64,000 nucleotides of DNA from Hyphococcus sp. (lineage in GTDB: Bacteria > Pseudomonadota > Alphaproteobacteria > Caulobacterales > Parvularculaceae), in NCBI GenBank assembly GCA_013002535.1, contig JABDJK010000080.1, positions 1 through 64,000 on the forward strand, read 5' to 3'. Under the pieces are notes generated by a model that had not been told where the DNA came from, ran no database searches, and worked only from the letters and a program-made list of their open reading frames with translations. Below are positions 1-64,000 of the stretch, in pieces (within the stretch, counting starts at the first letter, position 1; the number at the start of each line of letters is the position of its first letter). The position numbers and the translations under genes are program-made.

Positions 1-17
1 TCAGATGCCCAGTAAAC

Positions 18-332
18 TCACGGCGCTTTAGCGCGCCCGTCGACGCCTGACATTAACGCCATGCGCACCAATTCGACTGTGTTGCGCGCCCGGAACTTTG
101 CGCGAATTCTCGACCGATAGGTTTCTACGGTTTTTGGGCTGATGCCCATCATTTTCGCCGTATCTTTTGTTGAATCGCCCGATAACATGGACTCAAGTAC
201 GGTTGTTTCGCGGACTGTAAGCAGCTGCGAAACATTTTCATCATTTGAATGCAGCATCTCATTTTGTTGGAATAGAATCGCAACCCCAGAAGATGACCGT
301 TTCCGATCCCCACGCAACAGAGCGAATTCCAA
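18..332 (-). CDS. LuxR/FixJ-type DNA-binding regulator, HTH only
   Basis: Small transcription regulator consisting essentially of a LuxR/FixJ winged helix-turn-helix. The block from LTVRETTVLESM through MGISPKTVETYRSRIR to the C-terminus shows the expected TVRE start and the recognition helix with SPKTVETY. No receiver, PAS or autoinducer domain precedes it; about 25 unconserved residues come first. The longest reading starts at a TTG (position 332), and an ATG at 257 would give 79 residues and still keep the whole HTH, so the start is uncertain. It may be a free-standing output domain or the remnant of a two-domain response regulator. Target genes cannot be inferred. Confidence 0.7.
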   Translation of the reverse strand: MEFALLRGDRKRSSSGVAILFQQNEMLHSNDENVSQLLTVRETTVLESMLSGDSTKDTAKMMGISPKTVETYRSRIRAKFRARNTVELVRMALMSGVDGRAKAP

Positions 333-819
333 CTCTCCCTCAGCATTTATCGTAGTTTTTTACCGAAAGGAAAACAAGGCGCGCGCACGTTCACGCCGCC
401 CAATAATTTCTGTACAGCGTAAAAAACTACTAAAAGTTTCATAATGTTAAAAAGCACACGACATGGGGAAAACTTTAGATTTCGCTAACGCAATATTCTC
501 CGATTGATTGCAATTGCGTCTATCACCCGACCTAAAGTTGCAATGCTACGGCGCCGCATTGATAACAGAAAAAAGCGTAACGCGTGGCGTCGAAGATTTT
601 ATCTACCACAATCACAAAAACTCATTAAGTCACTGTTTTTATTGCATATTTTTTATCCGCCCGGCGGGCCCCTTTATGCGGCGGTTGGCTAGCCGATAAA
701 CAAAATGGAACGATGGCGATTGTTACCAGCCTTCGCGATGGTCGCGAGGTCGCCAATCCTTACATAGTACGGGGAGAGGTCTCAAAAAAAAATAACTTAG
801 CGTTTTGGCTGCTGGCGCA
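333..819. other. Intergenic stretch without a recognisable gene
   Basis: About 490 bases with no supported gene. The overlapping 62-63-codon plus-strand frames starting at 504 and 508 have no domain-like composition and no ribosome-binding site. A short GC-rich palindrome (GCCCGGCGGGC) lies near 660-670. The left part is AT-rich and could hold the promoter of the LuxR-type gene; no specific box was recognised. Confidence 0.4.
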
Positions 820-1082
820 ATGATAGTCGGTATACAGATTACCTTAGCAACCGGCGCATCCGCCGGTAAAGACACCAGCGTTGAAACTATGGTCAATCTA
901 TGCAAGAATCTGGTTGACGCTGGCGATTTTGACAGCGTCGGCGCTTGTATGGGCCAGATTAACAGCACCTGTCCTGAGCTTTGCAGAGATCCGGGCGTGT
1001 CCAGGAAGCCATTGGCTTCAAGAATACCGGCGACCGCGTCAGCTGGTTTCGGGAGCAATTGAATGAGGGCGATTTTGATTGA
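820..1082 (+). pseudogene. Small secreted cysteine protein, apparently frameshifted
   Basis: The reading frame begins with a short hydrophobic leader (ATG 820, MIVGIQITLATGASA) followed by a Cys-rich segment with NLCKNLVDAGDFDSVGACMG and STCPELC, then runs into an uncharacteristic tail ending at 1062. In another frame the same DNA continues as EAIGFKNTGDRVSWFREQ and ends NEGDFD at 1082. The GFKNxGxCVSF-like motif (here Arg replaces Cys) recurs in small secreted bacterial proteins, so the two halves look like one gene interrupted by an indel near 985-1005. A TTG at 805 is an alternative start. Function unknown. A sequencing error is possible. Confidence 0.42.
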
Positions 1083-1128
1083 TCGTTACTAGCAACACTG
1101 AAAGGCGTCCCCACGTCTTTTAAGCGAA

Positions 1129-1161
1129 AACGCCCGGCCTTAGTTGGTCGGGCGTTTTTTT
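1129..1161. terminator. Bidirectional intrinsic terminator
   Basis: An 11-bp stem (AACGCCCGGCC pairing with GGTCGGGCGTT, one G-T pair) with a six-base TTAGTT loop is followed by seven T residues; on the other strand it is followed by a TTTT run. It sits between the convergent small secreted gene and the mechanosensitive channel gene and can end both transcripts. Confidence 0.85.
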
Positions 1162-1166
1162 GCGGC

Positions 1167-2588
1167 CTATCCCAGATCGCCGGCTGTTTCCGGCGGGATA
1201 ATATGGACATCGCGCTGCGGGAAGGGGATCTCGATGCCATATTTCGCGAGCGCCGTCTCAATCTCCCAATTATAGGCGGCGTTGACGGCGCCTGGCCGGC
1301 GCACAGCGTCATCGGTCAGCCAGACGACAAGTTCATAGTTTAGCGATGAATCACCAAATTCGACAAGCCAGACCTGGGGCTCGCGCCGTTTGTTTCCTTT
1401 CAACGTATGCGGAACATTGTCAGCCGCTTCGAGGGCGGCTTTTTTGACCAGTTCTTTATCGGTGCCATAGGCGACCCCGAAGGAAACGTGCACGCGCCGG
1501 TTGACCTCCCGCAAAGTCCAGTTGGTGACGCGGCCGGAAATAAACTCTGAATTCGGCACCAGAATATCAACATTGTCGTTGGTGGTGACGAGGGTCGAGC
1601 GGACATTAATTTCTTTAACCTCGCCAGTAATGCCGGATTCGAGATCAATGAAATCGCCGACTTTCAGGGTTTTCTCGAGGAGAATAATGATCCCGGCGAT
1701 GAAATTCTGGAAAATCGACTGCAGCCCGAAGCCAATGCCGACGCCGATGGCGCCGGTCAGAACCGCAAGCCCTGTGAGGTTCACCCGCGCCGCCGACAGC
1801 GCCAGCCAGATGGCGCCGACAATTAAACCAATCTGTATGAGCTGGCCGAGGAGACCGCGAACCGATGGCGTCAAATTATCAGTTTTATTGAGCCTACCTT
1901 TGAAGAATTTCGAAAGGAACGTTGCCGCCCATAGAAGGAAAACGCCGAGAATAACAGCCCAGAGAATGTCAAAAACGGAAACCCCGCCAGCGCCCATGGG
2001 AAGCTTCAAACCATCGAGAAAATCAATGGTTGGTCCCAACAAGCGCAGGATATTGAGCGCCGCGGCGAGCCAGGCGAGAAGCGCGAACGCGCCCGACAGA
2101 AAAGGATCGCGGATGAACGAGGTCACGAACCGGATGACAATCCAGGCATTCAATAGGCTCGCGGCGATACGCAACAGGCTTACCGGCAGGCCGGCGGCGG
2201 CGAAGGCCGGCACCGTGATCCATATCAAGAGAACGGCTAGAAGCGGCCCGGTCATCGCTTTTAAAGCATTCGCGAAGCGGCTCGTTTCGCGGTCTTCGGG
2301 GCTCGCGGCGGGATCGTCCGGCGCAGCCGCGCCGCCGGCAAACACACGGTCGATCGTAGCCCGGATCGGCCGGGCGATGAGCCAGCCGAGAAACAAAGCC
2401 GCAGCGATTGCGGCGCCCTGATAGAGCGCGTCTATTGATCCGATTTGCTCGCGGACACGCGCGAATACGAATACGGCGTTTTCTATCGCGGATTGGAAGA
2501 ATTCCTCCGCTGACTGAATATCTTCGGCGAGCGCGTCGCTGGCGCCCGGTTCGTCTCTGGAGGGCTCAGCCAGACTCTTGTCCTGCAT
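1167..2588 (-). CDS. MscS-family small-conductance mechanosensitive channel
   Basis: Inner-membrane channel that opens under membrane tension and releases solutes on hypo-osmotic shock. The 473 residues comprise an N-terminal extension, several hydrophobic segments between about 50 and 280, then the MscS pore and beta domain. The pore region is visible as GAIGVGIGFGLQSIFQNFIAG, directly followed by the EKTLKVGDFIDL and VPNSEFISGRVTNW blocks typical of the family. It is longer than E. coli MscS (286 residues), as in the larger MscS-like channels. The start codon overlaps the parB stop as TGATG, so it is probably translated from the parAB transcript by coupling. A link to segregation is not implied. 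Confidence 0.9.
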   Translation of the reverse strand: MQDKSLAEPSRDEPGASDALAEDIQSAEEFFQSAIENAVFVFARVREQIGSIDALYQGAAIAAALFLGWLIARPIRATIDRVFAGGAAAPDDPAASPEDRETSRFANALKAMTGPLLAVLLIWITVPAFAAAGLPVSLLRIAASLLNAWIVIRFVTSFIRDPFLSGAFALLAWLAAALNILRLLGPTIDFLDGLKLPMGAGGVSVFDILWAVILGVFLLWAATFLSKFFKGRLNKTDNLTPSVRGLLGQLIQIGLIVGAIWLALSAARVNLTGLAVLTGAIGVGIGFGLQSIFQNFIAGIIILLEKTLKVGDFIDLESGITGEVKEINVRSTLVTTNDNVDILVPNSEFISGRVTNWTLREVNRRVHVSFGVAYGTDKELVKKAALEAADNVPHTLKGNKRREPQVWLVEFGDSSLNYELVVWLTDDAVRRPGAVNAAYNWEIETALAKYGIEIPFPQRDVHIIPPETAGDLG

Positions 2589-3517
2589 CAGACCCCGGCG
2601 CCCATGAGGCGGCGACAGATATCGTCAAGCTGGTCGAGGGTGCGATAGGAAATGGTGACGTCGCCGGCGCCTTTTTTCGAATGATCGATGTCGACCTCAA
2701 GGCCGAGAATATTGGAAAGATCGCGTTCGAGGGCGCGCGTGTCGGCATCCTTGCGGGCGCCGGAAGCCACTGTTTTAACGTCCTTTTTGGTATTTGCATC
2801 ACTGATTTTTCGTGATTTTGCCGGAGCGCCTGCGCGGGCCAGCGCCTCTGTTTCACGCACAGAAAGATCGTCCTTCAATACGGCCTTCAACGCCGCAGAC
2901 GGGTCAGAACAACCAAGGAGCGCGCGGGCGTGGCCCATAGAAATCGCGCCGGATGTCACGGCCTCAATCGCTTGGGCGGGAAGCTTCAACAGACGCACCG
3001 TGTTGGCGACATGGCTGCGCGACTTGCCGACGGCTTTCGCTATCTCATCATGAGTGCGGTCATAGGCGTCGGCGAGGCGTTGATAGGCGGTCGCTTCTTC
3101 GATCACCCCAAGGTCGACCCGCTGGACATTTTCGATGAGCGCAATTTCTGCGGCTTCCTCATCCGTCAGCTCACGGATGACTACGGGGACGCTGTGAAGC
3201 TTAGCCTTTTGCGCCGCGCGCCAGCGTCGCTCGCCAGCGACAATCTCATAGGTCTTCTCGCCGGTCTGGCGAACCAAGATCGGCTGCAGGAGTCCGCGCG
3301 ATTTAATCGAGGCGGCGAGCTCCGAAATGGCGTCTTTGTCAAAAACGCGGCGCGGCTGATCCGGATTGGCAATCAGAAATTCGATCGGCAATTCGCGCTT
3401 GTCCCGCGCCGGCGTCTTTGCCGACGGCGCATCGCCGAGAAGGGCGTCGAGGCCCCGCCCCAACCCTTTCGAGCCTAATCCCTTGTTTTGGCTTTTCTTT
3501 TTTGCCACTGCGGCCAT
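2588..3517 (-). CDS. parB: Chromosome-partitioning protein ParB
   Basis: CTP-dependent DNA-sliding clamp that loads at parS and recruits ParA to segregate the replication origin. The 309 residues show a Lys-rich N-terminus, the CTPase/ParB-N domain (roughly 35-125) with GERRWRAA and ENVQRVDL, the central HTH region (GKSRSHVANTVRLLKLP, about 150-200) that reads parS, a variable linker, and a C-terminal dimerisation segment. It lies 17 bp downstream of parA in the same transcription unit, and four perfect parS sites lie 2-5 kb upstream in mnmG and mnmE. Length and motifs are complete, so it should be functional. Confidence 0.97.
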   Translation of the reverse strand: MAAVAKKKSQNKGLGSKGLGRGLDALLGDAPSAKTPARDKRELPIEFLIANPDQPRRVFDKDAISELAASIKSRGLLQPILVRQTGEKTYEIVAGERRWRAAQKAKLHSVPVVIRELTDEEAAEIALIENVQRVDLGVIEEATAYQRLADAYDRTHDEIAKAVGKSRSHVANTVRLLKLPAQAIEAVTSGAISMGHARALLGCSDPSAALKAVLKDDLSVRETEALARAGAPAKSRKISDANTKKDVKTVASGARKDADTRALERDLSNILGLEVDIDHSKKGAGDVTISYRTLDQLDDICRRLMGAGV

Positions 3518-3534
3518 GAAAAAATCCCCTGAAA

Positions 3535-4368
3535 TTACGCCGCTTTTGCCCCGGTTCGCTCACGCTGAATGACCTCGGAAGCGAGTTGAATATAGGCCTG
3601 GCTGCCCGGACATTTCAGATCATAAAGGAGCGCCGGCTTGCCGTGGCTCGGCGCCTCGGAGATCCGGACATTGCGAGGAATGACGGTGTTGTAGACTTTG
3701 TCCTTAAGATGCGCCCGAACGTCTTCCTCTACCTGCGCCGTCAGATTATTGCGCCGGTCATGCATGGTAAGGACAATGCCCTGTAACTCGATCCGGTCAT
3801 TAATTCGTGAACGGACTGTATCGATCGTGCGCAAAATCTGGCTGAGGCCCTCCAGCGCGAAGAACTCACATTGTAAGGGAATGATCACCGCGTCCGCTGC
3901 CGCGAGGGCGTTTACAGTCAACAGGCTGAGCGACGGCGGGCAGTCGATCAGAATGTACGAAACCGGCGTCGCACGTGACGACCGGCCATACTCTTCAATG
4001 GCGTCGGCAAGGCGATAGTGGCGCCGGTCCGCGTCGATCAGCTCGACCTCCGCGCCGGCGAGATCGACCCCGGCAGGGGCGAGAACCAGCCCTGGAATAT
4101 CCGATTCATAAACTGCGGCTTCCAGGCGATACTCACCCGTCAACACATCATAGGTCGTCACCCCGCGATCAGCGGCGGTGACGCCGAGCCCAGTTGATGC
4201 GTTTCCTTGCGGATCAAGGTCGATGAGCAAAACACGCTCCCCAACGGCGGCTAACGCTGTTGCGAGATTGATCGCTGTCGTCGTCTTGCCAACGCCGCCT
4301 TTTTGATTGGCGATGGCGATGATGCGGGGGCTATCCGCGTTTTGTGCGCTCTTTGCTTTTCTTGCCAC
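3535..4368 (-). CDS. parA: Chromosome-partitioning ATPase ParA
   Basis: Deviant-Walker ATPase that binds nucleoid DNA as an ATP dimer and moves ParB-parS complexes. The KGGVGKTTTAINLA P-loop appears at about residue 21, the Walker B-like LLIDLDPQGNAST follows near 45, and the ILIDCPPSLSLLTVNAL segment near 130. The 277 residues match chromosomal ParA proteins. The start chosen (4368) lies 38 bp inside the 3-prime end of rsmG; no later Met precedes the P-loop, so the overlap is probably genuine and couples the genes. It is in an operon with parB downstream and mnmG-rsmG upstream, the classic origin-proximal arrangement. Confidence 0.97.
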   Translation of the reverse strand: MARKAKSAQNADSPRIIAIANQKGGVGKTTTAINLATALAAVGERVLLIDLDPQGNASTGLGVTAADRGVTTYDVLTGEYRLEAAVYESDIPGLVLAPAGVDLAGAEVELIDADRRHYRLADAIEEYGRSSRATPVSYILIDCPPSLSLLTVNALAAADAVIIPLQCEFFALEGLSQILRTIDTVRSRINDRIELQGIVLTMHDRRNNLTAQVEEDVRAHLKDKVYNTVIPRNVRISEAPSHGKPALLYDLKCPGSQAYIQLASEVIQRERTGAKAA

Positions 4369-4981
4369 GGGAGAGGTTTTCGATTTCCAGAATGGTCGCT
4401 TGCGGGTTCGTATGGCTGGTATGACGTTTCACGTCCATATGCCAACATTTAGCGGCCTCGGTCAATTCATCCTCAACATCTTGTCCCTTAAGAAAGAAAT
4501 ACTTTGTGTTTTGTCCTTGAATTCCAGCGCCATAGTCAAGCAATTTATCAAGCCGGGCGAGGGCTCTGGCGGTGATAATGTCCGGGGAAAATTTGAGTTT
4601 CGTAGATTCGATTCGGTCCTGGATGACCGTCACGGCAACCCCCATAGCGTCCGCAGCAGCCGATAAGAACGCCGCCTTCTTGCCCGTTGATTCGATCATT
4701 GTGACGTGTACGTCCTTTTCGGCCAGCATCGCCGCCAGGACCAGCGCGGGAAACCCCGCGCCGGATCCTAGATCAACAATGGTCGATATTCCCGCGGGAA
4801 GTAGGGCGGCCAATTGCGCGCTGTCGAGATAATGGCGCGACCAACGCTCTGGGATGGTTGAGCGCGCTACCAGATTGTGCCGCGACGCCGAATCGAGAAA
4901 GACCGCGTCCATCGCTTCAAGGCGCGCCATTGCCGCCGGGCTGACCGCCGCGGCCGCGGCAAATTCGTCTTTGGTCAACAT
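4331..4981 (-). CDS. rsmG: 16S rRNA (guanine-N7)-methyltransferase RsmG
   Basis: SAM-dependent enzyme that methylates N7 of G527 in 16S rRNA (E. coli numbering). The SAM-binding motif VDLGSGAGFPALVLA lies near residue 70, followed by the acidic strand MIESTGKKAAFL. The start MLTKDEFAAAA at 4981 gives 216 residues, the usual length, and falls 23 bp after the mnmG stop; a longer in-frame extension into mnmG is only the antiparallel-frame shadow. The basic tail (KKSKERTKRG) overlaps the start of parA. Loss of RsmG classically gives low-level streptomycin resistance. Confidence 0.95.
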   Translation of the reverse strand: MLTKDEFAAAAAVSPAAMARLEAMDAVFLDSASRHNLVARSTIPERWSRHYLDSAQLAALLPAGISTIVDLGSGAGFPALVLAAMLAEKDVHVTMIESTGKKAAFLSAAADAMGVAVTVIQDRIESTKLKFSPDIITARALARLDKLLDYGAGIQGQNTKYFFLKGQDVEDELTEAAKCWHMDVKRHTSHTNPQATILEIENLSRGKKSKERTKRG

Positions 4982-5003
4982 GTCAGCCCTCGGGGCGGCG
5001 CCG

Positions 5004-6908
5004 TCAGGAAGCGGCACGGGTGCGCTTCTTGATATGGGCAAGAAGGACGGCGAGGGCGGCCGGCGTAACCCCTTCGAGGCGCCCGGCCTGACCCAGCGTC
5101 GCCGGCCGCGCGGCGGCAAGGCGTTGGCGCACTTCATTGGAAAGCCCCGGCGCCGCGCCATAGTCGAGGTCGGCGGGCAGGACGAGCCCCTCATCCTTTT
5201 TGAAGGCAGCGATGTCCGCCTCCTGGCGCTGGAGATACCCGGCGTAAAGCGCGTCGAACTCCAGCTGTTCTGCGACCGCAGGCGTCAGGTCTTCGATTTC
5301 CGGCCAGACCTGCGCAAGCGCTTTAAGATTAACGCCGGGCAGCGATAAGAGATCGCATACCGAACGGCGACGTCCGTCCTGGTTAATTTTAAGGCCGTAT
5401 TTTTCGGCGGCGGCCGGCGTCAGGTTGGCTTGCGCCGCCCACTCCCGCGCTGCGCTCAAAGCGTTTTGTTTCACGTGAAACATCGCAGCCCGGCCCGCGC
5501 CAACAAATCCGGCCTCTATCCCTCGCGGCGTCAGGCGTTGGTCGGCATTGTCGGCCCTCAGCGAAAGCCGGTATTCCGCGCGGCTCGTGAACATGCGGTA
5601 CGGCTCCGTGACCCCTTGCGTCACGAGGTCATCAATCATGACGCCGATATAGGCCTCGGATCGATCGAGAATAAACGGTTCAGCCCCAGCAACTTTCCGG
5701 GCGGCGTTAACGCCAGCAATAAGGCCCTGCGCCGCCGCTTCTTCATAGCCGGTCGTCCCATTTATCTGGCCGGCCAAGAACAGACCCGGGAGGGCCTCGA
5801 CTTCCAATTGGAGCGTCAGGGACCTTGGGTCCACATAGTCGTACTCTATTGCGTATCCGTAACGGACGACTTTTGCGTCAGCGAGGCCGGGAATGGTTGT
5901 CAGGAACGCCGCCTGAACATCCTCTGGCAAGGACGTCGAAATTCCGTTGGGGTAGACCGTGTGGTCATCGAGACCTTCAGGCTCAAGGAAGATCTGGTGT
6001 GAACCCCGTTCCGCGAAGCGGACGATCTTGTCCTCAATCGATGGGCAGTAGCGCGGGCCGCGGCCGGAAATGCCGCCGCCATAAACCGCGGATTTTGAGA
6101 TATTCTCCGCGATAATCGCGTGGGTCTCCTCGTTCGTGAAGGTGATCGCGCAGGCGATTTGCGGCACTGTGATCCGGTCGTTAAGGAACGAGAATGGGAC
6201 CGGTTCGTCATCGGCCGGCTGCATTTCCAGCGCAGCCCAATCGATGGTCCGCCCATCGAGGCGCGCCGGGGTGCCCGTTTTCAGGCGATCCATTTTAAGT
6301 CCCAGCCCATAGAGGCGATCGGACAGACCAACCGCCGGGGCCTCGACGCCGCCGCCCCAGGATTTGTCACCAGCGCGGGAGTTCGCGCGGCCCGCAGGTA
6401 TGCGCTTATTGCCGATATGAATGACGCCCTTGAGAAAGGTCCCGGTGGTCAGCACCACCGCCTTCGCCCTGATTTCCGAACCATCCGCACTGACCACCCC
6501 GGCGATTGTTTCACGTGAAACATCGTCGGTGAGGAGGTCTTCTACTGCTATCTCGGCGATGTCGAGGTTTGGGTAGCCGGCAAGCGCCGCCTGCATCGCC
6601 TTACGGTAAAGCTTGCGGTCGGCCTGAGCGCGGGGGCCGCGCACCGCCGGCCCTTTCGACCGATTGAGCATTCTGAACTGGATCCCGGCCTCATCGATGA
6701 TCCGTCCCATGAGACCGTCCAAGGCGTCGACCTCACGGACGAGGTGGCCTTTGCCCAGACCGCCAATCGCCGGGTTACACGACATCTCGCCGATGGTGTC
6801 TTTTCGGTGGGTGGCGAGGAGGGTGCGCGCGCCAGCGCGCGCCGCAGCCGCCGCCGCTTCGCATCCGGCGTGACCGCCCCCGATTACTATGACGTCGTAA
6901 TTCGTCAT
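5004..6908 (-). CDS. mnmG: tRNA 5-carboxymethylaminomethyluridine synthase subunit MnmG (GidA)
   Basis: FAD-dependent partner of MnmE that modifies wobble U34 of tRNAs reading NNA/NNG codons, in the cytoplasm. The N-terminal Rossmann motif [12 protein letters not shown], the signature [20 protein letters not shown] at about residue 44, [11 protein letters not shown], and the second FAD-contact region [21 protein letters not shown] are all present. The 634 residues are full length. Two parS sites are embedded in this gene (encoding FHVKQ and VSRETI), so it serves both as coding sequence and as part of the centromere. A 30-codon frame with a similar N-terminus ends at its start codon (ATGA overlap). 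Confidence 0.97.
5467..5482. promoter_or_regulatory. parS site 1 (ParB-binding centromere)
   Basis: Perfect 16-bp palindrome TGTTTCACGTGAAACA, identical to the parS sequence known from other bacteria, including Caulobacter. It lies inside mnmG, where it encodes FHVKQ. Confidence 0.95.
6507..6522. promoter_or_regulatory. parS site 2
   Basis: Second exact copy of TGTTTCACGTGAAACA, inside mnmG about 1.04 kb from site 1. Here it is read in another frame (VSRETI), so DNA sequence rather than peptide is conserved. Confidence 0.95.
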
Positions 6909-6997
6909 TCGCTCGATTTATTCCTGCTTCCGCATTTTTGATTTGCGCGTCTTCGCGCGCGGGCGCCAAGTACAATAACGTCGTATTCAGTTTCCAT
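6905..6997 (-). other. 30-codon frame ending on the mnmG start, resembling the MnmG N-terminus
   Basis: A short reading frame starting METEYDVIVLGA runs 30 codons and its TGA overlaps the mnmG ATG (ATGA). TEYDVIVLGA mirrors the MnmG start [10 protein letters not shown], and the DNA TACGACGTNATNGTA is shared. It may be a relic of a tandem duplication of the gene start, an upstream coupling peptide, or the head of another FAD protein that was lost. After residue 12 the frame becomes Arg-rich and non-homologous. Confidence 0.35.
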
Positions 6998-7046
6998 GAT
7001 CGATCTCTGGCTCGCTCATATATAGGGACCAAGCCAGATTGAAAGA

Positions 7047-7062
7047 TGTTTCACGTGAAACA
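7047..7062. promoter_or_regulatory. parS site 3
   Basis: Third exact TGTTTCACGTGAAACA, the only copy in non-coding DNA, between the mnmE stop and the region preceding mnmG. ParB loading here could also influence mnmG transcription; that is inference. Confidence 0.95.
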
Positions 7063-7086
7063 CGCCGCAAGATGGATTCTGGCCGT

Positions 7087-8430
7087 TTACTTCCCGATAC
7101 AGAAACTGGAAAAGATCTCGTCGAGGACGTCTTCAACGCCGACGGCGCCGGTGATGCTGCCAAGCGCACGGGCGGCAAGGCGTGCGTCTTCGGCCGCCAG
7201 CTCCGGCGCGGTCTCGATTTTTTCCTCGGCCCGCGTGAGGGCGGCGACGGCGTCTTCAACTGCGCGGACGTGGCGAGCGCGGGTGAGGGCCGGACCATTG
7301 AAATTGCCTTGGGCTGAAACTGCTGCGGTAAGAGCGGCGATGAACTCATCGACGCCGAGCCCTGTCAACGGCGAAAGGCTGACCGCGGCAACGCCATCAG
7401 GCGCGACGCCGTGGGGTATGGCGGGGTTAAGATCAGCATGGGTCCAGACCAGAAAATCACCTGGTCGGAGTAGGTCCAGTGTTTCACGTGAAACAAATTC
7501 GACGCGTGGGTCGAGAGCCGCCACCCGCAGGTCGGCTTGTTTAGCCCTACTGCGCGCGCGCGCCATCCCTTCAGCTTCAATGGCGTCGTTTGTCTCGTCA
7601 CGAAGGCCAGCCGTATCGGACAGCGTCGCCAGAATACCGCCGAGATCTAGCCTTGCCTCTACAACATCACGCGTCGTACCGGCGACATCAGAGACGATCG
7701 CGACATCGGCGCCGGCAAGAACATTCACCAGCGACGACTTGCCGACATTTGGCGGGCCAATAATCGCAATATTAATTCCCTTACGGATTGTCCGTGCACG
7801 TCTCGAATTGGCGAGAAACGCGGTTAACGCATCCTTGAGCTTGGTGATCGCTGGGCCGGCCCTGGCCGCGACTGCCGCCGGCACATCGCCCTCATCGGGG
7901 AAATCAATATCCGCCTCAAGGGGGGTCAAAACCGATATTAAACGGCTGCGAAGGCCCTCAGCGGCTTCGGATAAACGCCCGCCAAGTTGACCCAAAGCCT
8001 GTTTTCTCTGCTCATTCGTTTCGGCATCGATAAGATCAGCCAGCGCCTCCGCCTGGGCAAGATCGAGCCGGCCGTTCCGAAACGCGCGCAGGGTGAATTC
8101 GCCGGCCTCCGCCGGTCGGGCGCCAAGCCGAGCAAGCGTTTCAGACAGGCACGCTTCCACCGCAGCAGATCCGTGGAGATGAAATTCGACGGTATCTTCG
8201 CCGGTAAAACTTTGCGGGTTTTGAAATAAAATGACGAGACCACGGTCAATCAGGGCGCCGCTGGTCGGCTCGCTAATTTCCGCCATTTTCGCCTCACGGA
8301 TTTTAATCCGTTTACCAATTAACAGATCGGAAATCCTGAAGCTTTCCGGCCCAGAGACGCGGATGACCGCGACGCCGGCTTTGCCGGCGCCCGTCGCCTT
8401 GGCGAAGATGGTATCGCGGTCGCTCGCCAT
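7087..8430 (-). CDS. mnmE: tRNA uridine-5-carboxymethylaminomethyl(34) synthesis GTPase MnmE
   Basis: Potassium-activated GTPase that works with MnmG on wobble uridine modification. The N-terminal folate-binding TrmE domain starts at TIFAKATGAGKAGVAVIRVSG, the central helical domain follows, the G domain inserts at about 215 with GPPNVGKSSLVN, DVAGTTRD and DTAGLRD, and the protein ends in the conserved FCIGK whose Cys is needed for modification. The 447 residues are full length. It carries a parS site (VSRETL) in the linker between G-domain elements. It is co-directional with mnmG and follows the DUF6489 gene by 37 bp. Confidence 0.97.
   Translation of the reverse strand: MASDRDTIFAKATGAGKAGVAVIRVSGPESFRISDLLIGKRIKIREAKMAEISEPTSGALIDRGLVILFQNPQSFTGEDTVEFHLHGSAAVEACLSETLARLGARPAEAGEFTLRAFRNGRLDLAQAEALADLIDAETNEQRKQALGQLGGRLSEAAEGLRSRLISVLTPLEADIDFPDEGDVPAAVAARAGPAITKLKDALTAFLANSRRARTIRKGINIAIIGPPNVGKSSLVNVLAGADVAIVSDVAGTTRDVVEARLDLGGILATLSDTAGLRDETNDAIEAEGMARARSRAKQADLRVAALDPRVEFVSRETLDLLRPGDFLVWTHADLNPAIPHGVAPDGVAAVSLSPLTGLGVDEFIAALTAAVSAQGNFNGPALTRARHVRAVEDAVAALTRAEEKIETAPELAAEDARLAARALGSITGAVGVEDVLDEIFSSFCIGK
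7480..7495. promoter_or_regulatory. parS site 4
   Basis: Fourth exact TGTTTCACGTGAAACA, inside mnmE. With sites 1-3 it makes a cluster of four within 2.03 kb, beside parAB and about 20 kb from the proposed origin. Confidence 0.95.
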
Positions 8431-8467
8431 TTCTCATTTCACGCTGGCTCGCGGGACAACTCCCGCG

Positions 8468-8719
8468 TCATTTCTTGCCGGACTTCCCGCCGCCCGCCAT
8501 GGCTGCGCCCATCATGGACTGAAATTGCTCCATGCCTTTGCCGCCCATGGCCATCATATTGGCGACAAAGCGCTCGGGGTCTGCGAGCGTATCCATGGAA
8601 TCCTTCGCCCGTTTCATCATCTCGCCCATCACCATCTGGTTCATGGGCTCAACATCCGGCATCCCGAAAAATGTCCGTGCTTCCTGGGGGGTGCAGTCGA
8701 TATTGATGGTAAATTTCAT
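8468..8719 (-). CDS. DUF6489-type small conserved protein
   Basis: Uncharacterised 83-residue alphaproteobacterial protein. It starts MKFTINIDCTPQEARTFFGM, which I associate with DUF6489, continues with a Met-rich amphipathic helix (NQMVMGEMMKRAKDSM, MMAMGGKGMEQFQSMMGAAM) and ends in a Lys-rich tail. There is no signal peptide or membrane helix. The composition resembles phasin-like or polymer-associated helical proteins, but this is only a resemblance. It precedes mnmE in the same orientation and may share its transcript. Confidence 0.72.
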   Translation of the reverse strand: MKFTINIDCTPQEARTFFGMPDVEPMNQMVMGEMMKRAKDSMDTLADPERFVANMMAMGGKGMEQFQSMMGAAMAGGGKSGKK

Positions 8720-8791
8720 GGCCGCTCCTTTACGTTCCGGCCCCTATATCAAAGCCGGGGCGCAAGGGACAGCCGTCAAATGCGGCGCCAG

Positions 8792-9808
8792 CTATCCAGA
8801 CGGCGCCGCACAAGCGATCCGGGATAGCGCCGGTCCGCCATCGACCTCATCTGGAGCATCGAAATAGACCTCCATACCCCTCGTCGGCAGTTTCGCCGGG
8901 CGGCCTCGCTCGTCGATTGGGAAGAGGTCGTAAAGATGATAAGCCCCGGATGCGAGGCCGCCAGCTTCATAAGGGGCGCGGACGCGATAGAGGACGGCAA
9001 GCGCCGGACCGTCAATGCAGATCGCTTCCGAGCCAGTTTCCCGGACAGCGGCGCCGATTGCGATATGGCATACTGGGTATCCGGCTCCCACTTCGTCAGT
9101 ACAGTGATCTATATCCGGGTGTGTGCGGGCGAAGGCGAAGACTTCACGCCGGACCCTTAAGCGCTCCTGAAAATCCGGCCCCCTGCGCCAATCAGCTAAC
9201 CCCGCGATCGTCTGATCTAGGTTTTCATCCGCACGGCCTAATTCATAGAGCATATCGTCCGACTGGCGGCGCGCTCGGCGCAGCTCCTGGCGATAATAAT
9301 CCGCAGATTCCCTAGCCTTTTCAGCCTCTTCCGGCGTTATTTCGGGGTCATCGAGCGCCGCCAATTCCCGGTCGAGTGAGCGCCGTTGGGCGTCAATACT
9401 GTTTTCGGCTTCGTCATAATTCTTTTGGGCAAGATTGCGAATTTCCTCGGCGCCAAAAACACGCCGACCGGAAAGGTAACCGGACAAAAAGCTGCCCTCC
9501 GCATTAACGGCGCAGACGCCGCGATAATCGTTGCCGGTAAAGCCATACTCATAACCGCCGGCTTCATTGCAAAGACGCCGCAACCCCGCCTCGCGCCCTT
9601 CAAAATAGGCGCGCCCGTCGGCGCCGGACTCAAATTCGGCGCACGCCGCCGCCCGGTCGTCGAACGCTGCCGCGAGGAGGCCGTTGCCGCCGTCCTCGAG
9701 CCCGGCGCCATACCAGTCCCCGGCAAGGCACTCTTTTTGTGTCATCACTGGCGTCGCGCAGGCGCCAAGCGTAACCGCCGCTATTGCGACGCAGAGAAAA
9801 TTTCGCAT
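8792..9808 (-). CDS. DUF2799-like envelope lipoprotein
   Basis: Predicted lipoprotein: MRNFLCVAIAAVTLGACATPV carries a lipobox (LGAC), so I start at 9808 rather than at an upstream in-frame Met. The mature N-terminal half has the DUF2799-like pattern: KECLAGDWYGAGLEDGG, a spaced acidic Cys motif, then GRAYFEGREAGLRRLCNEAGGYEYG. A coiled, Arg/Glu-rich segment (about 150-220, EEAEKARESADYYRQELRR) follows, then a C-terminal domain of about 100 residues with paired Cys that I do not recognise. It is longer than simple DUF2799 proteins. It is divergent from the oxidoreductase gene to its right. Confidence 0.7.
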   Translation of the reverse strand: MRNFLCVAIAAVTLGACATPVMTQKECLAGDWYGAGLEDGGNGLLAAAFDDRAAACAEFESGADGRAYFEGREAGLRRLCNEAGGYEYGFTGNDYRGVCAVNAEGSFLSGYLSGRRVFGAEEIRNLAQKNYDEAENSIDAQRRSLDRELAALDDPEITPEEAEKARESADYYRQELRRARRQSDDMLYELGRADENLDQTIAGLADWRRGPDFQERLRVRREVFAFARTHPDIDHCTDEVGAGYPVCHIAIGAAVRETGSEAICIDGPALAVLYRVRAPYEAGGLASGAYHLYDLFPIDERGRPAKLPTRGMEVYFDAPDEVDGGPALSRIACAAPSG

Positions 9809-9923
9809 GACAATGGCCCCGTCGCCCCTACATGATCTTGAACACGAAAGATCGCCCGCCAGGCCGTAAAAGGTCAATGGCAAAGATCCAAGTCGCCGGC
9901 TACGAAAAACGGAGCGAGCAAAC

Positions 9924-10895
9924 ATGGCCAAAACAATCAGCTTCGCAGAAATCGGCGGCCCCGAAGTTCTGACCCTGACTGACGCCGCGATCGCAGCCCC
10001 AGCCTTCGGCGAAGTTCAGGTTCGCAATACTGCTATAGGCTTGAATTTCATTGATATATACAAACGCCGCGGGCTCTATCCTGTGCCGCTCCCAGCCATA
10101 TTAGGCGAAGAAGCCGTAGGCATTATTGAGGCTGTCGGCGATGGTGTTTGCGGATATTCGCCGGGCGACCGCGTCGTCTATCTCGCCGGCGGCGGCGCTT
10201 ATGCCGAGCTTTCCAATACGCCGGGAACCAGCGCGGTGAAACTCCCTGACGGCGTTTCAAGCGATATCGCCGCCGCGAGTTTCCTAAAAGGCCTTACCGT
10301 TGAGATGCTGGTCCGCCAGGTGTTCGCACTACAGGCCGGCCATACCGTCCTCGTCCACGCAGCCGCCGGCGGGGTCGGCACGCTACTTTGTCAGTGGGCG
10401 GACCATATTGGCGCTCGGGTGATCGGCGTCGTCGGCAGCGTGGCGAAGGCCGCTCTTGCGAAGGAAAACGGCGCCAGCGAAGTCATCGTCCGGGCCGAAA
10501 CGCCGGACATTGCCGCGCGCGTGCGCGAGCTCACACAGGGCCGCGGGGTCAATGTAGTCTACGACTCCGTCGGCGCGGCGACCTTTCAGGGTTCCCTCGA
10601 CGCGCTTGCGCCGCGCGGCCATATGGTGACTTTCGGCAACGCGTCCGGGCCGGTCCCGCCAGTGGCGCCGCTCGATCTTTCCCGTCGCGGTTCTCTTTCC
10701 CTTACCCGGCCAACGCTTTTTCATTATGCGACGCCGGATGGCATGCCCGCGATGGCGGAAACACTGTTTCATCATCTGGAAAATGGCGCTCTGCGGCCGC
10801 AAATATCTGAGATATTTCTTCTGGATAAGGCCGCAGACGCGCATCGGCGCCTGGAAAGCGGCGAGACGACCGGCGCGATCATCCTGAAACCCTGA
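9924..10895 (+). CDS. NADPH:quinone oxidoreductase, zinc-independent MDR family
   Basis: Cytosolic NADPH-dependent quinone or enone reductase of the medium-chain dehydrogenase superfamily. The N-terminal GroES-like domain (GLNFIDIYKRRGLYPVPLP, GEEAVGIIEAVG) resembles QOR and lacks the zinc-ligand cysteines. The Rossmann domain shows VHAAAGGVGTLLCQWA at about residue 145 with the NADPH-type continuation. The 323 residues are typical. It stands alone between a divergent lipoprotein gene and a co-directional lipoprotein phosphodiesterase. The true substrate cannot be inferred; detoxification of quinones is the usual role. Confidence 0.88.
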   Translation: MAKTISFAEIGGPEVLTLTDAAIAAPAFGEVQVRNTAIGLNFIDIYKRRGLYPVPLPAILGEEAVGIIEAVGDGVCGYSPGDRVVYLAGGGAYAELSNTPGTSAVKLPDGVSSDIAAASFLKGLTVEMLVRQVFALQAGHTVLVHAAAGGVGTLLCQWADHIGARVIGVVGSVAKAALAKENGASEVIVRAETPDIAARVRELTQGRGVNVVYDSVGAATFQGSLDALAPRGHMVTFGNASGPVPPVAPLDLSRRGSLSLTRPTLFHYATPDGMPAMAETLFHHLENGALRPQISEIFLLDKAADAHRRLESGETTGAIILKP

Positions 10896-10972
10896 TCTTG
10901 TAAAACGGACGACGGCCTCTCAGTATGGCCGCGATAGTTTCGCCAGTTTTTGCGTCAGACGAGTTTCAATTT

Positions 10973-11947
10973 ATGCCCCGAATTTTCACCGCCTGTGTGA
11001 TTGCCCCAAGTATATTTGTAATTGTCGCCGGTTGCGGTGAGGTCGCGACAGAAACAAGCCAAGCGGCGCAGACCGTTGCTTCTGCATCCGGCTGGTCGAT
11101 CGACCATGGCGGCGATCTCAATCAGTTCTTTGAGTGCCTTGAAGAAAGCGGCGCCGCGCTTGTATCCGCCCATCGCGGCGGGCCGGCGCCCGGGTTTCCG
11201 GAGAACGCGATCGAGACTATGAGCGCCGTTCTCGCCGATACGCCCGCAATCATGGAAATCGATGTCGCGACATCGGCCGACGGGGTTTTATATTTGATGC
11301 ATGACGACACGCTGGAGCGCACAACCGCCGGCGCCGGCGCTGCGAACGGCAAGCAATGGGCCGACATCCGCAAACTGAAATTGGAAGATAATGACGGTAA
11401 TTCAACGCCTTATGAACCGCCACGCTTTGATGATGCGCTCTTATGGGCCGACGGCAAAACCATCCTGCAGATCGATTTTAAACGCTCGACCCGGTATGAA
11501 GATGTAATCGAGGAAATTAGCCGTCAGGGTGCGGAGGATCGTGTTATCCTCATCGCATACTCACTGGCGTCAGCACAGAAGTTACATCGCCTGGCGCCCG
11601 GCGCTATGATCTCCCTATCGGTGAATTCACAATCCGAACTCAACCGGGCCGTCGCCGCTGGCGTCCCGGCGGATCGCCTGATGGGCTTTACCGGGACAGA
11701 GGCGCCGCGGCCACGGCTTTTTTCAACGCTGAACAGCCGCGATGTTGAAGTCATTTTCGGCACCCTCGGCGGGCGCAGTTCCATCGACAATGAAATTTTC
11801 CGCGACGGCGAACCGCAACGCTACGTCGCCCTCGCCGATGACGGCGTCGACATCATCGCAACGGATCGACCGCGCGCCGCTCATCAGGCGCTCAGCAATG
11901 CCGGTCGCGCAGCGACAGACGGCGTTTGCGGCGTCGCGCAAAATTAA
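10973..11947 (+). CDS. Glycerophosphodiester phosphodiesterase-family lipoprotein
   Basis: Envelope-anchored GDPD-type phosphodiesterase, expected to cleave glycerophosphodiesters to glycerol-3-phosphate and an alcohol. The start at 10973 gives a signal with lipobox (FVIVAGC); an upstream Met at 10925 would bury it. The TIM-barrel motifs are visible: SAHRGGPAPGFPENAIET near residue 75, MEIDVATSADGVLYLMHDDTLERTT near 110, and a late IIATDRP. The usual PENT is PENA here, a mild departure at the substrate loop, while the catalytic His pair and Glu/Asp are kept. Scavenging of membrane lipid headgroups is the likely role. Confidence 0.85.
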   Translation: MPRIFTACVIAPSIFVIVAGCGEVATETSQAAQTVASASGWSIDHGGDLNQFFECLEESGAALVSAHRGGPAPGFPENAIETMSAVLADTPAIMEIDVATSADGVLYLMHDDTLERTTAGAGAANGKQWADIRKLKLEDNDGNSTPYEPPRFDDALLWADGKTILQIDFKRSTRYEDVIEEISRQGAEDRVILIAYSLASAQKLHRLAPGAMISLSVNSQSELNRAVAAGVPADRLMGFTGTEAPRPRLFSTLNSRDVEVIFGTLGGRSSIDNEIFRDGEPQRYVALADDGVDIIATDRPRAAHQALSNAGRAATDGVCGVAQN

Positions 11948-12021
11948 TTGAGGGGCCCCCCCGCGTCGAAACCGCGCCATAGCATACGTCTTGGCATTGA
12001 ATAGTAAAACGGAGGCCCAAA

Positions 12022-12729
12022 ATGAAACCAACAAAGATTGTCGCCAAAGATGAGTGGTTGACGGCGCGACAAGCGCTCCTTGCTGAAGAAAAAGCGTTTA
12101 CGAAAACCCGCGACGCCCTTAGCGCGAAGCGCCAGCAATTGCCCTGGGTTCAAATCGAAAAAGACTATCGCTTTCAGTCCGATGACGGCGAAATCGGCTT
12201 CGGCGATCTTTTCGGCGATAACGATCAATTGCTTATCTACCACTTCATGTATGGGCCCGACTGGAAAGAGGGCTGTCCAAGCTGCTCTTTCTGGGCTGAC
12301 AATTTCAATGGAACGGATGTTCACCTGCGCGCCGCCGGCGTCGCATTGGCGGCAATTTCCAACACGTCGATTAAAATGATCAACGCCTACAAATCACGCA
12401 TGGGCTGGTCTTTCCCGTGGGTCTCTTCCATGGGCGGCGAATTCAATCGCGATTTCGATGTCAGTTTCTCAGAACAAGAAATCGAGCGCGGCGAAAAAGT
12501 CTACAATTTCGGCACACTCGGTTTTCCGTCTACAGAGGGTCCCGGGATTTCTGTTTTCGCCAAAGATGATAATGGCAAAGTCTATCATACATACTCAACA
12601 TACGCCCGCGGTCTCGACATGCTGAACGGCGCCTATCACATGATCGACCTGACGCCGAAAGGCCGCGCCAGCGAGAAAGAGCACGGCAATATGCACTGGC
12701 TGAAACGGCGCGATCAGTATGGTGGGTAG
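12022..12729 (+). CDS. DUF899 thioredoxin-fold protein
   Basis: Cytosolic member of the DUF899 family, a thioredoxin-like fold of unsettled function. The diagnostic features are WVQIEKDYRF, the LFGDNDQLLIYHFMYGPDW segment, and GCPSCSFWADNFNG, which supplies a CxxC in place of the thioredoxin active site. Later blocks (WVSSMGGEFNRDF, DPS-like LGFPSTEGPGISVFAKDD) and the terminal HWLKRRDQYG are also family-typical. The 235 residues are full length. Oxidative-stress defence is often guessed for this family; nothing in the context tests that. Confidence 0.85.
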   Translation: MKPTKIVAKDEWLTARQALLAEEKAFTKTRDALSAKRQQLPWVQIEKDYRFQSDDGEIGFGDLFGDNDQLLIYHFMYGPDWKEGCPSCSFWADNFNGTDVHLRAAGVALAAISNTSIKMINAYKSRMGWSFPWVSSMGGEFNRDFDVSFSEQEIERGEKVYNFGTLGFPSTEGPGISVFAKDDNGKVYHTYSTYARGLDMLNGAYHMIDLTPKGRASEKEHGNMHWLKRRDQYGG

Positions 12730-12732
12730 CGC

Positions 12733-13104
12733 CTAGACGTGCTGATCGATCAAAATCGGATTTCCATCGGGGTCCGTCAGAGCAAATGACGCCGGGCCGT
12801 CGCCCGCTTCATCGGCCTCGGTGTCGAGTTTTACCCCTTCGGTTTTCAGGTTTTTCTGAATTTCACGCACATCTTGGAATTCAGCCAGCGTATTGCATTC
12901 AGCATCCCAGCCGGGATTGAAGGTCAACATATTCTTCTCGAACATCCCCTGAAACAGGCCAATCGTCGTTTTGTCATTACGCATGATCAACCAGTTCTGT
13001 TCGATGTTGCCGCCGACCTCTGCAAAGCCAAGCTTTTCGTAAAATGCTTTTGAGGCGGCGATGTCTTTAACGGCGAGGCTGACGGAAAAGGCTCCGAGGT
13101 TCAT
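12733..13104 (-). CDS. VOC (glyoxalase/bleomycin-resistance) superfamily protein
   Basis: A 123-residue single-unit vicinal-oxygen-chelate protein. It opens SVSLAVKDIAASKAFYEKLGF and ends with PDGNPILIDQHV, the usual DPDGN turn. Members form dimers and bind a metal or small molecule between subunits; substrate unknown. Its 3-prime end is 3 bp from that of the DUF899 gene (convergent). Confidence 0.82.
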   Translation of the reverse strand: MNLGAFSVSLAVKDIAASKAFYEKLGFAEVGGNIEQNWLIMRNDKTTIGLFQGMFEKNMLTFNPGWDAECNTLAEFQDVREIQKNLKTEGVKLDTEADEAGDGPASFALTDPDGNPILIDQHV

Positions 13105-13261
13105 GATTGTGCTCCCTTTGACTAAATTTCGATCCCAATCCTAACGCGCCCGGCAACGAAAAATCGATCACCTAAAGGGGTGATTTGGCGCAATAGTTCT
13201 GATGTTCCTCGCGCCGTCGCTGGTATGGCCTTGTCTGAAGTTTTCGATAAATTCGATCTCC

Positions 13262-13675
13262 ATGAAGCGCACCATCGCCCTTTACGCACTGGCCCTCGCA
13301 GCGACCGCATTCCTGCTGGAATGGATCGCGTATAAATACATCACCCGCGTTTTCGCCGGTGAAATTTATTTTCTGTTTCTGGCTGTCGGTTTTACTGCGC
13401 TCGGTCTTTGGGCTGGCGCAAGGCTAACGCGAAAGACGGCGCCCGCGCCCTTTCAACGCAATGATGCGGCGATCATCAGCCTCGGCATTTCAAAGCGTGA
13501 ATTCGATGCACTGGAATTACTCGCCGCCGGGCAAAGCAACAAGGAGATTGCCCGCAGCCTCGATATCTCGCCCAACACAGTGAAGACCCATCTCGCAAAA
13601 CTATATGAAAAGCTGGAGGTCCAGAACCGTACGCAAGCGGCGCAGAAGGCAAAAGAGTTGGAACTGATCCCCTGA
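13262..13675 (+). CDS. Membrane-anchored LuxR-type HTH protein
   Basis: Two transmembrane helices (about 3-22 and 33-54, separated by IAYKYITRVFAGEIYF) precede a LuxR HTH (FDALELLAAGQSNKEIARSLDISPNTVKTHLAKLYEKLEV), so a DNA-binding domain is tethered to the inner membrane. I start at the ATG at 13262; an in-frame ATG at 13202 adds 20 residues without a motif. Similar short membrane-bound LuxR proteins exist in marine alphaproteobacteria with unknown signals. Neighbours are small stress-type genes, which gives no clear regulon. Also possible is regulation by release from the membrane. Confidence 0.8.
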   Translation: MKRTIALYALALAATAFLLEWIAYKYITRVFAGEIYFLFLAVGFTALGLWAGARLTRKTAPAPFQRNDAAIISLGISKREFDALELLAAGQSNKEIARSLDISPNTVKTHLAKLYEKLEVQNRTQAAQKAKELELIP

Positions 13676-13800
13676 ATACCCGTCGGACAAGCCCAGAAAA
13701 GCCCTTTTTTGCTTGCCGTTATAAATAAAATTCGCAATTGAAAATATGAGCGCTAAGCTCGGTAGTGTTCACATACTTATCGATGCGAGAAGGGGAAATC

Positions 13801-14373
13801 ATGGGTTTTTTAAAATTGTCCGGTCTGTTTGTGGCGGCATTTGCAATCATGACGCCGGCGCTCGGCCAGGAAGAGCTGGGGCGACGACTTGAAGAGGCGA
13901 TGAAACCAGCTCTTGAAGGAAAGGGTCTACCGAAGCCTGAGCTGAAAAAATTCGGTTACAATAGCGGCGCAAAGTATTGGGTCTCGCCGATGTTGAAGAA
14001 CTCCCACAGCACCATCAACGGCGAACAGTGGACCTCGAACGGCAGCCCCGTCATGGAGTATTTCGATTTTTCGGTAATCAATCCGAGCGGCGCAAACACG
14101 GCAAGCGCGTTCCTGAACTGTTATACGGCAGATGGCGCCATCGTTCCGCAATTTTCCATGAATTTCGCTTTGCCGCCGAAGGCGGCAAAAAATCTGAGCT
14201 CGATGGACGTCCCGCCGCCGGCGAGCGGCGACCCCGGTGTGTTTGACTTCCATAAGGTATGGTGCGCGGTCGGCGCAAATACACCGGTGGTGGCGTTCGG
14301 CTGGACCGAGCGCCGTCACGCCGGTGACGTTCGTAGAGACAATTTTTCCCTTGAGCGCGTCGCCGCCGAATAG
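13801..14373 (+). CDS. Secreted protein of unknown function
   Basis: A 190-residue protein with a clear signal peptide (MGFLKLSGLFVAAFAIMTPALGQ) and likely cleavage after ALG. The mature part has an amphipathic helix, then beta-rich sequence with two Cys (FLNCYTADG, KVWCAVG) that could form a disulphide, and a terminal VVAFGWTERRHAGD. I do not recognise the family. The ATG at 13801 is preceded by a GAGAAGGGG ribosome-binding site, preferred over an in-frame Met at 13765. It is co-directional with downstream small genes but separated by 140 bp. Confidence 0.65.
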   Translation: MGFLKLSGLFVAAFAIMTPALGQEELGRRLEEAMKPALEGKGLPKPELKKFGYNSGAKYWVSPMLKNSHSTINGEQWTSNGSPVMEYFDFSVINPSGANTASAFLNCYTADGAIVPQFSMNFALPPKAAKNLSSMDVPPPASGDPGVFDFHKVWCAVGANTPVVAFGWTERRHAGDVRRDNFSLERVAAE

Positions 14374-14513
14374 CGGCCGCCACGACCTTATCTGCCGGGC
14401 GCGTCACGCCATAAAGTGAGAATTCACGCCGATTCACCCGTTTGGGCGATTGGCGGCGACCGCCGTTATACGGCATACGGATAACAAACGCACATAATCC
14501 ACGGGGCCATCCT

Positions 14514-14909
14514 ATGCCAAGTTTTGCCGACAAATTGACGGGACCAGAAAAGGACTTTGTCACGGCCCTCCGCCGTATCATTAAGATGGCTGACAGGGCG
14601 GCTAAAGAAGCGCCGGGCGCCATCATGAGCGCCAAAGATGCGCTCTGTTATAATGAACAAGAGACTTTCAAATACGGCCTCGCCAAGGGCAAATCCGGGA
14701 TCACGTTTCATTCTATGGTGATGTACGCCAACGCCGATATCGCCGATCTAGGAAAGTCATCCCTTACCGGCGCAAAGTTTCAAAAAGGCTGCATCAATAT
14801 TCCGGATCCTGATGCGTTTGACCTCAAGGCGTTTGAGAATTGGATGAATGCGAGCGCCAAAAAGGACTTTTCGCCAGTCATCGAGCACTACCGAAAAAAA
14901 CGAATATAG
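14514..14909 (+). CDS. DUF1801-like (YdhG-type) small protein
   Basis: A 131-residue cytosolic protein. The pattern of an N-terminal helical stretch, KDALCYNEQETFKYGLAKGKSGITFHSMVMYAN and a final IPDPDAFDLKAFENW matches the DUF1801 fold, whose members include frataxin-like YdhG proteins. I start at MPSFADKL (14514); an upstream Met at 14442 only adds unstructured residues. It overlaps no neighbour and precedes the VOC/PhnB-like gene by 11 bp, so the two are probably cotranscribed. The match is by pattern only. Confidence 0.6.
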   Translation: MPSFADKLTGPEKDFVTALRRIIKMADRAAKEAPGAIMSAKDALCYNEQETFKYGLAKGKSGITFHSMVMYANADIADLGKSSLTGAKFQKGCINIPDPDAFDLKAFENWMNASAKKDFSPVIEHYRKKRI

Positions 14910-14920
14910 AAGGACGCCTC

Positions 14921-15328
14921 ATGGCCCAAAAAATCTCAACCTATTTGATGTTCGCCGGCGAAGCAGAAGAGGCGGTAAATTTCTACGTCGAGAATCTGGA
15001 TGAGGCGAGCGTCAACTCGATTGATCGCTGGAGCGATGACGAGCCCGGTCCAACCGGGAAAGTGAAAACAGCCTATTTCACCCTGTGCGGGCAGACCTTC
15101 ATGGCGATCGACTCGCCCAGCGTTCATGAGTTTTCATTTACGCCGTCGATTTCATTGTTCGTCGACTGCGAAAACGAAGCGCAGATTGATACGCTTGCGG
15201 CGAAATTCCTTGAGGGCGGTAAGAGCTTGATGCCGCTCGATAATTACGGGTTTTCGAAAAAGTTTGCCTGGCTTGAGGATCGCTACGGCGTCTCCTGGCA
15301 ATTCAATTTGCCGTCTGACGCTGCATAG
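14921..15328 (+). CDS. PhnB-like VOC-fold protein
   Basis: A 135-residue VOC protein of the PhnB / 3-demethylubiquinone-methyltransferase-like subgroup: KISTYLMFAGEAEEAVNFYV at the start, FTLCGQTFMAID in the middle, and the closing WLEDRYGVSWQFNLP. These are usually small dimeric proteins of unknown ligand. The start at 14921 (MAQKIS), 11 bp after the preceding gene, carries an AGAAGGA ribosome-binding site. It probably shares an operon with the DUF1801-like and DUF4199 genes. Confidence 0.85.
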   Translation: MAQKISTYLMFAGEAEEAVNFYVENLDEASVNSIDRWSDDEPGPTGKVKTAYFTLCGQTFMAIDSPSVHEFSFTPSISLFVDCENEAQIDTLAAKFLEGGKSLMPLDNYGFSKKFAWLEDRYGVSWQFNLPSDAA

Positions 15329-15343
15329 GAAAGGAATTTTCCG

Positions 15344-15898
15344 ATGAAAAAAATCGCATTCATTTATGGCGGCATCGCCGGCGCTATCATCATTTCCGTT
15401 ATGACGCTGGGGCTGGTCGTCAGCGAGGGCGAGGGCGCCTCATCGTCAGAAGCCTTCGGCTATTTGACGATGTTGATCGTCCTGTCGATGATTTTCGTCG
15501 GCGTTAAAAAGTATCGCGACCAGGATCTTGGCGGCGTCATAAAGTTCGGTCCGGCATTTGGACTTGGCGTCGCCATCGCGTCGGTCGCTGGCCTGTTTTA
15601 CGTCATGGGATGGGAATTTTATCTCGCCGCCACCGACCACGCGTTCATCGATGACTACACCGCCGGCGTCATTGAATCGAAACGCGCCGCCGGTATGGCC
15701 GGCGCTGATCTCAACAAACTGATCGCGGATATGGAGGCGATGAAGAAGACCTACGCCAATCCGCTTTTCCGTATGCCTATGACTTTTCTCGAAATTTTTC
15801 CGGTAGGGCTGGTCGTCGCACTTTTTTCTGCGGCGCTCTTGCGCAACCCGAAAATCCTGCCGTCGCGCGGGCCTACAACGCTAGAACGGCCCCAGTGA
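15344..15898 (+). CDS. DUF4199 integral membrane protein
   Basis: A 184-residue inner-membrane protein with four hydrophobic helices (about 5-28, 38-56, 68-92, 140-165). The segment MFVGV-like KKYRDQDLGGVIKFGPAFGLGVAIA is characteristic of DUF4199. Function unknown. It is 15 bp downstream of the PhnB-like gene, so likely in the same transcript. Its last 26 bp overlap the convergent 55-codon membrane gene on the other strand. Confidence 0.8.
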   Translation: MKKIAFIYGGIAGAIIISVMTLGLVVSEGEGASSSEAFGYLTMLIVLSMIFVGVKKYRDQDLGGVIKFGPAFGLGVAIASVAGLFYVMGWEFYLAATDHAFIDDYTAGVIESKRAAGMAGADLNKLIADMEAMKKTYANPLFRMPMTFLEIFPVGLVVALFSAALLRNPKILPSRGPTTLERPQ

Positions 15899-16040
15899 CA
15901 GCGGAAATCACTGCGACAATGGCGCCGCCAATAATGAAGTAAGCGACTTCCGCTGCGCCGAGACGGCGCAAGACAAATACGAATGCGCCAAGAAATGCGG
16001 CGATACTCAAAAGCCCGATAAGGCCCATTGGGGTTATCAT
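15873..16040 (-). CDS. 55-residue two-helix membrane protein
   Basis: Small gene encoding MITPMGLIGLLSIAAF, a turn with LRRLGAAEVAY, then a second hydrophobic helix FIIGGAIVAVISAV. The two strongly hydrophobic helices around a short charged loop form a helical hairpin. Upstream of the ATG is a very good ribosome-binding site (GGAGAGGAGA, about 7 bases away). It overlaps the 3-prime end of the DUF4199 gene on the opposite strand by 26 bp. Function unknown; candidates are a membrane-protein partner or a toxin-like peptide. Confidence 0.65.
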   Translation of the reverse strand: MITPMGLIGLLSIAAFLGAFVFVLRRLGAAEVAYFIIGGAIVAVISAVTGAVLAL

Positions 16041-16208
16041 GGGTCAAAATCTCCTCTCCGGATTTTCGATAAATCAGGATTGTCATCCGTATGGCGACGG
16101 TTGTCGCGATGGATATGTTTTAGGAGCGCTGCAGGACGATAACGCGGCGAGAATGTGACAAGCGGAAGACCGGTGATCACATTCTGCTTATGATTGTTTC
16201 AAACCCCG

Positions 16209-17633
16209 CTAGCCTCTGGGGCTCGACATGGGCGGCGTCGCTCTGGGGCCTACAAGCTTGATTTTGCTTCTTTTTTCTGGGTCCGCAGCGCCGCTTTCAT
16301 AAGCGGCGATGAGCCGGAACGCGAAATAAACGCCAAGGCCTGCGAATATTATGCAACCCAATGCATGGCCGATCAGGACGCCCGGCGCGCCTCCGATGAT
16401 GGAACCGAGCCAGACGAATGGAATGACGCCAATCGTATTGCGCCCCCAGTTGAGCCAGGTCGACCAGTACGGCCGGTTCAAATTATTGAAAGAAGCGTTG
16501 GAGACAAACAATGCGCCGTTGAAGAAGAAAAGCGGCGCGATCACCGCCGCAAACCAGAATATTAATTGTGCGCCCGTTTGATCGAGGCCAAACTGCCGCG
16601 CAACAAACCCGTTCAGTGCAAAGAGTATAACCCACATCGCGGCGATATATAGCGCCGTGAATTGCAGTGCGCGTCGCAGGGCCTCGCGCACCCGGTCATA
16701 ATTGCGCGCGCCAAAATTCTGGCCCACAATTGGCCCTACCGCACCGGAAAGGGCGAAAATGACGCAAAAAGCGAGCGGCGAAAGTCGGCTGATGACGGCA
16801 AACCCGGCGACGGCGCCGTCGCCATAAGGTGCGATCGCGCGCGTCACAATGATGGCGCCGATGGGCGTTGCGATATTGGTGAGGATCGCTGGCCCGGCAA
16901 TGCCAAAAATGGGCGCGAGGTCTCGTTTGAAATGGTCGGCGTCGAATTTTGCGAACCCGCCATAATGTTTCAGCACCGGGTAAAGCGCGGTCGCCATCAT
17001 TGCGAAACGCGCTGCAACGGACGCGAGCGCCGCGCCGTCGAGCCCAAGGGAAAGCCCAAAAATCAGGATCGGATCAAGGATTGCGTTGACCGCCCCGGCC
17101 GCAAGGGTCGCGTTCATCGCCCGTTTGGCGTCGCCATGAGCGCGCAATAATCCAGAACCCACCATGGCGAGCGCAGCGATCGGCAGGGTCGGCACGACGA
17201 TGCGCAAATACCGCACCGCCATCTTTTTGGTCTCGCCTTCGGCGCCAATCATATCGAGAATTTGCGGCGCAAAGATCCAGCATAAAGCCCCCATCACCGC
17301 GCCGATGGTTACGGAGACAACGACAACACTCATTGCAATCCTGCGCGCCTCTTCTTCGTCGCCTCGGCCAATGCGCTGGGCGGCGAGGGCGCTCATGGCG
17401 ATCATCATGCCGATTGTGAGCGACATGTTGAAGAACAGGATTGTCCCGGCGAACCCGACCGCGGCCGCGAGCTCAGCTTTGCCTAAAAGCGAGATGAAAT
17501 AGAGATCGACGAAATCAACGAGGAATATCGACACGAGGCCGAGGCTCGACGTCATCGACATGACGATGACGTGGCGCATCAGATTTCCGTGGAGAAATTT
17601 CGCTCTTGGTTTTTGAGGTTCAGTTTCGGACAA
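16209..17633 (-). CDS. MATE-family multidrug/toxin exporter
   Basis: Inner-membrane cation-coupled exporter of 474 residues with twelve hydrophobic helices. Motifs typical of MATE proteins are visible: the N-terminal SLGLVSIFLVDFVDLYFISLLG, GLLRAHGDAKRAMNATLAAG in the middle, and the second-half repeat SGAVGPIVGQNFGARNYDRVREALRRA with the conserved GQNxGA. Both pseudo-symmetric halves are complete. Substrates for this subfamily are usually cationic drugs, dyes or metabolites and cannot be told here. No regulator is adjacent. The next gene on this strand, to its right, is the secreted metzincin. Confidence 0.92.
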   Translation of the reverse strand: MSETEPQKPRAKFLHGNLMRHVIVMSMTSSLGLVSIFLVDFVDLYFISLLGKAELAAAVGFAGTILFFNMSLTIGMMIAMSALAAQRIGRGDEEEARRIAMSVVVVSVTIGAVMGALCWIFAPQILDMIGAEGETKKMAVRYLRIVVPTLPIAALAMVGSGLLRAHGDAKRAMNATLAAGAVNAILDPILIFGLSLGLDGAALASVAARFAMMATALYPVLKHYGGFAKFDADHFKRDLAPIFGIAGPAILTNIATPIGAIIVTRAIAPYGDGAVAGFAVISRLSPLAFCVIFALSGAVGPIVGQNFGARNYDRVREALRRALQFTALYIAAMWVILFALNGFVARQFGLDQTGAQLIFWFAAVIAPLFFFNGALFVSNASFNNLNRPYWSTWLNWGRNTIGVIPFVWLGSIIGGAPGVLIGHALGCIIFAGLGVYFAFRLIAAYESGAADPEKRSKIKLVGPRATPPMSSPRG

Positions 17634-17752
17634 AGGTTATCGCCACGCTCGGATCAAATCAGCGCGCACCATGACGGAATGCGCGCGCGCGCGCCATCCA
17701 TGTTTTCAACGCTTGGACGCAGAAAATCTCACGTTCGTGCGAGACAAGAATA

Positions 17753-17776
17753 AAGGGGCCCAAATCTGGACCCCTT
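17753..17776 (-). terminator. Intrinsic terminator of the metzincin gene
   Basis: On the minus strand AAGGGGTCC pairs with GGGCCCCTT (nine pairs, one wobble) around the loop AGATTT and is followed by the T-rich TATTCTT. It lies 23 bp downstream of the protease stop codon. Confidence 0.75.
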
Positions 17777-17798
17777 CTTCTTCGGGATGTCGCCTCAA

Positions 17799-20321
17799 TT
17801 AAAAAACGATATTGAAGCTCGGCGAACAAGCCATAGTGGAACCGGCTTCGCAAACCTCGTAACTATATGATCCGCCGCCTTTATTCCCGATATTGTCGGT
17901 ATAGGCGCCGTCATTGGCGGTGGTCGCGACCACTGATCCATTGCGGCGAATATCGACGCTGGCTCCCCCGGCGCCAGCCCAGGTCAGGTCCGCATGCTGC
18001 ACGCCCTTCACTTTGTAGCCATTGCCCGAGGCGCTGATTGCCGGCGCTGAATCGGTAGTTGCGGATGCGGCATTGGAACAGCCGTTTTCGCCGCCGCCAT
18101 TGAACGCCTTCGCCCAATACCAATAAGTGGCAGCCGGCGCGGCGGACATGTCGGTATAGCTGACGCCGCCAGTTCCGGCGTTGGCGCCGAGCGTGTCGAT
18201 GGACGAGCCGGCGTTGCAATCGCCCCCTGGATTGCTTGTCGAACGCCAGATTTCAAATCCGAACTCATCGCTTGCGTTGTCGGTAAAGGCGAGCGAAACG
18301 CTCGAAGACGTAACGCCGGTGACGCTCATGGCGGACGGCGCCGGCGGCGGCGATCCAACCTCAGTGTTCGACGTGATGACAATATGGTCAACCGAGAGCG
18401 TATCCGCCGGCTCGCCATTCGTTTGAGCTGCGTCGCGCGCCTGAATGCGAACGGCGCCGGATGTGCCACCCGGAAGTACGAAGGTTTGTGAGGTCGACGA
18501 CGATGTCTGATCGACCGTAAACATCAGATTGTAAGAGGCGCCGTTATCGGTCGAATAATAGAAATTCGCGCCTTCACCGCCGGAGACCCAGGCGTTTGCA
18601 GTGAGGACTACGCCGCCTGCGCCGCCAAAGACGTCAACCGTCCAGGTGTGCGTAAACGATTGTTTTCGCCTCTTTTTCGGCCCTCCGGCGCCCAGTTCAG
18701 TGATCGTCTGAACAACGCCGTCATCACCGTGGGTCGCAGTAAAGTTGCCAGAAACCGAACCGGCGCCAGCAATCTCTCCATCGGCAACGTCGTCGATTGT
18801 CGACGGGACGCTTTGCGTCGTCGCCGACGCAGTGTTGGTGTAACCGGATGACCCCGCGCCATTGTCTGCGCGCACGCGATAAAAATAGGTCGTTTCCGGA
18901 TTAAGTCCATTGTCGCCGTATGATGTTGTGTTGGCTGAAAGCGTCGCGACGGTCGACCAACTGGATTCATCTAGCGAACTCTGGACAACGAACGAGCCTT
19001 CGTCAGACGAATTGTCCGTCCACGAAATATCGATTCTGTCCGACCCTAAAGCGGACGCGGAAAGACCGCTTGGCGCCGCTGGCGGGTTTTGCACCGGCGC
19101 ATCCCGGAAGGACGCGACATAGGCAGCGCTCTCGTTTAACGTCCGCGCCGCCCAGGCGCCGCGCGTCGGATCGACCGCAGGGTCAACGCCCGTCGCCACG
19201 CCGAGATAATTGACATTCGGATTGGAAAACCGTCCAACGCGAGAGGCGCCGGAACAAGAATAGGCCATGGTTGTTCGGAAATAGGGCGAGCCGAAATCAT
19301 CGATAGACCCGTCATTACAGCGACGGTAGCCGTAATTGTAGGCGCCGTTGGCGCCGCCGCCATGTTGCGCCCGGTCATGGAGCGAGCCTTGGTTATGGCC
19401 AAGTTCATGGGCCAATGTCCGGTTGGTGAGGCAAAACTCCGCCGTCACATTGAACGCTGTTGTCGGCGAGGCCGGGCGATACCCGACACCGCAAAACCCG
19501 CCGCCCGAGGCCGTCACAAGGCCGACAAGATCGGCGCCGAGCGTATCGCGCGCCGGGTGCACCTCATCGATAATCCCGTCGCCGGTCAGGCGCAACTCGG
19601 ACAGCATCTGGGAAATGCCTTTGCCGTCCTCGAGATAGTCCACCTCCATCAGGCCGACGAGGTTCATAGTAATGTCGACGCCGCTGGCTGCGTATGACGC
19701 GTTCATATCGGCGACAGCGGCGGTGATGTCCGCTTCGATTTGCGAGCAATCGACGCCCGATGTGCCGCCGACGGTCTCGCACGCATCATCGGAATAAGCG
19801 ATCAATAGGTCCTGTTGTATCGGATCTGCCTCAGTAGCGGCATCGAACCCAGGAACAGCGAATTCGCCGCCGCCATCAGGCAGCACATCCGGTTCTTCCT
19901 GCGGGAAGCCGCTGAAATCGATTTCGTTGAGGACAAACCCGCCACGCCGGTCGCCCGTGATCTGATAGGCGCGGCCCTGATAATCGATCCGCGCTGAATA
20001 AGCGTTGCCGCGCATGGTGACGATGACGCCGTCCGCTTCATTGCCGCCGACATTGCCGTACCAATTCAGCGTGCCTCCTTTTTGGCGCTCAACACGATCG
20101 CGCACGGCGGTGACTGTCTCACCGAACAGATCGATCTCGAAAGAAGGCGCGTTTAGCGACCGGCGATTGACATGAATTTTTTGTGCGGCGCTGACATGGC
20201 CAGGCAGATTTGCGGTCGTCGGCGCGCCGACAGACTCAAATAGCGGCGCCGCTGCAAAGGCGGATGAGAATGCGATGACGCCAGTTGCAGCGCCTGCAAG
20301 CAAGGTAGAGCGTATAGTCAT
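17799..20321 (-). CDS. Secreted metzincin metallopeptidase with fibronectin type III domains
   Basis: Extracellular zinc protease of 840 residues. A Sec signal (MTIRSTLLAGAATGVIAFSSAFA) and propeptide-like region precede a reprolysin-like catalytic domain (about 165-410). The zinc site HELGHNQGSLHD (305-316) matches HExxHxxxxxH followed by the metzincin Asp, and TTMAYSC supplies the Met-turn near 350. Next comes a fibronectin type III domain (about 415-505), a beta-sandwich region carrying an odd basic KKRRKQ insert near 560, a second FN3-like domain (about 665-760) and a short terminal Ig-like segment. It is monocistronic with its own terminator. Likely a scavenging protease; FN3 domains probably hold it to polymers or cells. 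Confidence 0.88.
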   Translation of the reverse strand: MTIRSTLLAGAATGVIAFSSAFAAAPLFESVGAPTTANLPGHVSAAQKIHVNRRSLNAPSFEIDLFGETVTAVRDRVERQKGGTLNWYGNVGGNEADGVIVTMRGNAYSARIDYQGRAYQITGDRRGGFVLNEIDFSGFPQEEPDVLPDGGGEFAVPGFDAATEADPIQQDLLIAYSDDACETVGGTSGVDCSQIEADITAAVADMNASYAASGVDITMNLVGLMEVDYLEDGKGISQMLSELRLTGDGIIDEVHPARDTLGADLVGLVTASGGGFCGVGYRPASPTTAFNVTAEFCLTNRTLAHELGHNQGSLHDRAQHGGGANGAYNYGYRRCNDGSIDDFGSPYFRTTMAYSCSGASRVGRFSNPNVNYLGVATGVDPAVDPTRGAWAARTLNESAAYVASFRDAPVQNPPAAPSGLSASALGSDRIDISWTDNSSDEGSFVVQSSLDESSWSTVATLSANTTSYGDNGLNPETTYFYRVRADNGAGSSGYTNTASATTQSVPSTIDDVADGEIAGAGSVSGNFTATHGDDGVVQTITELGAGGPKKRRKQSFTHTWTVDVFGGAGGVVLTANAWVSGGEGANFYYSTDNGASYNLMFTVDQTSSSTSQTFVLPGGTSGAVRIQARDAAQTNGEPADTLSVDHIVITSNTEVGSPPPAPSAMSVTGVTSSSVSLAFTDNASDEFGFEIWRSTSNPGGDCNAGSSIDTLGANAGTGGVSYTDMSAAPAATYWYWAKAFNGGGENGCSNAASATTDSAPAISASGNGYKVKGVQHADLTWAGAGGASVDIRRNGSVVATTANDGAYTDNIGNKGGGSYSYEVCEAGSTMACSPSFNIVF

Positions 20322-20483
20322 GAAATGGTCCCCGGTTACGCGACAAGTACTGATGCAAATTCATTGCCGCATGGATGACCATGTTTGTCAAATGAATTGA
20401 TTTTATTAAGTTTTTAGCTTTCGTCGCGGTAAGGTTCTGGAATTTCATCATGAAATTTTCAGCGAGATTTGCGGTTCCTAGTC

Positions 20484-20510
20484 AAAAAAAGGGGCGCGAC
20501 AAAGCGCCCC
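20484..20510 (-). terminator. Isolated terminator-like hairpin between divergent genes
   Basis: Read on the minus strand, GGGGCGC-TTTGTC-GCGCCCC is a perfect 7-bp stem followed by seven T. It lies between the divergent metzincin and [2Fe-2S] genes and points toward the protease start 163 bp away. Nothing annotated on the minus strand ends here, so it may close an antisense or leader RNA. Confidence 0.6.
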
Positions 20511-20598
20511 CGATCAGCGTCGAGCCGCAACGCGAATTGGCGCGATTGCGTCTATGGTGCGGCGAACGCAATTGGGCGAAAGCAATAAAGAGGCGGCG

Positions 20599-21063
20599 AT
20601 GGTTTCCCTGACAGTAAACGGTGAGAGAAAAGAATTTAGCGGCGATGAGGAAATGCCGCTGCTCTGGTACTTAAGAGATTTCGCCGGCGCAAAAGGCGTT
20701 AAATTCGGCTGCGGCATCGCCCAATGCGGCGCCTGCACCGTTCACTTAAATGGCGAGGCGGTTCGCTCATGCGTGACGCCCGTTAGCGCGGTTAACGGCG
20801 CCGAGATCACAACCATCGAGGGGCTCGCAGACGGGGACGATCTTCACCCTGTCCAACAGGCCTGGATCGAAGAAGATGTTTCACAATGCGGCTATTGCCA
20901 GGCTGGTCAGATCATGGCGGTATCTGCGCTCCTTAAAGACAATCCGAACCCGAGTGACGACGATATAGATCGTAGTCTGACGAATATCTGCCGCTGCGGG
21001 ACTTATTATCGCTTGCGAAAAGCCATTCACACGGCGGCAGCCAAATTGCGGGAGAATGCATAA
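20599..21063 (+). CDS. [2Fe-2S] small subunit of an isoquinoline 1-oxidoreductase-like molybdenum hydroxylase
   Basis: Electron-transfer subunit (154 residues) of a xanthine-oxidase-family enzyme. The plant-type ferredoxin cluster ligands lie in FGCGIAQCGACTVHLNG with a further Cys in AVRSC, and the second cluster ligands are in QCGYCQAGQIM and NICRCGTYYRLR. No signal peptide is present; it would ride out with its TAT-borne partner. I start at the ATG at 20599 with an AGAGG ribosome-binding site. Its stop overlaps the start of the large subunit gene by one base (TAATG), so translation is coupled. Confidence 0.93.
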   Translation: MVSLTVNGERKEFSGDEEMPLLWYLRDFAGAKGVKFGCGIAQCGACTVHLNGEAVRSCVTPVSAVNGAEITTIEGLADGDDLHPVQQAWIEEDVSQCGYCQAGQIMAVSALLKDNPNPSDDDIDRSLTNICRCGTYYRLRKAIHTAAAKLRENA

Positions 21064-23330
21064 TGGACGGCGCACGCCTGTCAACTTCTCGTCGCGACTT
21101 CATCCGCTACGCCGCCTCTGCCGGCGCACTAATCATTGCCGCGCCTGCCTGCTCGCGCGGAGACCGCGAAAAAGAGGCTTCAACCGCAGAAGCCGCTATC
21201 GCCTCCGGCCCGCCGGTTGACGTCACCCCCATGATTGCGATTACGCCCGACGACCGCATTCTTCTCGCCTTCCCGAACCCGGAAATGGGTCAGGGCGTTG
21301 ATACGGCGTTGCCCATGCTGGTGGCGGAGGAACTCGGGGCTGATTTCGACAAGGTCGAGACCTCGCAATTGCCGCTGGCCTTGATGCCCGACGGCGAGGG
21401 CGGCTTTACCTGGCGCTATGTGCCGCAAGGATCCGGCGGGTCTTATTCCATTGTCGGTCATTGGGAGGGTCTGCGTCAGGCCGGCGCTATAGCGCGTGAT
21501 CTCCTAGTTCGGGCCGCATCCGCACAGCTGGAAGTTCCCGCGGACGAACTGACCGTCGCGAACAGCGTCGTCACCCATGCGGCCAGCAACCAAAGCCTGA
21601 CCTTCGGCGCCCTTGCCGGCGCTGCGGCTGAATTGGAACCGCTGGAAGAAGCCCCACCGCTAAAACCGCGCGAGGAATTCTCGATCATAGGGACGGCGCG
21701 GAAAATGAAAAACGCCCGCGCAATCGTTACCGGCGAGGCCGTCTACGGCATCGATGCAGAAATGCCCGGCATGGTCCACGCGGTGATGGCGCGATGTCCG
21801 TACTTTGACGGCACAGCCAACAGCGTTGACGACGCTGCTGCGCGCGCTGTTCCCGGTGTAATCGATGTCGTCAAAATTGACCGCCCGCCGCTCGGCGAGC
21901 CCTACACCGTTCAAGCTGAGGGCTACGCCGTTATCGCTGAAAACACATGGGCGGCGATTAAGGGTCGCGATGCCCTCAAAATAGATTGGGATCATGGTCC
22001 GTATTCTGATGAAACAAGCGCAAACTTCAGGGCCCATTGCGAAGAACTGTTGACCCGCGAGGGCCAAATCGTTCGCAATGACGGCGATTTTGCCGCTGCT
22101 TGGGAAAACGCCGCTTCAACCCATGAGGCTTATTACTGGCAGCCCTACGTTTCTCACGCGCCGCTGGAGCCGCAAAATTGCGTCGCCCATGTGCGCGAAG
22201 ATGGGGTCGATATCATCGGCCCCATGCAATTCCCATCGGGACCCAACCGCTTGATTTCAAACGTTTTAGACCGGGACCGGATGACTATCAACGTGACTCC
22301 CACGAGGCTCGGCGGCGGCTTCGGCCGGCGTCTGTCCAGCGATTATGCGCTGGAAGCCGCGCTTGTCAGTGACGCCGTCAAACGGCCGGTTAAACTCCTC
22401 TGGACCCGCGAAGACGATATGCGTCACGATTTTTTCCGGCCCGCCGGCATGCATCATATGCGCGCTGCCTTCGACGCCGATGGCAATATGACTGCCTGGA
22501 CTCACCGGCTCGCGAGCGCGTCGAAATACTATCGCCGCCCGAATATGCCGGATACGGATCTTTGGACGTCGGAACTTTACCCGGACGACTTTCCAGCATA
22601 TCTGGTCGAGAATTATCGGCTTGAGTATTTCCCGGCAACCTCCGGCGCGCCGCGCGGATCATGGCGGGCGCCCTCGCACACCGCCAACGCCTTCGTCGTC
22701 AACAGTTTCCTTGATGAAATTGCCCGGACGCGCGGTGAAAATGCGCTCAAATTGCGCCTTCGAATTCTGGGCGAACCGCGCGAGCTCACCTATGCAAACC
22801 ATGGCGGCCCGACCTTCAATCCAGGCCGACTCGCCGGCGTGTTGCGTCTGGCGGCGGAAAAAGGCGGTTACGGCGAGGCCATGCCCGAGGGTCAGGGCCG
22901 GGGCATTGCCGCTCACTTCACCTTTGGCGGCTATGTCGCCCACGTCGTTGATGTAGAAGTGAATTCCTCTGGCGACCTCAAAGTTCTTAGGATCGTCGGC
23001 GCCGTTGATGTCGGCACGGTGGTCAATCCTAATGGCATCGCGGCCCAGCATGAAGGCGGCGTCATTGATGGTCTTTCAACCGCATTGCGTCTTGCCATTA
23101 ATGTCACCGGCGGGCGCGTCACCACCGGCAATTTCGACGAATATCAAATCATGCGGATCGCCGAGGCGCCGCACGATATCGAGACCCACATTATCGATAA
23201 TGGCGAACCGCCGGCGGGGATGGGAGAAATGGGCTTGCCGCCATTGGCGCCGGCGCTGACAAACGCTATTTTCGACGCGACCGGCAAGCGTGTCCGTGAT
23301 CTTCCGTTAGCGGATCAATTACGCAGTTAA
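21063..23330 (+). CDS. Molybdopterin-binding large subunit, IorB-like, TAT-exported
   Basis: Catalytic subunit of 755 residues. A twin-arginine signal (TSRRDFIRYAASAGALIIAAPAC) implies periplasmic location, as in the isoquinoline oxidoreductase / aldehyde-dehydrogenase branch of the xanthine oxidase family. Later blocks include NPEMGQGVDTALPMLVAEELG, TPTRLGGGFGRRLSSDYALEA around the Mo-cofactor loop, GAPRGSWRAPSHTANAF and the terminal GEMGLPPLAPALTNAIFDATG with the catalytic-Glu region. It is translationally coupled to the Fe-S subunit and lies 15 bp upstream of an amidohydrolase lipoprotein, suggesting one pathway. The substrate is not inferable; electrons presumably leave through a membrane cytochrome not seen here. 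Confidence 0.9.
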   Translation: MDGARLSTSRRDFIRYAASAGALIIAAPACSRGDREKEASTAEAAIASGPPVDVTPMIAITPDDRILLAFPNPEMGQGVDTALPMLVAEELGADFDKVETSQLPLALMPDGEGGFTWRYVPQGSGGSYSIVGHWEGLRQAGAIARDLLVRAASAQLEVPADELTVANSVVTHAASNQSLTFGALAGAAAELEPLEEAPPLKPREEFSIIGTARKMKNARAIVTGEAVYGIDAEMPGMVHAVMARCPYFDGTANSVDDAAARAVPGVIDVVKIDRPPLGEPYTVQAEGYAVIAENTWAAIKGRDALKIDWDHGPYSDETSANFRAHCEELLTREGQIVRNDGDFAAAWENAASTHEAYYWQPYVSHAPLEPQNCVAHVREDGVDIIGPMQFPSGPNRLISNVLDRDRMTINVTPTRLGGGFGRRLSSDYALEAALVSDAVKRPVKLLWTREDDMRHDFFRPAGMHHMRAAFDADGNMTAWTHRLASASKYYRRPNMPDTDLWTSELYPDDFPAYLVENYRLEYFPATSGAPRGSWRAPSHTANAFVVNSFLDEIARTRGENALKLRLRILGEPRELTYANHGGPTFNPGRLAGVLRLAAEKGGYGEAMPEGQGRGIAAHFTFGGYVAHVVDVEVNSSGDLKVLRIVGAVDVGTVVNPNGIAAQHEGGVIDGLSTALRLAINVTGGRVTTGNFDEYQIMRIAEAPHDIETHIIDNGEPPAGMGEMGLPPLAPALTNAIFDATGKRVRDLPLADQLRS

Positions 23331-23345
23331 CTGGAAAAAGGAGCG

Positions 23346-24695
23346 ATGATGAAATTCGCTATGGGCTTGGCGGCCGCAATAATGATGGCTGCCTGCAGCG
23401 CCGATCCAGCTGACGCGCCATCGCCAAACAATGGCGCCGGCGAGAACGCCGCATCTCAAATCACCGCCTTTGTCGGCGCAAACATCATACCGATGGATGG
23501 ATCCGACATGGTTGAGGTCGGGACAGTCATTGTCGAAGGCGACCGGATCACTGCGGTCTTTTCATCCGGCGAAATCGACCCACCCGAAGGCGCAGAAATT
23601 ATCGACGCCGCGGGGCAATTTCTGATCCCGGGGCTTGCTGAAATGCACGCCCATATCCCATCGGGCAATAGCGGTTGGGCGACCGAAGATATCCTTTTTC
23701 TCTATGTTTCTCAAGGGGTTACTACAGCGCGCGGGATGCAAGGGGGGTCCGGTCAGCTAAAGCTCAGGGCGCGCGCAAACGCAGGAGACATCATCTCACC
23801 AACGCTTTACCTGGCAGCGCCCTCCATGTCGGGCAATTCCGTCAGAAGTCCGGCGCAAGGCGTGGAGCGCGTCCGCAAAGCCAAAGATGATGGTTGGGAT
23901 TTGCTGAAGGTTCACGAAGGGCTTTCGCGTGAGACCTATGACGCCATCGCTGATACGGCCAATGAATTGGAAATCCCGTTTGGCGGGCATGTCTCTGACG
24001 AAGTCGGCCTCCAACATGCCGCCAATAAAGGCCAGCGCACCGTCGATCATCTCGACAATTATCTGGACTTCATGGGCGCGGAGACGAGCCCGGTGATAGA
24101 CGAAGCCCTTTCCCGAGCGGTTGCGCTGACCAAAGGCGCTGGTATGGGCGTCGTCCCGACCATGGCGCTATGGGAATATTTCGCCGCGAAACCCGGTGAC
24201 TTTGATGATTATAATGAACTGCGCTTTGTCCCAAAGAATGTCGTCGATGGCTGGGCCCGGCGCGTCGCCAGCGGCGGTAATACGGAGGCGAGCGAAGACG
24301 AACAAGCAATCTATTTTGAAAACCGCCGCAAACTGTTAAAGGCCCTCGCTGATGGCGGCGCTGAAATCTTACTAGGATCCGATGCGCCGCAACTTTATTC
24401 CGTACCGGGATTTTCAATCCACCGCGAAATGGCGGCGATGGCGGAAGCTGGGATGACGCCGGCGCAAATTCTTCACTCCGGGACCGCAGCGCCGCGGGCG
24501 TATTTCGCGGAAAAGGACACGTTCGGCCAGATCGCGCCCGGTAACCGCGCCGACCTTATTCTCGTCGGCGCCAACCCTCTTGACGACATCAGTAATGCAA
24601 GCAATATCAACGGTGTAATGGTGCGCGGGCGCTGGCTCAGCCGGGACGATATCGACGCGCGGCAAGATGAATTAGCGGCGAAATACGGAAACTAA
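23346..24695 (+). CDS. Amidohydrolase-family lipoprotein
   Basis: Envelope-located metal-dependent hydrolase (449 residues). The lipobox is in MKFAMGLAAAIMMAACSA, and the small N-terminal beta domain carries FVGANIIPMDGSDM. The barrel has the HxH metal pair in GLAEMHAHIPSG, further candidate ligands in GGHVSDEVG and VDHLD, and the catalytic Asp in ILLGSDAPQLYS; PGNRADLILVGANPLDD closes the typical C-terminal beta domain. It follows the molybdenum hydroxylase by 15 bp with an AAAAAGGAG ribosome-binding site, so a shared operon and pathway for a periplasmic heterocycle or amide are likely. Confidence 0.9.
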   Translation: MMKFAMGLAAAIMMAACSADPADAPSPNNGAGENAASQITAFVGANIIPMDGSDMVEVGTVIVEGDRITAVFSSGEIDPPEGAEIIDAAGQFLIPGLAEMHAHIPSGNSGWATEDILFLYVSQGVTTARGMQGGSGQLKLRARANAGDIISPTLYLAAPSMSGNSVRSPAQGVERVRKAKDDGWDLLKVHEGLSRETYDAIADTANELEIPFGGHVSDEVGLQHAANKGQRTVDHLDNYLDFMGAETSPVIDEALSRAVALTKGAGMGVVPTMALWEYFAAKPGDFDDYNELRFVPKNVVDGWARRVASGGNTEASEDEQAIYFENRRKLLKALADGGAEILLGSDAPQLYSVPGFSIHREMAAMAEAGMTPAQILHSGTAAPRAYFAEKDTFGQIAPGNRADLILVGANPLDDISNASNINGVMVRGRWLSRDDIDARQDELAAKYGN

Positions 24696-24707
24696 TCCGC
24701 CGGTCTT

Positions 24708-25982
24708 TTACGTATTCATTGAGTCGAAGAAGTCCTTGTTGGTCTTTGTCTGTTTGAGCTTATCAAGCAGGAATTCGATGGCGTCGGAAACGCCCATTGG
24801 CGAGAGGATACGGCGCAGGACGAAGACCTTCTGCATGTCCGCGGGCGAGGTAATAAGGTCCTCTTTCCGGGTGCCGGACTTGGCGATGTCGATCGCCGGA
24901 TAGGTGCGCTTGTCGGCGACCTTACGGTCGAGAATAAGCTCTGCGTTGCCGGTGCCTTTAAACTCTTCGAAGATAACCTCGTCCATTTTCGAACCGGTCT
25001 CGATCAAGGCCGTGGCTATAATGGTGAGCGAACCTCCTTCTTCAATGTTTCGCGCGGCCCCGAAAAACCGTTTCGGTCGCTGCAACGCGTTAGCGTCAAC
25101 GCCGCCGGTTAGAACCTTGCCCGACGACGGGACGACAGTGTTATAGGCGCGGCCCAAACGCGTTATCGAGTCGAGAAGGATCACGACATCGCGTCCATGC
25201 TCGACCAGGCGTTTGGCTTTCTCGATGACCATTTCCGCGACAGCCACGTGACGCGTTGCTGGCTCGTCAAAGGTTGACGAAACGACCTCACCTTTCACCG
25301 AGCGCTGCATGTCGGTCACCTCTTCCGGGCGTTCGTCGATCAAGAGCACAATCAGGTAAGCCTCCGGATGGTTCGCCGCGACAGAATGCGCAATATTTTG
25401 AAGTATAACGGTTTTACCGGTTCGCGGGGGCGCGGTGATCAGCGCGCGCTGGCCCTTGCCAAGGGGCGCAACGAGATCAATGACCCGGGCCGTCATGTCC
25501 TTCGTTTCTTCGGTTTCTATTTCCATGTTGAGCCGCTCATCGGGATAGAGCGGGGTCAAATTGTCGAAGTGAACTTTGTGGCGGGCTTTTTCCGGTTCCT
25601 CAAAATTAATCGAGCCGACTTTCAAAAGGGCAAAATATCGCTCGCCGTCTTTCGGGCTGCGAATTTCACCGATCACCGTGTCGCCGGTCCGCAGCGCGAA
25701 TTTTCTGATCTGCGATGGCGAGACATAAATATCGTCCGGACCCGGAAGATAGTTTGCTTCCGGGGAGCGTAAAAACCCGAACCCGTCTGACAGGACCTCG
25801 AGAACGCCGCCGCCGGATATTTCAACATCATGTTCGGCGAGCTCTTTCAGAATCGCAAACAGCATGTCCTGCTTGCGCATGGTCGAGGCGTTCTCGACTT
25901 CCAGTTCCTCAGCGAAGGATAAAAGCTCCGCCGGGGTTTTCTGTTTTAGCTCATCGAGCGACATTTTTGAGGGAAGCGACAT
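24708..25982 (-). CDS. rho: Transcription termination factor Rho
   Basis: Hexameric RNA-dependent ATPase that ends transcription at non-coding or untranslated RNA. The N-terminal Rho-N domain starts [21 protein letters not shown], the RNA-binding OSB fold follows ([29 protein letters not shown]), then the P-loop APPRTGKT near 180, the Walker [17 protein letters not shown], and the Q/R-loop region [11 protein letters not shown]. The 424 residues are standard. It begins the leftward hemE-hemJ-rho run next to the proposed origin but is separated from hemJ by 163 bp that may hold its own leader. Confidence 0.97.
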
Positions 25983-26145
25983 GAGGGTTGGTCCTAAATG
26001 CTGCGCGCTATCCGGCGACCGGCCGGAATTCTCGTGAGGTTTCAGATGTTTAAAGTAATGTGCGAGACCGTGGGAGGGCCCGCAAAATTGGTGAGTTGCG
26101 CTACATATAGGCCGCAGCGGCTATTCGTCAATATTTAGATCAACC

Positions 26146-26592
26146 TCAGAACGGCTTGATGATCACCATAACGACAATGACGATTAGGGCGAGGAACGGA
26201 ACCTCATTCATGATGCGCCAGAATTTATCCGTCCGCGGGCGTTCGCCGGCCTCAAATTTTCGCCGGGCGCTGGCATAAAACCCGTGGATCGCAGATATCG
26301 CCAACACCAGCGTTAGCTTTACGTGAAACCACCCGTTACCGAGAAAATCAGGGTTCGCCCACAGCATGAGGATGCCAAGCACCCAGACGGCGACCATGGA
26401 TGGGTTGATGATGCCTTTCAGGAGACGCCGTTCCATTTGCGTCAGCATGCGCTCAGCTTCGCCGCCTTTTTCGGACTGATGGTGATAAACAAAAAGTCGC
26501 GGCAGATACATCATCCCCGCCATCCAGGCGATGACGAAAATCAAATGCGCTGATTTAATCCAAAGATACTGGTTGAGGAGAAATTCGCTCAT
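26146..26592 (-). CDS. hemJ: Protoporphyrinogen IX oxidase HemJ
   Basis: Inner-membrane haem enzyme that oxidises protoporphyrinogen IX to protoporphyrin IX in bacteria lacking HemG/HemY. The 148 residues show four transmembrane helices, the conserved His in KSAHLIFVIAWMAGMMYLPRLFVYHH, and WFHVKLTLVLAISAIHGFY with a second conserved His/Lys pair. It starts at ATG 26592, overlapping the hemE stop as ATGA, so the two haem genes are translationally coupled. Length and motifs match the UPF0093/HemJ family. Confidence 0.93.
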   Translation of the reverse strand: MSEFLLNQYLWIKSAHLIFVIAWMAGMMYLPRLFVYHHQSEKGGEAERMLTQMERRLLKGIINPSMVAVWVLGILMLWANPDFLGNGWFHVKLTLVLAISAIHGFYASARRKFEAGERPRTDKFWRIMNEVPFLALIVIVVMVIIKPF

Positions 26593-27626
26593 CTGCCTTT
26601 TCCGCGAATAAATTCGGTAAGCGCCGCAACATTTTCCGGCGGCGTTTGCGGAACAAATCCATGGCCAAGATTAAAGACATAAGGAACGTCATGGAACAGC
26701 TTCAAAAGCGTCTCAGCGGCGTCGAACATCGCCTTGCCGCCATTAACCACCAGCAACGGATCGAGCCCGCCCTGAACGGTTACATGATCTGACAAATTCG
26801 CCCGCGCCCAGGATGGGTCCATGCCATAGTCAATCCCCAGCCCGTCAGCATGGCCGATCATGGCGTACTCAATCGACTTTTCACCGACGCCCTTCGGAAA
26901 AAGTATGATCGGTGTTTCCGGGCGAGAAGCTTTCAAGGCGCTTGCAATCTTTTCGAGCGGTCGGATCGACAGCTTGTCGAGGACGGGCCAGGGCAGGCCG
27001 GCGGCCCAAGTATCGAAAAGTTGTATGGCGTCCGCTCCGGCGTCAATTTGCGCTTTTAAATAGGCTATGGTGTGAGTGGTCAGAATGTCGATGAGCTCTG
27101 TGATAAACGCCGGATGCTCATAATATTGAAAGCGTAGCGCCGCGGGGTCCTTCATCGATCGGCCCGCCAGCATGTAGGTCGCGACGGTCCACGGGGCGCC
27201 GGCAAACCCGATCACCGCTTTATCTTCGGGGAGGCTGGCGCGGGTTTTTGTCACCGTTTCAAACACTGCAGAGAGATCGCTCAGAATATCCGTCTCGCGA
27301 AAACCGCTGATATCCGTCTCGTGGGTTACGGGATCGAGAAGCGGGCCCTCGCCCTCAGCAAAGCGCAAGTTTCGCCCGAGCGCATGGGGAATCAGAAGTA
27401 TATCTGCAAAAAGAATTGCCGCATCCAGATCGAACCGGCGGATCGGCTGCAATGTCACTTCACTGGCAAGATCACTGTCGAAACACAGATCTAGAAAAGA
27501 CCCGGCCTTTGCGCGCAGCGCTCTATATTCCGGAAGATAGCGCCCTGCCTGACGCATATACCAGACCGGCGGCGTAGCGCTGACATCGCCGGAAAGCGCG
27601 TTCAGGAATTTGGAATTTCTGGACAA
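26589..27626 (-). CDS. hemE: Uroporphyrinogen decarboxylase HemE
   Basis: Cytosolic enzyme that removes four carboxyl groups from uroporphyrinogen III to give coproporphyrinogen III. The N-terminal signature PPVWYMRQAGRYLPEYR carries the active-site Arg/Asp-neighbourhood residues, GFAGAPWTVATYMLAG is the second signature, and FNLGHGFVPQTPPENV ends the barrel. The 345 residues are full length. It is coupled to hemJ by ATGA overlap. In Caulobacter the chromosomal origin lies directly upstream of hemE, and here too the upstream region carries a CtrA-type box. Confidence 0.96.
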   Translation of the reverse strand: MSRNSKFLNALSGDVSATPPVWYMRQAGRYLPEYRALRAKAGSFLDLCFDSDLASEVTLQPIRRFDLDAAILFADILLIPHALGRNLRFAEGEGPLLDPVTHETDISGFRETDILSDLSAVFETVTKTRASLPEDKAVIGFAGAPWTVATYMLAGRSMKDPAALRFQYYEHPAFITELIDILTTHTIAYLKAQIDAGADAIQLFDTWAAGLPWPVLDKLSIRPLEKIASALKASRPETPIILFPKGVGEKSIEYAMIGHADGLGIDYGMDPSWARANLSDHVTVQGGLDPLLVVNGGKAMFDAAETLLKLFHDVPYVFNLGHGFVPQTPPENVAALTEFIRGKGR

Positions 27627-28027
27627 TGGGGCTCGGAACTTTCCTTGTTAACTCTTTATAAAGGAATCTTAAAAAAGGATTAAAATAAGGATTCCCTATG
27701 GAAAGCGGGGATAATCCAGCACAGAGATAAATTCCATAGGTAAGACCAGCTTTCACCCCATAAAAACCAACATGGGAGAACTATTTCCGGAACAGCTGGA
27801 AAACACCGCTAACCATCACAAATCTCGCATGAATTTTTGCAGACCATATTCACTGCGGCTCTTGAACCTAAAGATTGATCGATATGGTGGGAAAATCCGG
27901 TGAGCAAATTTCCAGCCATACTTTTTCAATTCGACGCCGGGCGCCGAATGGGCGCCGAAGCAAAGATTTCCCGGCGCTGAAATCCGGGCTCGCGAAGATC
28001 GCTGTTTTTCCCTAAGACATCCCCAGG
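27627..28027. other. Probable chromosomal replication origin (Cori-like)
   Basis: A gene-free stretch of 401 bases between divergent hemE and ppsR, the same position as the Caulobacter origin. The left third (about 27641-27700) is strongly AT-rich. It contains a perfect TTAA-N7-TTAA CtrA box (27669-27683), a second imperfect one (27648-27662, TTAA then TAAA), two GANTC methylation sites (27664, 27690) lying in an inverted repeat (GGAATC...GATTCC), and a weak DnaA-like 9-mer TTATCCCCG on the minus strand (27706-27714). No consensus DnaA box was found, and dnaA itself is not in this window. Essential genes on both sides point away from it, as expected for leading-strand bias. Confidence 0.68.
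27669..27683. promoter_or_regulatory. CtrA-type binding site in the origin region
   Basis: TTAAAAAAGGATTAA fits the CtrA consensus TTAA-N7-TTAA exactly. In Caulobacter such boxes in Cori let phosphorylated CtrA silence replication. It lies between two GANTC (CcrM) sites. Confidence 0.65.
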
Positions 28028-28897
28028 ATGACAGACGCACAAAACGAAGAGAACGAAGTAAGTGAACGCCCGGCGCCGTTGGCGACTTATTTCCACGTAC
28101 ATCTCGTTTCAGATTCAACTGGCGAGACGCTAAACGCAATGTTGAAAGCGACGGCCTCGCAATTTGCGGCGGCAAAACCGCTGGAGCATATTTTCGCACT
28201 CGTACGTTCGCGGACGCAGATGGAAAAGACGCTTGCGGCAATCGAAGCCTCTCCCGGCATCGTTCTTTATACTGTGATTAATCCGGAATTGCGCCGGCTT
28301 TTGGAGATGCGCTGCAGTGAATTGCAAACCCCGGCGATCTCAGTGCTAGATCCGTTGATGGACGCTTTCACCGAGTATCTCGATCTTGAACAGACCCATA
28401 AAGCCGGCGCCCAACACCAGCTTGATGAGGATTACTTCCGCCGCATCGAGGCGCTTGATTACACGCTTTCCCATGACGATGGACAGATGACATGGGATCT
28501 GGAACCCGCGGATGTTGTGCTGATCGGGGTTAGCCGAACCTCGAAAACGCCGACTTGCATGTATCTCGCAAATCGCGGGATCAAGGCGGCGAATGTGCCG
28601 CTGGTGCCTACGTCGGATCCGCCAAAGGAGCTGTTTTCATTAAGAAAACCGCTCATTGTCGGATTGATAGCCGCGCCGGAACGACTGGCGCAGATCCGCA
28701 AAAGCCGCATCGGCGAGATGAATGCGGAAGGGTCGGTCGATGAATATTCCGATCTCGATGTAATTCGCGCCGAGGTGATCCGCGCTAAACGTCTATGCGC
28801 AAAACACCGCTGGCCGGTTATCGACGTTACCCGAAAATCTGTAGAGGAAACCGCCGCGGCGATTTTGACAAAACTATCTGCGAAGAAAAACCAATGA
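28028..28897 (+). CDS. ppsR: Pyruvate phosphate dikinase regulatory kinase/phosphorylase (PPSR, DUF299)
   Basis: Bifunctional ADP-dependent kinase and Pi-dependent pyrophosphorylase that switches PEP synthase or pyruvate phosphate dikinase off and on. The 289 residues show the family start FHVHLVSDSTGETLNAMLKA, then the nucleotide-binding GVSRTSKTPTCMYLANRGIKAANVPLVP around residue 160. It is the first gene to the right of the proposed origin, corresponding to the first gene of the Caulobacter map as I recall it. Its stop overlaps the start of the Maf-AroE gene as ATGA. Confidence 0.93.
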   Translation: MTDAQNEENEVSERPAPLATYFHVHLVSDSTGETLNAMLKATASQFAAAKPLEHIFALVRSRTQMEKTLAAIEASPGIVLYTVINPELRRLLEMRCSELQTPAISVLDPLMDAFTEYLDLEQTHKAGAQHQLDEDYFRRIEALDYTLSHDDGQMTWDLEPADVVLIGVSRTSKTPTCMYLANRGIKAANVPLVPTSDPPKELFSLRKPLIVGLIAAPERLAQIRKSRIGEMNAEGSVDEYSDLDVIRAEVIRAKRLCAKHRWPVIDVTRKSVEETAAAILTKLSAKKNQ

Positions 28898-30354
28898 CTG
28901 ATACCGCGAGCATTATACTGGCGTCGGGCAGCACGATCCGGGCGGAGATTTTGAGAAGCCACGGCGTCAATTTCTCCATTATCAAACCAGGTGTTGATGA
29001 GGACACCGTCAAAAAAGAATGCGCGGAACAAAATCTAGACCTTGAAACAATGGCGATGCGCCTTGCGGAAGAAAAATGCATGGCGGTGGCGCGCGATAAT
29101 CCAGGTTTTGTCATAGGGTCCGATCAAATTCTCGAATTTGAAAACCGCGCCTACGACAAACCAAACGATATGGGTGAAGCGAGGGCGCGTATCACGGAGC
29201 TTGCCGGCAAACCACATAGCTTAATCAATGCAACGGCGCTTGCCCTTGACGGAACGATTGTCTGGCGCAATTTGGCGCGACCGGTTTTGAAAATTCGCCC
29301 ACTCGAAGACGCGGAAGTTGATGCCTATATCGACGCGGCCGGGCCGGCCATACTTTCCAGCGTTGGCGCCTATCAGATTGAAACCGCGCCCGGCGCGCAG
29401 CTGTTTGAGAGTATCGCCGGCGACCGCTATGCGGTCCTTGGTCTGGCGCTATATCCGCTTTTAAAAGCAATGCGCATAAATGGCGCTTTCGGCGAAGAAA
29501 TGAAGTCGGCGAAGCCAGTATTGGCGGGTGTTCTGGGCCATCCCATCGGCCATTCGCTGTCCCCAGTCCTTCACAATTACTGGGTCAAAAGCGCCCACAT
29601 AAACGGGCACTATGTAGCGATCGACGCCGGACCGGACGAAGCCTCATTCGCCAAGGCTGCAAACGCGGCGCGCGCTCTTGGATTCGCCGGGTTAAACGTC
29701 ACAATTCCGCATAAAGAACATGCATTGGAATATGCCGATAGCGCCAGTGATCGCGCCAGGGAGATTGGCGCGGCAAATATGTTGAGTTTTCGCGATGATG
29801 GCGTCTTTGCTGACAACTCCGATAGCGCCGGGTTTGCGACACCGCTTTATGGGAAAATTCCCGATGAAAAAGTGAAGGCATTGCTCCTCGGCGCCGGCGG
29901 AGCCGCGCGAGCGATTATTCATGCCATCAGGTCTTTTGACAAAGGCGCCGAAATCACAGTCGCAAACCGCACCATAGAAAAAGCGGAAAAACTGGCGAGC
30001 GAGTTTGGCGTTGAGGTTGCTGACTGGGACGAGCGCGATGCGGCGTCGATCGATAAAAACTTACTCGTCAACACAACCAATCTCGGCATGAAAGGTGCGC
30101 CGGCGCTGGATTTTGACGTCTCAAACTTACCCGCGAAGGCTGTCGTTTATGACATTGTCTACACGCCGCTCGAAACGCCGCTGTTGCGCGACGCCGCGGC
30201 GCGCGGTCTCGCCAGCGTAAGCGGCATAGAAATGCTCGTATGGCAGGCGGTTCCGGGCTTTGAGGCCTGGTTCCGCAACCCGGCGCACCCGGTGACGGCT
30301 CAGGTCGATGAAGCCATGTGGGCGAATTTACTCACTGAGATGGAGGGCCGATAG
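28894..30354 (+). CDS. maf-aroE: Maf nucleotide pyrophosphatase fused to shikimate dehydrogenase
   Basis: One uninterrupted 486-residue frame carries two enzymes. Residues about 5-197 are a Maf/YhdE-type fold: LASGSTIRAEIL, VIGSDQILEFENRAYDKP and SVGAYQIETAPGAQLFESIAGDRYAVLGL. Residues about 209-486 are AroE: GHPIGHSLSPVLHNYW, NVTIPHKEHALEYAD with the catalytic Lys, the NADP loop LLGAGGAARAII and NRTIEKAEKLA. In relatives these are two adjacent genes, so a stop codon was lost between them. AroE reduces 3-dehydroshikimate; Maf proteins hydrolyse non-canonical nucleotides. The start is the ATG at 28894, overlapping the ppsR stop. Sequencing error is unlikely to fuse two frames so cleanly. Confidence 0.93.
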   Translation: MTDTASIILASGSTIRAEILRSHGVNFSIIKPGVDEDTVKKECAEQNLDLETMAMRLAEEKCMAVARDNPGFVIGSDQILEFENRAYDKPNDMGEARARITELAGKPHSLINATALALDGTIVWRNLARPVLKIRPLEDAEVDAYIDAAGPAILSSVGAYQIETAPGAQLFESIAGDRYAVLGLALYPLLKAMRINGAFGEEMKSAKPVLAGVLGHPIGHSLSPVLHNYWVKSAHINGHYVAIDAGPDEASFAKAANAARALGFAGLNVTIPHKEHALEYADSASDRAREIGAANMLSFRDDGVFADNSDSAGFATPLYGKIPDEKVKALLLGAGGAARAIIHAIRSFDKGAEITVANRTIEKAEKLASEFGVEVADWDERDAASIDKNLLVNTTNLGMKGAPALDFDVSNLPAKAVVYDIVYTPLETPLLRDAAARGLASVSGIEMLVWQAVPGFEAWFRNPAHPVTAQVDEAMWANLLTEMEGR

Positions 30355-30357
30355 CCC

Positions 30358-30972
30358 ATGATCACTGTCGGTCTTACCGGTTCCATCGGCATGGGGAAGT
30401 CTACGGCGTCGCAAATGTTTGCCGAGTTGGGTGCGGCTGTCTGGAGCGCTGATGCAGCAGTCCATCGTCTTTATGGCAAAGACGGGGCGGCGCTCGGCGC
30501 CATTGAAAAATTGTTTCCGGGTGTTGTTGGCGAAGACGGCGTAGATCGCACGGCGCTCGCAAAAATCGTATTATCGGATCCGGAAAAACTTCGTGCGCTG
30601 GAAGCGGTGGTGCATCCGCTTGTCGGAAAAGACCGTGCGGAATTTATTCAGGCGGCGGCGCATGCTGGCGCGCCTATGGTGGTTCTGGATATCCCGCTAT
30701 TATTCGAGAATGCATCGGATGAATATTTTGATTTCATTGTCGTCGTCTCAGCGCAAGCTTCGGTGCAGCGCGAACGCGTTCTCGCCCGTCCCGGCATGAG
30801 CGAAGAAAAACTGGACGCGATTTTAGCACAGCAAATGCCTGACGCGGAAAAGCGCGAGCGCGCTGATTTCGTCGTGAGCACGGATCGCTCGCTCGACGAG
30901 ACCCGTGCGGAAATCGAGCAGATTTTTAATTCGCTGGCCGGCCGAAGCTCTTCCGACTCTTCAGAAAATTAG
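30358..30972 (+). CDS. coaE: Dephospho-CoA kinase
   Basis: Last enzyme of coenzyme A synthesis, phosphorylating the 3-prime hydroxyl of dephospho-CoA. The P-loop GLTGSIGMGKSTASQMFAELG is at the N-terminus, SADAAVHRLY follows, and the ligand region VLDIPLLFENASDEYFD and the R-rich lid (REREVLAR-like QRERVLARPGM) are present. The 204 residues are standard, with an unusual Ser-rich tail overlapping the convergent hydrolase gene by 47 bp. It starts 4 bp after maf-aroE. dnaQ, usual next gene in relatives, is absent. Confidence 0.95.
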   Translation: MITVGLTGSIGMGKSTASQMFAELGAAVWSADAAVHRLYGKDGAALGAIEKLFPGVVGEDGVDRTALAKIVLSDPEKLRALEAVVHPLVGKDRAEFIQAAAHAGAPMVVLDIPLLFENASDEYFDFIVVVSAQASVQRERVLARPGMSEEKLDAILAQQMPDAEKRERADFVVSTDRSLDETRAEIEQIFNSLAGRSSSDSSEN

Positions 30973-31801
30973 CATACCGGGTTTTCGCGTCGACAAACGC
31001 TTCCGGGCTATGCCAATGCTGCCAATCCGGCTCGATGAACGGGTCATCAAAGGCATGCTCCGTTTCCGGATAAATTGTTATATCGATTGGCCGGCCGTCT
31101 CGCTTTTCAGTCTCAAAATAGGTGATGCATTCCTCCGCATCGACCATGCTGTCCTCGCCGGCGATCAGCGCCAGCGTCGGCGGCGCCTCTCGCCATTGCC
31201 GGAACCGGGACAATGTACCAAGGCCACAATAGGGATAAACCAGAATTGCGCCGGAAATTTTGTGCGAGGTCGCGGGCCAGTTTGTCAGCCCGGCCGGGCC
31301 CTTCCCGCGTTGATCCATGGTCAAGTAATCCATGACTGACCAGGCGCCGTGCGACCAGCCAGCGAGAATGATCTGTGTAGGATCAAGTTCCGGGTTCCGC
31401 ACAGCAATTTCCACCGCCGCCATAATATCGCCGGCGCGCTCTTGACCGACCAATCGCTTGCCGCCGCAAACCGCCTCCACGGCCTCCGGGCGCGACATGC
31501 CGCGCGGGCCGACACTGTCAACGATCAGTGCGGCGAAGCCTGCGTCATTGGCGATATCCGCCCACTGCGCCTGAAATGGCGGTCTGATCCCGGCGCACCC
31601 GTGAAATTGAATGACCACCGGAAAAGGCCCCGCGCCATCTGGCAAGCGCAATTCCATCGCGGGTTCAATCAACGCTACGCGGTCATCAAAACTCGCCGCT
31701 GGCGTCGCGGCGCTGTAGAGCGATAGATAAAGCGGTTCAATGCGCCAAAAAACGACAAGCGCCGCCGCAATAATTGAACCAATAATCGCCCAGCGTTTCA
31801 T
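30926..31801 (-). CDS. Alpha/beta hydrolase, dienelactone-hydrolase type
   Basis: A 291-residue protein with an N-terminal membrane anchor or uncleaved signal (about 4-20, WAIIGSIIAAALVVFW) and a periplasm-facing alpha/beta hydrolase domain. FPVVIQFHGCAGIRPPF gives the oxyanion-hole His-Gly, GWSHGAWSVMDYL the nucleophile elbow, IAGEDSMVDAEEC the acid and EHAFDDPF the catalytic His. Such DLH-like proteins act on esters or lactones; the substrate is unknown. Its 3-prime end overlaps coaE by 47 bp. The adenosine kinase gene upstream on the same strand is 10 bp away, so they may be cotranscribed. Confidence 0.83.
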   Translation of the reverse strand: MKRWAIIGSIIAAALVVFWRIEPLYLSLYSAATPAASFDDRVALIEPAMELRLPDGAGPFPVVIQFHGCAGIRPPFQAQWADIANDAGFAALIVDSVGPRGMSRPEAVEAVCGGKRLVGQERAGDIMAAVEIAVRNPELDPTQIILAGWSHGAWSVMDYLTMDQRGKGPAGLTNWPATSHKISGAILVYPYCGLGTLSRFRQWREAPPTLALIAGEDSMVDAEECITYFETEKRDGRPIDITIYPETEHAFDDPFIEPDWQHWHSPEAFVDAKTRYANFLKSRKSFGRPAN

Positions 31802-31811
31802 CGTTTCACTT

Positions 31812-32810
31812 TCAAAGGAGGCCGGCGTTTGACGCTAACGCTTTGAGTGATTGTGCCGGCCGGGCGCCAAAATGGCTGATCACTTCACTGGCGCACAGCG
31901 ACCCCAGGCCGCCAGCTTTCGCCAGATCCGCGCCTTTCGCCAGACCAAAGAGCAGCCCCGCCGCATAAGCATCGCCCGCGCCGGTCGTGTCTTGAAGTTG
32001 ATCGGGGCCGATTGCATCAACCTTCACCGTGTCGCCGTCTAGCGGAATAAGAACAGACCCTTTTTCGGACATAGTGATCGCGGTGAGCGGACATAGCCCG
32101 CGCGCCTTTTCAATCGCCGCGTCGATGTCATCGGTTTCAAAAAGCGCCTTCGCTTCATCCTCATTGGCGAGGAGAATATCGACGCGCGCGCCGATGAAGT
32201 CGTGCAAGACCTCAAACTGCCGCTCAACAACACTGGCGTCAGAAAGCGTTAGCGCGGTGCGTTTACCGTTGTCGCGAGCGACCTCACAGGCGTGCAAAAA
32301 GCCGTCGCGCGCATCGGGCTGCTCGAAAAGATAGCCCTCGAAAAATGTAATTTCCGCGCGCTTGATTTGAGCCGGATCAATATCGTCCGGCGTCACAAAG
32401 CCTGCCGCCCCAAGATAGGTGGACATCGACCGCTGGGCGTCGGGCGTCACATTAACAAGACAGCGCCCGGTTCCAGGACCGTCGGGCATCGGTTTGGTAT
32501 CGAATTCAACGCCCATGGCGCGCAGATCATGGCGAAAAACTTCGCCAAGGGCGTCGTCAGCGACTTTGCCGACAAACCCGCCCTTGCCGCCTAATGACGC
32601 AACACAAGCGATAGAATTCGCAGCCGAACCGCCAGAGATTTCGACCGCCGCCGCCATATCGGCGTAGATTTTTGTCGCCTGTTCCTCGTCGATTAGGATC
32701 ATGCCGCCCTTTGGAATGTCATGGGTCTTCAGCAGCGTGTCATCGGCTTTTGCAAGAACATCGACAATGGCGTTGCCGACGCCGAGAACGTCCAGCTTAT
32801 GATCGGGCAT
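31812..32810 (-). CDS. PfkB-family adenosine kinase
   Basis: Cytosolic sugar/nucleoside kinase (332 residues). The N-terminal GNAIVDVLAKADDTLL, ISGGSAANSIACVASLGGKGGFVGKV substrate-lid region, and the PfkB signature DTTGAGDAYAAGLLFGLAKGA with catalytic Asp are all visible. The YLGAAGFV segment with N-terminal GGMILID matches the alphaproteobacterial adenosine kinase subgroup, which salvages adenosine to AMP; ribokinase-like specificity cannot be excluded. Two CTTATAAG palindromes lie about 46-68 bp upstream of the start. It probably heads a two-gene unit with the hydrolase. Confidence 0.87.
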   Translation of the reverse strand: MPDHKLDVLGVGNAIVDVLAKADDTLLKTHDIPKGGMILIDEEQATKIYADMAAAVEISGGSAANSIACVASLGGKGGFVGKVADDALGEVFRHDLRAMGVEFDTKPMPDGPGTGRCLVNVTPDAQRSMSTYLGAAGFVTPDDIDPAQIKRAEITFFEGYLFEQPDARDGFLHACEVARDNGKRTALTLSDASVVERQFEVLHDFIGARVDILLANEDEAKALFETDDIDAAIEKARGLCPLTAITMSEKGSVLIPLDGDTVKVDAIGPDQLQDTTGAGDAYAAGLLFGLAKGADLAKAGGLGSLCASEVISHFGARPAQSLKALASNAGLL

Positions 32811-32855
32811 GTTTGTTCATTCCTCACTTGGGCGCGGGGCCTTGGGGTTCGCGCG

Positions 32856-32878
32856 CTTATAAGTAGGCTGCTTATAAG
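32856..32878. promoter_or_regulatory. Paired CTTATAAG palindromes upstream of adenosine kinase
   Basis: Two copies of the self-complementary octamer CTTATAAG start 15 bp apart (32856-32863 and 32871-32878) within an inverted GCGCTTATAAG / CTTATAAGGCGC arrangement. They lie between divergent adenosine kinase and lipoprotein genes and may be an operator or paired minus-10 elements; no regulator is identified. Confidence 0.4.
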
Positions 32879-32949
32879 GCGCAAGCCGGGCGGCAGATGG
32901 AGAAACGGAAAGGGTTGCGCATGCGCCAAATTGTAATAGGGGTTTTGCC

Positions 32950-33324
32950 ATGAACAATGAGTTTGGAATCCGAACAAAGCTTGCGGCGATCATCTTCGGT
33001 CTCGGCGCAGCGGGTTGCGCCAGCACGTCCGCGCCGGTCAGTACGGCGCCACTTGCGCCGTTAACCCCCGCCGCGCCAGCCTATGCCCTTGACGAATTTG
33101 AAAATGCGTCCGCTGCCGACCTAGATCGCCTGCTGGGCCCGCCTGCGTTGACACGGCGCGAGGGCGCCGGCGAGTTTCGCCGCTACAGCCTGTCGACCTG
33201 CAACCTGATTATTATTCTTTATCCGGATGAAAACGGACGGTCGCGGGTCGCAGAAATCGATGCCGCGCCCCGCAGGGCCGATGATGAAAAACCGACCGCT
33301 GATGAGTGCCTCGCGAACGGCTAG
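32950..33324 (+). CDS. Small lipoprotein of unknown function
   Basis: A 124-residue predicted lipoprotein: [14 protein letters not shown] is a good lipobox. A proline/alanine-rich spacer follows, then a small domain with [23 protein letters not shown] and [13 protein letters not shown], reminiscent of SmpA/OmlA-like or Rv-type small beta domains in which the G-x-P motif sits before an Arg-rich turn. That resemblance is weak. Its stop (TAG) shares the palindrome CTAG with the convergent stop of the AmpG-like gene. Confidence 0.65.
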
Positions 33325-34673
33325 CCGCTGTCAGGTTTGGCGTCAGTTTTTTCATCCGTCGCATGAGCGACGCCCATTTTCTTTTCCGTGTGGCCTAGAA
33401 AGAAGACCAGGATTGCGGCGGGAATGCCGACGACGGCGGTGATCACGAAGAACCAGAAAAACCCGACGCCTTCGACCATAAAACCGGAAAATCCGCCGAC
33501 AAATTTGCCCGGCAGCGCATAAAATGAACTGAACAAGGCATATTGCGTCGCCGTGAATGCAGTATTGGTAAGGCTCGACATATAGGCGATGAGGATCGTG
33601 CCGGCGGCGCCGTAAGCGATATTGTCAATCACGACAGCAAACGCCAACCCGCCAGCGGTGGCGTCGGAAATCGCCAGCCAACTATAAATCAAATTGGTCA
33701 GCGCCTGGGACAAAACGCCGATCAACAGGGCTGCGCGTATGTTCAGTCCTGCAACGATAACGCCGCCCAGGAATACGCCGAAGAGCGTTGCAAATAATCC
33801 CGCGCCGGACCGGATCGCACCGATGGTGGTCTTGTCGTAGCCAAGATCAACATAAAGCGGGCCGGTCATATAGCCCATCAAGAAATCAGGAATTCGAAAG
33901 AGCGCAATGAAAAGAAGGATCACCAGCCCGTGGACGCCAAAGCGCGAAAAGAAGTCGCGAAACGGTCCGACGACCGATTTCGACATAGTCTGCGCGACCG
34001 ACAATCGCGGCGGCGGGACATACTCGCGTATCTCTACTTTTGGGGCGAAAAGCGCGGTAAGCAAACCGATGCCCATCAACAACGCCATAAACTGGTACGC
34101 CGCCGGCCAATTGACATTGTCGGCGACGATGAGCGCGCCGGCGCCGGCAACCATAATCGCGACGCGGTATCCATATTGATACATCGCCGCCATGACACCC
34201 TGTTCGGCGTCGCTCGCAGCCTCGATGCGCCACGCGTCAATGGCAATGTCCTGGGTCGCTGCAGCGAACGCCATGGCGATAGCGACAAGCGCAACATATA
34301 AAAGGCTTTTTGACGGGTCAGCGAATGACATCGCGACGAGAGTCAACGCAATACCGATCTGCGCTGCGGCCATCCAGGCGCGCCGCCGGCCGATCATTTT
34401 TTCCAAGAATGGTATGGGCATACGGTCGACGACCGGCGCCCACAAAAATTTAAACGTAAAGGCAAAACCGGTCCATGCGAACAAACCAATCTCACCCTTG
34501 CTGACGCCGGCTTCAGCCAGCCACAGCGACAGGTTTTGGTAGATCATGTAAAATGGCAGCCCGGCGGAAAAACCGAGAAGCAACATGACGATCGCCCGCG
34601 GACGCATATAGGCGCTGAGCGAGGAGGCGATCGAAGACGGTCCGGCGGTGTCGGGTTTTGCGGTGTCAGTCAT
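33321..34673 (-). CDS. AmpG-like major-facilitator permease
   Basis: Inner-membrane transporter (450 residues, about twelve helices). The opening [21 protein letters not shown], the [26 protein letters not shown] loop and [14 protein letters not shown] are typical of AmpG, which brings GlcNAc-anhydroMurNAc-peptides from cell-wall turnover into the cytoplasm. In several alphaproteobacteria such paralogues lack linked beta-lactamase genes; none is present here either. The gene is monocistronic and its terminal CTAG overlaps the convergent lipoprotein stop. Confidence 0.87.
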
Positions 34674-34735
34674 TTCGACTGCTTAAGCGCGTTCTTTGGC
34701 TGAATAAAGGCGCAATGCGACAGGTCGCGCGGTTG

Positions 34736-36667
34736 CTACGACGCTTCGGAAAAGCTCGACCGGGAACCGCCCCAATTGTCCAACATTGCCGTTAGATCGT
34801 CAGGCTCAAACGGCTTGGAGATAAAATCGTCCATGCCGGCCGCCATGCATTTTTGACGGTCTGACGCCATGGCGTTAGCGGTAAGCGCAACGATAGGGAC
34901 ATAGGCCCGCTCGCCGGAAAGTTTGCGGATTTGCCGGGCAGCTTCAAGGCCGTCAACCTCGGGCATGTGCATATCCATAAGGACAATGTCATAATCGTCC
35001 CGCTGGAGCGCAGCGACGGCTTCGCCGCCATTGCGTGCAACATCGACCGTGTGGCCTGCGCGCTCGATGATCGCTGTCGCTAGCACGGCGTTGATCTGAT
35101 TGTCTTCGGCCAGAAGGATATGGAATTTGCCGTTTTGATTTGGGGGCCGTTTGGCTGGTTGTTGCGATTCTGGCTTTCCGGAGTCAACAGGAGACGAGGT
35201 CGCCTCATTGCTGTCAGCGAAGACTTCCGCCTTTGCCAGCTTCACGTCGCCGCTAATTTGTTCGTACAAAGAAGACTGACGAATAGGCTTGATGAAATAG
35301 CCGTCGAAGCCGGCCTTGCGCAATTCAACAAGTCTATTCCGGGCTTTCGGCGATAACATCACAAATGAACGATCAGGCTTTTGTGTCAGCGCCGCGTTAC
35401 CTTCGTTGGCGATATAAATGTCGCAGAGCAGCACCGCGTTTTCATGTTTGTCGATCGCTTCTATCGCTTGCGTTGCGGTTTCGGTCAGAACAATTGTTTC
35501 GACGCCGATGGCGGAGAGCTGCAATTCCAGGCTGCGCGCCAAAACTTCCGAACGCGTGGCGACAATAACCGGCGCGTCGATCTTCTTGCGATCGTCCGCG
35601 GTGTCGACGTCAAAGTCGACGGTCATTTCAAATGAAAAGACGCTGCCGCGGCCAACTTCGCTCTCAATGACGATATCGCTGTTCATCGCGCGAACAATGC
35701 GCCGGGCAATCGCCAACCCGAGACCGGTGCCCTCTTTTTTCTTTTCCGTATCGCCGTCGGCTTGCGAGAATTCCTCAAATATTGACGCTTTCATGTCATC
35801 CGGAATGCCGATGCCGGTGTCGCGAATGTCCATGCGCAAAGTGGCGCCGACATCATCTGTATGCAGAAGGTGCGCCTCAAGCGCGACCCCGCCAGCATCG
35901 GTGAACTTGACGGCGTTGCCCGCCAAATTGATCAACACCTGACGCAAGCGTGACTCATCGCCAAACAGCTTGCGCGGTATCGCCTCGTCAATATAGCCGG
36001 AAATTTCAATGCCCTTGTCGGCGGCGCGCGGCGACAACAACTCAACCACGCCTTGCACCAGCGCGTGTGGGCTGAAGGGCTGTTCATCAAGCTCGATTTT
36101 GCCGGCTTCAATTTTTGCAAAATCGAGAACGTCATTGATGAGCGCCAAAAGGGCGACGCCGGACTCGCGGACCGATTCCGCATAGGCGCGCTGGTCCGGC
36201 GCAAGCGACGTATCGAGCAACAGGCCGGTCATGCCGAGAATTCCGTTGAGCGGCGTGCGCATTTCATGGCTCATTGTAGCGAGAAACCGCATCTCAGCGC
36301 CCGAATCTTTAGAGCGTTCGGAGCCTTCCGTCGGCCCCGCTTCGGGCCGGGTCTGGCGCTCCACCGCGTCGGCGTTCGCGGCGCCATTGCCGCCGATTGA
36401 TCGGCCGGCGTAAAGACGCTCTCCGCCGTCAAGCGGCGTCTCGGACCATTCAATTGTCAGGGTGCGGCCGTTTGCGTTGGCTTTGGTGCGATAATTTGAT
36501 CTGGCGCTGTTTTTGCCACCGGGGCAAAACGGCATGCCGAGAAATTTTTCAACGGGCGCGGCAAACAGGTCAGCAAATGATCTTGAAACAAAACGAATGT
36601 GATCGTCGCTGTCGCACAAAACGACCAGCTCACCAGGATCAATTCCTTCCGCACCGGTATTTTCCAT
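34736..36667 (-). CDS. Hybrid sensor histidine kinase with two receiver domains, one degenerate
   Basis: A 643-residue cytosolic kinase without membrane helices. A PAS-like domain (about 12-90) is followed by the HisKA box [19 protein letters not shown] with His134, then the ATPase with N box [21 protein letters not shown] and GTGLGLAIA. The first receiver (about 370-480) keeps LLCDIYI and a Lys-Pro but its acidic pair is replaced (VIVATRSE), so it is probably not phosphorylated in the normal way. The second receiver (about 515-635) is canonical: [31 protein letters not shown]. There is no cognate regulator next door. It resembles stalk/cell-cycle-type hybrid kinases in layout, but the pathway is unknown. 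Confidence 0.92.
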
Positions 36668-36810
36668 TCACCGCCATCCCCTGACATCCGCGGCTAATAT
36701 GGCGTTTTTGCTTTGAAAAATGGTTTAGAGGCGTGGTTAAACTTGAAGTTAAAAAGCCGCGTTTCGTTGATGTTTTTCGGCGGGCGTATTGTTAACGACG
36801 CCCGGTTTGC

Positions 36811-37441
36811 GCCGTCGAAAACTAACGGCTTCAGGAATATGACGGCGTTTGAGGCCGTCATGTCCATCAAGGTCGGCAAGGGTGCGCGCGATACGCAATA
36901 TCCGCGTATAGGCGGGGCCGAAAATCCAAGGGTTTTGCGGCGCGGGACAATAACAATATTCCCTCTGCATCTGGGTCCGCAAATTAGTTGAAATTTGCAC
37001 CGCTTAGCGTTGCATCGGTGGCGCCGGCGCGATCTATTTGCGCTTGCCGTTCAATCGCGACGCGCGCGGCAACGGTTTCGGGTTCCTTACCGCTCGCCTG
37101 CGGGCCACCGGCGCTATCGAACCATCCAGGCCCAACTCCCCATGACAGCGAAGCCTTCCCCGGCATGGCTTGGGGCGGCGCCCATTTCTATGAGCACGCC
37201 GAGCGCAATCGCGAGCTCGAAATGGCCCTCCTCTTTTGGTAAATCCGCCGATGCGAGATTGACGGTGATCCGCTTGGGCGCGACCCCTAACCCGAACACG
37301 CCCTCTCACTTGCGAAACGGCCTTGTCCGGTAAACCGACTACGGCGAAGGTCGGTTGTCCGTTGACGAGTTGCGTTTGCACTGTCGCCGGGGGCCGGGCT
37401 TCGACGCCATGAAACGCGAATGTCGTGACTTATGCGATCAT
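36811..37441 (-). pseudogene. comM: comM (yifB) remnant: internal deletion, frameshifts and early stop
   Basis: Decayed gene for ComM, the MCM-like branch-migration ATPase used in natural transformation. Reading leftward from an ATG at 37441, codon 4 is a stop, then VTTFAFHGVEARP and QLVNGQPTFAVVGLPDKAV match the family N-terminus. A small deletion and frame change lead to GLGVAPKRITVNLASADLPKEEGHFELAIALGVL, and another frame change to GELGLDGSIAPVA. After degraded sequence the family C-terminus appears as YTRILRIARTLADLDGHDGLKRRHIPEAVSFR (about 36910-36811). The central ATPase, some 300 residues, is missing. Intact ComM is about 510 residues, so this cannot be active. Confidence 0.88.
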
Positions 37442-37601
37442 GAAATACCCATTCAGCGCTAACGCGTTTCAAAATGCCGCGGCGCCATGGAATATCGCTT
37501 AGAACATTTGAAGAACAAATTCTTTGCCCTAGCACAATAGCAGGGTCTTGACGAACGCCGCCGCTTGGCGTGACTTGGGAGCGACGGAAGGAAGCGATTG
37601 A

Positions 37602-39479
37602 ATGAGCGATATAATTTCGCCGCCTAAACCTGTTTTGGCGTTTCGGGTCGGCGTTACTGGCCACCGGTTGTCGCGTCTGGACCCAAGCCAGATCGGACGG
37701 ATCAATCAGCAGGTTAACTGGATCCTCGCAACCGTTGAGGCGGGCATGCGTGTCGCCCATAAGAAATTCGCCGTCGAGTATGCCGATAAAGATCCGATCC
37801 AGTACTTTGTCAGCGCGCTCGCCGACGGGGCTGACACGCTGGCGGCGCAATGCGCGCTCGAAAACAAATGGCGGCTTCTTGCCCCTTTGCCATTTTCAAA
37901 AAAACTCTACCAGACGGATTTTTCACCGACCGACCGCGACGAATTTGAAACCCTGATTAATGACGCCGACGCAATTGCGGAACTGGACGGCTTGCGCAAT
38001 GCCCCGGCCCAGGAAGACCGGGCCTACCTTCAGGCCGGACTGGTCACGCTGGATCAATCCGACCTGCTCATCGCGATCTGGGACGGCGAGGAGGCGCGCG
38101 GCGTTGGCGGCACTGCGATGATCAAGGAAGAGGCGTTGACGGCTGGAAAGCCCGTTCTCTGGATCAACGCCAATCACGAAAAACCAATCGTTTTTCTGAC
38201 AACGGATAATGAAGAGCAAGTCGTAACCGAAGAGGCTGTTGCGGAGGCTATTGAGCGCGTAGTCGCGCCGCCTTCGATGGAAGAAGTCGAACACCCCTTT
38301 GCCGGGCAGGACACCCATGCACTGATGGCCTACCATCAGTATGCAGAGGAGCATGCGCACAAAATTAATTGGGGCTCCTTCTTTCAGTTCTGGGAAAAAG
38401 CCTTTGCCGGCAAGTGGCCGTTCACTATAGCGCTCCTGGCCCGATCGCCTGCGTCAGAAATAGAAAATGCGCGCAAATCCACTCTTGCCGAAAAACTGGC
38501 GGCTTCAAGCCACGACCAGAAAGTTTTTAACGATTTGATCATCCCGCGTTTTGCCTGGGCCGATCATCTCGCGATCCACTATGGCAATCTTTATCGCTCG
38601 TCCTACTATTTCAATTATATGTTCGCAGCGGTCGCGGTATTTCTCGCCCTGCTCGATCTGGTCATGCATGATTATCACATCGGATCGAAAACCTTGTGGA
38701 TTTCGATTGAGGTGACGCTGATCTGTTTGATCCTTTTGGTGACAACGGCGGGCAAACGCGGGCGCTGGCACGAAAAGTGGATCGATTATCGTCAGCTGGC
38801 GGAAGAGCTGCGCATGTACAGGCTCTATTTCCTGACATTGGGCTTTAATTCCAGCGACGAAGAAATCGCGAAAGGCGAAGGCGGCGAGGCGGCGGGGTGG
38901 GTCGACTGGTATTTCGCGGCGACCCGGCGTGAGGCGGGAATGACGTCCGGCGCCTTTGATAAGGATTCAATCCAGTTGATTGCCAAGACAATTCTTGAAG
39001 AGGAAATCAAACCGCAAATCTCCTACCATGGCGGCAAGGCGGATATGCTGCACAAGATAGAGCACCGGCTGCATCATTACGGCGAATATGCCTTTGGCGC
39101 GACCCTACTCGTGTGTCTCGGTTATTTGACGCTTGTCGTTCTTGCTGGCGACACATCGCCTTTGGCGAAATGGGCGAAATATACGAAATACGACGTCAAA
39201 AACTGGGTGACCATGTTGACCGGGTTCTTGCCGGCGCTCGGCGCGTCGTTTTTTGGGATACGGGTTCAGGGCGAGTTTGGCTCAACTGCAGAGCGCTCCC
39301 ATGCAACAGCGGCGCAACTGCAGAATATGTCGACCAAATTTGAAGCCATCATCAACGCAAAAACGCCGCGGCTCGAAATGCTGCGCATTCGAATATCAGA
39401 AGCCGCCCGCGCGATGTTGATGGAGAATATGGACTGGCGCCTTGTCTATATTTCCAAACCGTTGAATTTGCCCGGTTAA
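37602..39479 (+). CDS. SLOG-domain protein with four transmembrane helices (SLATT-like)
   Basis: Membrane protein of 625 residues. The N-terminal Rossmann-type SLOG domain (about 12-190) shows FRVGVTGHRLSRL, SALADGADTLAAQCAL and the GVGGTA turn, a fold that binds or processes nucleotides in DprA, LOG and TRPM-type sensors. An acidic linker (about 205-250) follows. The C-terminal half has two helix pairs (about 335-354/362-383 and 493-516/533-554) joined by RWHEKWIDYRQLAEELR, the sequence style of SLATT/DUF4231 membrane effectors. It precedes the TIR-FGE gene by 125 bp on the same strand. Predicted role: nucleotide-signal sensor coupled to a membrane effector; inference from domain architecture. 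Confidence 0.8.
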   Translation: MSDIISPPKPVLAFRVGVTGHRLSRLDPSQIGRINQQVNWILATVEAGMRVAHKKFAVEYADKDPIQYFVSALADGADTLAAQCALENKWRLLAPLPFSKKLYQTDFSPTDRDEFETLINDADAIAELDGLRNAPAQEDRAYLQAGLVTLDQSDLLIAIWDGEEARGVGGTAMIKEEALTAGKPVLWINANHEKPIVFLTTDNEEQVVTEEAVAEAIERVVAPPSMEEVEHPFAGQDTHALMAYHQYAEEHAHKINWGSFFQFWEKAFAGKWPFTIALLARSPASEIENARKSTLAEKLAASSHDQKVFNDLIIPRFAWADHLAIHYGNLYRSSYYFNYMFAAVAVFLALLDLVMHDYHIGSKTLWISIEVTLICLILLVTTAGKRGRWHEKWIDYRQLAEELRMYRLYFLTLGFNSSDEEIAKGEGGEAAGWVDWYFAATRREAGMTSGAFDKDSIQLIAKTILEEEIKPQISYHGGKADMLHKIEHRLHHYGEYAFGATLLVCLGYLTLVVLAGDTSPLAKWAKYTKYDVKNWVTMLTGFLPALGASFFGIRVQGEFGSTAERSHATAAQLQNMSTKFEAIINAKTPRLEMLRIRISEAARAMLMENMDWRLVYISKPLNLPG

Positions 39480-39604
39480 GCGCAATTCTTGCCAATCTGT
39501 AAGCCCCGCGGGGAAATTCGCGTCTTGCGCGAAAGCCTAAAATTGCGCAACCACATCCACGCGTGCGCGAAATTCATGCGGGCGCTGCAGTAAACGCCAA
39601 ATCG

Positions 39605-41752
39605 ATGTCAGCTATTTCTGTTTTACATTCCGAAAGTGACGGCGCCCTCGGTGAAAAAATCGCCGATACATTGAAAAAGGGCGGTCATTCCGCGCACGCA
39701 GTCGCGAGCGGATCGCCGCAGGAACCAGAACTGCCCGATAGCGATGCGGCGATCGTGATTTGGTCGCAGGCGGCGATGAAACTGGCGCGACTGCACGATC
39801 AGGCGCGCGAAGCGCTGGCGCGCGGCGCCCTCATTCCCGTTGCCGTTGGCGGGGCCCCGGCGCCCATCGGTTTCGAAGAAGTGCCGCCCGTGGATTTGTC
39901 CGGCTGGGTCGGCGACGAAAATGATCCGCGCTGGCGCTTTGTACTCGAAGAGATCAACTTGGCGACCCGCACCAGAATTCTCGAAGATAACGATCTCTGG
40001 GCTACGGCGGAGCGCGAAGAAAATGAAGCAGAAAATTTGGACGGGCAGCAAGACTTTCTCGCTGATACTGGCGGTGATTTTCAACAAACGTCGTCCGACG
40101 ACGAAATCCAGCAGGGCGATCTTGAAATTGCACAAACGCCAGCGCCGGCGCCGGTTCAGGCCAGTCCGTCAAATCTTATCGCGTCCGCCCGGGTAAAATA
40201 TTCCGGCGCTGCCGCCCCGGTCTATAAATTTGACTTTGATGAAGCCGATGCGACGCCGAAGTCAGGCAGCAGGTTCAGCCCTGTTTACGTAACCGCCGGC
40301 GGCGCTGTTGTGCTCGCTGCGATTACTGCGGTGGCGGCGTTTCTGGCGCCGACGCTAATTTTTTCTGGCGATCAACCGGCGCCTGTCGAGCGGGCGGCGG
40401 TAGAGGCGCCGGTTGAAGGAATCGTCGCCGCAATTGACGCGCCCGCCGACGCGGCTCCGCAAGATTTGCCAACGGTCAATCTTGGCGTTGTTCAACCTGC
40501 CGAAGACCGGGCGGCGACGGATGCGACTGACGGCGCGGCTTTATTGGCGAGCGCGGCTCGCACTGCACCAGATATGGCGACCGCTGAAACACCGTCTACG
40601 GACAATATAGAGGGCCTGGCGGCGCCGGCGGATGAACCTGCTTCTATTACGTCAGAACCGGAATTGGCCGACGCATCACACGAGCTCGCAGCGCAGGCGA
40701 ACCTTGAAGCTGCAGATGCCTCTGCGACTGACGAGCCGATAGAGACCGTAGTCGACGAGACAGAAACCGCCATTGCGAGCGCGAAAGATTCAGACGCGGT
40801 TGGCGACCTGATCGCGGCGCTCGATGCCGGCGACGCGCAAGCGCTTGCGACCGAAACTGCAATTGACGATGTGCTGGAGGAGCCCGCCGCGCCTGACGGC
40901 CTTGCCGGGGTTGAGGGCGATGCATTGGCCGGGCTGATCGCCGCGATTGAGCGCGGCAAAGACGAGCTTGGGATAAATGAACCAGCGCCCGCGGCGACGC
41001 CTGCTCGGGCCATTCAAGGCGTAAAGGATTGCAGCGTCTGCCCGGAAATGGTCGCGCTATCGGGCGGCAGTTTCCAGATCGGCGCGCCCGTAGGCGAAGC
41101 TGCGCGACAGGAAACTGAAGGCCCGATGGCGTTTGTCGCCATCCAGCGACCATTTGCGATTAGCGCCAGCGAAATCACATTCGCGCAGTGGGACGCTTGC
41201 GTTGCCGACGGCGGCTGCGCTTACCGCCCGGCAGACAGTGGTTGGGGTCGCGCAGACCGCCCGGTGATCAATGTCTCTTTCGCTGACGCAACCTCTTATA
41301 CACGCTGGCTCTCGGCGAAAACTGGAAACACCTACCGATTGCCGAGCGAGGCCGAATGGGAATTTGCCGCCCGCGCCGGCAACGCAGGCCCACTCAGTAT
41401 CAACGGCGCTCTCTCGCCGACCGTCGCAAACTATAACGGCAATTATCCCTTCGCCGGACCACGCGGAGAATTCCGTGAGCGGACGACCCCGGTCGCGAGC
41501 TTTGCGCCCAACGCCTATGGCCTCTTCGATATGCACGGCAATGTCTGGGAATGGACGTCAGATTGTTGGGCGGCGAGCCATGCCGGCAATCCTGGCGACG
41601 GCAGTCCCCGCAGCGGCGAATGTTCATCGCGGGTATTAAAAGGCGGCGCCTGGAACACCGGCGGCTGGCGCTTAAGATCCGCGCACCGGATCGAAAAACG
41701 CGCCGCCGCCCGCGAAAACGACATTGGATTCCGCGTCGTTCGTGGCGAATAG
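39605..41752 (+). CDS. TIR-like domain / membrane helix / FGE-fold protein
   Basis: A 715-residue protein with a novel-looking layout. Residues 1-125 form a TIR-like fold (ISVLHSESDGALGEKIADTL, DSDAAIVIWSQAAM, ALIPVAVGG), but the region that should hold the NADase Glu reads LHDQAREALARG, so catalysis is doubtful. A single transmembrane helix lies at about 229-253, followed by a long Ala/Asp/Glu/Pro-rich linker (about 255-470). Residues about 480-714 are an FGE/sulfatase-modifying-factor fold (GGSFQIGAP, YRLPSEAEWEFAARAG, GLFDMHGNVWEWTSDCW) in which the GGSW-CxxxxC site is GGAWNTGGW, without the catalytic cysteines. TIR should be cytosolic and FGE periplasmic. The start at 39605 is chosen; a GTG at 39563 is possible. 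Confidence 0.82.
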   Translation: MSAISVLHSESDGALGEKIADTLKKGGHSAHAVASGSPQEPELPDSDAAIVIWSQAAMKLARLHDQAREALARGALIPVAVGGAPAPIGFEEVPPVDLSGWVGDENDPRWRFVLEEINLATRTRILEDNDLWATAEREENEAENLDGQQDFLADTGGDFQQTSSDDEIQQGDLEIAQTPAPAPVQASPSNLIASARVKYSGAAAPVYKFDFDEADATPKSGSRFSPVYVTAGGAVVLAAITAVAAFLAPTLIFSGDQPAPVERAAVEAPVEGIVAAIDAPADAAPQDLPTVNLGVVQPAEDRAATDATDGAALLASAARTAPDMATAETPSTDNIEGLAAPADEPASITSEPELADASHELAAQANLEAADASATDEPIETVVDETETAIASAKDSDAVGDLIAALDAGDAQALATETAIDDVLEEPAAPDGLAGVEGDALAGLIAAIERGKDELGINEPAPAATPARAIQGVKDCSVCPEMVALSGGSFQIGAPVGEAARQETEGPMAFVAIQRPFAISASEITFAQWDACVADGGCAYRPADSGWGRADRPVINVSFADATSYTRWLSAKTGNTYRLPSEAEWEFAARAGNAGPLSINGALSPTVANYNGNYPFAGPRGEFRERTTPVASFAPNAYGLFDMHGNVWEWTSDCWAASHAGNPGDGSPRSGECSSRVLKGGAWNTGGWRLRSAHRIEKRAAARENDIGFRVVRGE

Positions 41753-41845
41753 ACCGCAACGCTTTCACATAAACGCCTTTATTCCGCCTATATCCGGGGG
41801 CTAGTGTGCGCTCGGGCGAGTATCGATCATACTGGGAGAGACCCC

Positions 41846-43495
41846 ATGCATAGAATATCAAGCTTGCTGGCCGGCGTAGCAACATTCGCGCTTGTCGCCT
41901 GTACATCGACGACTGATAAGCCGGACGTCGATGTGGTTGATGCGGAAGCCGACATTGCGCAAGAATCCGTCGCGGTAACGGGAAACTCTGTTGTAATGCG
42001 GCAGAAGGCGCTCGGAGCGTATGCGTCATCGCCAGCGATGATGCCGCCGCCTGACCCGCAAATCACGGAGGAATATCCGGAAACCGATCCGAACCCGGTT
42101 AAGCTCGTTTCCGAAGAACCGGTCTCAACGTTTTCGTCCGATGTCGATACATCGTCATACTCGGTGACGCGCCGTTATATCCTGCAGAATCATTCCCTGC
42201 CGCCGTCCGACGCCGTGCGGGTCGAGGAGTTTCTCAACTATTTCACTTATGACTATAAGATGCCGGAAAGCGCTAATGCGCCGTTCACGCCAACGGTTTG
42301 GGTGACGCCTTCGCCCTGGAACGCCGGCGCCAAACTCATGCATATCGGCGTCAAAGGCTTTGATATTGAGCCCGAAGAAACACCTGACGCGAACATCGTT
42401 TTGCTGCTTGATGTCTCCGGCTCGATGAACAGCGAAAACAAATTGCCGCTGGTCAAAAAGTCGATGGAGTTGCTGGTCGACGAAATGTCGAAAGACGACA
42501 TGATTTCCATTGTCGTTTACGCCGGCGCTGCGGGCGTTGTGCTGGAGCCGACGCCGGGCAATGAGAAGACCAAGATCATGGAGGCGCTGAACGCGCTATC
42601 TGCCGGCGGCTCTACTGCGGGCGGCGAGGGCATCGCCCTCGCCTATAGCCTCGCGGAAGAAAATTTCGACAAGGACAAAGTCAACCGGGTGATCCTCGCC
42701 ACGGACGGCGACTTTAATGTTGGCGTCGTCGATGCGGACAGCCTTGAAGATTATGTCGCTCGCAAGCGCGAGACGGGCATCTTTCTGACGGTGCTTGGGT
42801 TCGGCCAGGGCAACTATAATGACCTTATCGCCCAGAAGCTGGTGCAGGCTGGCAACGGAGTCGCCGCTTATATCGACACGCTGAACGAGGCGCGCAAAGT
42901 GCTGGTGCGCGAGTTTCGCTCGACGCTTTTCCCGATTGCTCGCGACTTAAAATTCCAGGTTGAGTTCAACCCGGCGGCGGTGCGCGAATATCGCCTGATC
43001 GGATACGAGACACGGATCCTTAACCGCGAAGATTTCAACAATGACGCCGTTGACGCTGGTGACATTGGCTCCGGCCATACGGTGACGGCGATTTACGAGT
43101 TTGTGGAAACGGGTTCTGACGCCGGGCTGATTGATGACCTGCGTTATCAGGACGCGCCGGCGGCGAGCGGATCTGCCAGCGAATATGCATTTGTCCGGCT
43201 GCGTTATAAATTGCCGCAAGAGGACGAGAGCGACCTTATCGAGAAGCCGGTTCTCATTGCTGACGCTTATTCGTCCCTGTCGCGCGCGCCCCGCGATGCT
43301 CGTTTTGCCGCCGCCGTTGCCGCTTTCGGTCAGAAAATTCAGCGCGCGCCCTATACGAAAGCAATGTCGCTTGACGACATCATTGATATGGCAAACGGCG
43401 CAAAAGGCCGCGACCCTTACGGTGACCGAGCGGAATTCGTTCAAATTGTCCGCGCCAGCGAAACGCTGTTAAGCGCCGGTGCAAGCGACGATTAA
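41846..43495 (+). CDS. Von Willebrand factor A-domain lipoprotein, YfbK family
   Basis: A 549-residue envelope protein with lipobox FALVACTST after a signal from MHRISSLLAGVA (ATG 41846; an upstream Met would bury the signal). The N-terminal YfbK-type domain carries STFSSDVDTSSYSVTRRYI and EEFLNYFTYDY. The vWA domain has MIDAS residues DVSGSMNSEN (about 189-198), a Thr in STAGGEG and the ATDGDFNVG turn, so metal-dependent ligand binding is likely intact. A C-terminal DUF3520-like domain completes the family layout. It is 93 bp downstream of the TIR-FGE gene on the same strand. YfbK homologues are common alone, so partnership is only suggested by proximity. Confidence 0.9.
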   Translation: MHRISSLLAGVATFALVACTSTTDKPDVDVVDAEADIAQESVAVTGNSVVMRQKALGAYASSPAMMPPPDPQITEEYPETDPNPVKLVSEEPVSTFSSDVDTSSYSVTRRYILQNHSLPPSDAVRVEEFLNYFTYDYKMPESANAPFTPTVWVTPSPWNAGAKLMHIGVKGFDIEPEETPDANIVLLLDVSGSMNSENKLPLVKKSMELLVDEMSKDDMISIVVYAGAAGVVLEPTPGNEKTKIMEALNALSAGGSTAGGEGIALAYSLAEENFDKDKVNRVILATDGDFNVGVVDADSLEDYVARKRETGIFLTVLGFGQGNYNDLIAQKLVQAGNGVAAYIDTLNEARKVLVREFRSTLFPIARDLKFQVEFNPAAVREYRLIGYETRILNREDFNNDAVDAGDIGSGHTVTAIYEFVETGSDAGLIDDLRYQDAPAASGSASEYAFVRLRYKLPQEDESDLIEKPVLIADAYSSLSRAPRDARFAAAVAAFGQKIQRAPYTKAMSLDDIIDMANGAKGRDPYGDRAEFVQIVRASETLLSAGASDD

Positions 43496-43580
43496 TAAGC
43501 GTTACTCATCGCTTAAGACGCCTCGCCGGCATGCGCATTTCTGACGCATAAAAATTGCCGCCTTCGCACGCCCTTCAGGG

Positions 43581-43609
43581 GTTGCGGGGGCGACGCCACC
43601 TACCTATAT
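43581..43609 (+). promoter_or_regulatory. Possible RpoH (sigma-32) heat-shock promoter of dnaK
   Basis: GTTGC (43581) and CCTATAT (43603-43609), about 17 bp apart, fit the alphaproteobacterial RpoH pattern (CTTG... and CYTATNT); the minus-10 match is exact and the minus-35 is weak. It lies 184 bp before the dnaK start in an otherwise gene-free 297-bp region that also ends in a GGAGAG ribosome-binding site. Confidence 0.45.
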
Positions 43610-43792
43610 CCCGCCCGAACAATAGCGCTGATCTTAAGGAAAAGCGCAAGATTAGGGTTTAATCTAAGGGGCCAGCTCGCTTCCGGCGCTTTTCAGGCGC
43701 ATTTCCGGTCAATTTTGACAAAACCGGAATTTCGCTGATCGAAGGCCGGGTCACCAGATGAAACGGGCGGCTCGCTGACAGGAGAGACTATT

Positions 43793-45721
<1,929 letters not shown>

Positions 45722-45762
45722 TTCCGCGAAACACCTCCCGCGTTTGATTAAGGGGCGACGGG

Positions 45763-46614
45763 ATGACGCCAACACTGCCAACCGATGACAAATTCGGCGC
45801 GTATGCCCTCTCTGGCTTACGCGCCAATTTGCGTGGTCTTGGGTGTTCCCTGCCGAAAAGCTATGGCGCAAAGCGAGTCGCGTCCTTTCTCCGCAAACTG
45901 ACCATTGTCGGGCGCGATGACCCGTTTGACGTGACGCCCTTTCCCGGTCAGAGCGCTAGGCTCTACCCCCGCGACAATCTCTGTGAAAAGCGCGTCTTCG
46001 CCGCCCCGCAATTGTGGGACGCCGATGAGCGCGCAGCGCTCGAACGCGCAATCATTGCCGCGCCCGCTGGCCGGCCGTTCATCTTTGTCGACGCAGGCGC
46101 CAATGTCGGGCTTTATTCGCTCTATGCCCGCAGCGCCGCTGCGGCGCATAGCCGGGCTTTTAGAGGTCTGGCTATCGAACCGGACCCGGAAAACGCGCGG
46201 CGGCTGAAATTTAACCTCTCCGCCTCCGGCGCCGACGAAATCACACTGGCTGAGACGGCCCTCGCGGCGGAGGAAGGGACTGTCCACCTCGCTTCTCACG
46301 CCGATAATCGCGGCGAAATCAAATTAAGCGACGATGGAAAGCCGGTGCGCGCTGCGCCTTTGGCGAAAGTGATGGCCGAGGCCGGAATTCTTGCTGCAGA
46401 CGCGTTGAAAATCGACATTGAGGGGGTCGAATTCGACGTTCTGAGCACCTATTTCAAGGATCAAGCGCCGGAAAAAAGACCGGCAACGATCATCATGGAG
46501 ACCCCGCGAAGGGACGACGGCAATGCCGCCGCGGTCAATTTGTGCCGCGAAAATGGATATGAAATAGCCGAGCGAACCCGGATGAATTCGGTGTTGGCGA
46601 AGAGGGATAGTTAA
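45763..46614 (+). CDS. FkbM-family SAM-dependent methyltransferase
   Basis: A 283-residue class I methyltransferase of the FkbM type. The SAM-binding [19 protein letters not shown] lies near residue 105, [16 protein letters not shown] follows, and [16 protein letters not shown] is the characteristic FkbM block. These enzymes O-methylate sugars or polyketides; the substrate is unknown. It sits between dnaK and dnaJ on the same strand (41 bp after dnaK, 16 bp before dnaJ), so it probably shares their heat-shock transcript. The N-terminal 60 residues lack recognised motifs. Confidence 0.88.
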
Positions 46615-46630
46615 GGGTCGGTCGAAGTTT

Positions 46631-47806
46631 ATGGCGCAACAGTGTTTCTATGAGACCCTCGGGGTCGAGCGCGGCGCGGACCAGGCGGCGATAAAATCGG
46701 CGTTCCGTAAGCGCGCAATGCAATACCACCCTGACCGCAATAAAGACGATCCGGCAGCGGAGCAAAAATTCAAAGAGCTCGGCAATGCTTACGAAATTCT
46801 TTCCGACGACCAAAAACGCGCGGCCTATGATCGCTTCGGTCACGCCGCGTTTGAAAATAGCGGCATGAATGGCGCCCGCGGCTTTGGCGGCGGTGCGGCT
46901 GGTATGGGCGCCGGCGGGTTCGCCGATATTTTTGACGATATCTTCTCCGAATTCATGGGCGGGCGCGGCGGGGCGCGCAGAGGTGGCCCGGGCCGCGGCG
47001 CCGACCTCAAATACAATCTTCAAGTTACCCTAGAAGACGCCTTCAGCGGCAAAAAAACCGAGATTAAAGTGCCGGGCTCAGTTTCCTGCGAGACGTGTGA
47101 GGGCTCCGGCGCTAAACCGGGCTCCGGCCCGACCCATTGCGGCACCTGCAAGGGCGCAGGGCGCGTGCGCGTACAGCAAGGGTTTTTCACGATTGAGCGC
47201 ACCTGCCCCCATTGCCATGGCGAGGGGCAGACGATCTCCGATCCGTGTACCGACTGTTCAGGTCAGGGCCGGGTCCGCCGCGAGCGCACGCTTTCCGTCG
47301 ATATCCCGGCGGGGATCGAGGACGGCACACGCATTCGCTTGTCGGGCGAGGGCGAGGCGGGTCCCCGCGGCGGGCCGGAAGGCGATCTCTACATCTTTGT
47401 CGGCGTTAAAGAGCACCAGTTATTCGAGCGCGACGGGCCTGATCTTTACTGCGCCATGCCGATCCCGATGACAACGGCGGCTCTCGGCGGCGATTTCGAG
47501 ACGCCGACCATCGACGGGGGCCGCGTCAACATCAAGGTGCCCGAAGGCGCCCAGACCGGCAAACGTTTCCGCGTGCGCGGCAAGGGCATGACCCAGCTTG
47601 ACCAGTCAGGCCGGGGCGACATTCGCCGGCGCGGCGACCTCTATGTTGAGGTTCAGGTCGAAACCCCCACCGGCCTCAACGCCGAACAGAAAGATCTTCT
47701 CAAACAATTCTGCGAGGCCGGCGGCGGCGAAAACTGCTCCCCCCAACATCGCGGGTTTTTTGAGAGAGCGAAGACTTTTTGGGATAATGTGACCGACGGT
47801 CTGTAG
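46631..47806 (+). CDS. dnaJ: Molecular chaperone DnaJ (Hsp40)
   Basis: Type I Hsp40 (391 residues) that delivers substrates to DnaK and stimulates its ATPase. The J domain with HPDRN (about 4-67) is followed by a Gly-rich linker ([20 protein letters not shown]), the four zinc-finger repeats [24 protein letters not shown] and CTDCSGQG (about 155-215), and the C-terminal peptide-binding domains ending FWDNVTDGL. All eight Zn cysteines are present. It follows fkbM by 16 bp. Confidence 0.98.
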
Positions 47807-47994
47807 TCCTTATCGCCCAAACGCTGCATAGAAATATCACTTTCGATGGCATCGATATTGTTGCAAGGGCGCCGAATGGCCTAGCATCAAGACTCTGATT
47901 TACGGTTTTTGTTATGTTGCGCGGTGCGCCATTTTCGATGCGATTCAGACAATAACGCGATCAATGTGCGGCTGACCACAGTGAAGGAAGAAAC

Positions 47995-48954
47995 TTGAAC
48001 GCGAGACATGCATCCGAATTGTTTATTGATATTGGCGGCACAAATATCCGGATTTCGCGCGGCGTCATAGATGGTCTGGGCGAAATCGAACACTTTAAAA
48101 CTCAAGAATTCAGCGACTTGAAAGGCGTGCTATCCAAATACAAAAGTAAGTACGCTGAGGAACAGGTCGAAACTGTGTATGCCGCTGTTGCGGCGCCGGT
48201 TGTTGGAGACAGAGCAAAATTAACCAATGCCGATTTCTTTGTGTGCGCTGACGACGTAACCGCAATTTATACCGGCGCCGACACTACAGTAATAAATGAC
48301 GGCGAAGCGCTCGCATGGCAATTTGCAAACGAAGAAGCGCTTGACATTCGATATATCCAACGTGGCGCGAAATCTGATTATGTAAATAACCTGATCGTCG
48401 CGCCGGGGACCGGGTTGGCTGCAGCGGCATTCTTTGGCGACCCTGTCAAACCGCGCGTTATTGGAACAGAATACGGTCATGTTCGCCCTGCGCCCTCTTC
48501 AGCACTACAGTCAGATTTATTCAATTTCTTTTTTGAGCGCGACGAATATTTGTCTGCGGAGACTTTAGTTTCGGGACCTGGGCTATTCAATATTTACAAG
48601 GCGTTGTCGGCGAAAAATGGCGCAACTGGCGCCGCCATCGACCCAAAAGAAATTGTCGCTGCGGCAATTGAAAAGACAGACGAAAATGCTACCCAAGCAA
48701 CCGATATATTTCTAACTCTTCTAGGTTCAATTTGTGGCGATCTGGCGCTTACGTTTAGCGCTGATCGTGTATGCATTGCAGGCAATTTGATTTTAGCAAT
48801 GATGCCGCTGCTCGAAAACTCCGCAATCGTTAACGAGTTTACGAATAAAGGACGCATGTCGCATTTGGTTTCCGCGACTGGGTTTGGCATTCTCGAAGTA
48901 GAAGAACCAGTGCTTGCGGGTCTTTATGCTTTCTCTCGAAATGACGTTTTGTAG
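47995..48954 (+). CDS. glk: Glucokinase (Glk family)
   Basis: Cytosolic ATP-dependent hexokinase (319 residues). The phosphate-1 motif is FIDIGGTNIRISRG; AVAAPVVGDRAKLTNADF corresponds to the sugar-binding start, INDGEALAWQF to the connect region, VAPGTGLAAAAFFGD and GTEYGHVRP to the glucose contacts of Glk. It starts at a TTG (47995) with an AAGGAAG ribosome-binding site 6-7 bases upstream; no ATG lies upstream in frame. Base composition is visibly more AT-rich and less codon-biased than its neighbours dnaJ and dapB, possibly due to transfer. No linked sugar genes. Confidence 0.85.
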   Translation: MNARHASELFIDIGGTNIRISRGVIDGLGEIEHFKTQEFSDLKGVLSKYKSKYAEEQVETVYAAVAAPVVGDRAKLTNADFFVCADDVTAIYTGADTTVINDGEALAWQFANEEALDIRYIQRGAKSDYVNNLIVAPGTGLAAAAFFGDPVKPRVIGTEYGHVRPAPSSALQSDLFNFFFERDEYLSAETLVSGPGLFNIYKALSAKNGATGAAIDPKEIVAAAIEKTDENATQATDIFLTLLGSICGDLALTFSADRVCIAGNLILAMMPLLENSAIVNEFTNKGRMSHLVSATGFGILEVEEPVLAGLYAFSRNDVL

Positions 48955-49025
48955 TCTTGTCTTGCGGAAATTTCAGCGACTACGATTGTTAACTGCGCGG
49001 CCACCGGGCTTTAGCTTGCAGTGCA

Positions 49026-50297
49026 TCATCCCACCGCCGCATCTTCAAACCGATCCGCTTTCGCCAGGCCCGGAAAGAACTTGAACCAGCTTGCCGCGCA
49101 GGCGAGGGAAACGCATCCGCCCAAAATAACCGCGCCGACGGGGCCTAAAAACCGCGCGGCGACGCCGCTTTCAAACTCGCCGAGTTCATTTGACGCGGAG
49201 ATGAATATGAATGATACAGACGAAACTCGCCCCCTCATCTTGTCCGGCGTTGCAAGCTGGATCAACGACTGGCGCACATAGACCGAGATCATGTCGGCCG
49301 CCCCCGTCACCACCAGCGCCGCGCAGGATAGCCAGAACAGTTTTGAGAAGGCAAAGCCGAGCATGGCGACGCCATAGACCGCGATAGCGCCCAACATCCA
49401 TGTCCCAACTTTTCGGGTGAGGCTGCGCCGCGCGAGAAGAAACGCCACAACCACCGCGCCCGCCGCCGGCGCCGCGCGCAAAATGCCGAGCCCTTCCGCG
49501 CCGATATGCAAAATGTCACGGGCAAAGACCGGGAGCAGCGCCGTCACCCCGCCAAAAAAAACAACGACGAGGTCAAGCGAGATCGCGCCGAGCACAATCT
49601 TGTTGTCGCGGACATATCTGATGCCCTCAAAAATTAGCGCAAGCGAGCGTTTTGAATTATCAGGCTCATGTTTTGGCGTCTTCGCGAGCGAGAACAACCC
49701 GATGGCGATCACCGTCATGACCCCCGCGACGGCGTAAACGACGTCCGGTCCGGCGATATATAAAAACCCGCCGATGGCGGGCCCGATGATCGCCGCTGAC
49801 TGGTAGCCTAGTGAATTCCACGCAATAGCGAGGGGCAAATCCTCGCGCGGGACTAGCGTCGGGTAGAGCGCGTTGGACGCCGCCGGCGTGAACGCATTGA
49901 TCCCGCCCATGGCTGCCGAGGCGATAAAAATCGCCGGGATGGCAATGTGGGTTGGCGTAAAGCTCGCCCAGTAAAGCCCGCCAATGACCAAAAGGCGAAA
50001 GACGTTCGACGCGATCAGGATGAACTTGCGGTCTATGCGGTCCGCCGCCTGTCCGCCCACAAGGGAGAGCAGCAGGACGGGTACAAACTGTGCAAGACCC
50101 ACTAGCCCCAGGATAAACGCCGCTTCCTCAATCGAGCGCGTCTCGCGGGCGAGATCATAAATCTGCCAGCCGATTGCAACCGTGATCATCTGGCGTTCCG
50201 CCGAGATCAACTGGCGGGCAATCCAGTAATGGCGATAGGCCTGATGGCGGAAGATCGCCAGCGATGGAACTATGGAGCGGCTTTTGATCATGGTCAT
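49026..50297 (-). CDS. MFS transporter, enterobactin-exporter-like family
   Basis: Twelve-helix major-facilitator permease, about 423 residues. The start RHQAYRHYWIARQLISAERQMITVAIGWQIYDLAR and GQAADRIDRKFILIASNVFR (motif A-like) resemble EntS/MFS_3 exporters that export siderophores or drugs. A YPTLVPREDLPLAIAWNSLGYQ block and KMRGRVSSVSFIFI toward the end fit that group. The start is uncertain: ATG codons at 50315, 50297 and 50291 all precede the first helix, none with a strong ribosome-binding site; the frame is open to a TTG at 50420. Substrate unknown. Confidence 0.82.
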   Translation of the reverse strand: MTMIKSRSIVPSLAIFRHQAYRHYWIARQLISAERQMITVAIGWQIYDLARETRSIEEAAFILGLVGLAQFVPVLLLSLVGGQAADRIDRKFILIASNVFRLLVIGGLYWASFTPTHIAIPAIFIASAAMGGINAFTPAASNALYPTLVPREDLPLAIAWNSLGYQSAAIIGPAIGGFLYIAGPDVVYAVAGVMTVIAIGLFSLAKTPKHEPDNSKRSLALIFEGIRYVRDNKIVLGAISLDLVVVFFGGVTALLPVFARDILHIGAEGLGILRAAPAAGAVVVAFLLARRSLTRKVGTWMLGAIAVYGVAMLGFAFSKLFWLSCAALVVTGAADMISVYVRQSLIQLATPDKMRGRVSSVSFIFISASNELGEFESGVAARFLGPVGAVILGGCVSLACAASWFKFFPGLAKADRFEDAAVG

Positions 50298-50485
50298 TGT
50301 GTGGAGGCGGACCATAGGCTGCGCCGCTGCGCTTGCAATCTGTTTATCGCGAACCGGTGACGCTCTGCCGCGGTTGCTTTGTCCGGCAGGCGCGATCTCG
50401 CCAATGGTTTGCGCCGTCAAAAGAGCGCTGCATTAAGACGGCGCGAATGACAGATCCGAACCGGAAAAAAGAAAAGGGAAATCCG

Positions 50486-50698
50486 ATGAACAAGAATGTA
50501 ATCGCGGCGCTCGCGGCAGGCGTCAGTATTGCGTCCGTTGCGCACGCAAATGACGCCGAACCGTCTGTGTTGGGCTCGCCTCCGCCGATGGCTGGGACAC
50601 TGAACCCTGCGCCTGCATCGGCGAGGTCGCCGACGGGGACGCAGGCGTTGCTGAAGATATCCTCGGATTCGCGAGCGCTGAAGACACGGAATAGATGA
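50486..50698 (+). CDS. Small secreted peptide, possibly frameshifted
   Basis: A 70-residue frame with a convincing signal peptide (MNKNVIAALAAGVSIASVAHA) and an AAAGGGAAA ribosome-binding site. After AEPSVLGS the frame turns into Pro/Ser/Arg-rich sequence. In a different frame from about 50578 the DNA reads GLASADGWDTEP, then CACIGEVADGDAGVAEDILG and ends at a stop at 50694, which looks more protein-like. Either the gene suffered an indel near 50570 or both readings are chance. Function unknown; no family recognised. Confidence 0.4.
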   Translation: MNKNVIAALAAGVSIASVAHANDAEPSVLGSPPPMAGTLNPAPASARSPTGTQALLKISSDSRALKTRNR

Positions 50699-50758
50699 GC
50701 AAATAAACCCGCGGCGCGATTTCGGTTTGTTTCGCGGACGGGTTGTGGTTTGCACCTA

Positions 50759-50777
50759 CCCCCCCCCTCCCCCCCCC
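50759..50777. repeat. Poly-C double tract C9-T-C9
   Basis: Nine C, one T, nine C in a row, within a 278-bp intergenic region upstream of the DUF3088 gene. No comparable tract was seen elsewhere in this window. Homopolymers of this length slip during replication and can act as phase-variable spacers; they are also common sites of sequencing error. Confidence 0.85.
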
Positions 50778-50976
50778 ACCGTTCTATTCTTTCACTTAAC
50801 CCGCTTTTGGCGGATAGTTATCGTCACGCTTGCGGGATGCCGTATAGTGGGCGTCATGATAAATTTAATTTACAATACGAACTGTTTGCCTGGCGCCTAC
50901 GCGCGAAGGCGCGTTGATAGCAACTTGGCCGCCTCCCCGGCGAAACGGCTAGCTTGATAAAAATGGAAAATTTCAA

Positions 50977-51324
50977 ATGACCAAAGACCAACTCTTTCTC
51001 CTGGCGCCGGGATTTGAAGATAATAACCGGCGAGAATACTGCCCGGAATGCGCAGAAATGTGGGGCCTTCTCGCCTATTACCCGGCGATACGGGAGAGCC
51101 TGGAGATTCACTATGAGCCGCTTGCGCATCCGCGCGTCGGACTGACCTCGCTCTTGGGTGAGGGAAATTGGAACTGCCCGACGCTCGTGATTGCGGACGG
51201 AGCGGACGCCGGGGAAAGCGCGACGGTGCGAACAGAAAATGGCCGGCAATTCCTCGATAACGCCCGTGATATCGGGAAATATTTCGCTCATAAATTCGGA
51301 ACGGCCACCCCGCGAGGCTCGTAA
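50977..51324 (+). CDS. DUF3088 thioredoxin-fold protein
   Basis: A 115-residue cytosolic protein of the DUF3088 family. It starts KDQLFLLAPGFEDNNRREYCPECAEMWGLL, with CPEC giving a CxxC-type site, and has HPRVGLTSLLGEGNWNCPTLVI including the cis-Pro region expected of a thioredoxin-like fold. Function unknown. It is 2 bp upstream of the GNAT gene and probably cotranscribed with it and dapB. Confidence 0.82.
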   Translation: MTKDQLFLLAPGFEDNNRREYCPECAEMWGLLAYYPAIRESLEIHYEPLAHPRVGLTSLLGEGNWNCPTLVIADGADAGESATVRTENGRQFLDNARDIGKYFAHKFGTATPRGS

Positions 51325-51326
51325 TT

Positions 51327-51881
51327 ATGCCTGATTTGACCTATGATTTGGCAATGTCCGATGCGCCGCCATATCGCTACGCAAAGCAGCTTTCCTTCAG
51401 AAAAGTGCGCCCGGCGAGCGACGCCAAAATGCTCATCGCGTTCGGACGCGCGCTATACCGCGCCAGCACCGGCGGCTGCGAGGCGTTTGCGCGTGAGTTC
51501 GGCGCAAGCGGCGCAGGGTTCATCGGCTCAATCGAGAATTGCGTTGCGCGCAACCCGGACTTCGCAGCCTTTCTTGATGAAGATCAGCATACGGTCGGTT
51601 TTGTTGCCCTCGGCGTTTCGCCGCGCGACGATGAACTGGGGCGGGTGCATCATTTTGTCGTTACGTCCTCCCATCGCGGGCAGGGCTTTGGCGGTTTGCT
51701 CGATGATTACGCCCGCGGCACGCTGCGCGCCGCCGGATGCAGCCGGGCGATATTGAATGTCACGGCGCATAATGAGCGTGCGATCCGATTTTATGAAGCG
51801 CAAGGCTGGCGCCTGCAATCAACGCAAGACGGCGCGACCGAAAAGCCCGGCGGATTGCGGTGGTATGAAGTTGCGTTATAG
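51327..51881 (+). CDS. GNAT-family N-acetyltransferase
   Basis: A 184-residue acetyltransferase. The acetyl-CoA site is HHFVVTSSHRGQGFGGLLDDYA, a Q/RxxGxG/A-type pyrophosphate loop, and NVTAHNERAIRFYEAQGW is the typical motif B end. The N-terminal half is unremarkable. The acyl acceptor cannot be inferred. It follows DUF3088 by 2 bp and precedes dapB by 29 bp, in one likely operon. Confidence 0.88.
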   Translation: MPDLTYDLAMSDAPPYRYAKQLSFRKVRPASDAKMLIAFGRALYRASTGGCEAFAREFGASGAGFIGSIENCVARNPDFAAFLDEDQHTVGFVALGVSPRDDELGRVHHFVVTSSHRGQGFGGLLDDYARGTLRAAGCSRAILNVTAHNERAIRFYEAQGWRLQSTQDGATEKPGGLRWYEVAL

Positions 51882-51910
51882 GCTTCGCGGATATTCGCGA
51901 GAGATTTAAT

Positions 51911-52732
51911 ATGCCGAAAAATTCCATTCTTGTCGCCGGCGCCGGTGGGCGCATGGGCAAAACCGTCGTGACGGAAATTTTGCGGACGCCCGGCCTCACT
52001 CTTGCTGGGGGTTTTGAGCGCCCGGGCGGCGAAGACATTGGCAAGGATATCGGCGTTCTCGCCGGGCTCGACGCTATCGGCCTGAAGGTCGAAGACAGCG
52101 TGGACAATGGCGTCAAACGCGCCAGCGCGATGATCGACTTCACCGCGCCCGAAGCGTCCGTGGCCAACGCCAAGGCCGCCGCCCTTTCCGGCGCCGCCCA
52201 TGTGATCGGCACCACCGGCTTTTCGGACGATCAGGAAGCGGCAATCGCGGCTTTCGCGGAAAAGATCGCCATCGTGAAGTCCGGCAATATGAGCGTCGGG
52301 GTCAATGTCTTGATGGCGCTGGTTGAGGATGCTGCGAGCGCGCTCTCCGATGATTACGATATCGAAATAAGCGATATGCACCATAAGTTTAAGGTGGATG
52401 CGCCGTCCGGCACGGCGTTGATGCTGGGCGAGGCCGCAGCCAGGGGCCGGGGCGTTGACCTATCGGAAAAATCCACTGGGATCGAGACGGGTAGGGCCGG
52501 AGAACGGCGAAAAGGCGATATCGGATTTTCCGTCCGGCGCGGCGGCGGCGTTATCGGCGAACACGCCGTAAGCTTCGCTGGAACCGAGGAGGTAATTATC
52601 CTCAGCCATAGCGCTATAGATCGCGGGTTATTCGCAAAGGGCGCGGTGGCGGCGGCGAAATGGGCCGTCGGCAAACCGCCAGGGCTTTATTCTATGCGCG
52701 ATGTATTGGGTTTGCGAAAAGAAAATTCTTAA
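51911..52732 (+). CDS. dapB: 4-Hydroxy-tetrahydrodipicolinate reductase
   Basis: NAD(P)H-dependent enzyme of lysine and meso-diaminopimelate (cell-wall) synthesis. The N-terminal Rossmann motif VAGAGGRMGKTVV, IDFTAPEASVANAK, and the catalytic signature DMHHKFKVDAPSGTA (usually E/D-x-HHxxKxDAPSGTA) are present, with GFSVRRGGGVIGEHAVSFAG later. The 273 residues are full length. Its neighbourhood with ftsK and dnaKJ fits the origin domain of related genomes. Confidence 0.96.
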   Translation: MPKNSILVAGAGGRMGKTVVTEILRTPGLTLAGGFERPGGEDIGKDIGVLAGLDAIGLKVEDSVDNGVKRASAMIDFTAPEASVANAKAAALSGAAHVIGTTGFSDDQEAAIAAFAEKIAIVKSGNMSVGVNVLMALVEDAASALSDDYDIEISDMHHKFKVDAPSGTALMLGEAAARGRGVDLSEKSTGIETGRAGERRKGDIGFSVRRGGGVIGEHAVSFAGTEEVIILSHSAIDRGLFAKGAVAAAKWAVGKPPGLYSMRDVLGLRKENS

Positions 52733-52819
52733 CCAAGAAAGTAGAAAATTCGAACGATTGCCGCGACACTCCTTCAACCATGACCGGCTAGCTTCGTCCC
52801 ATATACAAGGGGCATATCC

Positions 52820-53347
52820 ATGCGGTCAGAAATTATCGGCGGCGCGCTTATCATCGCAACGGCAATAGTCGGTGTACGGTATTTTGAATATCAATACCCG
52901 GTTAAAGCCGCCGCCGCAGAGGAGGCGAAATTTGAAGCGACGTTAGCCCAGGCTGCAGCTGTGCAGAACCGCTGGAGCGATGTCGTCAGAATTCCGGCGG
53001 CGCGTGACAATCAGTTTTATGTCGATGCGGACGTCAATCGTCGCTCTGCGAAATTTCTGATCGATACCGGCGCAAGCTATGTCGCTTTGCGCGATAGCGA
53101 CGCCCGCAATGCCGGCATCTATACGTCGTGGTCGGATTATTCCTACCCGGTGCGAACCGCGAACGGTGAGACTAAAGCGGCGTTTGTGACGCTGGAGGAA
53201 ATGGAGATCAACGGCATTCGCGTTGAGAACGTCAAAGCCTTTATCCTGAAGGACGATCAGCTTGCGACGAACCTGTTGGGCATGAGTTTCCTGTCGCGGA
53301 TTGAAAGCGTTGAGGCTCGCGCAGGTGAAATGATTCTTCGCGGCTAG
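52820..53347 (+). CDS. Retropepsin-like aspartic protease (TIGR02281 type)
   Basis: A 175-residue membrane-anchored protein. One N-terminal helix (about 4-23) is followed by a retropepsin half-domain: FLIDTGASYVALRDSDA carries the DTGA active site, and TNLLGMSFLSRIESVEARAG the second conserved strand. Two copies must dimerise for activity, as in related clan AA proteases. It faces the periplasm. Its stop shares the CTAG palindrome with the convergent ubiH-like gene. Confidence 0.87.
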   Translation: MRSEIIGGALIIATAIVGVRYFEYQYPVKAAAAEEAKFEATLAQAAAVQNRWSDVVRIPAARDNQFYVDADVNRRSAKFLIDTGASYVALRDSDARNAGIYTSWSDYSYPVRTANGETKAAFVTLEEMEINGIRVENVKAFILKDDQLATNLLGMSFLSRIESVEARAGEMILRG

Positions 53348-54594
53348 ACCGTTTCGCGCGCCATCAGGCTCGGCAAATTTCCGACATCAGCGCCGGCGTG
53401 GCGCATGAAGAATTTCCGCAACGGCGCGATTCTTCCGACCGCGCCCATGCCAATGTCGCGCGCCGCTCTAAGGGGCGCGAAATCATTGGAAAACAGGCGA
53501 TTAAGGGCATCGGTGCCAAGCGCCAGCGTGACGGAATCAAACCGCCGCCAGCGCTGATATTTTTCCAGCACTGTCATAGCGCCGATGTCCAGCCCAACGT
53601 CGCGGCCTTCGGTAATGACATCCGTCAATGCGGCAATGTCTTTAACGCCGAGATTATAGCCCTGTCCCGCAATCGGATGGATAGCCCGCGCCGCATCACC
53701 GATCAGGGCAAGCCTCGGTGCAACAAACTCATGGGCGAGATGAAACGCCAGCGGGTATGACCAGCGCGGCCCTTCCGGCATTACTTTTCCAAGATGGTCG
53801 CCAAACCGGTTTTGGATTTCCTGCGCAAAACCATTCTCATCAAGCGCCAGATACGCTTTCGCCGCATCGCTTCGTTCGGTCCAGACAAGCGATGAGCGAT
53901 CATTCGTCATGGGCAAGATTGCGAAGGGCCCGGACGGCAAGAAGAATTCATGGGCGACGCCTTGATGTGGACGCTCATGGGCTACCGTCGCGACAATCCC
54001 GGTTTGATTATAGCGCCAGTTGTTGATCTTGATATTGGCCTCACCCCGTAGCGCGGAGAAACGCCCGTCAGCAGCGATGACGAGCGCGGAATGAATTTCG
54101 TCTTCGCTATCGAGTATGGTTTGTGCCGTTCCGGCTTGGTAAACGGTTGAAAGCCTTTTTGCCGGCGCGATCATGCGGATATTTGGATTTTGCTTGATCA
54201 CATCCAATATTGCGCGTCGCAGATGGCGGTTTTCGATTATCCAACCGAGCGGCGTCTCGCCATCCAATTCGCTTGAATCAAACTGAAGCGAAAAATTGGA
54301 GATAACGCCATTTTGCAGCCGGTTTTTTGCGCGCCCATCAGTAATGAGAATATCGCGTATGGCCTCTGCGTCGGCCTCCAGCGCGTCCCAAACACCCAAG
54401 CGCTGAAATAGCCTGGCTGACGCGTAAGAAATTGCAGTGGTGCGGCCGTCGAAGCCCGCATCTTTGAGCGTTTCCGGATCTTGCGCATCGACAAGCGCTA
54501 CCGAAAAACCGCGATGCGCAAAGGCGCAGGCCGCCAGGCCTCCAGCCAGACCGCCGCCTATGACGCAAATTTCTGTTTCGATTATTTCTGCCAT
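53344..54594 (-). CDS. UbiH/UbiF/COQ6-type FAD-dependent hydroxylase
   Basis: Flavoprotein monooxygenase (416 residues) of ubiquinone ring hydroxylation. The dinucleotide motif CVIGGGLAGGLAACAFAHRGF is at the N-terminus, DAQDP marks the end of the second strand, and GDAARAIHPIAGQGYNLGVKD is the FAD-binding signature typical of UbiH/Coq6. The start is ATG 54594; an in-frame codon at 54624 would add ten residues. Which ring position it hydroxylates cannot be told. Coq4 and the HDO gene are 4-6 kb away; linkage to quinone synthesis is possible. Confidence 0.9.
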   Translation of the reverse strand: MAEIIETEICVIGGGLAGGLAACAFAHRGFSVALVDAQDPETLKDAGFDGRTTAISYASARLFQRLGVWDALEADAEAIRDILITDGRAKNRLQNGVISNFSLQFDSSELDGETPLGWIIENRHLRRAILDVIKQNPNIRMIAPAKRLSTVYQAGTAQTILDSEDEIHSALVIAADGRFSALRGEANIKINNWRYNQTGIVATVAHERPHQGVAHEFFLPSGPFAILPMTNDRSSLVWTERSDAAKAYLALDENGFAQEIQNRFGDHLGKVMPEGPRWSYPLAFHLAHEFVAPRLALIGDAARAIHPIAGQGYNLGVKDIAALTDVITEGRDVGLDIGAMTVLEKYQRWRRFDSVTLALGTDALNRLFSNDFAPLRAARDIGMGAVGRIAPLRKFFMRHAGADVGNLPSLMARETV

Positions 54595-54698
54595 ATTTAC
54601 GGAAGTTTCGCGCCTTACAGGCAATCAGTCTACACAAATGGATGGCGCTGCGTCGAAAAGCGCTTCAAGACGGCAAATATTTGAGGCCTTTGTCACCG

Positions 54699-55949
54699 AT
54701 GAAACAGCTAGCCTATATTACCCTTATTGCGCTTGTCGCCGTATCCGGCGCTGCTAATGCGCAGGATTTTTCCGCACCGACAGATTCGACGCGTTATATC
54801 CTCGATACAGTATTATTCTTATTTGGCGGGTTTTGCGGGCTGCTATTCGTATTTTCGTTCGCGCTGCGCGATGCGGGCCTCGCCCGTTTGCAGAATGCGC
54901 CAGCTGTGTGTTTGAGGATGGTTGGCGCCGTTGGCCTCGGTGCGATCGTGTTTTGGCTGTTTGGCTATAACTTGATCTACACGGTTGAGCCCGGCGGATT
55001 TCTTGGAGAATTTAATAGCTGGTCGCCAAATGATCTCGACGCCGCCGCCACCGGCCGTTCTGCCGGATCCCACTGGCTATTTCAATTCGGCATTGCGCTG
55101 ATTCCGGCGGCAATTGTCTCTAGTGCGGTTTCCGAACGGGTTCGATTATGGCCGTATTTGATTTTTGCGGCGGCTTTCACCGGGCTTATTCATCCAATAA
55201 TCGCTTCGTGGGAATGGGGCGGGGGATATCTCGATCAGGAATGGCGTTTTGTCGATCTTGGCGCCGCGGCCATTCATATTGCCGGCGGTGCGGCGGCCCT
55301 AGCCGCAATCCTTATCGTTGGGCCTCGACCTGGAAAATATAAGGTCGCAGCCCCCTATTCCACAGGATCGACGGCGCTCCCGATTAGTGCGTTTGCGACA
55401 ACCCTGATCTTGCTGGCGCTTATCGGGATTGCCGCCGCCATGACGGAAACTGCAGCTTCCGTTGAGGCCGTGATCGTGATTTCCGTTATCGCGGTAAATA
55501 TCTTGATTGCGGCTGCGGCCGGCTCTTTTACGGCGCTGCTTCTGACCCAAATCGTTTATAAAAGAACCGGCCTAATTACATCGTTAGCTGGCTGTATAGG
55601 CGGTGTTGTCGCCTTGTCTGCCGACCCGCTTCACCCTGAAATTTGGCAGGCTTGCATGATAGGCGCGGTCGGCGGCGTGATTGTTACTGTCGCGTCGCCG
55701 TTTCTAGATCGTTTCAAAATTGACGATGCTGGCTTTGTTGTCGCCAGCCATTTTTTATGCGGCGTTTGGGGTGTTATTATTGTGCCTTGGCACAATCCGG
55801 ATGCTGGTTTTTTAAGCCAATTCGTTGGGGCGGGCGCGATATCGGCTTTTGCATTTGCGATGAGCCTGTTTTTCTGGGTCGCATTCAAATACTCGGTTGG
55901 TGTCCGGGCAAAGGACGCCTGGATCGATGATGATGCGGACATGGCATAA
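54699..55949 (+). CDS. amt: Ammonium transporter (Amt family)
   Basis: Inner-membrane ammonium channel of 416 residues with an N-terminal signal (MKQLAYITLIALVAVSGAANA) and eleven helices. Conserved transport residues are present: an Asp in FVDLGAAAIHIAGG with the first pore His, and the second His in FVVASHFLCGVWG. The loops and terminus (AKDAWIDDDADMA) are Amt-like, without the short C-terminal motif used for GlnK binding seen in AmtB. No glnK is adjacent, so GlnK regulation may be lacking or encoded elsewhere. It is 89 bp upstream of ftsK. Confidence 0.9.
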   Translation: MKQLAYITLIALVAVSGAANAQDFSAPTDSTRYILDTVLFLFGGFCGLLFVFSFALRDAGLARLQNAPAVCLRMVGAVGLGAIVFWLFGYNLIYTVEPGGFLGEFNSWSPNDLDAAATGRSAGSHWLFQFGIALIPAAIVSSAVSERVRLWPYLIFAAAFTGLIHPIIASWEWGGGYLDQEWRFVDLGAAAIHIAGGAAALAAILIVGPRPGKYKVAAPYSTGSTALPISAFATTLILLALIGIAAAMTETAASVEAVIVISVIAVNILIAAAAGSFTALLLTQIVYKRTGLITSLAGCIGGVVALSADPLHPEIWQACMIGAVGGVIVTVASPFLDRFKIDDAGFVVASHFLCGVWGVIIVPWHNPDAGFLSQFVGAGAISAFAFAMSLFFWVAFKYSVGVRAKDAWIDDDADMA

Positions 55950-56038
55950 TTCGAAATCGTTAATGTGCGTTAACCCTTTTTGATGAACCCCATGGCAATA
56001 TCCGCGCCTATTTCGATAACAACGCCCTGATCGCAATT

Positions 56039-58426
56039 ATGCCAAAAACGACGAGAAAATATGTTCGCCGGCGAACGCCGCAGAAAGATCAATTTTCAGA
56101 TTTTGTAGATAGTCTAAAAACGTTTGCGCGAAACATTTTAATGCGCACAGGCGGCCTCGCGATGATTGCGCTTTCGATAATCATCGCCGTTTCACTTGCT
56201 TCTTTTTCGATTAGCGATCCAAGCATGAACACGGCAACGCCTGCACCCGTTTCAAATATAGCGGGCGCCGCCGGCGCATATATTTCAGATTTTCTTTTGC
56301 AGTCGTTTGGCGCGGCGGCCTGGTTGTTTGTCCCGCCTTTGGCAATTTGGGGATTTCTTGGGCTCCGGAATGGAGCGCCGGAGGAAGTCGAAATTTCATT
56401 CTGGTTCAGGTTATCGCTATTTCCGATCGCGATCATTGCGTCTGCGATAGTTGCTGCGGCGGCTCCGACGCCGGCAACATGGCCATTCGCAATAAGCGCA
56501 GGCGGCGTCATTGGCGACCTTGGCTTGGCCGCCGCAACGGGCCTCCTGTCGTTCCTCTCTCTCCCTATAGCATCCTTTATTGTAACAGCTTTTTTTATCA
56601 TGTGTGCGTTGGCTGCGTATGTGATTGTTTGCGGTCTTACACGTGAGCGGTTGGTTGATGCTGTCTGGTGTGCGGAAGAATTAGTTTTGACCTCCCGTGA
56701 TTTTATTCAAGACCGTATCGATACATTGCGCGGCGGTAGCGCGGACGAAGTTGATGAATTCGACGAGTCCATTGAACGATCTGAAGGTCTGTCCGATGGA
56801 GAGCCAGAATTGGTTGCACCGGCTCGGCAACGTAAAATCATACGCAAAACCAACAAGTCAAAACAAAGCAAGCGCGAGCGCCGCGAAGCGCAGCCGGTGT
56901 TGCCGGTTTTTTCTGCATGCGATTATGAGTATCCGCCGCTCAATCTACTTTCCAAACCGAATATGGCGAAACGCACAGTCATTTCAGATGACGCGCTGGA
57001 GCAAAACGCCCGGATGCTGGAAACAGTATTGTCTGATTTTGGTGTGCGCGGTGAAATCATAAATGTGCGCCCAGGTCCGGTCGTTACGCTGTATGAATTG
57101 GAACCGGCGGCGGGGGTGAAATCGTCCCGAGTCATTGGCCTCGCCGACGATATTGCGCGTTCTATGAGCGCTGTTGCGTGCCGCGTCGCGCTTGTGCCGG
57201 GGCGTAATGTAATCGGCATCGAGCTGCCCAATCAGGACCGCGAGATGGTCTTTTTGCGCGAATTGCTGGGCGCATCGGAATATGAAAACTCGGACGGCGA
57301 GCTCACGCTGTCGCTTGGCAAAGGAATCGGCGGAGAGGCAGTGTTTGCTGATCTGGCGCGCATGCCGCACCTGCTTATTGCCGGGACAACCGGTTCGGGT
57401 AAATCGGTCGGCATCAATACCATGATTTTGTCGCTGCTTTATCGAATGGCGCCGGATGAATGCAAGTTGATCTTGATCGATCCCAAAATGTTGGAGTTAT
57501 CGGTATACGAAGGGATTCCACATTTATTGGCGCCAGTTGTCACTGATCCAAGAAAAGCGGTGGTTGCGCTGAAATGGACGGTGCGCGAAATGGAAGAGCG
57601 CTACCGAAAAATGTCGAAAGTCGGCGTCCGCAATATTGAAGGCTTTAATGCGCGGGTCGCGGAGGCTGAAGAAAACGGCGAAATTTTGTCGCGGACGGTT
57701 CATACTGGCTATGACGAAGGATCCGGCGAGCCGTTATACGAAACCGAAGAACTAGAATTTGAAGAGATGCCCTTCATCGTCGTTGTGATCGATGAGGTCG
57801 CTGATCTCATGATGGTTGCGGGCAAGGACATTGAAGGCATGGTGCAGCGACTTGCGCAGATGGCGCGGGCGGCCGGAATACACCTTATCATGGCGACACA
57901 GCGTCCTTCAGTCGATGTCATAACAGGTACGATTAAGGCGAATTTTCCGACGCGTATTTCATTCCAGGTCACGTCAAAGATCGATTCCCGCACTATTCTT
58001 GGCGAGCAAGGCGCCGAGCAGCTTCTCGGGCAAGGCGACATGCTCCACATGGCAGGCGGTGGACGGCTGCGCCGGGTACACGGCGCTTTCGTTTCAGACG
58101 ACGAAGTAGAAAAGATCGTAAAATTCTTGAAAAAACAGGGATCACCGGAATACGTTCAAGACGTCACCGAAATGCGAGACGATGATGGGTCCGACGGCGG
58201 TTTCGAAATCGGCGGCAACACGTCTTCCGGCGACGCCCTTTACGATCGTGCCGTTGCGGTTGTCTTGAGAGACAGAAAAGCGTCCACGTCATACGTCCAG
58301 CGGCGTTTGAAAATCGGTTACAACCGCGCCGCTACTTTGATCGAGCAGATGGAAGAAGAAGGCATCATTTCGTCAGCCAATCATGCCGGAAAACGCGAAA
58401 TACTAGTCGGAGAAGATGCTGCATAA
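56039..58426 (+). CDS. ftsK: DNA translocase FtsK
   Basis: Cell-division DNA pump that clears chromosomes from the septum and activates XerCD. The 795 residues have four N-terminal helices (about 35-195), an acidic/basic linker (DEVDEFDESIERSEG to SKRERREAQP), and a RecA-like motor with Walker A AGTTGSGKSVGINTM near 455 and Walker B IVVVIDEVADLMMV. The C-terminal gamma winged helix (ALYDRAVAVVLRDRKASTSYVQRRLKIGYNRAATLIEQME) reads polar KOPS motifs. The full domain set is present. Upstream, GTTAATGTGCGTTAA is a near CtrA box (spacer 6). Confidence 0.96.
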   Translation: MPKTTRKYVRRRTPQKDQFSDFVDSLKTFARNILMRTGGLAMIALSIIIAVSLASFSISDPSMNTATPAPVSNIAGAAGAYISDFLLQSFGAAAWLFVPPLAIWGFLGLRNGAPEEVEISFWFRLSLFPIAIIASAIVAAAAPTPATWPFAISAGGVIGDLGLAAATGLLSFLSLPIASFIVTAFFIMCALAAYVIVCGLTRERLVDAVWCAEELVLTSRDFIQDRIDTLRGGSADEVDEFDESIERSEGLSDGEPELVAPARQRKIIRKTNKSKQSKRERREAQPVLPVFSACDYEYPPLNLLSKPNMAKRTVISDDALEQNARMLETVLSDFGVRGEIINVRPGPVVTLYELEPAAGVKSSRVIGLADDIARSMSAVACRVALVPGRNVIGIELPNQDREMVFLRELLGASEYENSDGELTLSLGKGIGGEAVFADLARMPHLLIAGTTGSGKSVGINTMILSLLYRMAPDECKLILIDPKMLELSVYEGIPHLLAPVVTDPRKAVVALKWTVREMEERYRKMSKVGVRNIEGFNARVAEAEENGEILSRTVHTGYDEGSGEPLYETEELEFEEMPFIVVVIDEVADLMMVAGKDIEGMVQRLAQMARAAGIHLIMATQRPSVDVITGTIKANFPTRISFQVTSKIDSRTILGEQGAEQLLGQGDMLHMAGGGRLRRVHGAFVSDDEVEKIVKFLKKQGSPEYVQDVTEMRDDDGSDGGFEIGGNTSSGDALYDRAVAVVLRDRKASTSYVQRRLKIGYNRAATLIEQMEEEGIISSANHAGKREILVGEDAA

Positions 58427-58530
58427 CGGCCGTTTCGGGCATAAATCAAATTGTGCGATTGTGGAACGCACTATGGTAAATGATCGGTTTGGAAACCTCT
58501 GATAAACCGACCAAAATGAATGACCGGCAA

Positions 58531-58548
58531 TTAATGTCAATTCATTAA
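58531..58548. promoter_or_regulatory. Inverted repeat TTAATG-N6-CATTAA upstream of coq4-like gene
   Basis: A perfect inverted repeat with arms of six bases and spacer TCAATT, 45 bp before the GTG start of the Coq4-like gene. It could be an operator; no cognate regulator is known. Confidence 0.35.
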
Positions 58549-58592
58549 GTTCGAAACCCAGCTTCGCAATTCGTGCAGGTTGGGGAGACGTC

Positions 58593-59363
58593 GTGCAAAA
58601 AAATCAGCGGCAGACTGAACAAATAACATTTGATAATGGAGGTGTGCGCCCGTTTAAGGCGTTTGTCTCCGGCGTACGATTAGCGGTGAATGTTGATAAC
58701 ACAAGACATTTCTTCTCGTTAATGGACGCCATCGACGGCCCACAGCACGAGAGAAATTTTCAGCGCTATCTGAAAACTCCAACCGGCGCCCGAATTAACT
58801 CCGAAAAGTTTGAAATAAAATCTATCCTCGAAAATCGCGATCGATTGCGATCTTTTCCTGACGGCAGCTTGGGGCGGCGCTATCTCGAGTTTTTGGAACT
58901 CGAAGGATTGGATGTTTCGATGCTCTATGAAGCGGAGTTGGAGGCCGCGTCTTCAGCGCTAAAACTGGATCCGCCCCGGCGACTGTACAATGAAACAGGA
59001 ACAGCGATTCACGACCTGTTGCATGTACTTACTGGTTACGGTCGAGATCCTCTCGGCGAAGCTTGCCTTTTAGCATTTACGGCGGAACAGTTCGCTTTGC
59101 GCGGTGTTGCCTTCGCGGCAAATTCAATCGCATTGCGCGAGCAATTACGGCAACCAAAGACGCCAGTTTTCCGCGCGCTAAAGGAAGCGCGTTCAAGAGC
59201 AAGGCAAATGGTGTGGATTGCAGAGATCGACTGGCGCGATTGGTTGGCATTGCCAATAGATACAGTTCGATCTGAGCTTGGCCTGTCGCAACGCAGAGAA
59301 TTATTCTATTCTAATGACGCAATAGAAACTTCGAATTGTATTGCCGACAAAAGCGCGGCTTAG
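58593..59363 (+). CDS. Coq4-like protein
   Basis: A 256-residue protein of the Coq4 family, a scaffold/metal protein of ubiquinone synthesis in mitochondria and some bacteria. The signature HDLLHVLTGYGRDPLGEACLLAFTAEQF contains the HDxxH metal motif with the Gly-rich tail. The start is GTG 58593 with a GGGGAGA ribosome-binding site. The N-terminal 30 residues lack motifs. It is convergent with the FeeM-like gene (8 bp between stops). A ubiquinone role is likely; the HDO and acyl-synthase genes beyond may be unrelated. Confidence 0.83.
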   Translation: MQKNQRQTEQITFDNGGVRPFKAFVSGVRLAVNVDNTRHFFSLMDAIDGPQHERNFQRYLKTPTGARINSEKFEIKSILENRDRLRSFPDGSLGRRYLEFLELEGLDVSMLYEAELEAASSALKLDPPRRLYNETGTAIHDLLHVLTGYGRDPLGEACLLAFTAEQFALRGVAFAANSIALREQLRQPKTPVFRALKEARSRARQMVWIAEIDWRDWLALPIDTVRSELGLSQRRELFYSNDAIETSNCIADKSAA

Positions 59364-59370
59364 TAACTAA

Positions 59371-59979
59371 CTAATCCGCTGGCGCAAGTTCTTGCCGATC
59401 TGACAATACTTTTTTACAAATTGGCGCAAATGGCGATCGCCGCGCAGCCAGGACATCATAGTCGATCGCTGGAAGGCGCATTACGGTTACAAGGCCATAA
59501 TCGGGATGCTCTTTTTCAAAGAGCGGCTCGTAACCAAATTTTTCGAAGAGGGGCATAAGCGGCGCGTTTACATCCATATAGCAGCTTGTGGCCCCGTTGC
59601 GGATGCCGAATTCATAAATCATTTTTAGCATACGCACGGATACACCGGTCTTGCGGTATTTTGCAGCAACCATATTGCGCGTACAGATGCTGGCCGTAGC
59701 TTGCTCGGCCGGTGTTAATTTCGCCAACTCGTAAAAGTCAAAATAAGGTTGGGTTCCGCCGTCCCGAACGAAATTTAACCGAACAACAGCGACGATTTCC
59801 CCATCTTTGGAGACGACGCCATGAAATCCGGTCTCGTCTAATGGGTCAATAATTGTACGACCATCGTGATCAGCGTATGACTGTTTTCGGTGTAATTCTT
59901 CGACGTAGATTTCGTATCGAAAATTGAAAACCTTTTTCGGGCAATCGTCGTAGGCGTACACTTTATAGTCGAAAGGCAT
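59371..59979 (-). CDS. FeeM-like N-acyl amino-acid synthase, GNAT fold
   Basis: A 202-residue GNAT-fold protein of the N-acyl amino acid / acyl-homoserine-lactone synthase class. KVFNFRYEIYVEELHRKQSYAD, DPLDETGFHGVVSKDGEIVAVVRLN and ICTRNMVAAKYRKTGVSVRMLKMIYEFG are in the order expected of FeeM-like enzymes; these join an acyl chain from acyl-ACP to an amino acid amine. I start at ATG 59979 because the longer in-frame start overlaps the upstream gene. It lies 8 bp downstream of the haem-oxygenase-fold gene, almost certainly cotranscribed. The acyl acceptor is unknown. Confidence 0.72.
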   Translation of the reverse strand: MPFDYKVYAYDDCPKKVFNFRYEIYVEELHRKQSYADHDGRTIIDPLDETGFHGVVSKDGEIVAVVRLNFVRDGGTQPYFDFYELAKLTPAEQATASICTRNMVAAKYRKTGVSVRMLKMIYEFGIRNGATSCYMDVNAPLMPLFEKFGYEPLFEKEHPDYGLVTVMRLPAIDYDVLAARRSPFAPICKKVLSDRQELAPAD

Positions 59980-59986
59980 GTCGAAC

Positions 59987-60727
59987 CTACTTGAACGCCG
60001 CCACATCTTCTTCGGTAGCGTACGGCGACGCATCATCAGCGTTCAACTCTTCCCAGTTCCAACCGAAATGAACAGAATTATCCGCGTTCGCAACCGCTGC
60101 GTCCAACATAATTCCGTACAGGTATCCGGTTGTTTTCATTGCGTACGCTATTGCATCATAATCCTCTTGAGAATGAATCATGTGCGATACGTATTTTTCC
60201 ATCAGCTTGTTGTGGCCAATATCGATCTCTGCATGGTCACGCAAAAAAGTCATAGCGCTGTCAGGAACGCCAATATTGCGTAGGCTGTCCATAAAGGGTT
60301 CGCCATTGGCTGTTCCATTGAATTCCAGGAAAAATAAATACCCCAGGTAGCCTAGGGGATTGAGGTTGTAAATCTGATAAAATCCGTATGCCAATAATGC
60401 GGACGTCGCCGGATGCGGATTTTCGTATTCTACGTGCTTCGGATCGCCGCCTAGCGAGACAAAGTCATTTAATGCAAGCTGATCATGTCCAATCTCGGAC
60501 GAGGCGTGCGCAAGAAACGGGCGCACCATGTCTCGTTGACGGCCTCGAAAATAAACAGTCGCCAGCGCCTGAAGTTGTGGATTTTCACGCGTGTGATGAA
60601 AAATTTGTCGAAGAACGCTGCGGTACTCAGGGATAGTTAGATCACCAGAAGCGAGTTTTGAAATCGCATTGCACTTGATAAAATCATTGCGCGCATCTTC
60701 AAAGATAGATTTGAGTTTATTCATCAT
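59987..60727 (-). CDS. Haem-oxygenase-fold iron enzyme (HDO/TenA-like)
   Basis: A 246-residue all-helical protein of the iron-containing redox enzyme (HDO) family. The paired metal-ligand helices are visible as FLAHASSEIGHDQLALNDF and FLRDHAEIDIGHNKLMEKYV, each with an acidic residue and a His, matching di-iron members such as UndA, SznF-central domain or CADD-type enzymes. Reactions in this family range from fatty-acid decarboxylation to N-oxygenation. It is followed by a FeeM-like acyl synthase in the same operon, which suggests a small lipid or N-acyl product modified by oxidation. The regulator could be the divergent sensor 300 bp away. Confidence 0.78.
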   Translation of the reverse strand: MMNKLKSIFEDARNDFIKCNAISKLASGDLTIPEYRSVLRQIFHHTRENPQLQALATVYFRGRQRDMVRPFLAHASSEIGHDQLALNDFVSLGGDPKHVEYENPHPATSALLAYGFYQIYNLNPLGYLGYLFFLEFNGTANGEPFMDSLRNIGVPDSAMTFLRDHAEIDIGHNKLMEKYVSHMIHSQEDYDAIAYAMKTTGYLYGIMLDAAVANADNSVHFGWNWEELNADDASPYATEEDVAAFK

Positions 60728-60796
60728 TTTTTTTAATCATTTGTTAATGAATGAAAAAACTTAGTTTCCCACAAAAAGAAACGCAACCCGTGCCAA

Positions 60797-60824
60797 GTTA
60801 AAAGTCAGGTTAAAAGTAAGGTAA
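60797..60824. repeat. Tandem 12-bp repeats in the HDO/sensor intergenic region
   Basis: GTTAAAAGTCAG and GTTAAAAGTAAG in tandem, then a third partial copy GTAA. They lie in the 303-bp gene-free gap between the divergent HDO operon and the sensor gene, and may bind a regulator of either. Nothing else was recognised in this gap. Confidence 0.5.
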
Positions 60825-61030
60825 ACCAGCCGGTTTTGTTGTTCATTTTGCATGATGCAATAGAGTGGAAACGGCTGAATTCAAAGGAAAATGGAAAGAA
60901 CGCGCGCCAAATTCCGCTGTTTTTGCGTCCCGTAATAGCGCCTGCGTTAACTAGGCCATAAGCCGGAATTGCTATTTTTCGCCCAATCCTGTCTTAGGAA
61001 ATTGCTGTCAAACTTGGACAATTGTCGCGT

Positions 61031-62365
61031 ATGGACGAAAAATTGAACAGATGGACAGCGCGATTTGAATCGCCGTCTGTAGAGGCCGCGTTTCAATCCG
61101 CAAAATTCCACGGCGACAAAGGCAACAATTTTCGCGCTCTTTTGTTGGCGGTTCCTATTTTTGCGGGATATGCGCTGCTTGACAACTCCATGTTGAGCGA
61201 TGCGGACGCTGCGGTAAAATTTCGACTTCTAACCTGCGCAATAAGTGCGTTCATTTTAGCAGCCTTTCAGCACCCAAATTTGGAAAAATACCAAGAATTT
61301 TTCACTTGTTGTATTTCACTGATAATGAGCGGCACGATATTTTTCATTCTGTATACGCAGGGCAATATCGATCACAATTATTATGTTGGCTTGATACAGG
61401 GCGGAGTTTTTATTTGCTTCCTGCTCCGCGTCGGTTTTGTAAGCGCGTCAACGGTTTTGCTTATTTACCTCTTTGGATTTGTTGCGTCACTAAGCTCGCA
61501 TTTATCGTCGGATGAAGTTCGTGCACAGATTTTTATACTTTTTTCAATGTTTCTAATTTGTGCTTTCGGGAATTATCTGTTGCAGCGATATCGAAGAAGC
61601 GATTTCATCAAGAGTAAAACGATTGAGCTGCAAAACACCCAGCTTAAGAGTCTATTGGCGGATGCAGAGAAAGACACTCAGCGAAAAATTGCCGCGTTGA
61701 ATACATTGGTTCACTTCGTGAAAACGCCAATTCACCAAATTAACGGATTCTCGGACGTAGTTCTAAATAGCTTGGAGAAGCTAGAACAGAACGCGTCGGA
61801 AACCCCCGGCATTGATGGTGCGAAATATATCAAGGATGCCACCGCCAACCTGACACGAAGCGTCAACGGGCTATTAGCTTATCATCGTTTGGATGAACTA
61901 GAGGCGAGGAATGAAATCGAAACGTATTCACTTGACCTTGCCGTAAAAGATTTTGGCGATCGGCTTCATCGCGAGGTCGATTATTCGTACGAAGGCGCGG
62001 TAGGTGAAATTAAGGCGAGTCAAGAAGCAATCTCGACGGCGTTTTTGGCCCTATCGGATTACTATCGTGATCGAGGCGGTAAAGTTATTATAAGCGCCTC
62101 GGCAAAGCGCGAGGGAAGCGAAATCGTTATCAACATTTGCGATAATCTAACTACGTTGTCCGAGGAAGATTTCCATTCCCAAACTACGCCCCTCATCGAA
62201 ATCGACAGCTATCTGAACACGGCCGGCAGCGAGATGCCGATGGCGCTGCGCACCGTTGCCAGAGCAGTCCAGATCGCCAGCGGAGAATTTTCTCACCAAC
62301 CGCTTGAAGCCGGAAACAAGTTTGAAATTCGGCTTTCGCTTGGAGCAGCTGAGCTCGCCGCATGA
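61031..62365 (+). CDS. Membrane sensor with degenerate histidine-kinase domain
   Basis: A 444-residue protein with six hydrophobic helices (about 35-190), a coiled linker and a HisKA-like region. The phospho-acceptor box reads LVHFVKTPIHQINGF (His near 228), which keeps His and Thr-Pro but lacks the usual Glu after His. In the ATPase part the N box, DxGxG and GxGxGL glycines are all missing (ICDNLTTLSEED, SEMPMALRTV), so ATP binding is doubtful. It may be a pseudokinase sensor or act as a phosphatase. ATG 61031 is preferred to a TTG three codons earlier. Divergent from the HDO operon. The local DNA is AT-rich. Confidence 0.72.
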   Translation: MDEKLNRWTARFESPSVEAAFQSAKFHGDKGNNFRALLLAVPIFAGYALLDNSMLSDADAAVKFRLLTCAISAFILAAFQHPNLEKYQEFFTCCISLIMSGTIFFILYTQGNIDHNYYVGLIQGGVFICFLLRVGFVSASTVLLIYLFGFVASLSSHLSSDEVRAQIFILFSMFLICAFGNYLLQRYRRSDFIKSKTIELQNTQLKSLLADAEKDTQRKIAALNTLVHFVKTPIHQINGFSDVVLNSLEKLEQNASETPGIDGAKYIKDATANLTRSVNGLLAYHRLDELEARNEIETYSLDLAVKDFGDRLHREVDYSYEGAVGEIKASQEAISTAFLALSDYYRDRGGKVIISASAKREGSEIVINICDNLTTLSEEDFHSQTTPLIEIDSYLNTAGSEMPMALRTVARAVQIASGEFSHQPLEAGNKFEIRLSLGAAELAA

Positions 62366-62491
62366 GGCTTGTTCCGGCGGCGGCCAAATATTACAAAAAA
62401 CTAACTCCTCGCCCGTGAATGACAAAGCTTTAAAGTCTATGTTTTAAGTGAAATCGAGCTGTGTACGGATCGCTTGAACGAAGCCGTGCTG

Positions 62492-62779
62492 ATGGCTCCA
62501 AAGGACCATCAGGGAAAGCCAGTTTTTTATACCATTCTCGGTCATGTCTCGCGTTCAGGGATGAGCCAGTGCATTTCCATCCATTATTTCGACACTCAGG
62601 CGGGCGAGCTCCGCCAGCTTAACTATCCGAGCGCTGTAATCTTGGGATACAGCTTGGATGCCAAGCATGAAGCGATCCGAATTAACGGAGCCGGAATGGA
62701 TATGGGGTTCGTCCTTATCTATGCGCTGGCGGAGAAGCTCTTGGGGGATGGATACGCGATTGAGCAGAAGTGGGTTTAG
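62492..62779 (+). CDS. Phage/plasmid-type small protein of unknown function
   Basis: A 95-residue protein resembling small hypothetical proteins often seen in phages and plasmids, recognised by HVSRSGMSQCISIHYFD, LGYSLDAKHEAIRING and AGMDMGFVLIYALAEKLLG. There is no signal peptide or known domain. An in-frame TTG at 62474 would add six residues. It lies just before the mobile mystery pair and marks the beginning of a mobile-type segment at the right end of the window. Confidence 0.6.
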   Translation: MAPKDHQGKPVFYTILGHVSRSGMSQCISIHYFDTQAGELRQLNYPSAVILGYSLDAKHEAIRINGAGMDMGFVLIYALAEKLLGDGYAIEQKWV

Positions 62780-62869
62780 GCCGCGCCGCATACGCCCGGA
62801 TAACGAGGAATATTCGCTCACTTGCCTGAAATAAAAGCTTCACGGCGTTTCAACAGGATTCTTGCGTCT

Positions 62870-62976
62870 ACATATTTATGGACGAATTTTCTCATAAAGG
62901 CCATAAAAATATGGACAAATGCGATAGTTAGTCTATATATAAGTAGACGGATAAGGCTTTGTGTCCATAAATATGT
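62870..62976. promoter_or_regulatory. Operator-like inverted repeats before the mobile mystery operon
   Basis: ACATATTTATGGAC (62870-62883) and its exact reverse complement GTCCATAAATATGT (62963-62976) flank the promoter region, the second ending seven bases before the mobile mystery A start codon. Between them are a hairpin-like GTCTA...TAGAC (62931-62948) and another ATATGGAC half-site. The layout suits autoregulation by the adjacent HTH protein. Confidence 0.6.
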
Positions 62977-62983
62977 GGTCGAT

Positions 62984-63454
62984 ATGAGTGTAAAAGAGAC
63001 AGTCAGAAGGCAAATTGCCAAGCAAATCGATAACGCTGCCAGCAGTGCAGCGAACACTACTTCCATGCCTTCAGAAGGCTGGATCGCGGCAATGCGCAAG
63101 GCGCTCGGTATGACGGGCGCGCAACTCGGGCGGCGCATGGGGCTATCCCGAAAGCGGATTTCACAAGTTGAAAAAGCCGAGATCGATGGCGGCGTCACCC
63201 TTCGCTCTATGCAAGACCTTGCTAGAGCAATGGACGCCAAATTTGTCTACGCGATCCTTCCGAAAGAAGGCGATGTCCAAAGCATTATTGAGCGCCAGGC
63301 CCGTAAAAAAGCCAAGGCGCTGGTCTCACGCGTCTCAACGCATATGGCGCTGGAAAAACAAGCGCTGGATGAGAAGCAGAACCAAGCTGAAATCAAACGG
63401 CTGGCCGATGAGCTTTTACGCGATCCCCCATCAGATTTTTGGGAGGAGGAATGA
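62984..63454 (+). CDS. Mobile mystery protein A (HTH antitoxin-like)
   Basis: A 156-residue DNA-binding protein of the mobile mystery protein A family (TIGR02612 as I recall). MTGAQLGRRMGLSRKRISQVEKAE is a Cro/CI-type helix-turn-helix, followed by DLARAMDAKFVYAILP and a basic coiled tail ending SDFWEEE. The start at 62984 lies behind the operator repeats; a longer frame from 62822 would run through the operator and is unlikely. Its stop overlaps the fic gene start as ATGA. It is expected to repress the operon and neutralise the Fic partner. Confidence 0.88.
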   Translation: MSVKETVRRQIAKQIDNAASSAANTTSMPSEGWIAAMRKALGMTGAQLGRRMGLSRKRISQVEKAEIDGGVTLRSMQDLARAMDAKFVYAILPKEGDVQSIIERQARKKAKALVSRVSTHMALEKQALDEKQNQAEIKRLADELLRDPPSDFWEEE

Positions 63455-64000
63455 GCGGCATTATAGGCGAACCGGATGGCGCAACGCCGCTCGATCCCGA
63501 CGACCTGGAAGGCCTGAAATTCAAGCACATCAAAACGCGCGGCGAGCTTGATGAACTTGAACAGGTCAATATCCAATCAGGCCTTCAATGGCTCTCAAGA
63601 ATCCGTATCAAAGATGTCTTGAGCGAAGAGTTCATCCGCACGCTGCACAAGAGGATGTTTGGGGATGTCTGGAGCTGGGCAGGTACATTTCGCTCAACCG
63701 AAAAGAATATCGGTATCGACCCCATTCAAATCGGGGAGCAACTCAGAATGCTCCTTGATGATGCGCGCTATTGGGCTGAGCATGAACCCTATCCACCGTT
63801 AGAAGCCGCCGCGCGGTTTCATCACCGGATCGTGCAAATCCACTGCTTCCCCAACGGCAATGGTCGGCATGCACGCATCGCGACTGACGCGTATTTGCAA
63901 GAGCGCTTTGCCCATCCGCCGATAGACTGGGCGGGCGGATTTGATCTGATGCAAAGCAATGAGCGCCGGGATGAATACATTGCCGCGCTCAGGGCGGCGG
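63451..64000 (+). CDS. Mobile mystery protein B, Fic-domain (partial, cut by window end)
   Basis: Fic/DOC-fold protein whose first 183 codons are in the window. The Fic motif appears as HCFPNGNGRHAR, with Asn at the position usually Asp/Glu, as typical of mobile mystery B proteins. Fic enzymes transfer AMP or other phosphate groups to protein hydroxyls. It starts at ATG 63451 behind a GGAGGAGGA ribosome-binding site and overlaps the mobile mystery A stop (ATGA). The pair behaves like a toxin-antitoxin unit often carried by mobile elements. The C-terminus is missing only because the window ends. Confidence 0.88.
   Translation, partial: MSGIIGEPDGATPLDPDDLEGLKFKHIKTRGELDELEQVNIQSGLQWLSRIRIKDVLSEEFIRTLHKRMFGDVWSWAGTFRSTEKNIGIDPIQIGEQLRMLLDDARYWAEHEPYPPLEAAARFHHRIVQIHCFPNGNGRHARIATDAYLQERFAHPPIDWAGGFDLMQSNERRDEYIAALRAA

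Follow-up and report, generated by a model that had tools for sequence, protein, structure and literature searches.

The window analysed in this work, a stretch of 64,000 nucleotides whose numbering is used throughout, is the beginning of a contig of 140,129 bp, which belongs to a 3.44-Mb draft genome in 116 contigs. The genome is assigned to the Parvularculaceae on the strength of its nearest named records, for the most part metagenome assemblies labelled Parvularculaceae, Marinicaulis sp. or Parvularcula sp. Between positions 27627 and 28027 lies a gap of 401 bp, bounded on the left by hemE (which codes for uroporphyrinogen decarboxylase) and on the right by a COG1806/DUF299 kinase-pyrophosphorylase gene of the PDRP/PpsR superfamily. 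The gap is longer than the 300 bp looked for in a hemE–COG1806 intergenic region of the origin type, and its G+C content (0.456) is below that of the 500-bp flanks (0.574 on the left and 0.532 on the right) and of the contig (0.540), giving the higher A+T content, relative to the surroundings, that is also looked for in such an origin. The coordinates, the G+C values and the profile matches of both neighbours bear out an earlier note on this DNA, which had described an AT-rich, gene-free gap between divergent genes. As for the gene names used there, hemE stands, since the TIGR01464 score is above its cut-off, whereas “ppsR” does not stand as a strict name and is used loosely, because the narrower PpsR model of NCBIfam reaches only 162 of the 350 bits required. 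The features of the gap and its boundaries are the following:

26589–27626, minus strand: hemE, left boundary, with a TTG start (PF01208, E 1.5e-101; TIGR01464, 373.7 bits, cut-off 302.95)
27627–28027, no strand: putative chromosome replication origin, intergenic (boundary genes, congener skew and parS, conserved blocks)
27644–27693, no strand: the 50 bp with the lowest stability in the gap (nearest-neighbour energy), a presumed DNA unwinding element that overlaps CtrA-like sites 1 and 2
27648–27662, plus strand: CtrA-like site 1, TTAA-N7-TAAA, one mismatch; the pair with site 2 is kept in the genus
27664–27668, no strand: GANTC (CcrM-type), abutting the TTAA of site 2
27669–27683, plus strand: CtrA-like site 2, a perfect TTAA-N7-TTAA; sites 1 and 2 are 21 bp, or two helical turns, apart
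27690–27694, no strand: second GANTC, its position kept in 13 of 28 genus genomes
27706–27714, minus strand: weak DnaA-box-like TTATCCCCG, beside the AT-rich block, two mismatches to TTATNCACA
27915–27921, minus strand: GTATGRC motif (GCCATAC on the plus strand), enriched in the gaps of the family; the one copy in this gap
27939–27945, no strand: GGGCGCC box, first copy
27950–27956, no strand: GGGCGCC box, second copy
28020–28025, plus strand: TCCCCA, the published W-box hexamer (consensus in PMC4285127), just before the right-hand gene
28028–28897, plus strand: COG1806/DUF299 gene, right boundary (PF03618, E 9.5e-93; PRK05339 above cut-off)

No Rfam family reaches its gathering score within the 64-kb window, and a tRNA search found none. 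Between 27500 and 28200, a simple scan for sigma-70 promoters (other promoter types are outside its reach) detected none, and a terminator scan gave a single terminator-like match, which is at chance level. The start codon of hemE (27624–27626) is apparently TTG, the aligned position being ATG in many congeners. To the right, a single open frame of 487 residues (28891–30354) combines a Maf domain, placed first, with shikimate dehydrogenase (AroE) domains. Downstream of COG1806, the length of the longest open run differs greatly among the 70 named loci with enough sequence (from the best 80 of 543), with 285–541 residues in 26 Parvularculaceae-like rows and at least 440 residues in 12 of 44 others.

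Gene neighbourhood, GC skew and partition locus

The conservation of the gap was followed in 28 genomes of the genus (our own and 27 congeners) and in genomes of related genera and families. Adjacent and divergent hemE and COG1806 genes are found in 58 of 60 genomes; the remaining two, G045 and G050, carry them on separate contigs and were left out of the gap counts. The pair is also intact in 80/80 named loci (the best 80 of 543, which overlap in part with the same genomes). The genus alignment contains conserved noncoding blocks along the gap; a further block (27850–27859) was set aside, because the alignment consists mostly of gaps there. One sequence, L022, is shortened by an offset of the hemE match and a run of N, and is counted as lacking the site in the 28-genome counts given below; site 2 and both GANTC are nonetheless visible in its alignment row.

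GC skew places the origin most clearly in the congener G004, which is assembled as a single contig of 3.47 Mb. There, over a contiguous 160 kb, the cumulative skew minimum and the changepoint fall at 1256262 and 1256263, approximately 450 bp away from the hemE–COG1806 gap (about 1256710–1257107). The changepoint statistic is 6.8, whereas none of 500 block permutations exceeds 5.4, and the bootstrap 95% interval (1242121–1267433) is about 25 kb wide. When twenty samples of 20 kb were taken from this genome, the skew was negative in 8/8 up to 1.245 Mb, positive in 9/9 between 1.40 and 2.82 Mb, and again negative in the three that follow; a second switch is thus located close to the antipode of the gap. 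A sign flip around the gap is also seen in the congener G022 (nine of ten samples negative on its left, nine of ten positive on its right). The inflection of GC skew that had been put forward as a check on the locus is consequently present in these two congeners, but it is not reproduced in our own contig, which extends just 27 kb to the left of the gap. The mean skew of this contig is −0.007 to the left of the gap and +0.024 to the right, up to 60 kb, and its cumulative minimum (13601) and changepoint (80396) do not place the origin; own-contig skew was rejected as proof of it.

The genes parB, parA, rsmG, mnmG and mnmE, at 2588–8430, form a partition locus, whose main features are:

2588–4368, minus strand: parB (2588–3517; PF02195/PF17762/PF23552) and parA (3535–4368; PF13614)
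5467–7495, no strand: perfect parS sites at 5467, 6507, 7047 and 7480, in the region of mnmG and mnmE; these four are the sole matches with at most one mismatch in this genome

These parS sites are located 20–22 kb from the gap. The corresponding distance is 17–20 kb in G004 and about 17–25 kb over G004 and G022 together, the parS region of G004 (1274150–1277319) being outside the skew changepoint interval. Among the matches listed, several congeners have parS on contigs other than that of the gap, in some cases through fragmented assemblies. The dnaA gene does not accompany the origin: it is found on another contig (C36) of this genome, approximately 490 kb away from the origin in G004 (C1:1745089) and approximately 550 kb away in G022 (C12:1140806). 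In our genome, parS and the origin are separated by the genes at 9924–24695 (from mnmE to rho), which include a zinc dehydrogenase, GDPD, MatE, a reprolysin-like gene with fn3, a molybdopterin oxidoreductase and an amidohydrolase.

The reading of the gap as an origin is strengthened by the skew minimum of G004, the four nearby parS sites and the retention of the gene pair in 58/60 genomes. Based on these data, the region 27627–28027 is almost certainly the replication origin of the chromosome, one of the hemE–COG1806 type; the earlier claim of a chromosome origin beside hemE is in this way supported by congener skew, by linkage to parS and parAB and by gene adjacency.

Predicted CtrA and CcrM sites

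The stability of the DNA was estimated as nearest-neighbour energy over all 50-bp segments of the 140-kb contig. Only 21 segments are at least as unstable as the block 27644–27693, namely the block itself and 20 segments at 60697–60718, so that only one place in the contig is less stable than that of the CtrA/GANTC array. The AT-rich block is some 20–70 bp from the start of hemE, and part of its conservation may therefore be that of a promoter. The least stable DNA of the contig, at 60697–60767, contains another TTAA-N7-TTAA (at 60733) and lies just upstream of a gene pair matching the Haem_oxygenas_2 and FeeM/acetyltransferase families; judging from its sequence, it is possibly a CtrA-type promoter.

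As had been described for the gap, a perfect TTAA-N7-TTAA is present (27669), together with a near copy 21 bp upstream (27648, one mismatch). Perfect sites are found twice in the whole window, with 0.49 expected and with 7 of 100 shuffles reaching two. In 3000 first-order Markov copies of the gap, a perfect site arises by chance with a frequency of 0.018, and none (0/3000) contained two sites in tandem, spaced by 21 bp, with no more than one mismatch over both.

Within the genus, 25/28 genomes have a perfect TTAA-N7-TTAA at most 100 bp from hemE, and 25/28 contain both CtrA-like sites with at most one mismatch each. A GANTC immediately precedes the TTAA in 24/28, and this abutting GANTC occurs together with both sites in 22/28. 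The 11-bp spacing of the TTAA half-sites and the 21-bp spacing of the sites are kept, even when the better site is not the same one: in L020, L023 and L027 site 1 is perfect and site 2 has one mismatch (the reverse of most), in L033 both are perfect, and in L016, L031 and L032 the pair is weaker. The half-site columns of the alignment average 1.82 bits, compared with 1.42 in the other columns of the block, and in the GANTC columns the N alone varies freely.

The number of GANTC in our gap (two) is what chance would give (mean 1.9; P of at least two, 0.57), and enrichment was rejected. The GANTC sites mentioned in the earlier note do exist (27664 and 27690), but the inverted repeat in which they were said to lie, although present here as GGAATC/GATTCC, has a similar counterpart (with the pattern used) in only 2/28 genus genomes, our own included; it was rejected as a conserved structure, and the conserved GANTC feature is the position of the first GANTC.

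The combined pattern GANTCTTAANAAAG matches the origin in 25/28 genus genomes and other places three times (G027, G001 and G020). In 21/28 it has exactly one match, at the origin (the origin of G024 is present on two contigs), and its reversed control gives nine matches in the 28 genomes. This pattern is also a practical origin marker for draft genomes of the genus.

Outside the genus, a perfect TTAA-N7-TTAA is found in three of the eight gaps from other Parvularculaceae genera. Among five cultured named species, the perfect site is present in the two Aquisalinus and absent from P. oceani, P. dongshanensis and P. maris. In four other families of the order (f2–f5), the site occurs anywhere in the gap in 14/22 cases and at most 100 bp from hemE in one, its distance from hemE being 141–168 in f2 (4/6), 59–417 in f3 (4/5), 151–378 in f4 (3/5) and 303–409 in f5 (3/6). 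These distances, which vary between families and partly within them (L067–L088), suggest that CtrA sites may have been gained, lost or relocated in these origins. The gene position of the origin is kept across the order and its control sites are laid out differently, given that the perfect site is near hemE in 25/28 genomes of the genus versus 1/22 of the other families, where it is mostly further in.

The genome codes for the proteins that would use these sites. CtrA has 82% identity to the query over 228 residues and scores 425.9 bits with NF045991 (cut-off 350); one PDB chain, named CtrA and comprising the receiver domain only, matches it at E 1e-60 or better. A CcrM-like methylase (N6_N4_Mtase and RAMA domains) has CcrM as its best NCBIfam match, with 617 of 830 bits, below the equivalog cut-off. 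A GcrA-like protein is above the cut-off of PF07750 (the controls of this search also matched in one archaeon), and its best NCBIfam match, 182 of 280 bits, is under the equivalog cut-off. Together with the conservation in the genus, the genes for CtrA, the CcrM-like methylase and the GcrA-like protein uphold the view of the earlier note that the gap carries CtrA and CcrM sites.

DnaA boxes and other motifs

DnaA boxes are weak in this gap: none is found within one mismatch of TTATNCACA, and the four within two mismatches compare with 3.0 expected. In the whole window, 15 boxes are within one mismatch (25.6 expected). Over the genus, such boxes average 0.82 per gap (0.25 expected) and are present in 13/28. 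Two other patterns are more constant, namely GGGGA[AT]A (the reverse of the TTWTCCCC box), found beside the AT-rich block in 23/28 genus genomes, and the W-box-like TCC[CA]CA, which occurs in the gap in 28/28 and in its last 75 bp in 25/28. In the published consensus, W-boxes read TCCCCA and G-boxes read TGATCCACA (PMC4285127). No G-box TGATCCACA is found in our gap, nor the form TGATCCA, which is present in 4/28 genus genomes. The G-box is a feature of Cori that is not required of every CtrA-controlled origin, and our claim is that of the same kind of origin, not of a Cori. The DnaA-box content had been described beforehand as weak and odd; weak it is, but it is less odd than it seemed, since Cori itself is known for weak DnaA binding (PMC4468827; PMC4285127) and weak boxes are for this reason expected in an origin of this kind.

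Towards the right-hand side of the gap, two further motifs were noted. GTATGRC is present in 22/28 genus gaps and in 8/8 gaps of other genera of the family (30/36 family gaps in all, with 0.04 expected per gap), compared with 2/22 gaps of the four other families. In the named set (best 80 of 543) it is found in 22/31 Parvularculaceae-like gaps and in 6/49 others; the gaps of P. dongshanensis and P. maris are among those that lack it. It occurs at 0.13 per kb over 400 kb sampled from G004 and at 0.285 per kb in our own contig; the 160 kb surrounding the origin of G004 contain 44 copies, and the gap there holds four, starting within 113 bp. The tandem form GTATGRCNNGTATGRC was rejected as a genome-wide mark of the origin, with nine matches (in 9/28 genomes, four of them at the origin, in G003, G004, G005 and G009) versus seven for the reversed control. 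The case for GTATGRC consequently rests on the single copies in the gaps, because the tandem is not above its control. The sole GTATGRCNNGTATGRC copy of our genome is outside the gap, at 4410–4425, as a GTATGGC/GTATGAC pair (9-bp period) within rsmG near parA; it resembles some congener origins and is directly followed by a parS-like GTTTCACGT. The second motif, GGGCGCC, is found in 27/28 genus gaps (0.09 expected per gap) and in 0/8 of the rest of the family; it is less specific than GTATGRC, since it also occurs in 4/5 f3 gaps and in 30/49 other named gaps (best 80 of 543). GTATGRC may point to a lineage-specific origin-binding protein.

Interpretation and comparison with known origins

The complete explanation that we propose, and regard as very likely, consists of an origin located at the gap, with an AT-rich opening element, repression by CtrA, opening by DnaA and methylation by CcrM. 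Its place, its neighbourhood, the congener skew and parS linkage, the conservation and computed instability of the block and the genes for CtrA and a CcrM-like methylase are observed. By analogy with Caulobacter, CtrA probably controls this origin. The block 27644–27693 would be the strand-opening element, and phosphorylated CtrA, sitting on the tandem sites (27648–27683) atop it, would keep the origin closed in cells that are not to replicate. Upon removal of CtrA, the block could be opened by DnaA-ATP, assembling cooperatively on such weak boxes as TTATCCCCG (27706) and TCCCCA (28020) and on further degenerate sites. Replication would then leave the GANTC sites half-methylated until CcrM acts, and methylation of the GANTC that abuts site 2 may report a just-copied origin. 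All of these steps of binding, opening, repression, methylation and timing are modelled on Caulobacter. A more specific proposal, which we put forward tentatively and think rather unlikely to hold, is that CtrA and CcrM act through a composite GANTC-TTAA on the strand-opening DNA, with methylation after the passage of the fork tuning CtrA binding and timing re-initiation, and that an origin protein of the Parvularculaceae binds GTATGRC.

Two other readings of the block have to be weighed. The block might be mainly the promoter of hemE, with the CtrA and CcrM sites regulating this gene and any origin function using the rest of the gap. CtrA regulates transcription and GANTC sites also regulate promoters, and in all of the genus alignment the block stays near the start of hemE; however, nothing else in the gap is less stable, and in the contig only one other place is, the skew of the congeners and parS independently place an origin at or near the gap, and the simple scan, which does not cover other promoter types, detected no sigma-70-like promoter. 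We consider this reading improbable, although it and the explanation preferred here are not mutually exclusive.

We give a similarly low probability to an origin located here in which the TTAA pattern is a by-product of an AT-rich unwinding element, without control by CtrA. TTAA is common in AT-rich DNA, the pair is weak or missing in several gaps of the family, and CtrA of Brucella has been reported not to bind the origin (PMC2877005). A by-product does not easily account for a tandem pair seen in 0/3000 simulated gaps, for 11- and 21-bp spacings that are kept while the better site swaps between 1 and 2, or for the stronger conservation of the half-site columns compared with the remainder of the block. 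Finally, initiation at another nearby place (the parAB-mnmG region or the AT-rich gap at approximately 60.7 kb), with our gap being only a conserved divergent promoter region, is very improbable, for even if the skew interval spans some 25 kb and the skew of our own contig shows no preference for the gap, hemE–COG1806 is the experimentally known boundary in Caulobacter (PMC1914354), conserved noncoding blocks run along the gap, and the parS region of G004 (and also 60.7 kb, if the interval transfers to our genome) falls outside the interval.

In its layout, the gap combines the predicted CtrA and CcrM sites in one compact element on the presumed unwinding DNA, which is directly testable. The closest known relative of this origin is Cori of Caulobacter crescentus, where hemE and CC_0001 (that is, COG1806) form an experimentally known origin boundary (PMC1914354), and which has in common with our gap these boundary genes, an AT-rich block, TTAA-N7-TTAA sites, GANTC sites (PMC3973325) and weak DnaA sites (PMC4468827). 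Linkage to parS exists in both, at approximately 8 kb from Cori (PMC6399470) compared with 20–22 kb here. The two differ in their layout: in Cori, five CtrA sites are found along the origin, which also has two G-boxes and an IHF site (PMC4468827, PMC4285127, PMC1914354), whereas our gap has its CtrA-like sites in one tandem array on the side of hemE, lacks a G-box, and contains boxes of the GTATGRC and GGGCGCC types.

In Hyphomonas neptunium, a CtrA ChIP signal has been reported at a site adjoining the origin (PMC7200025). The origins of Rickettsia prowazekii and of Wolbachia/Ehrlichia have the hemE boundary with predicted CtrA, DnaA and IHF sites, COG1253 replacing COG1806 in Wolbachia, Ehrlichia and Anaplasma (PMC1914354). 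Some marine Caulobacter origins use CtrA too, a use that probably evolved independently (PMC4468827), and the varied positions of CtrA sites across the order are compatible with this published view that the use of CtrA has evolved more than once. The open literature located on Parvularcula and Marinicaulis yielded nothing on their replication origin or on CtrA at it, and the passages compared on other origins yielded no description of the tandem CtrA/GANTC layout, which is weak evidence of novelty. When set beside these known systems, the place and the kind of the origin are as expected, and the apparently new details are the tandem CtrA/GANTC layout and the family-enriched GTATGRC.
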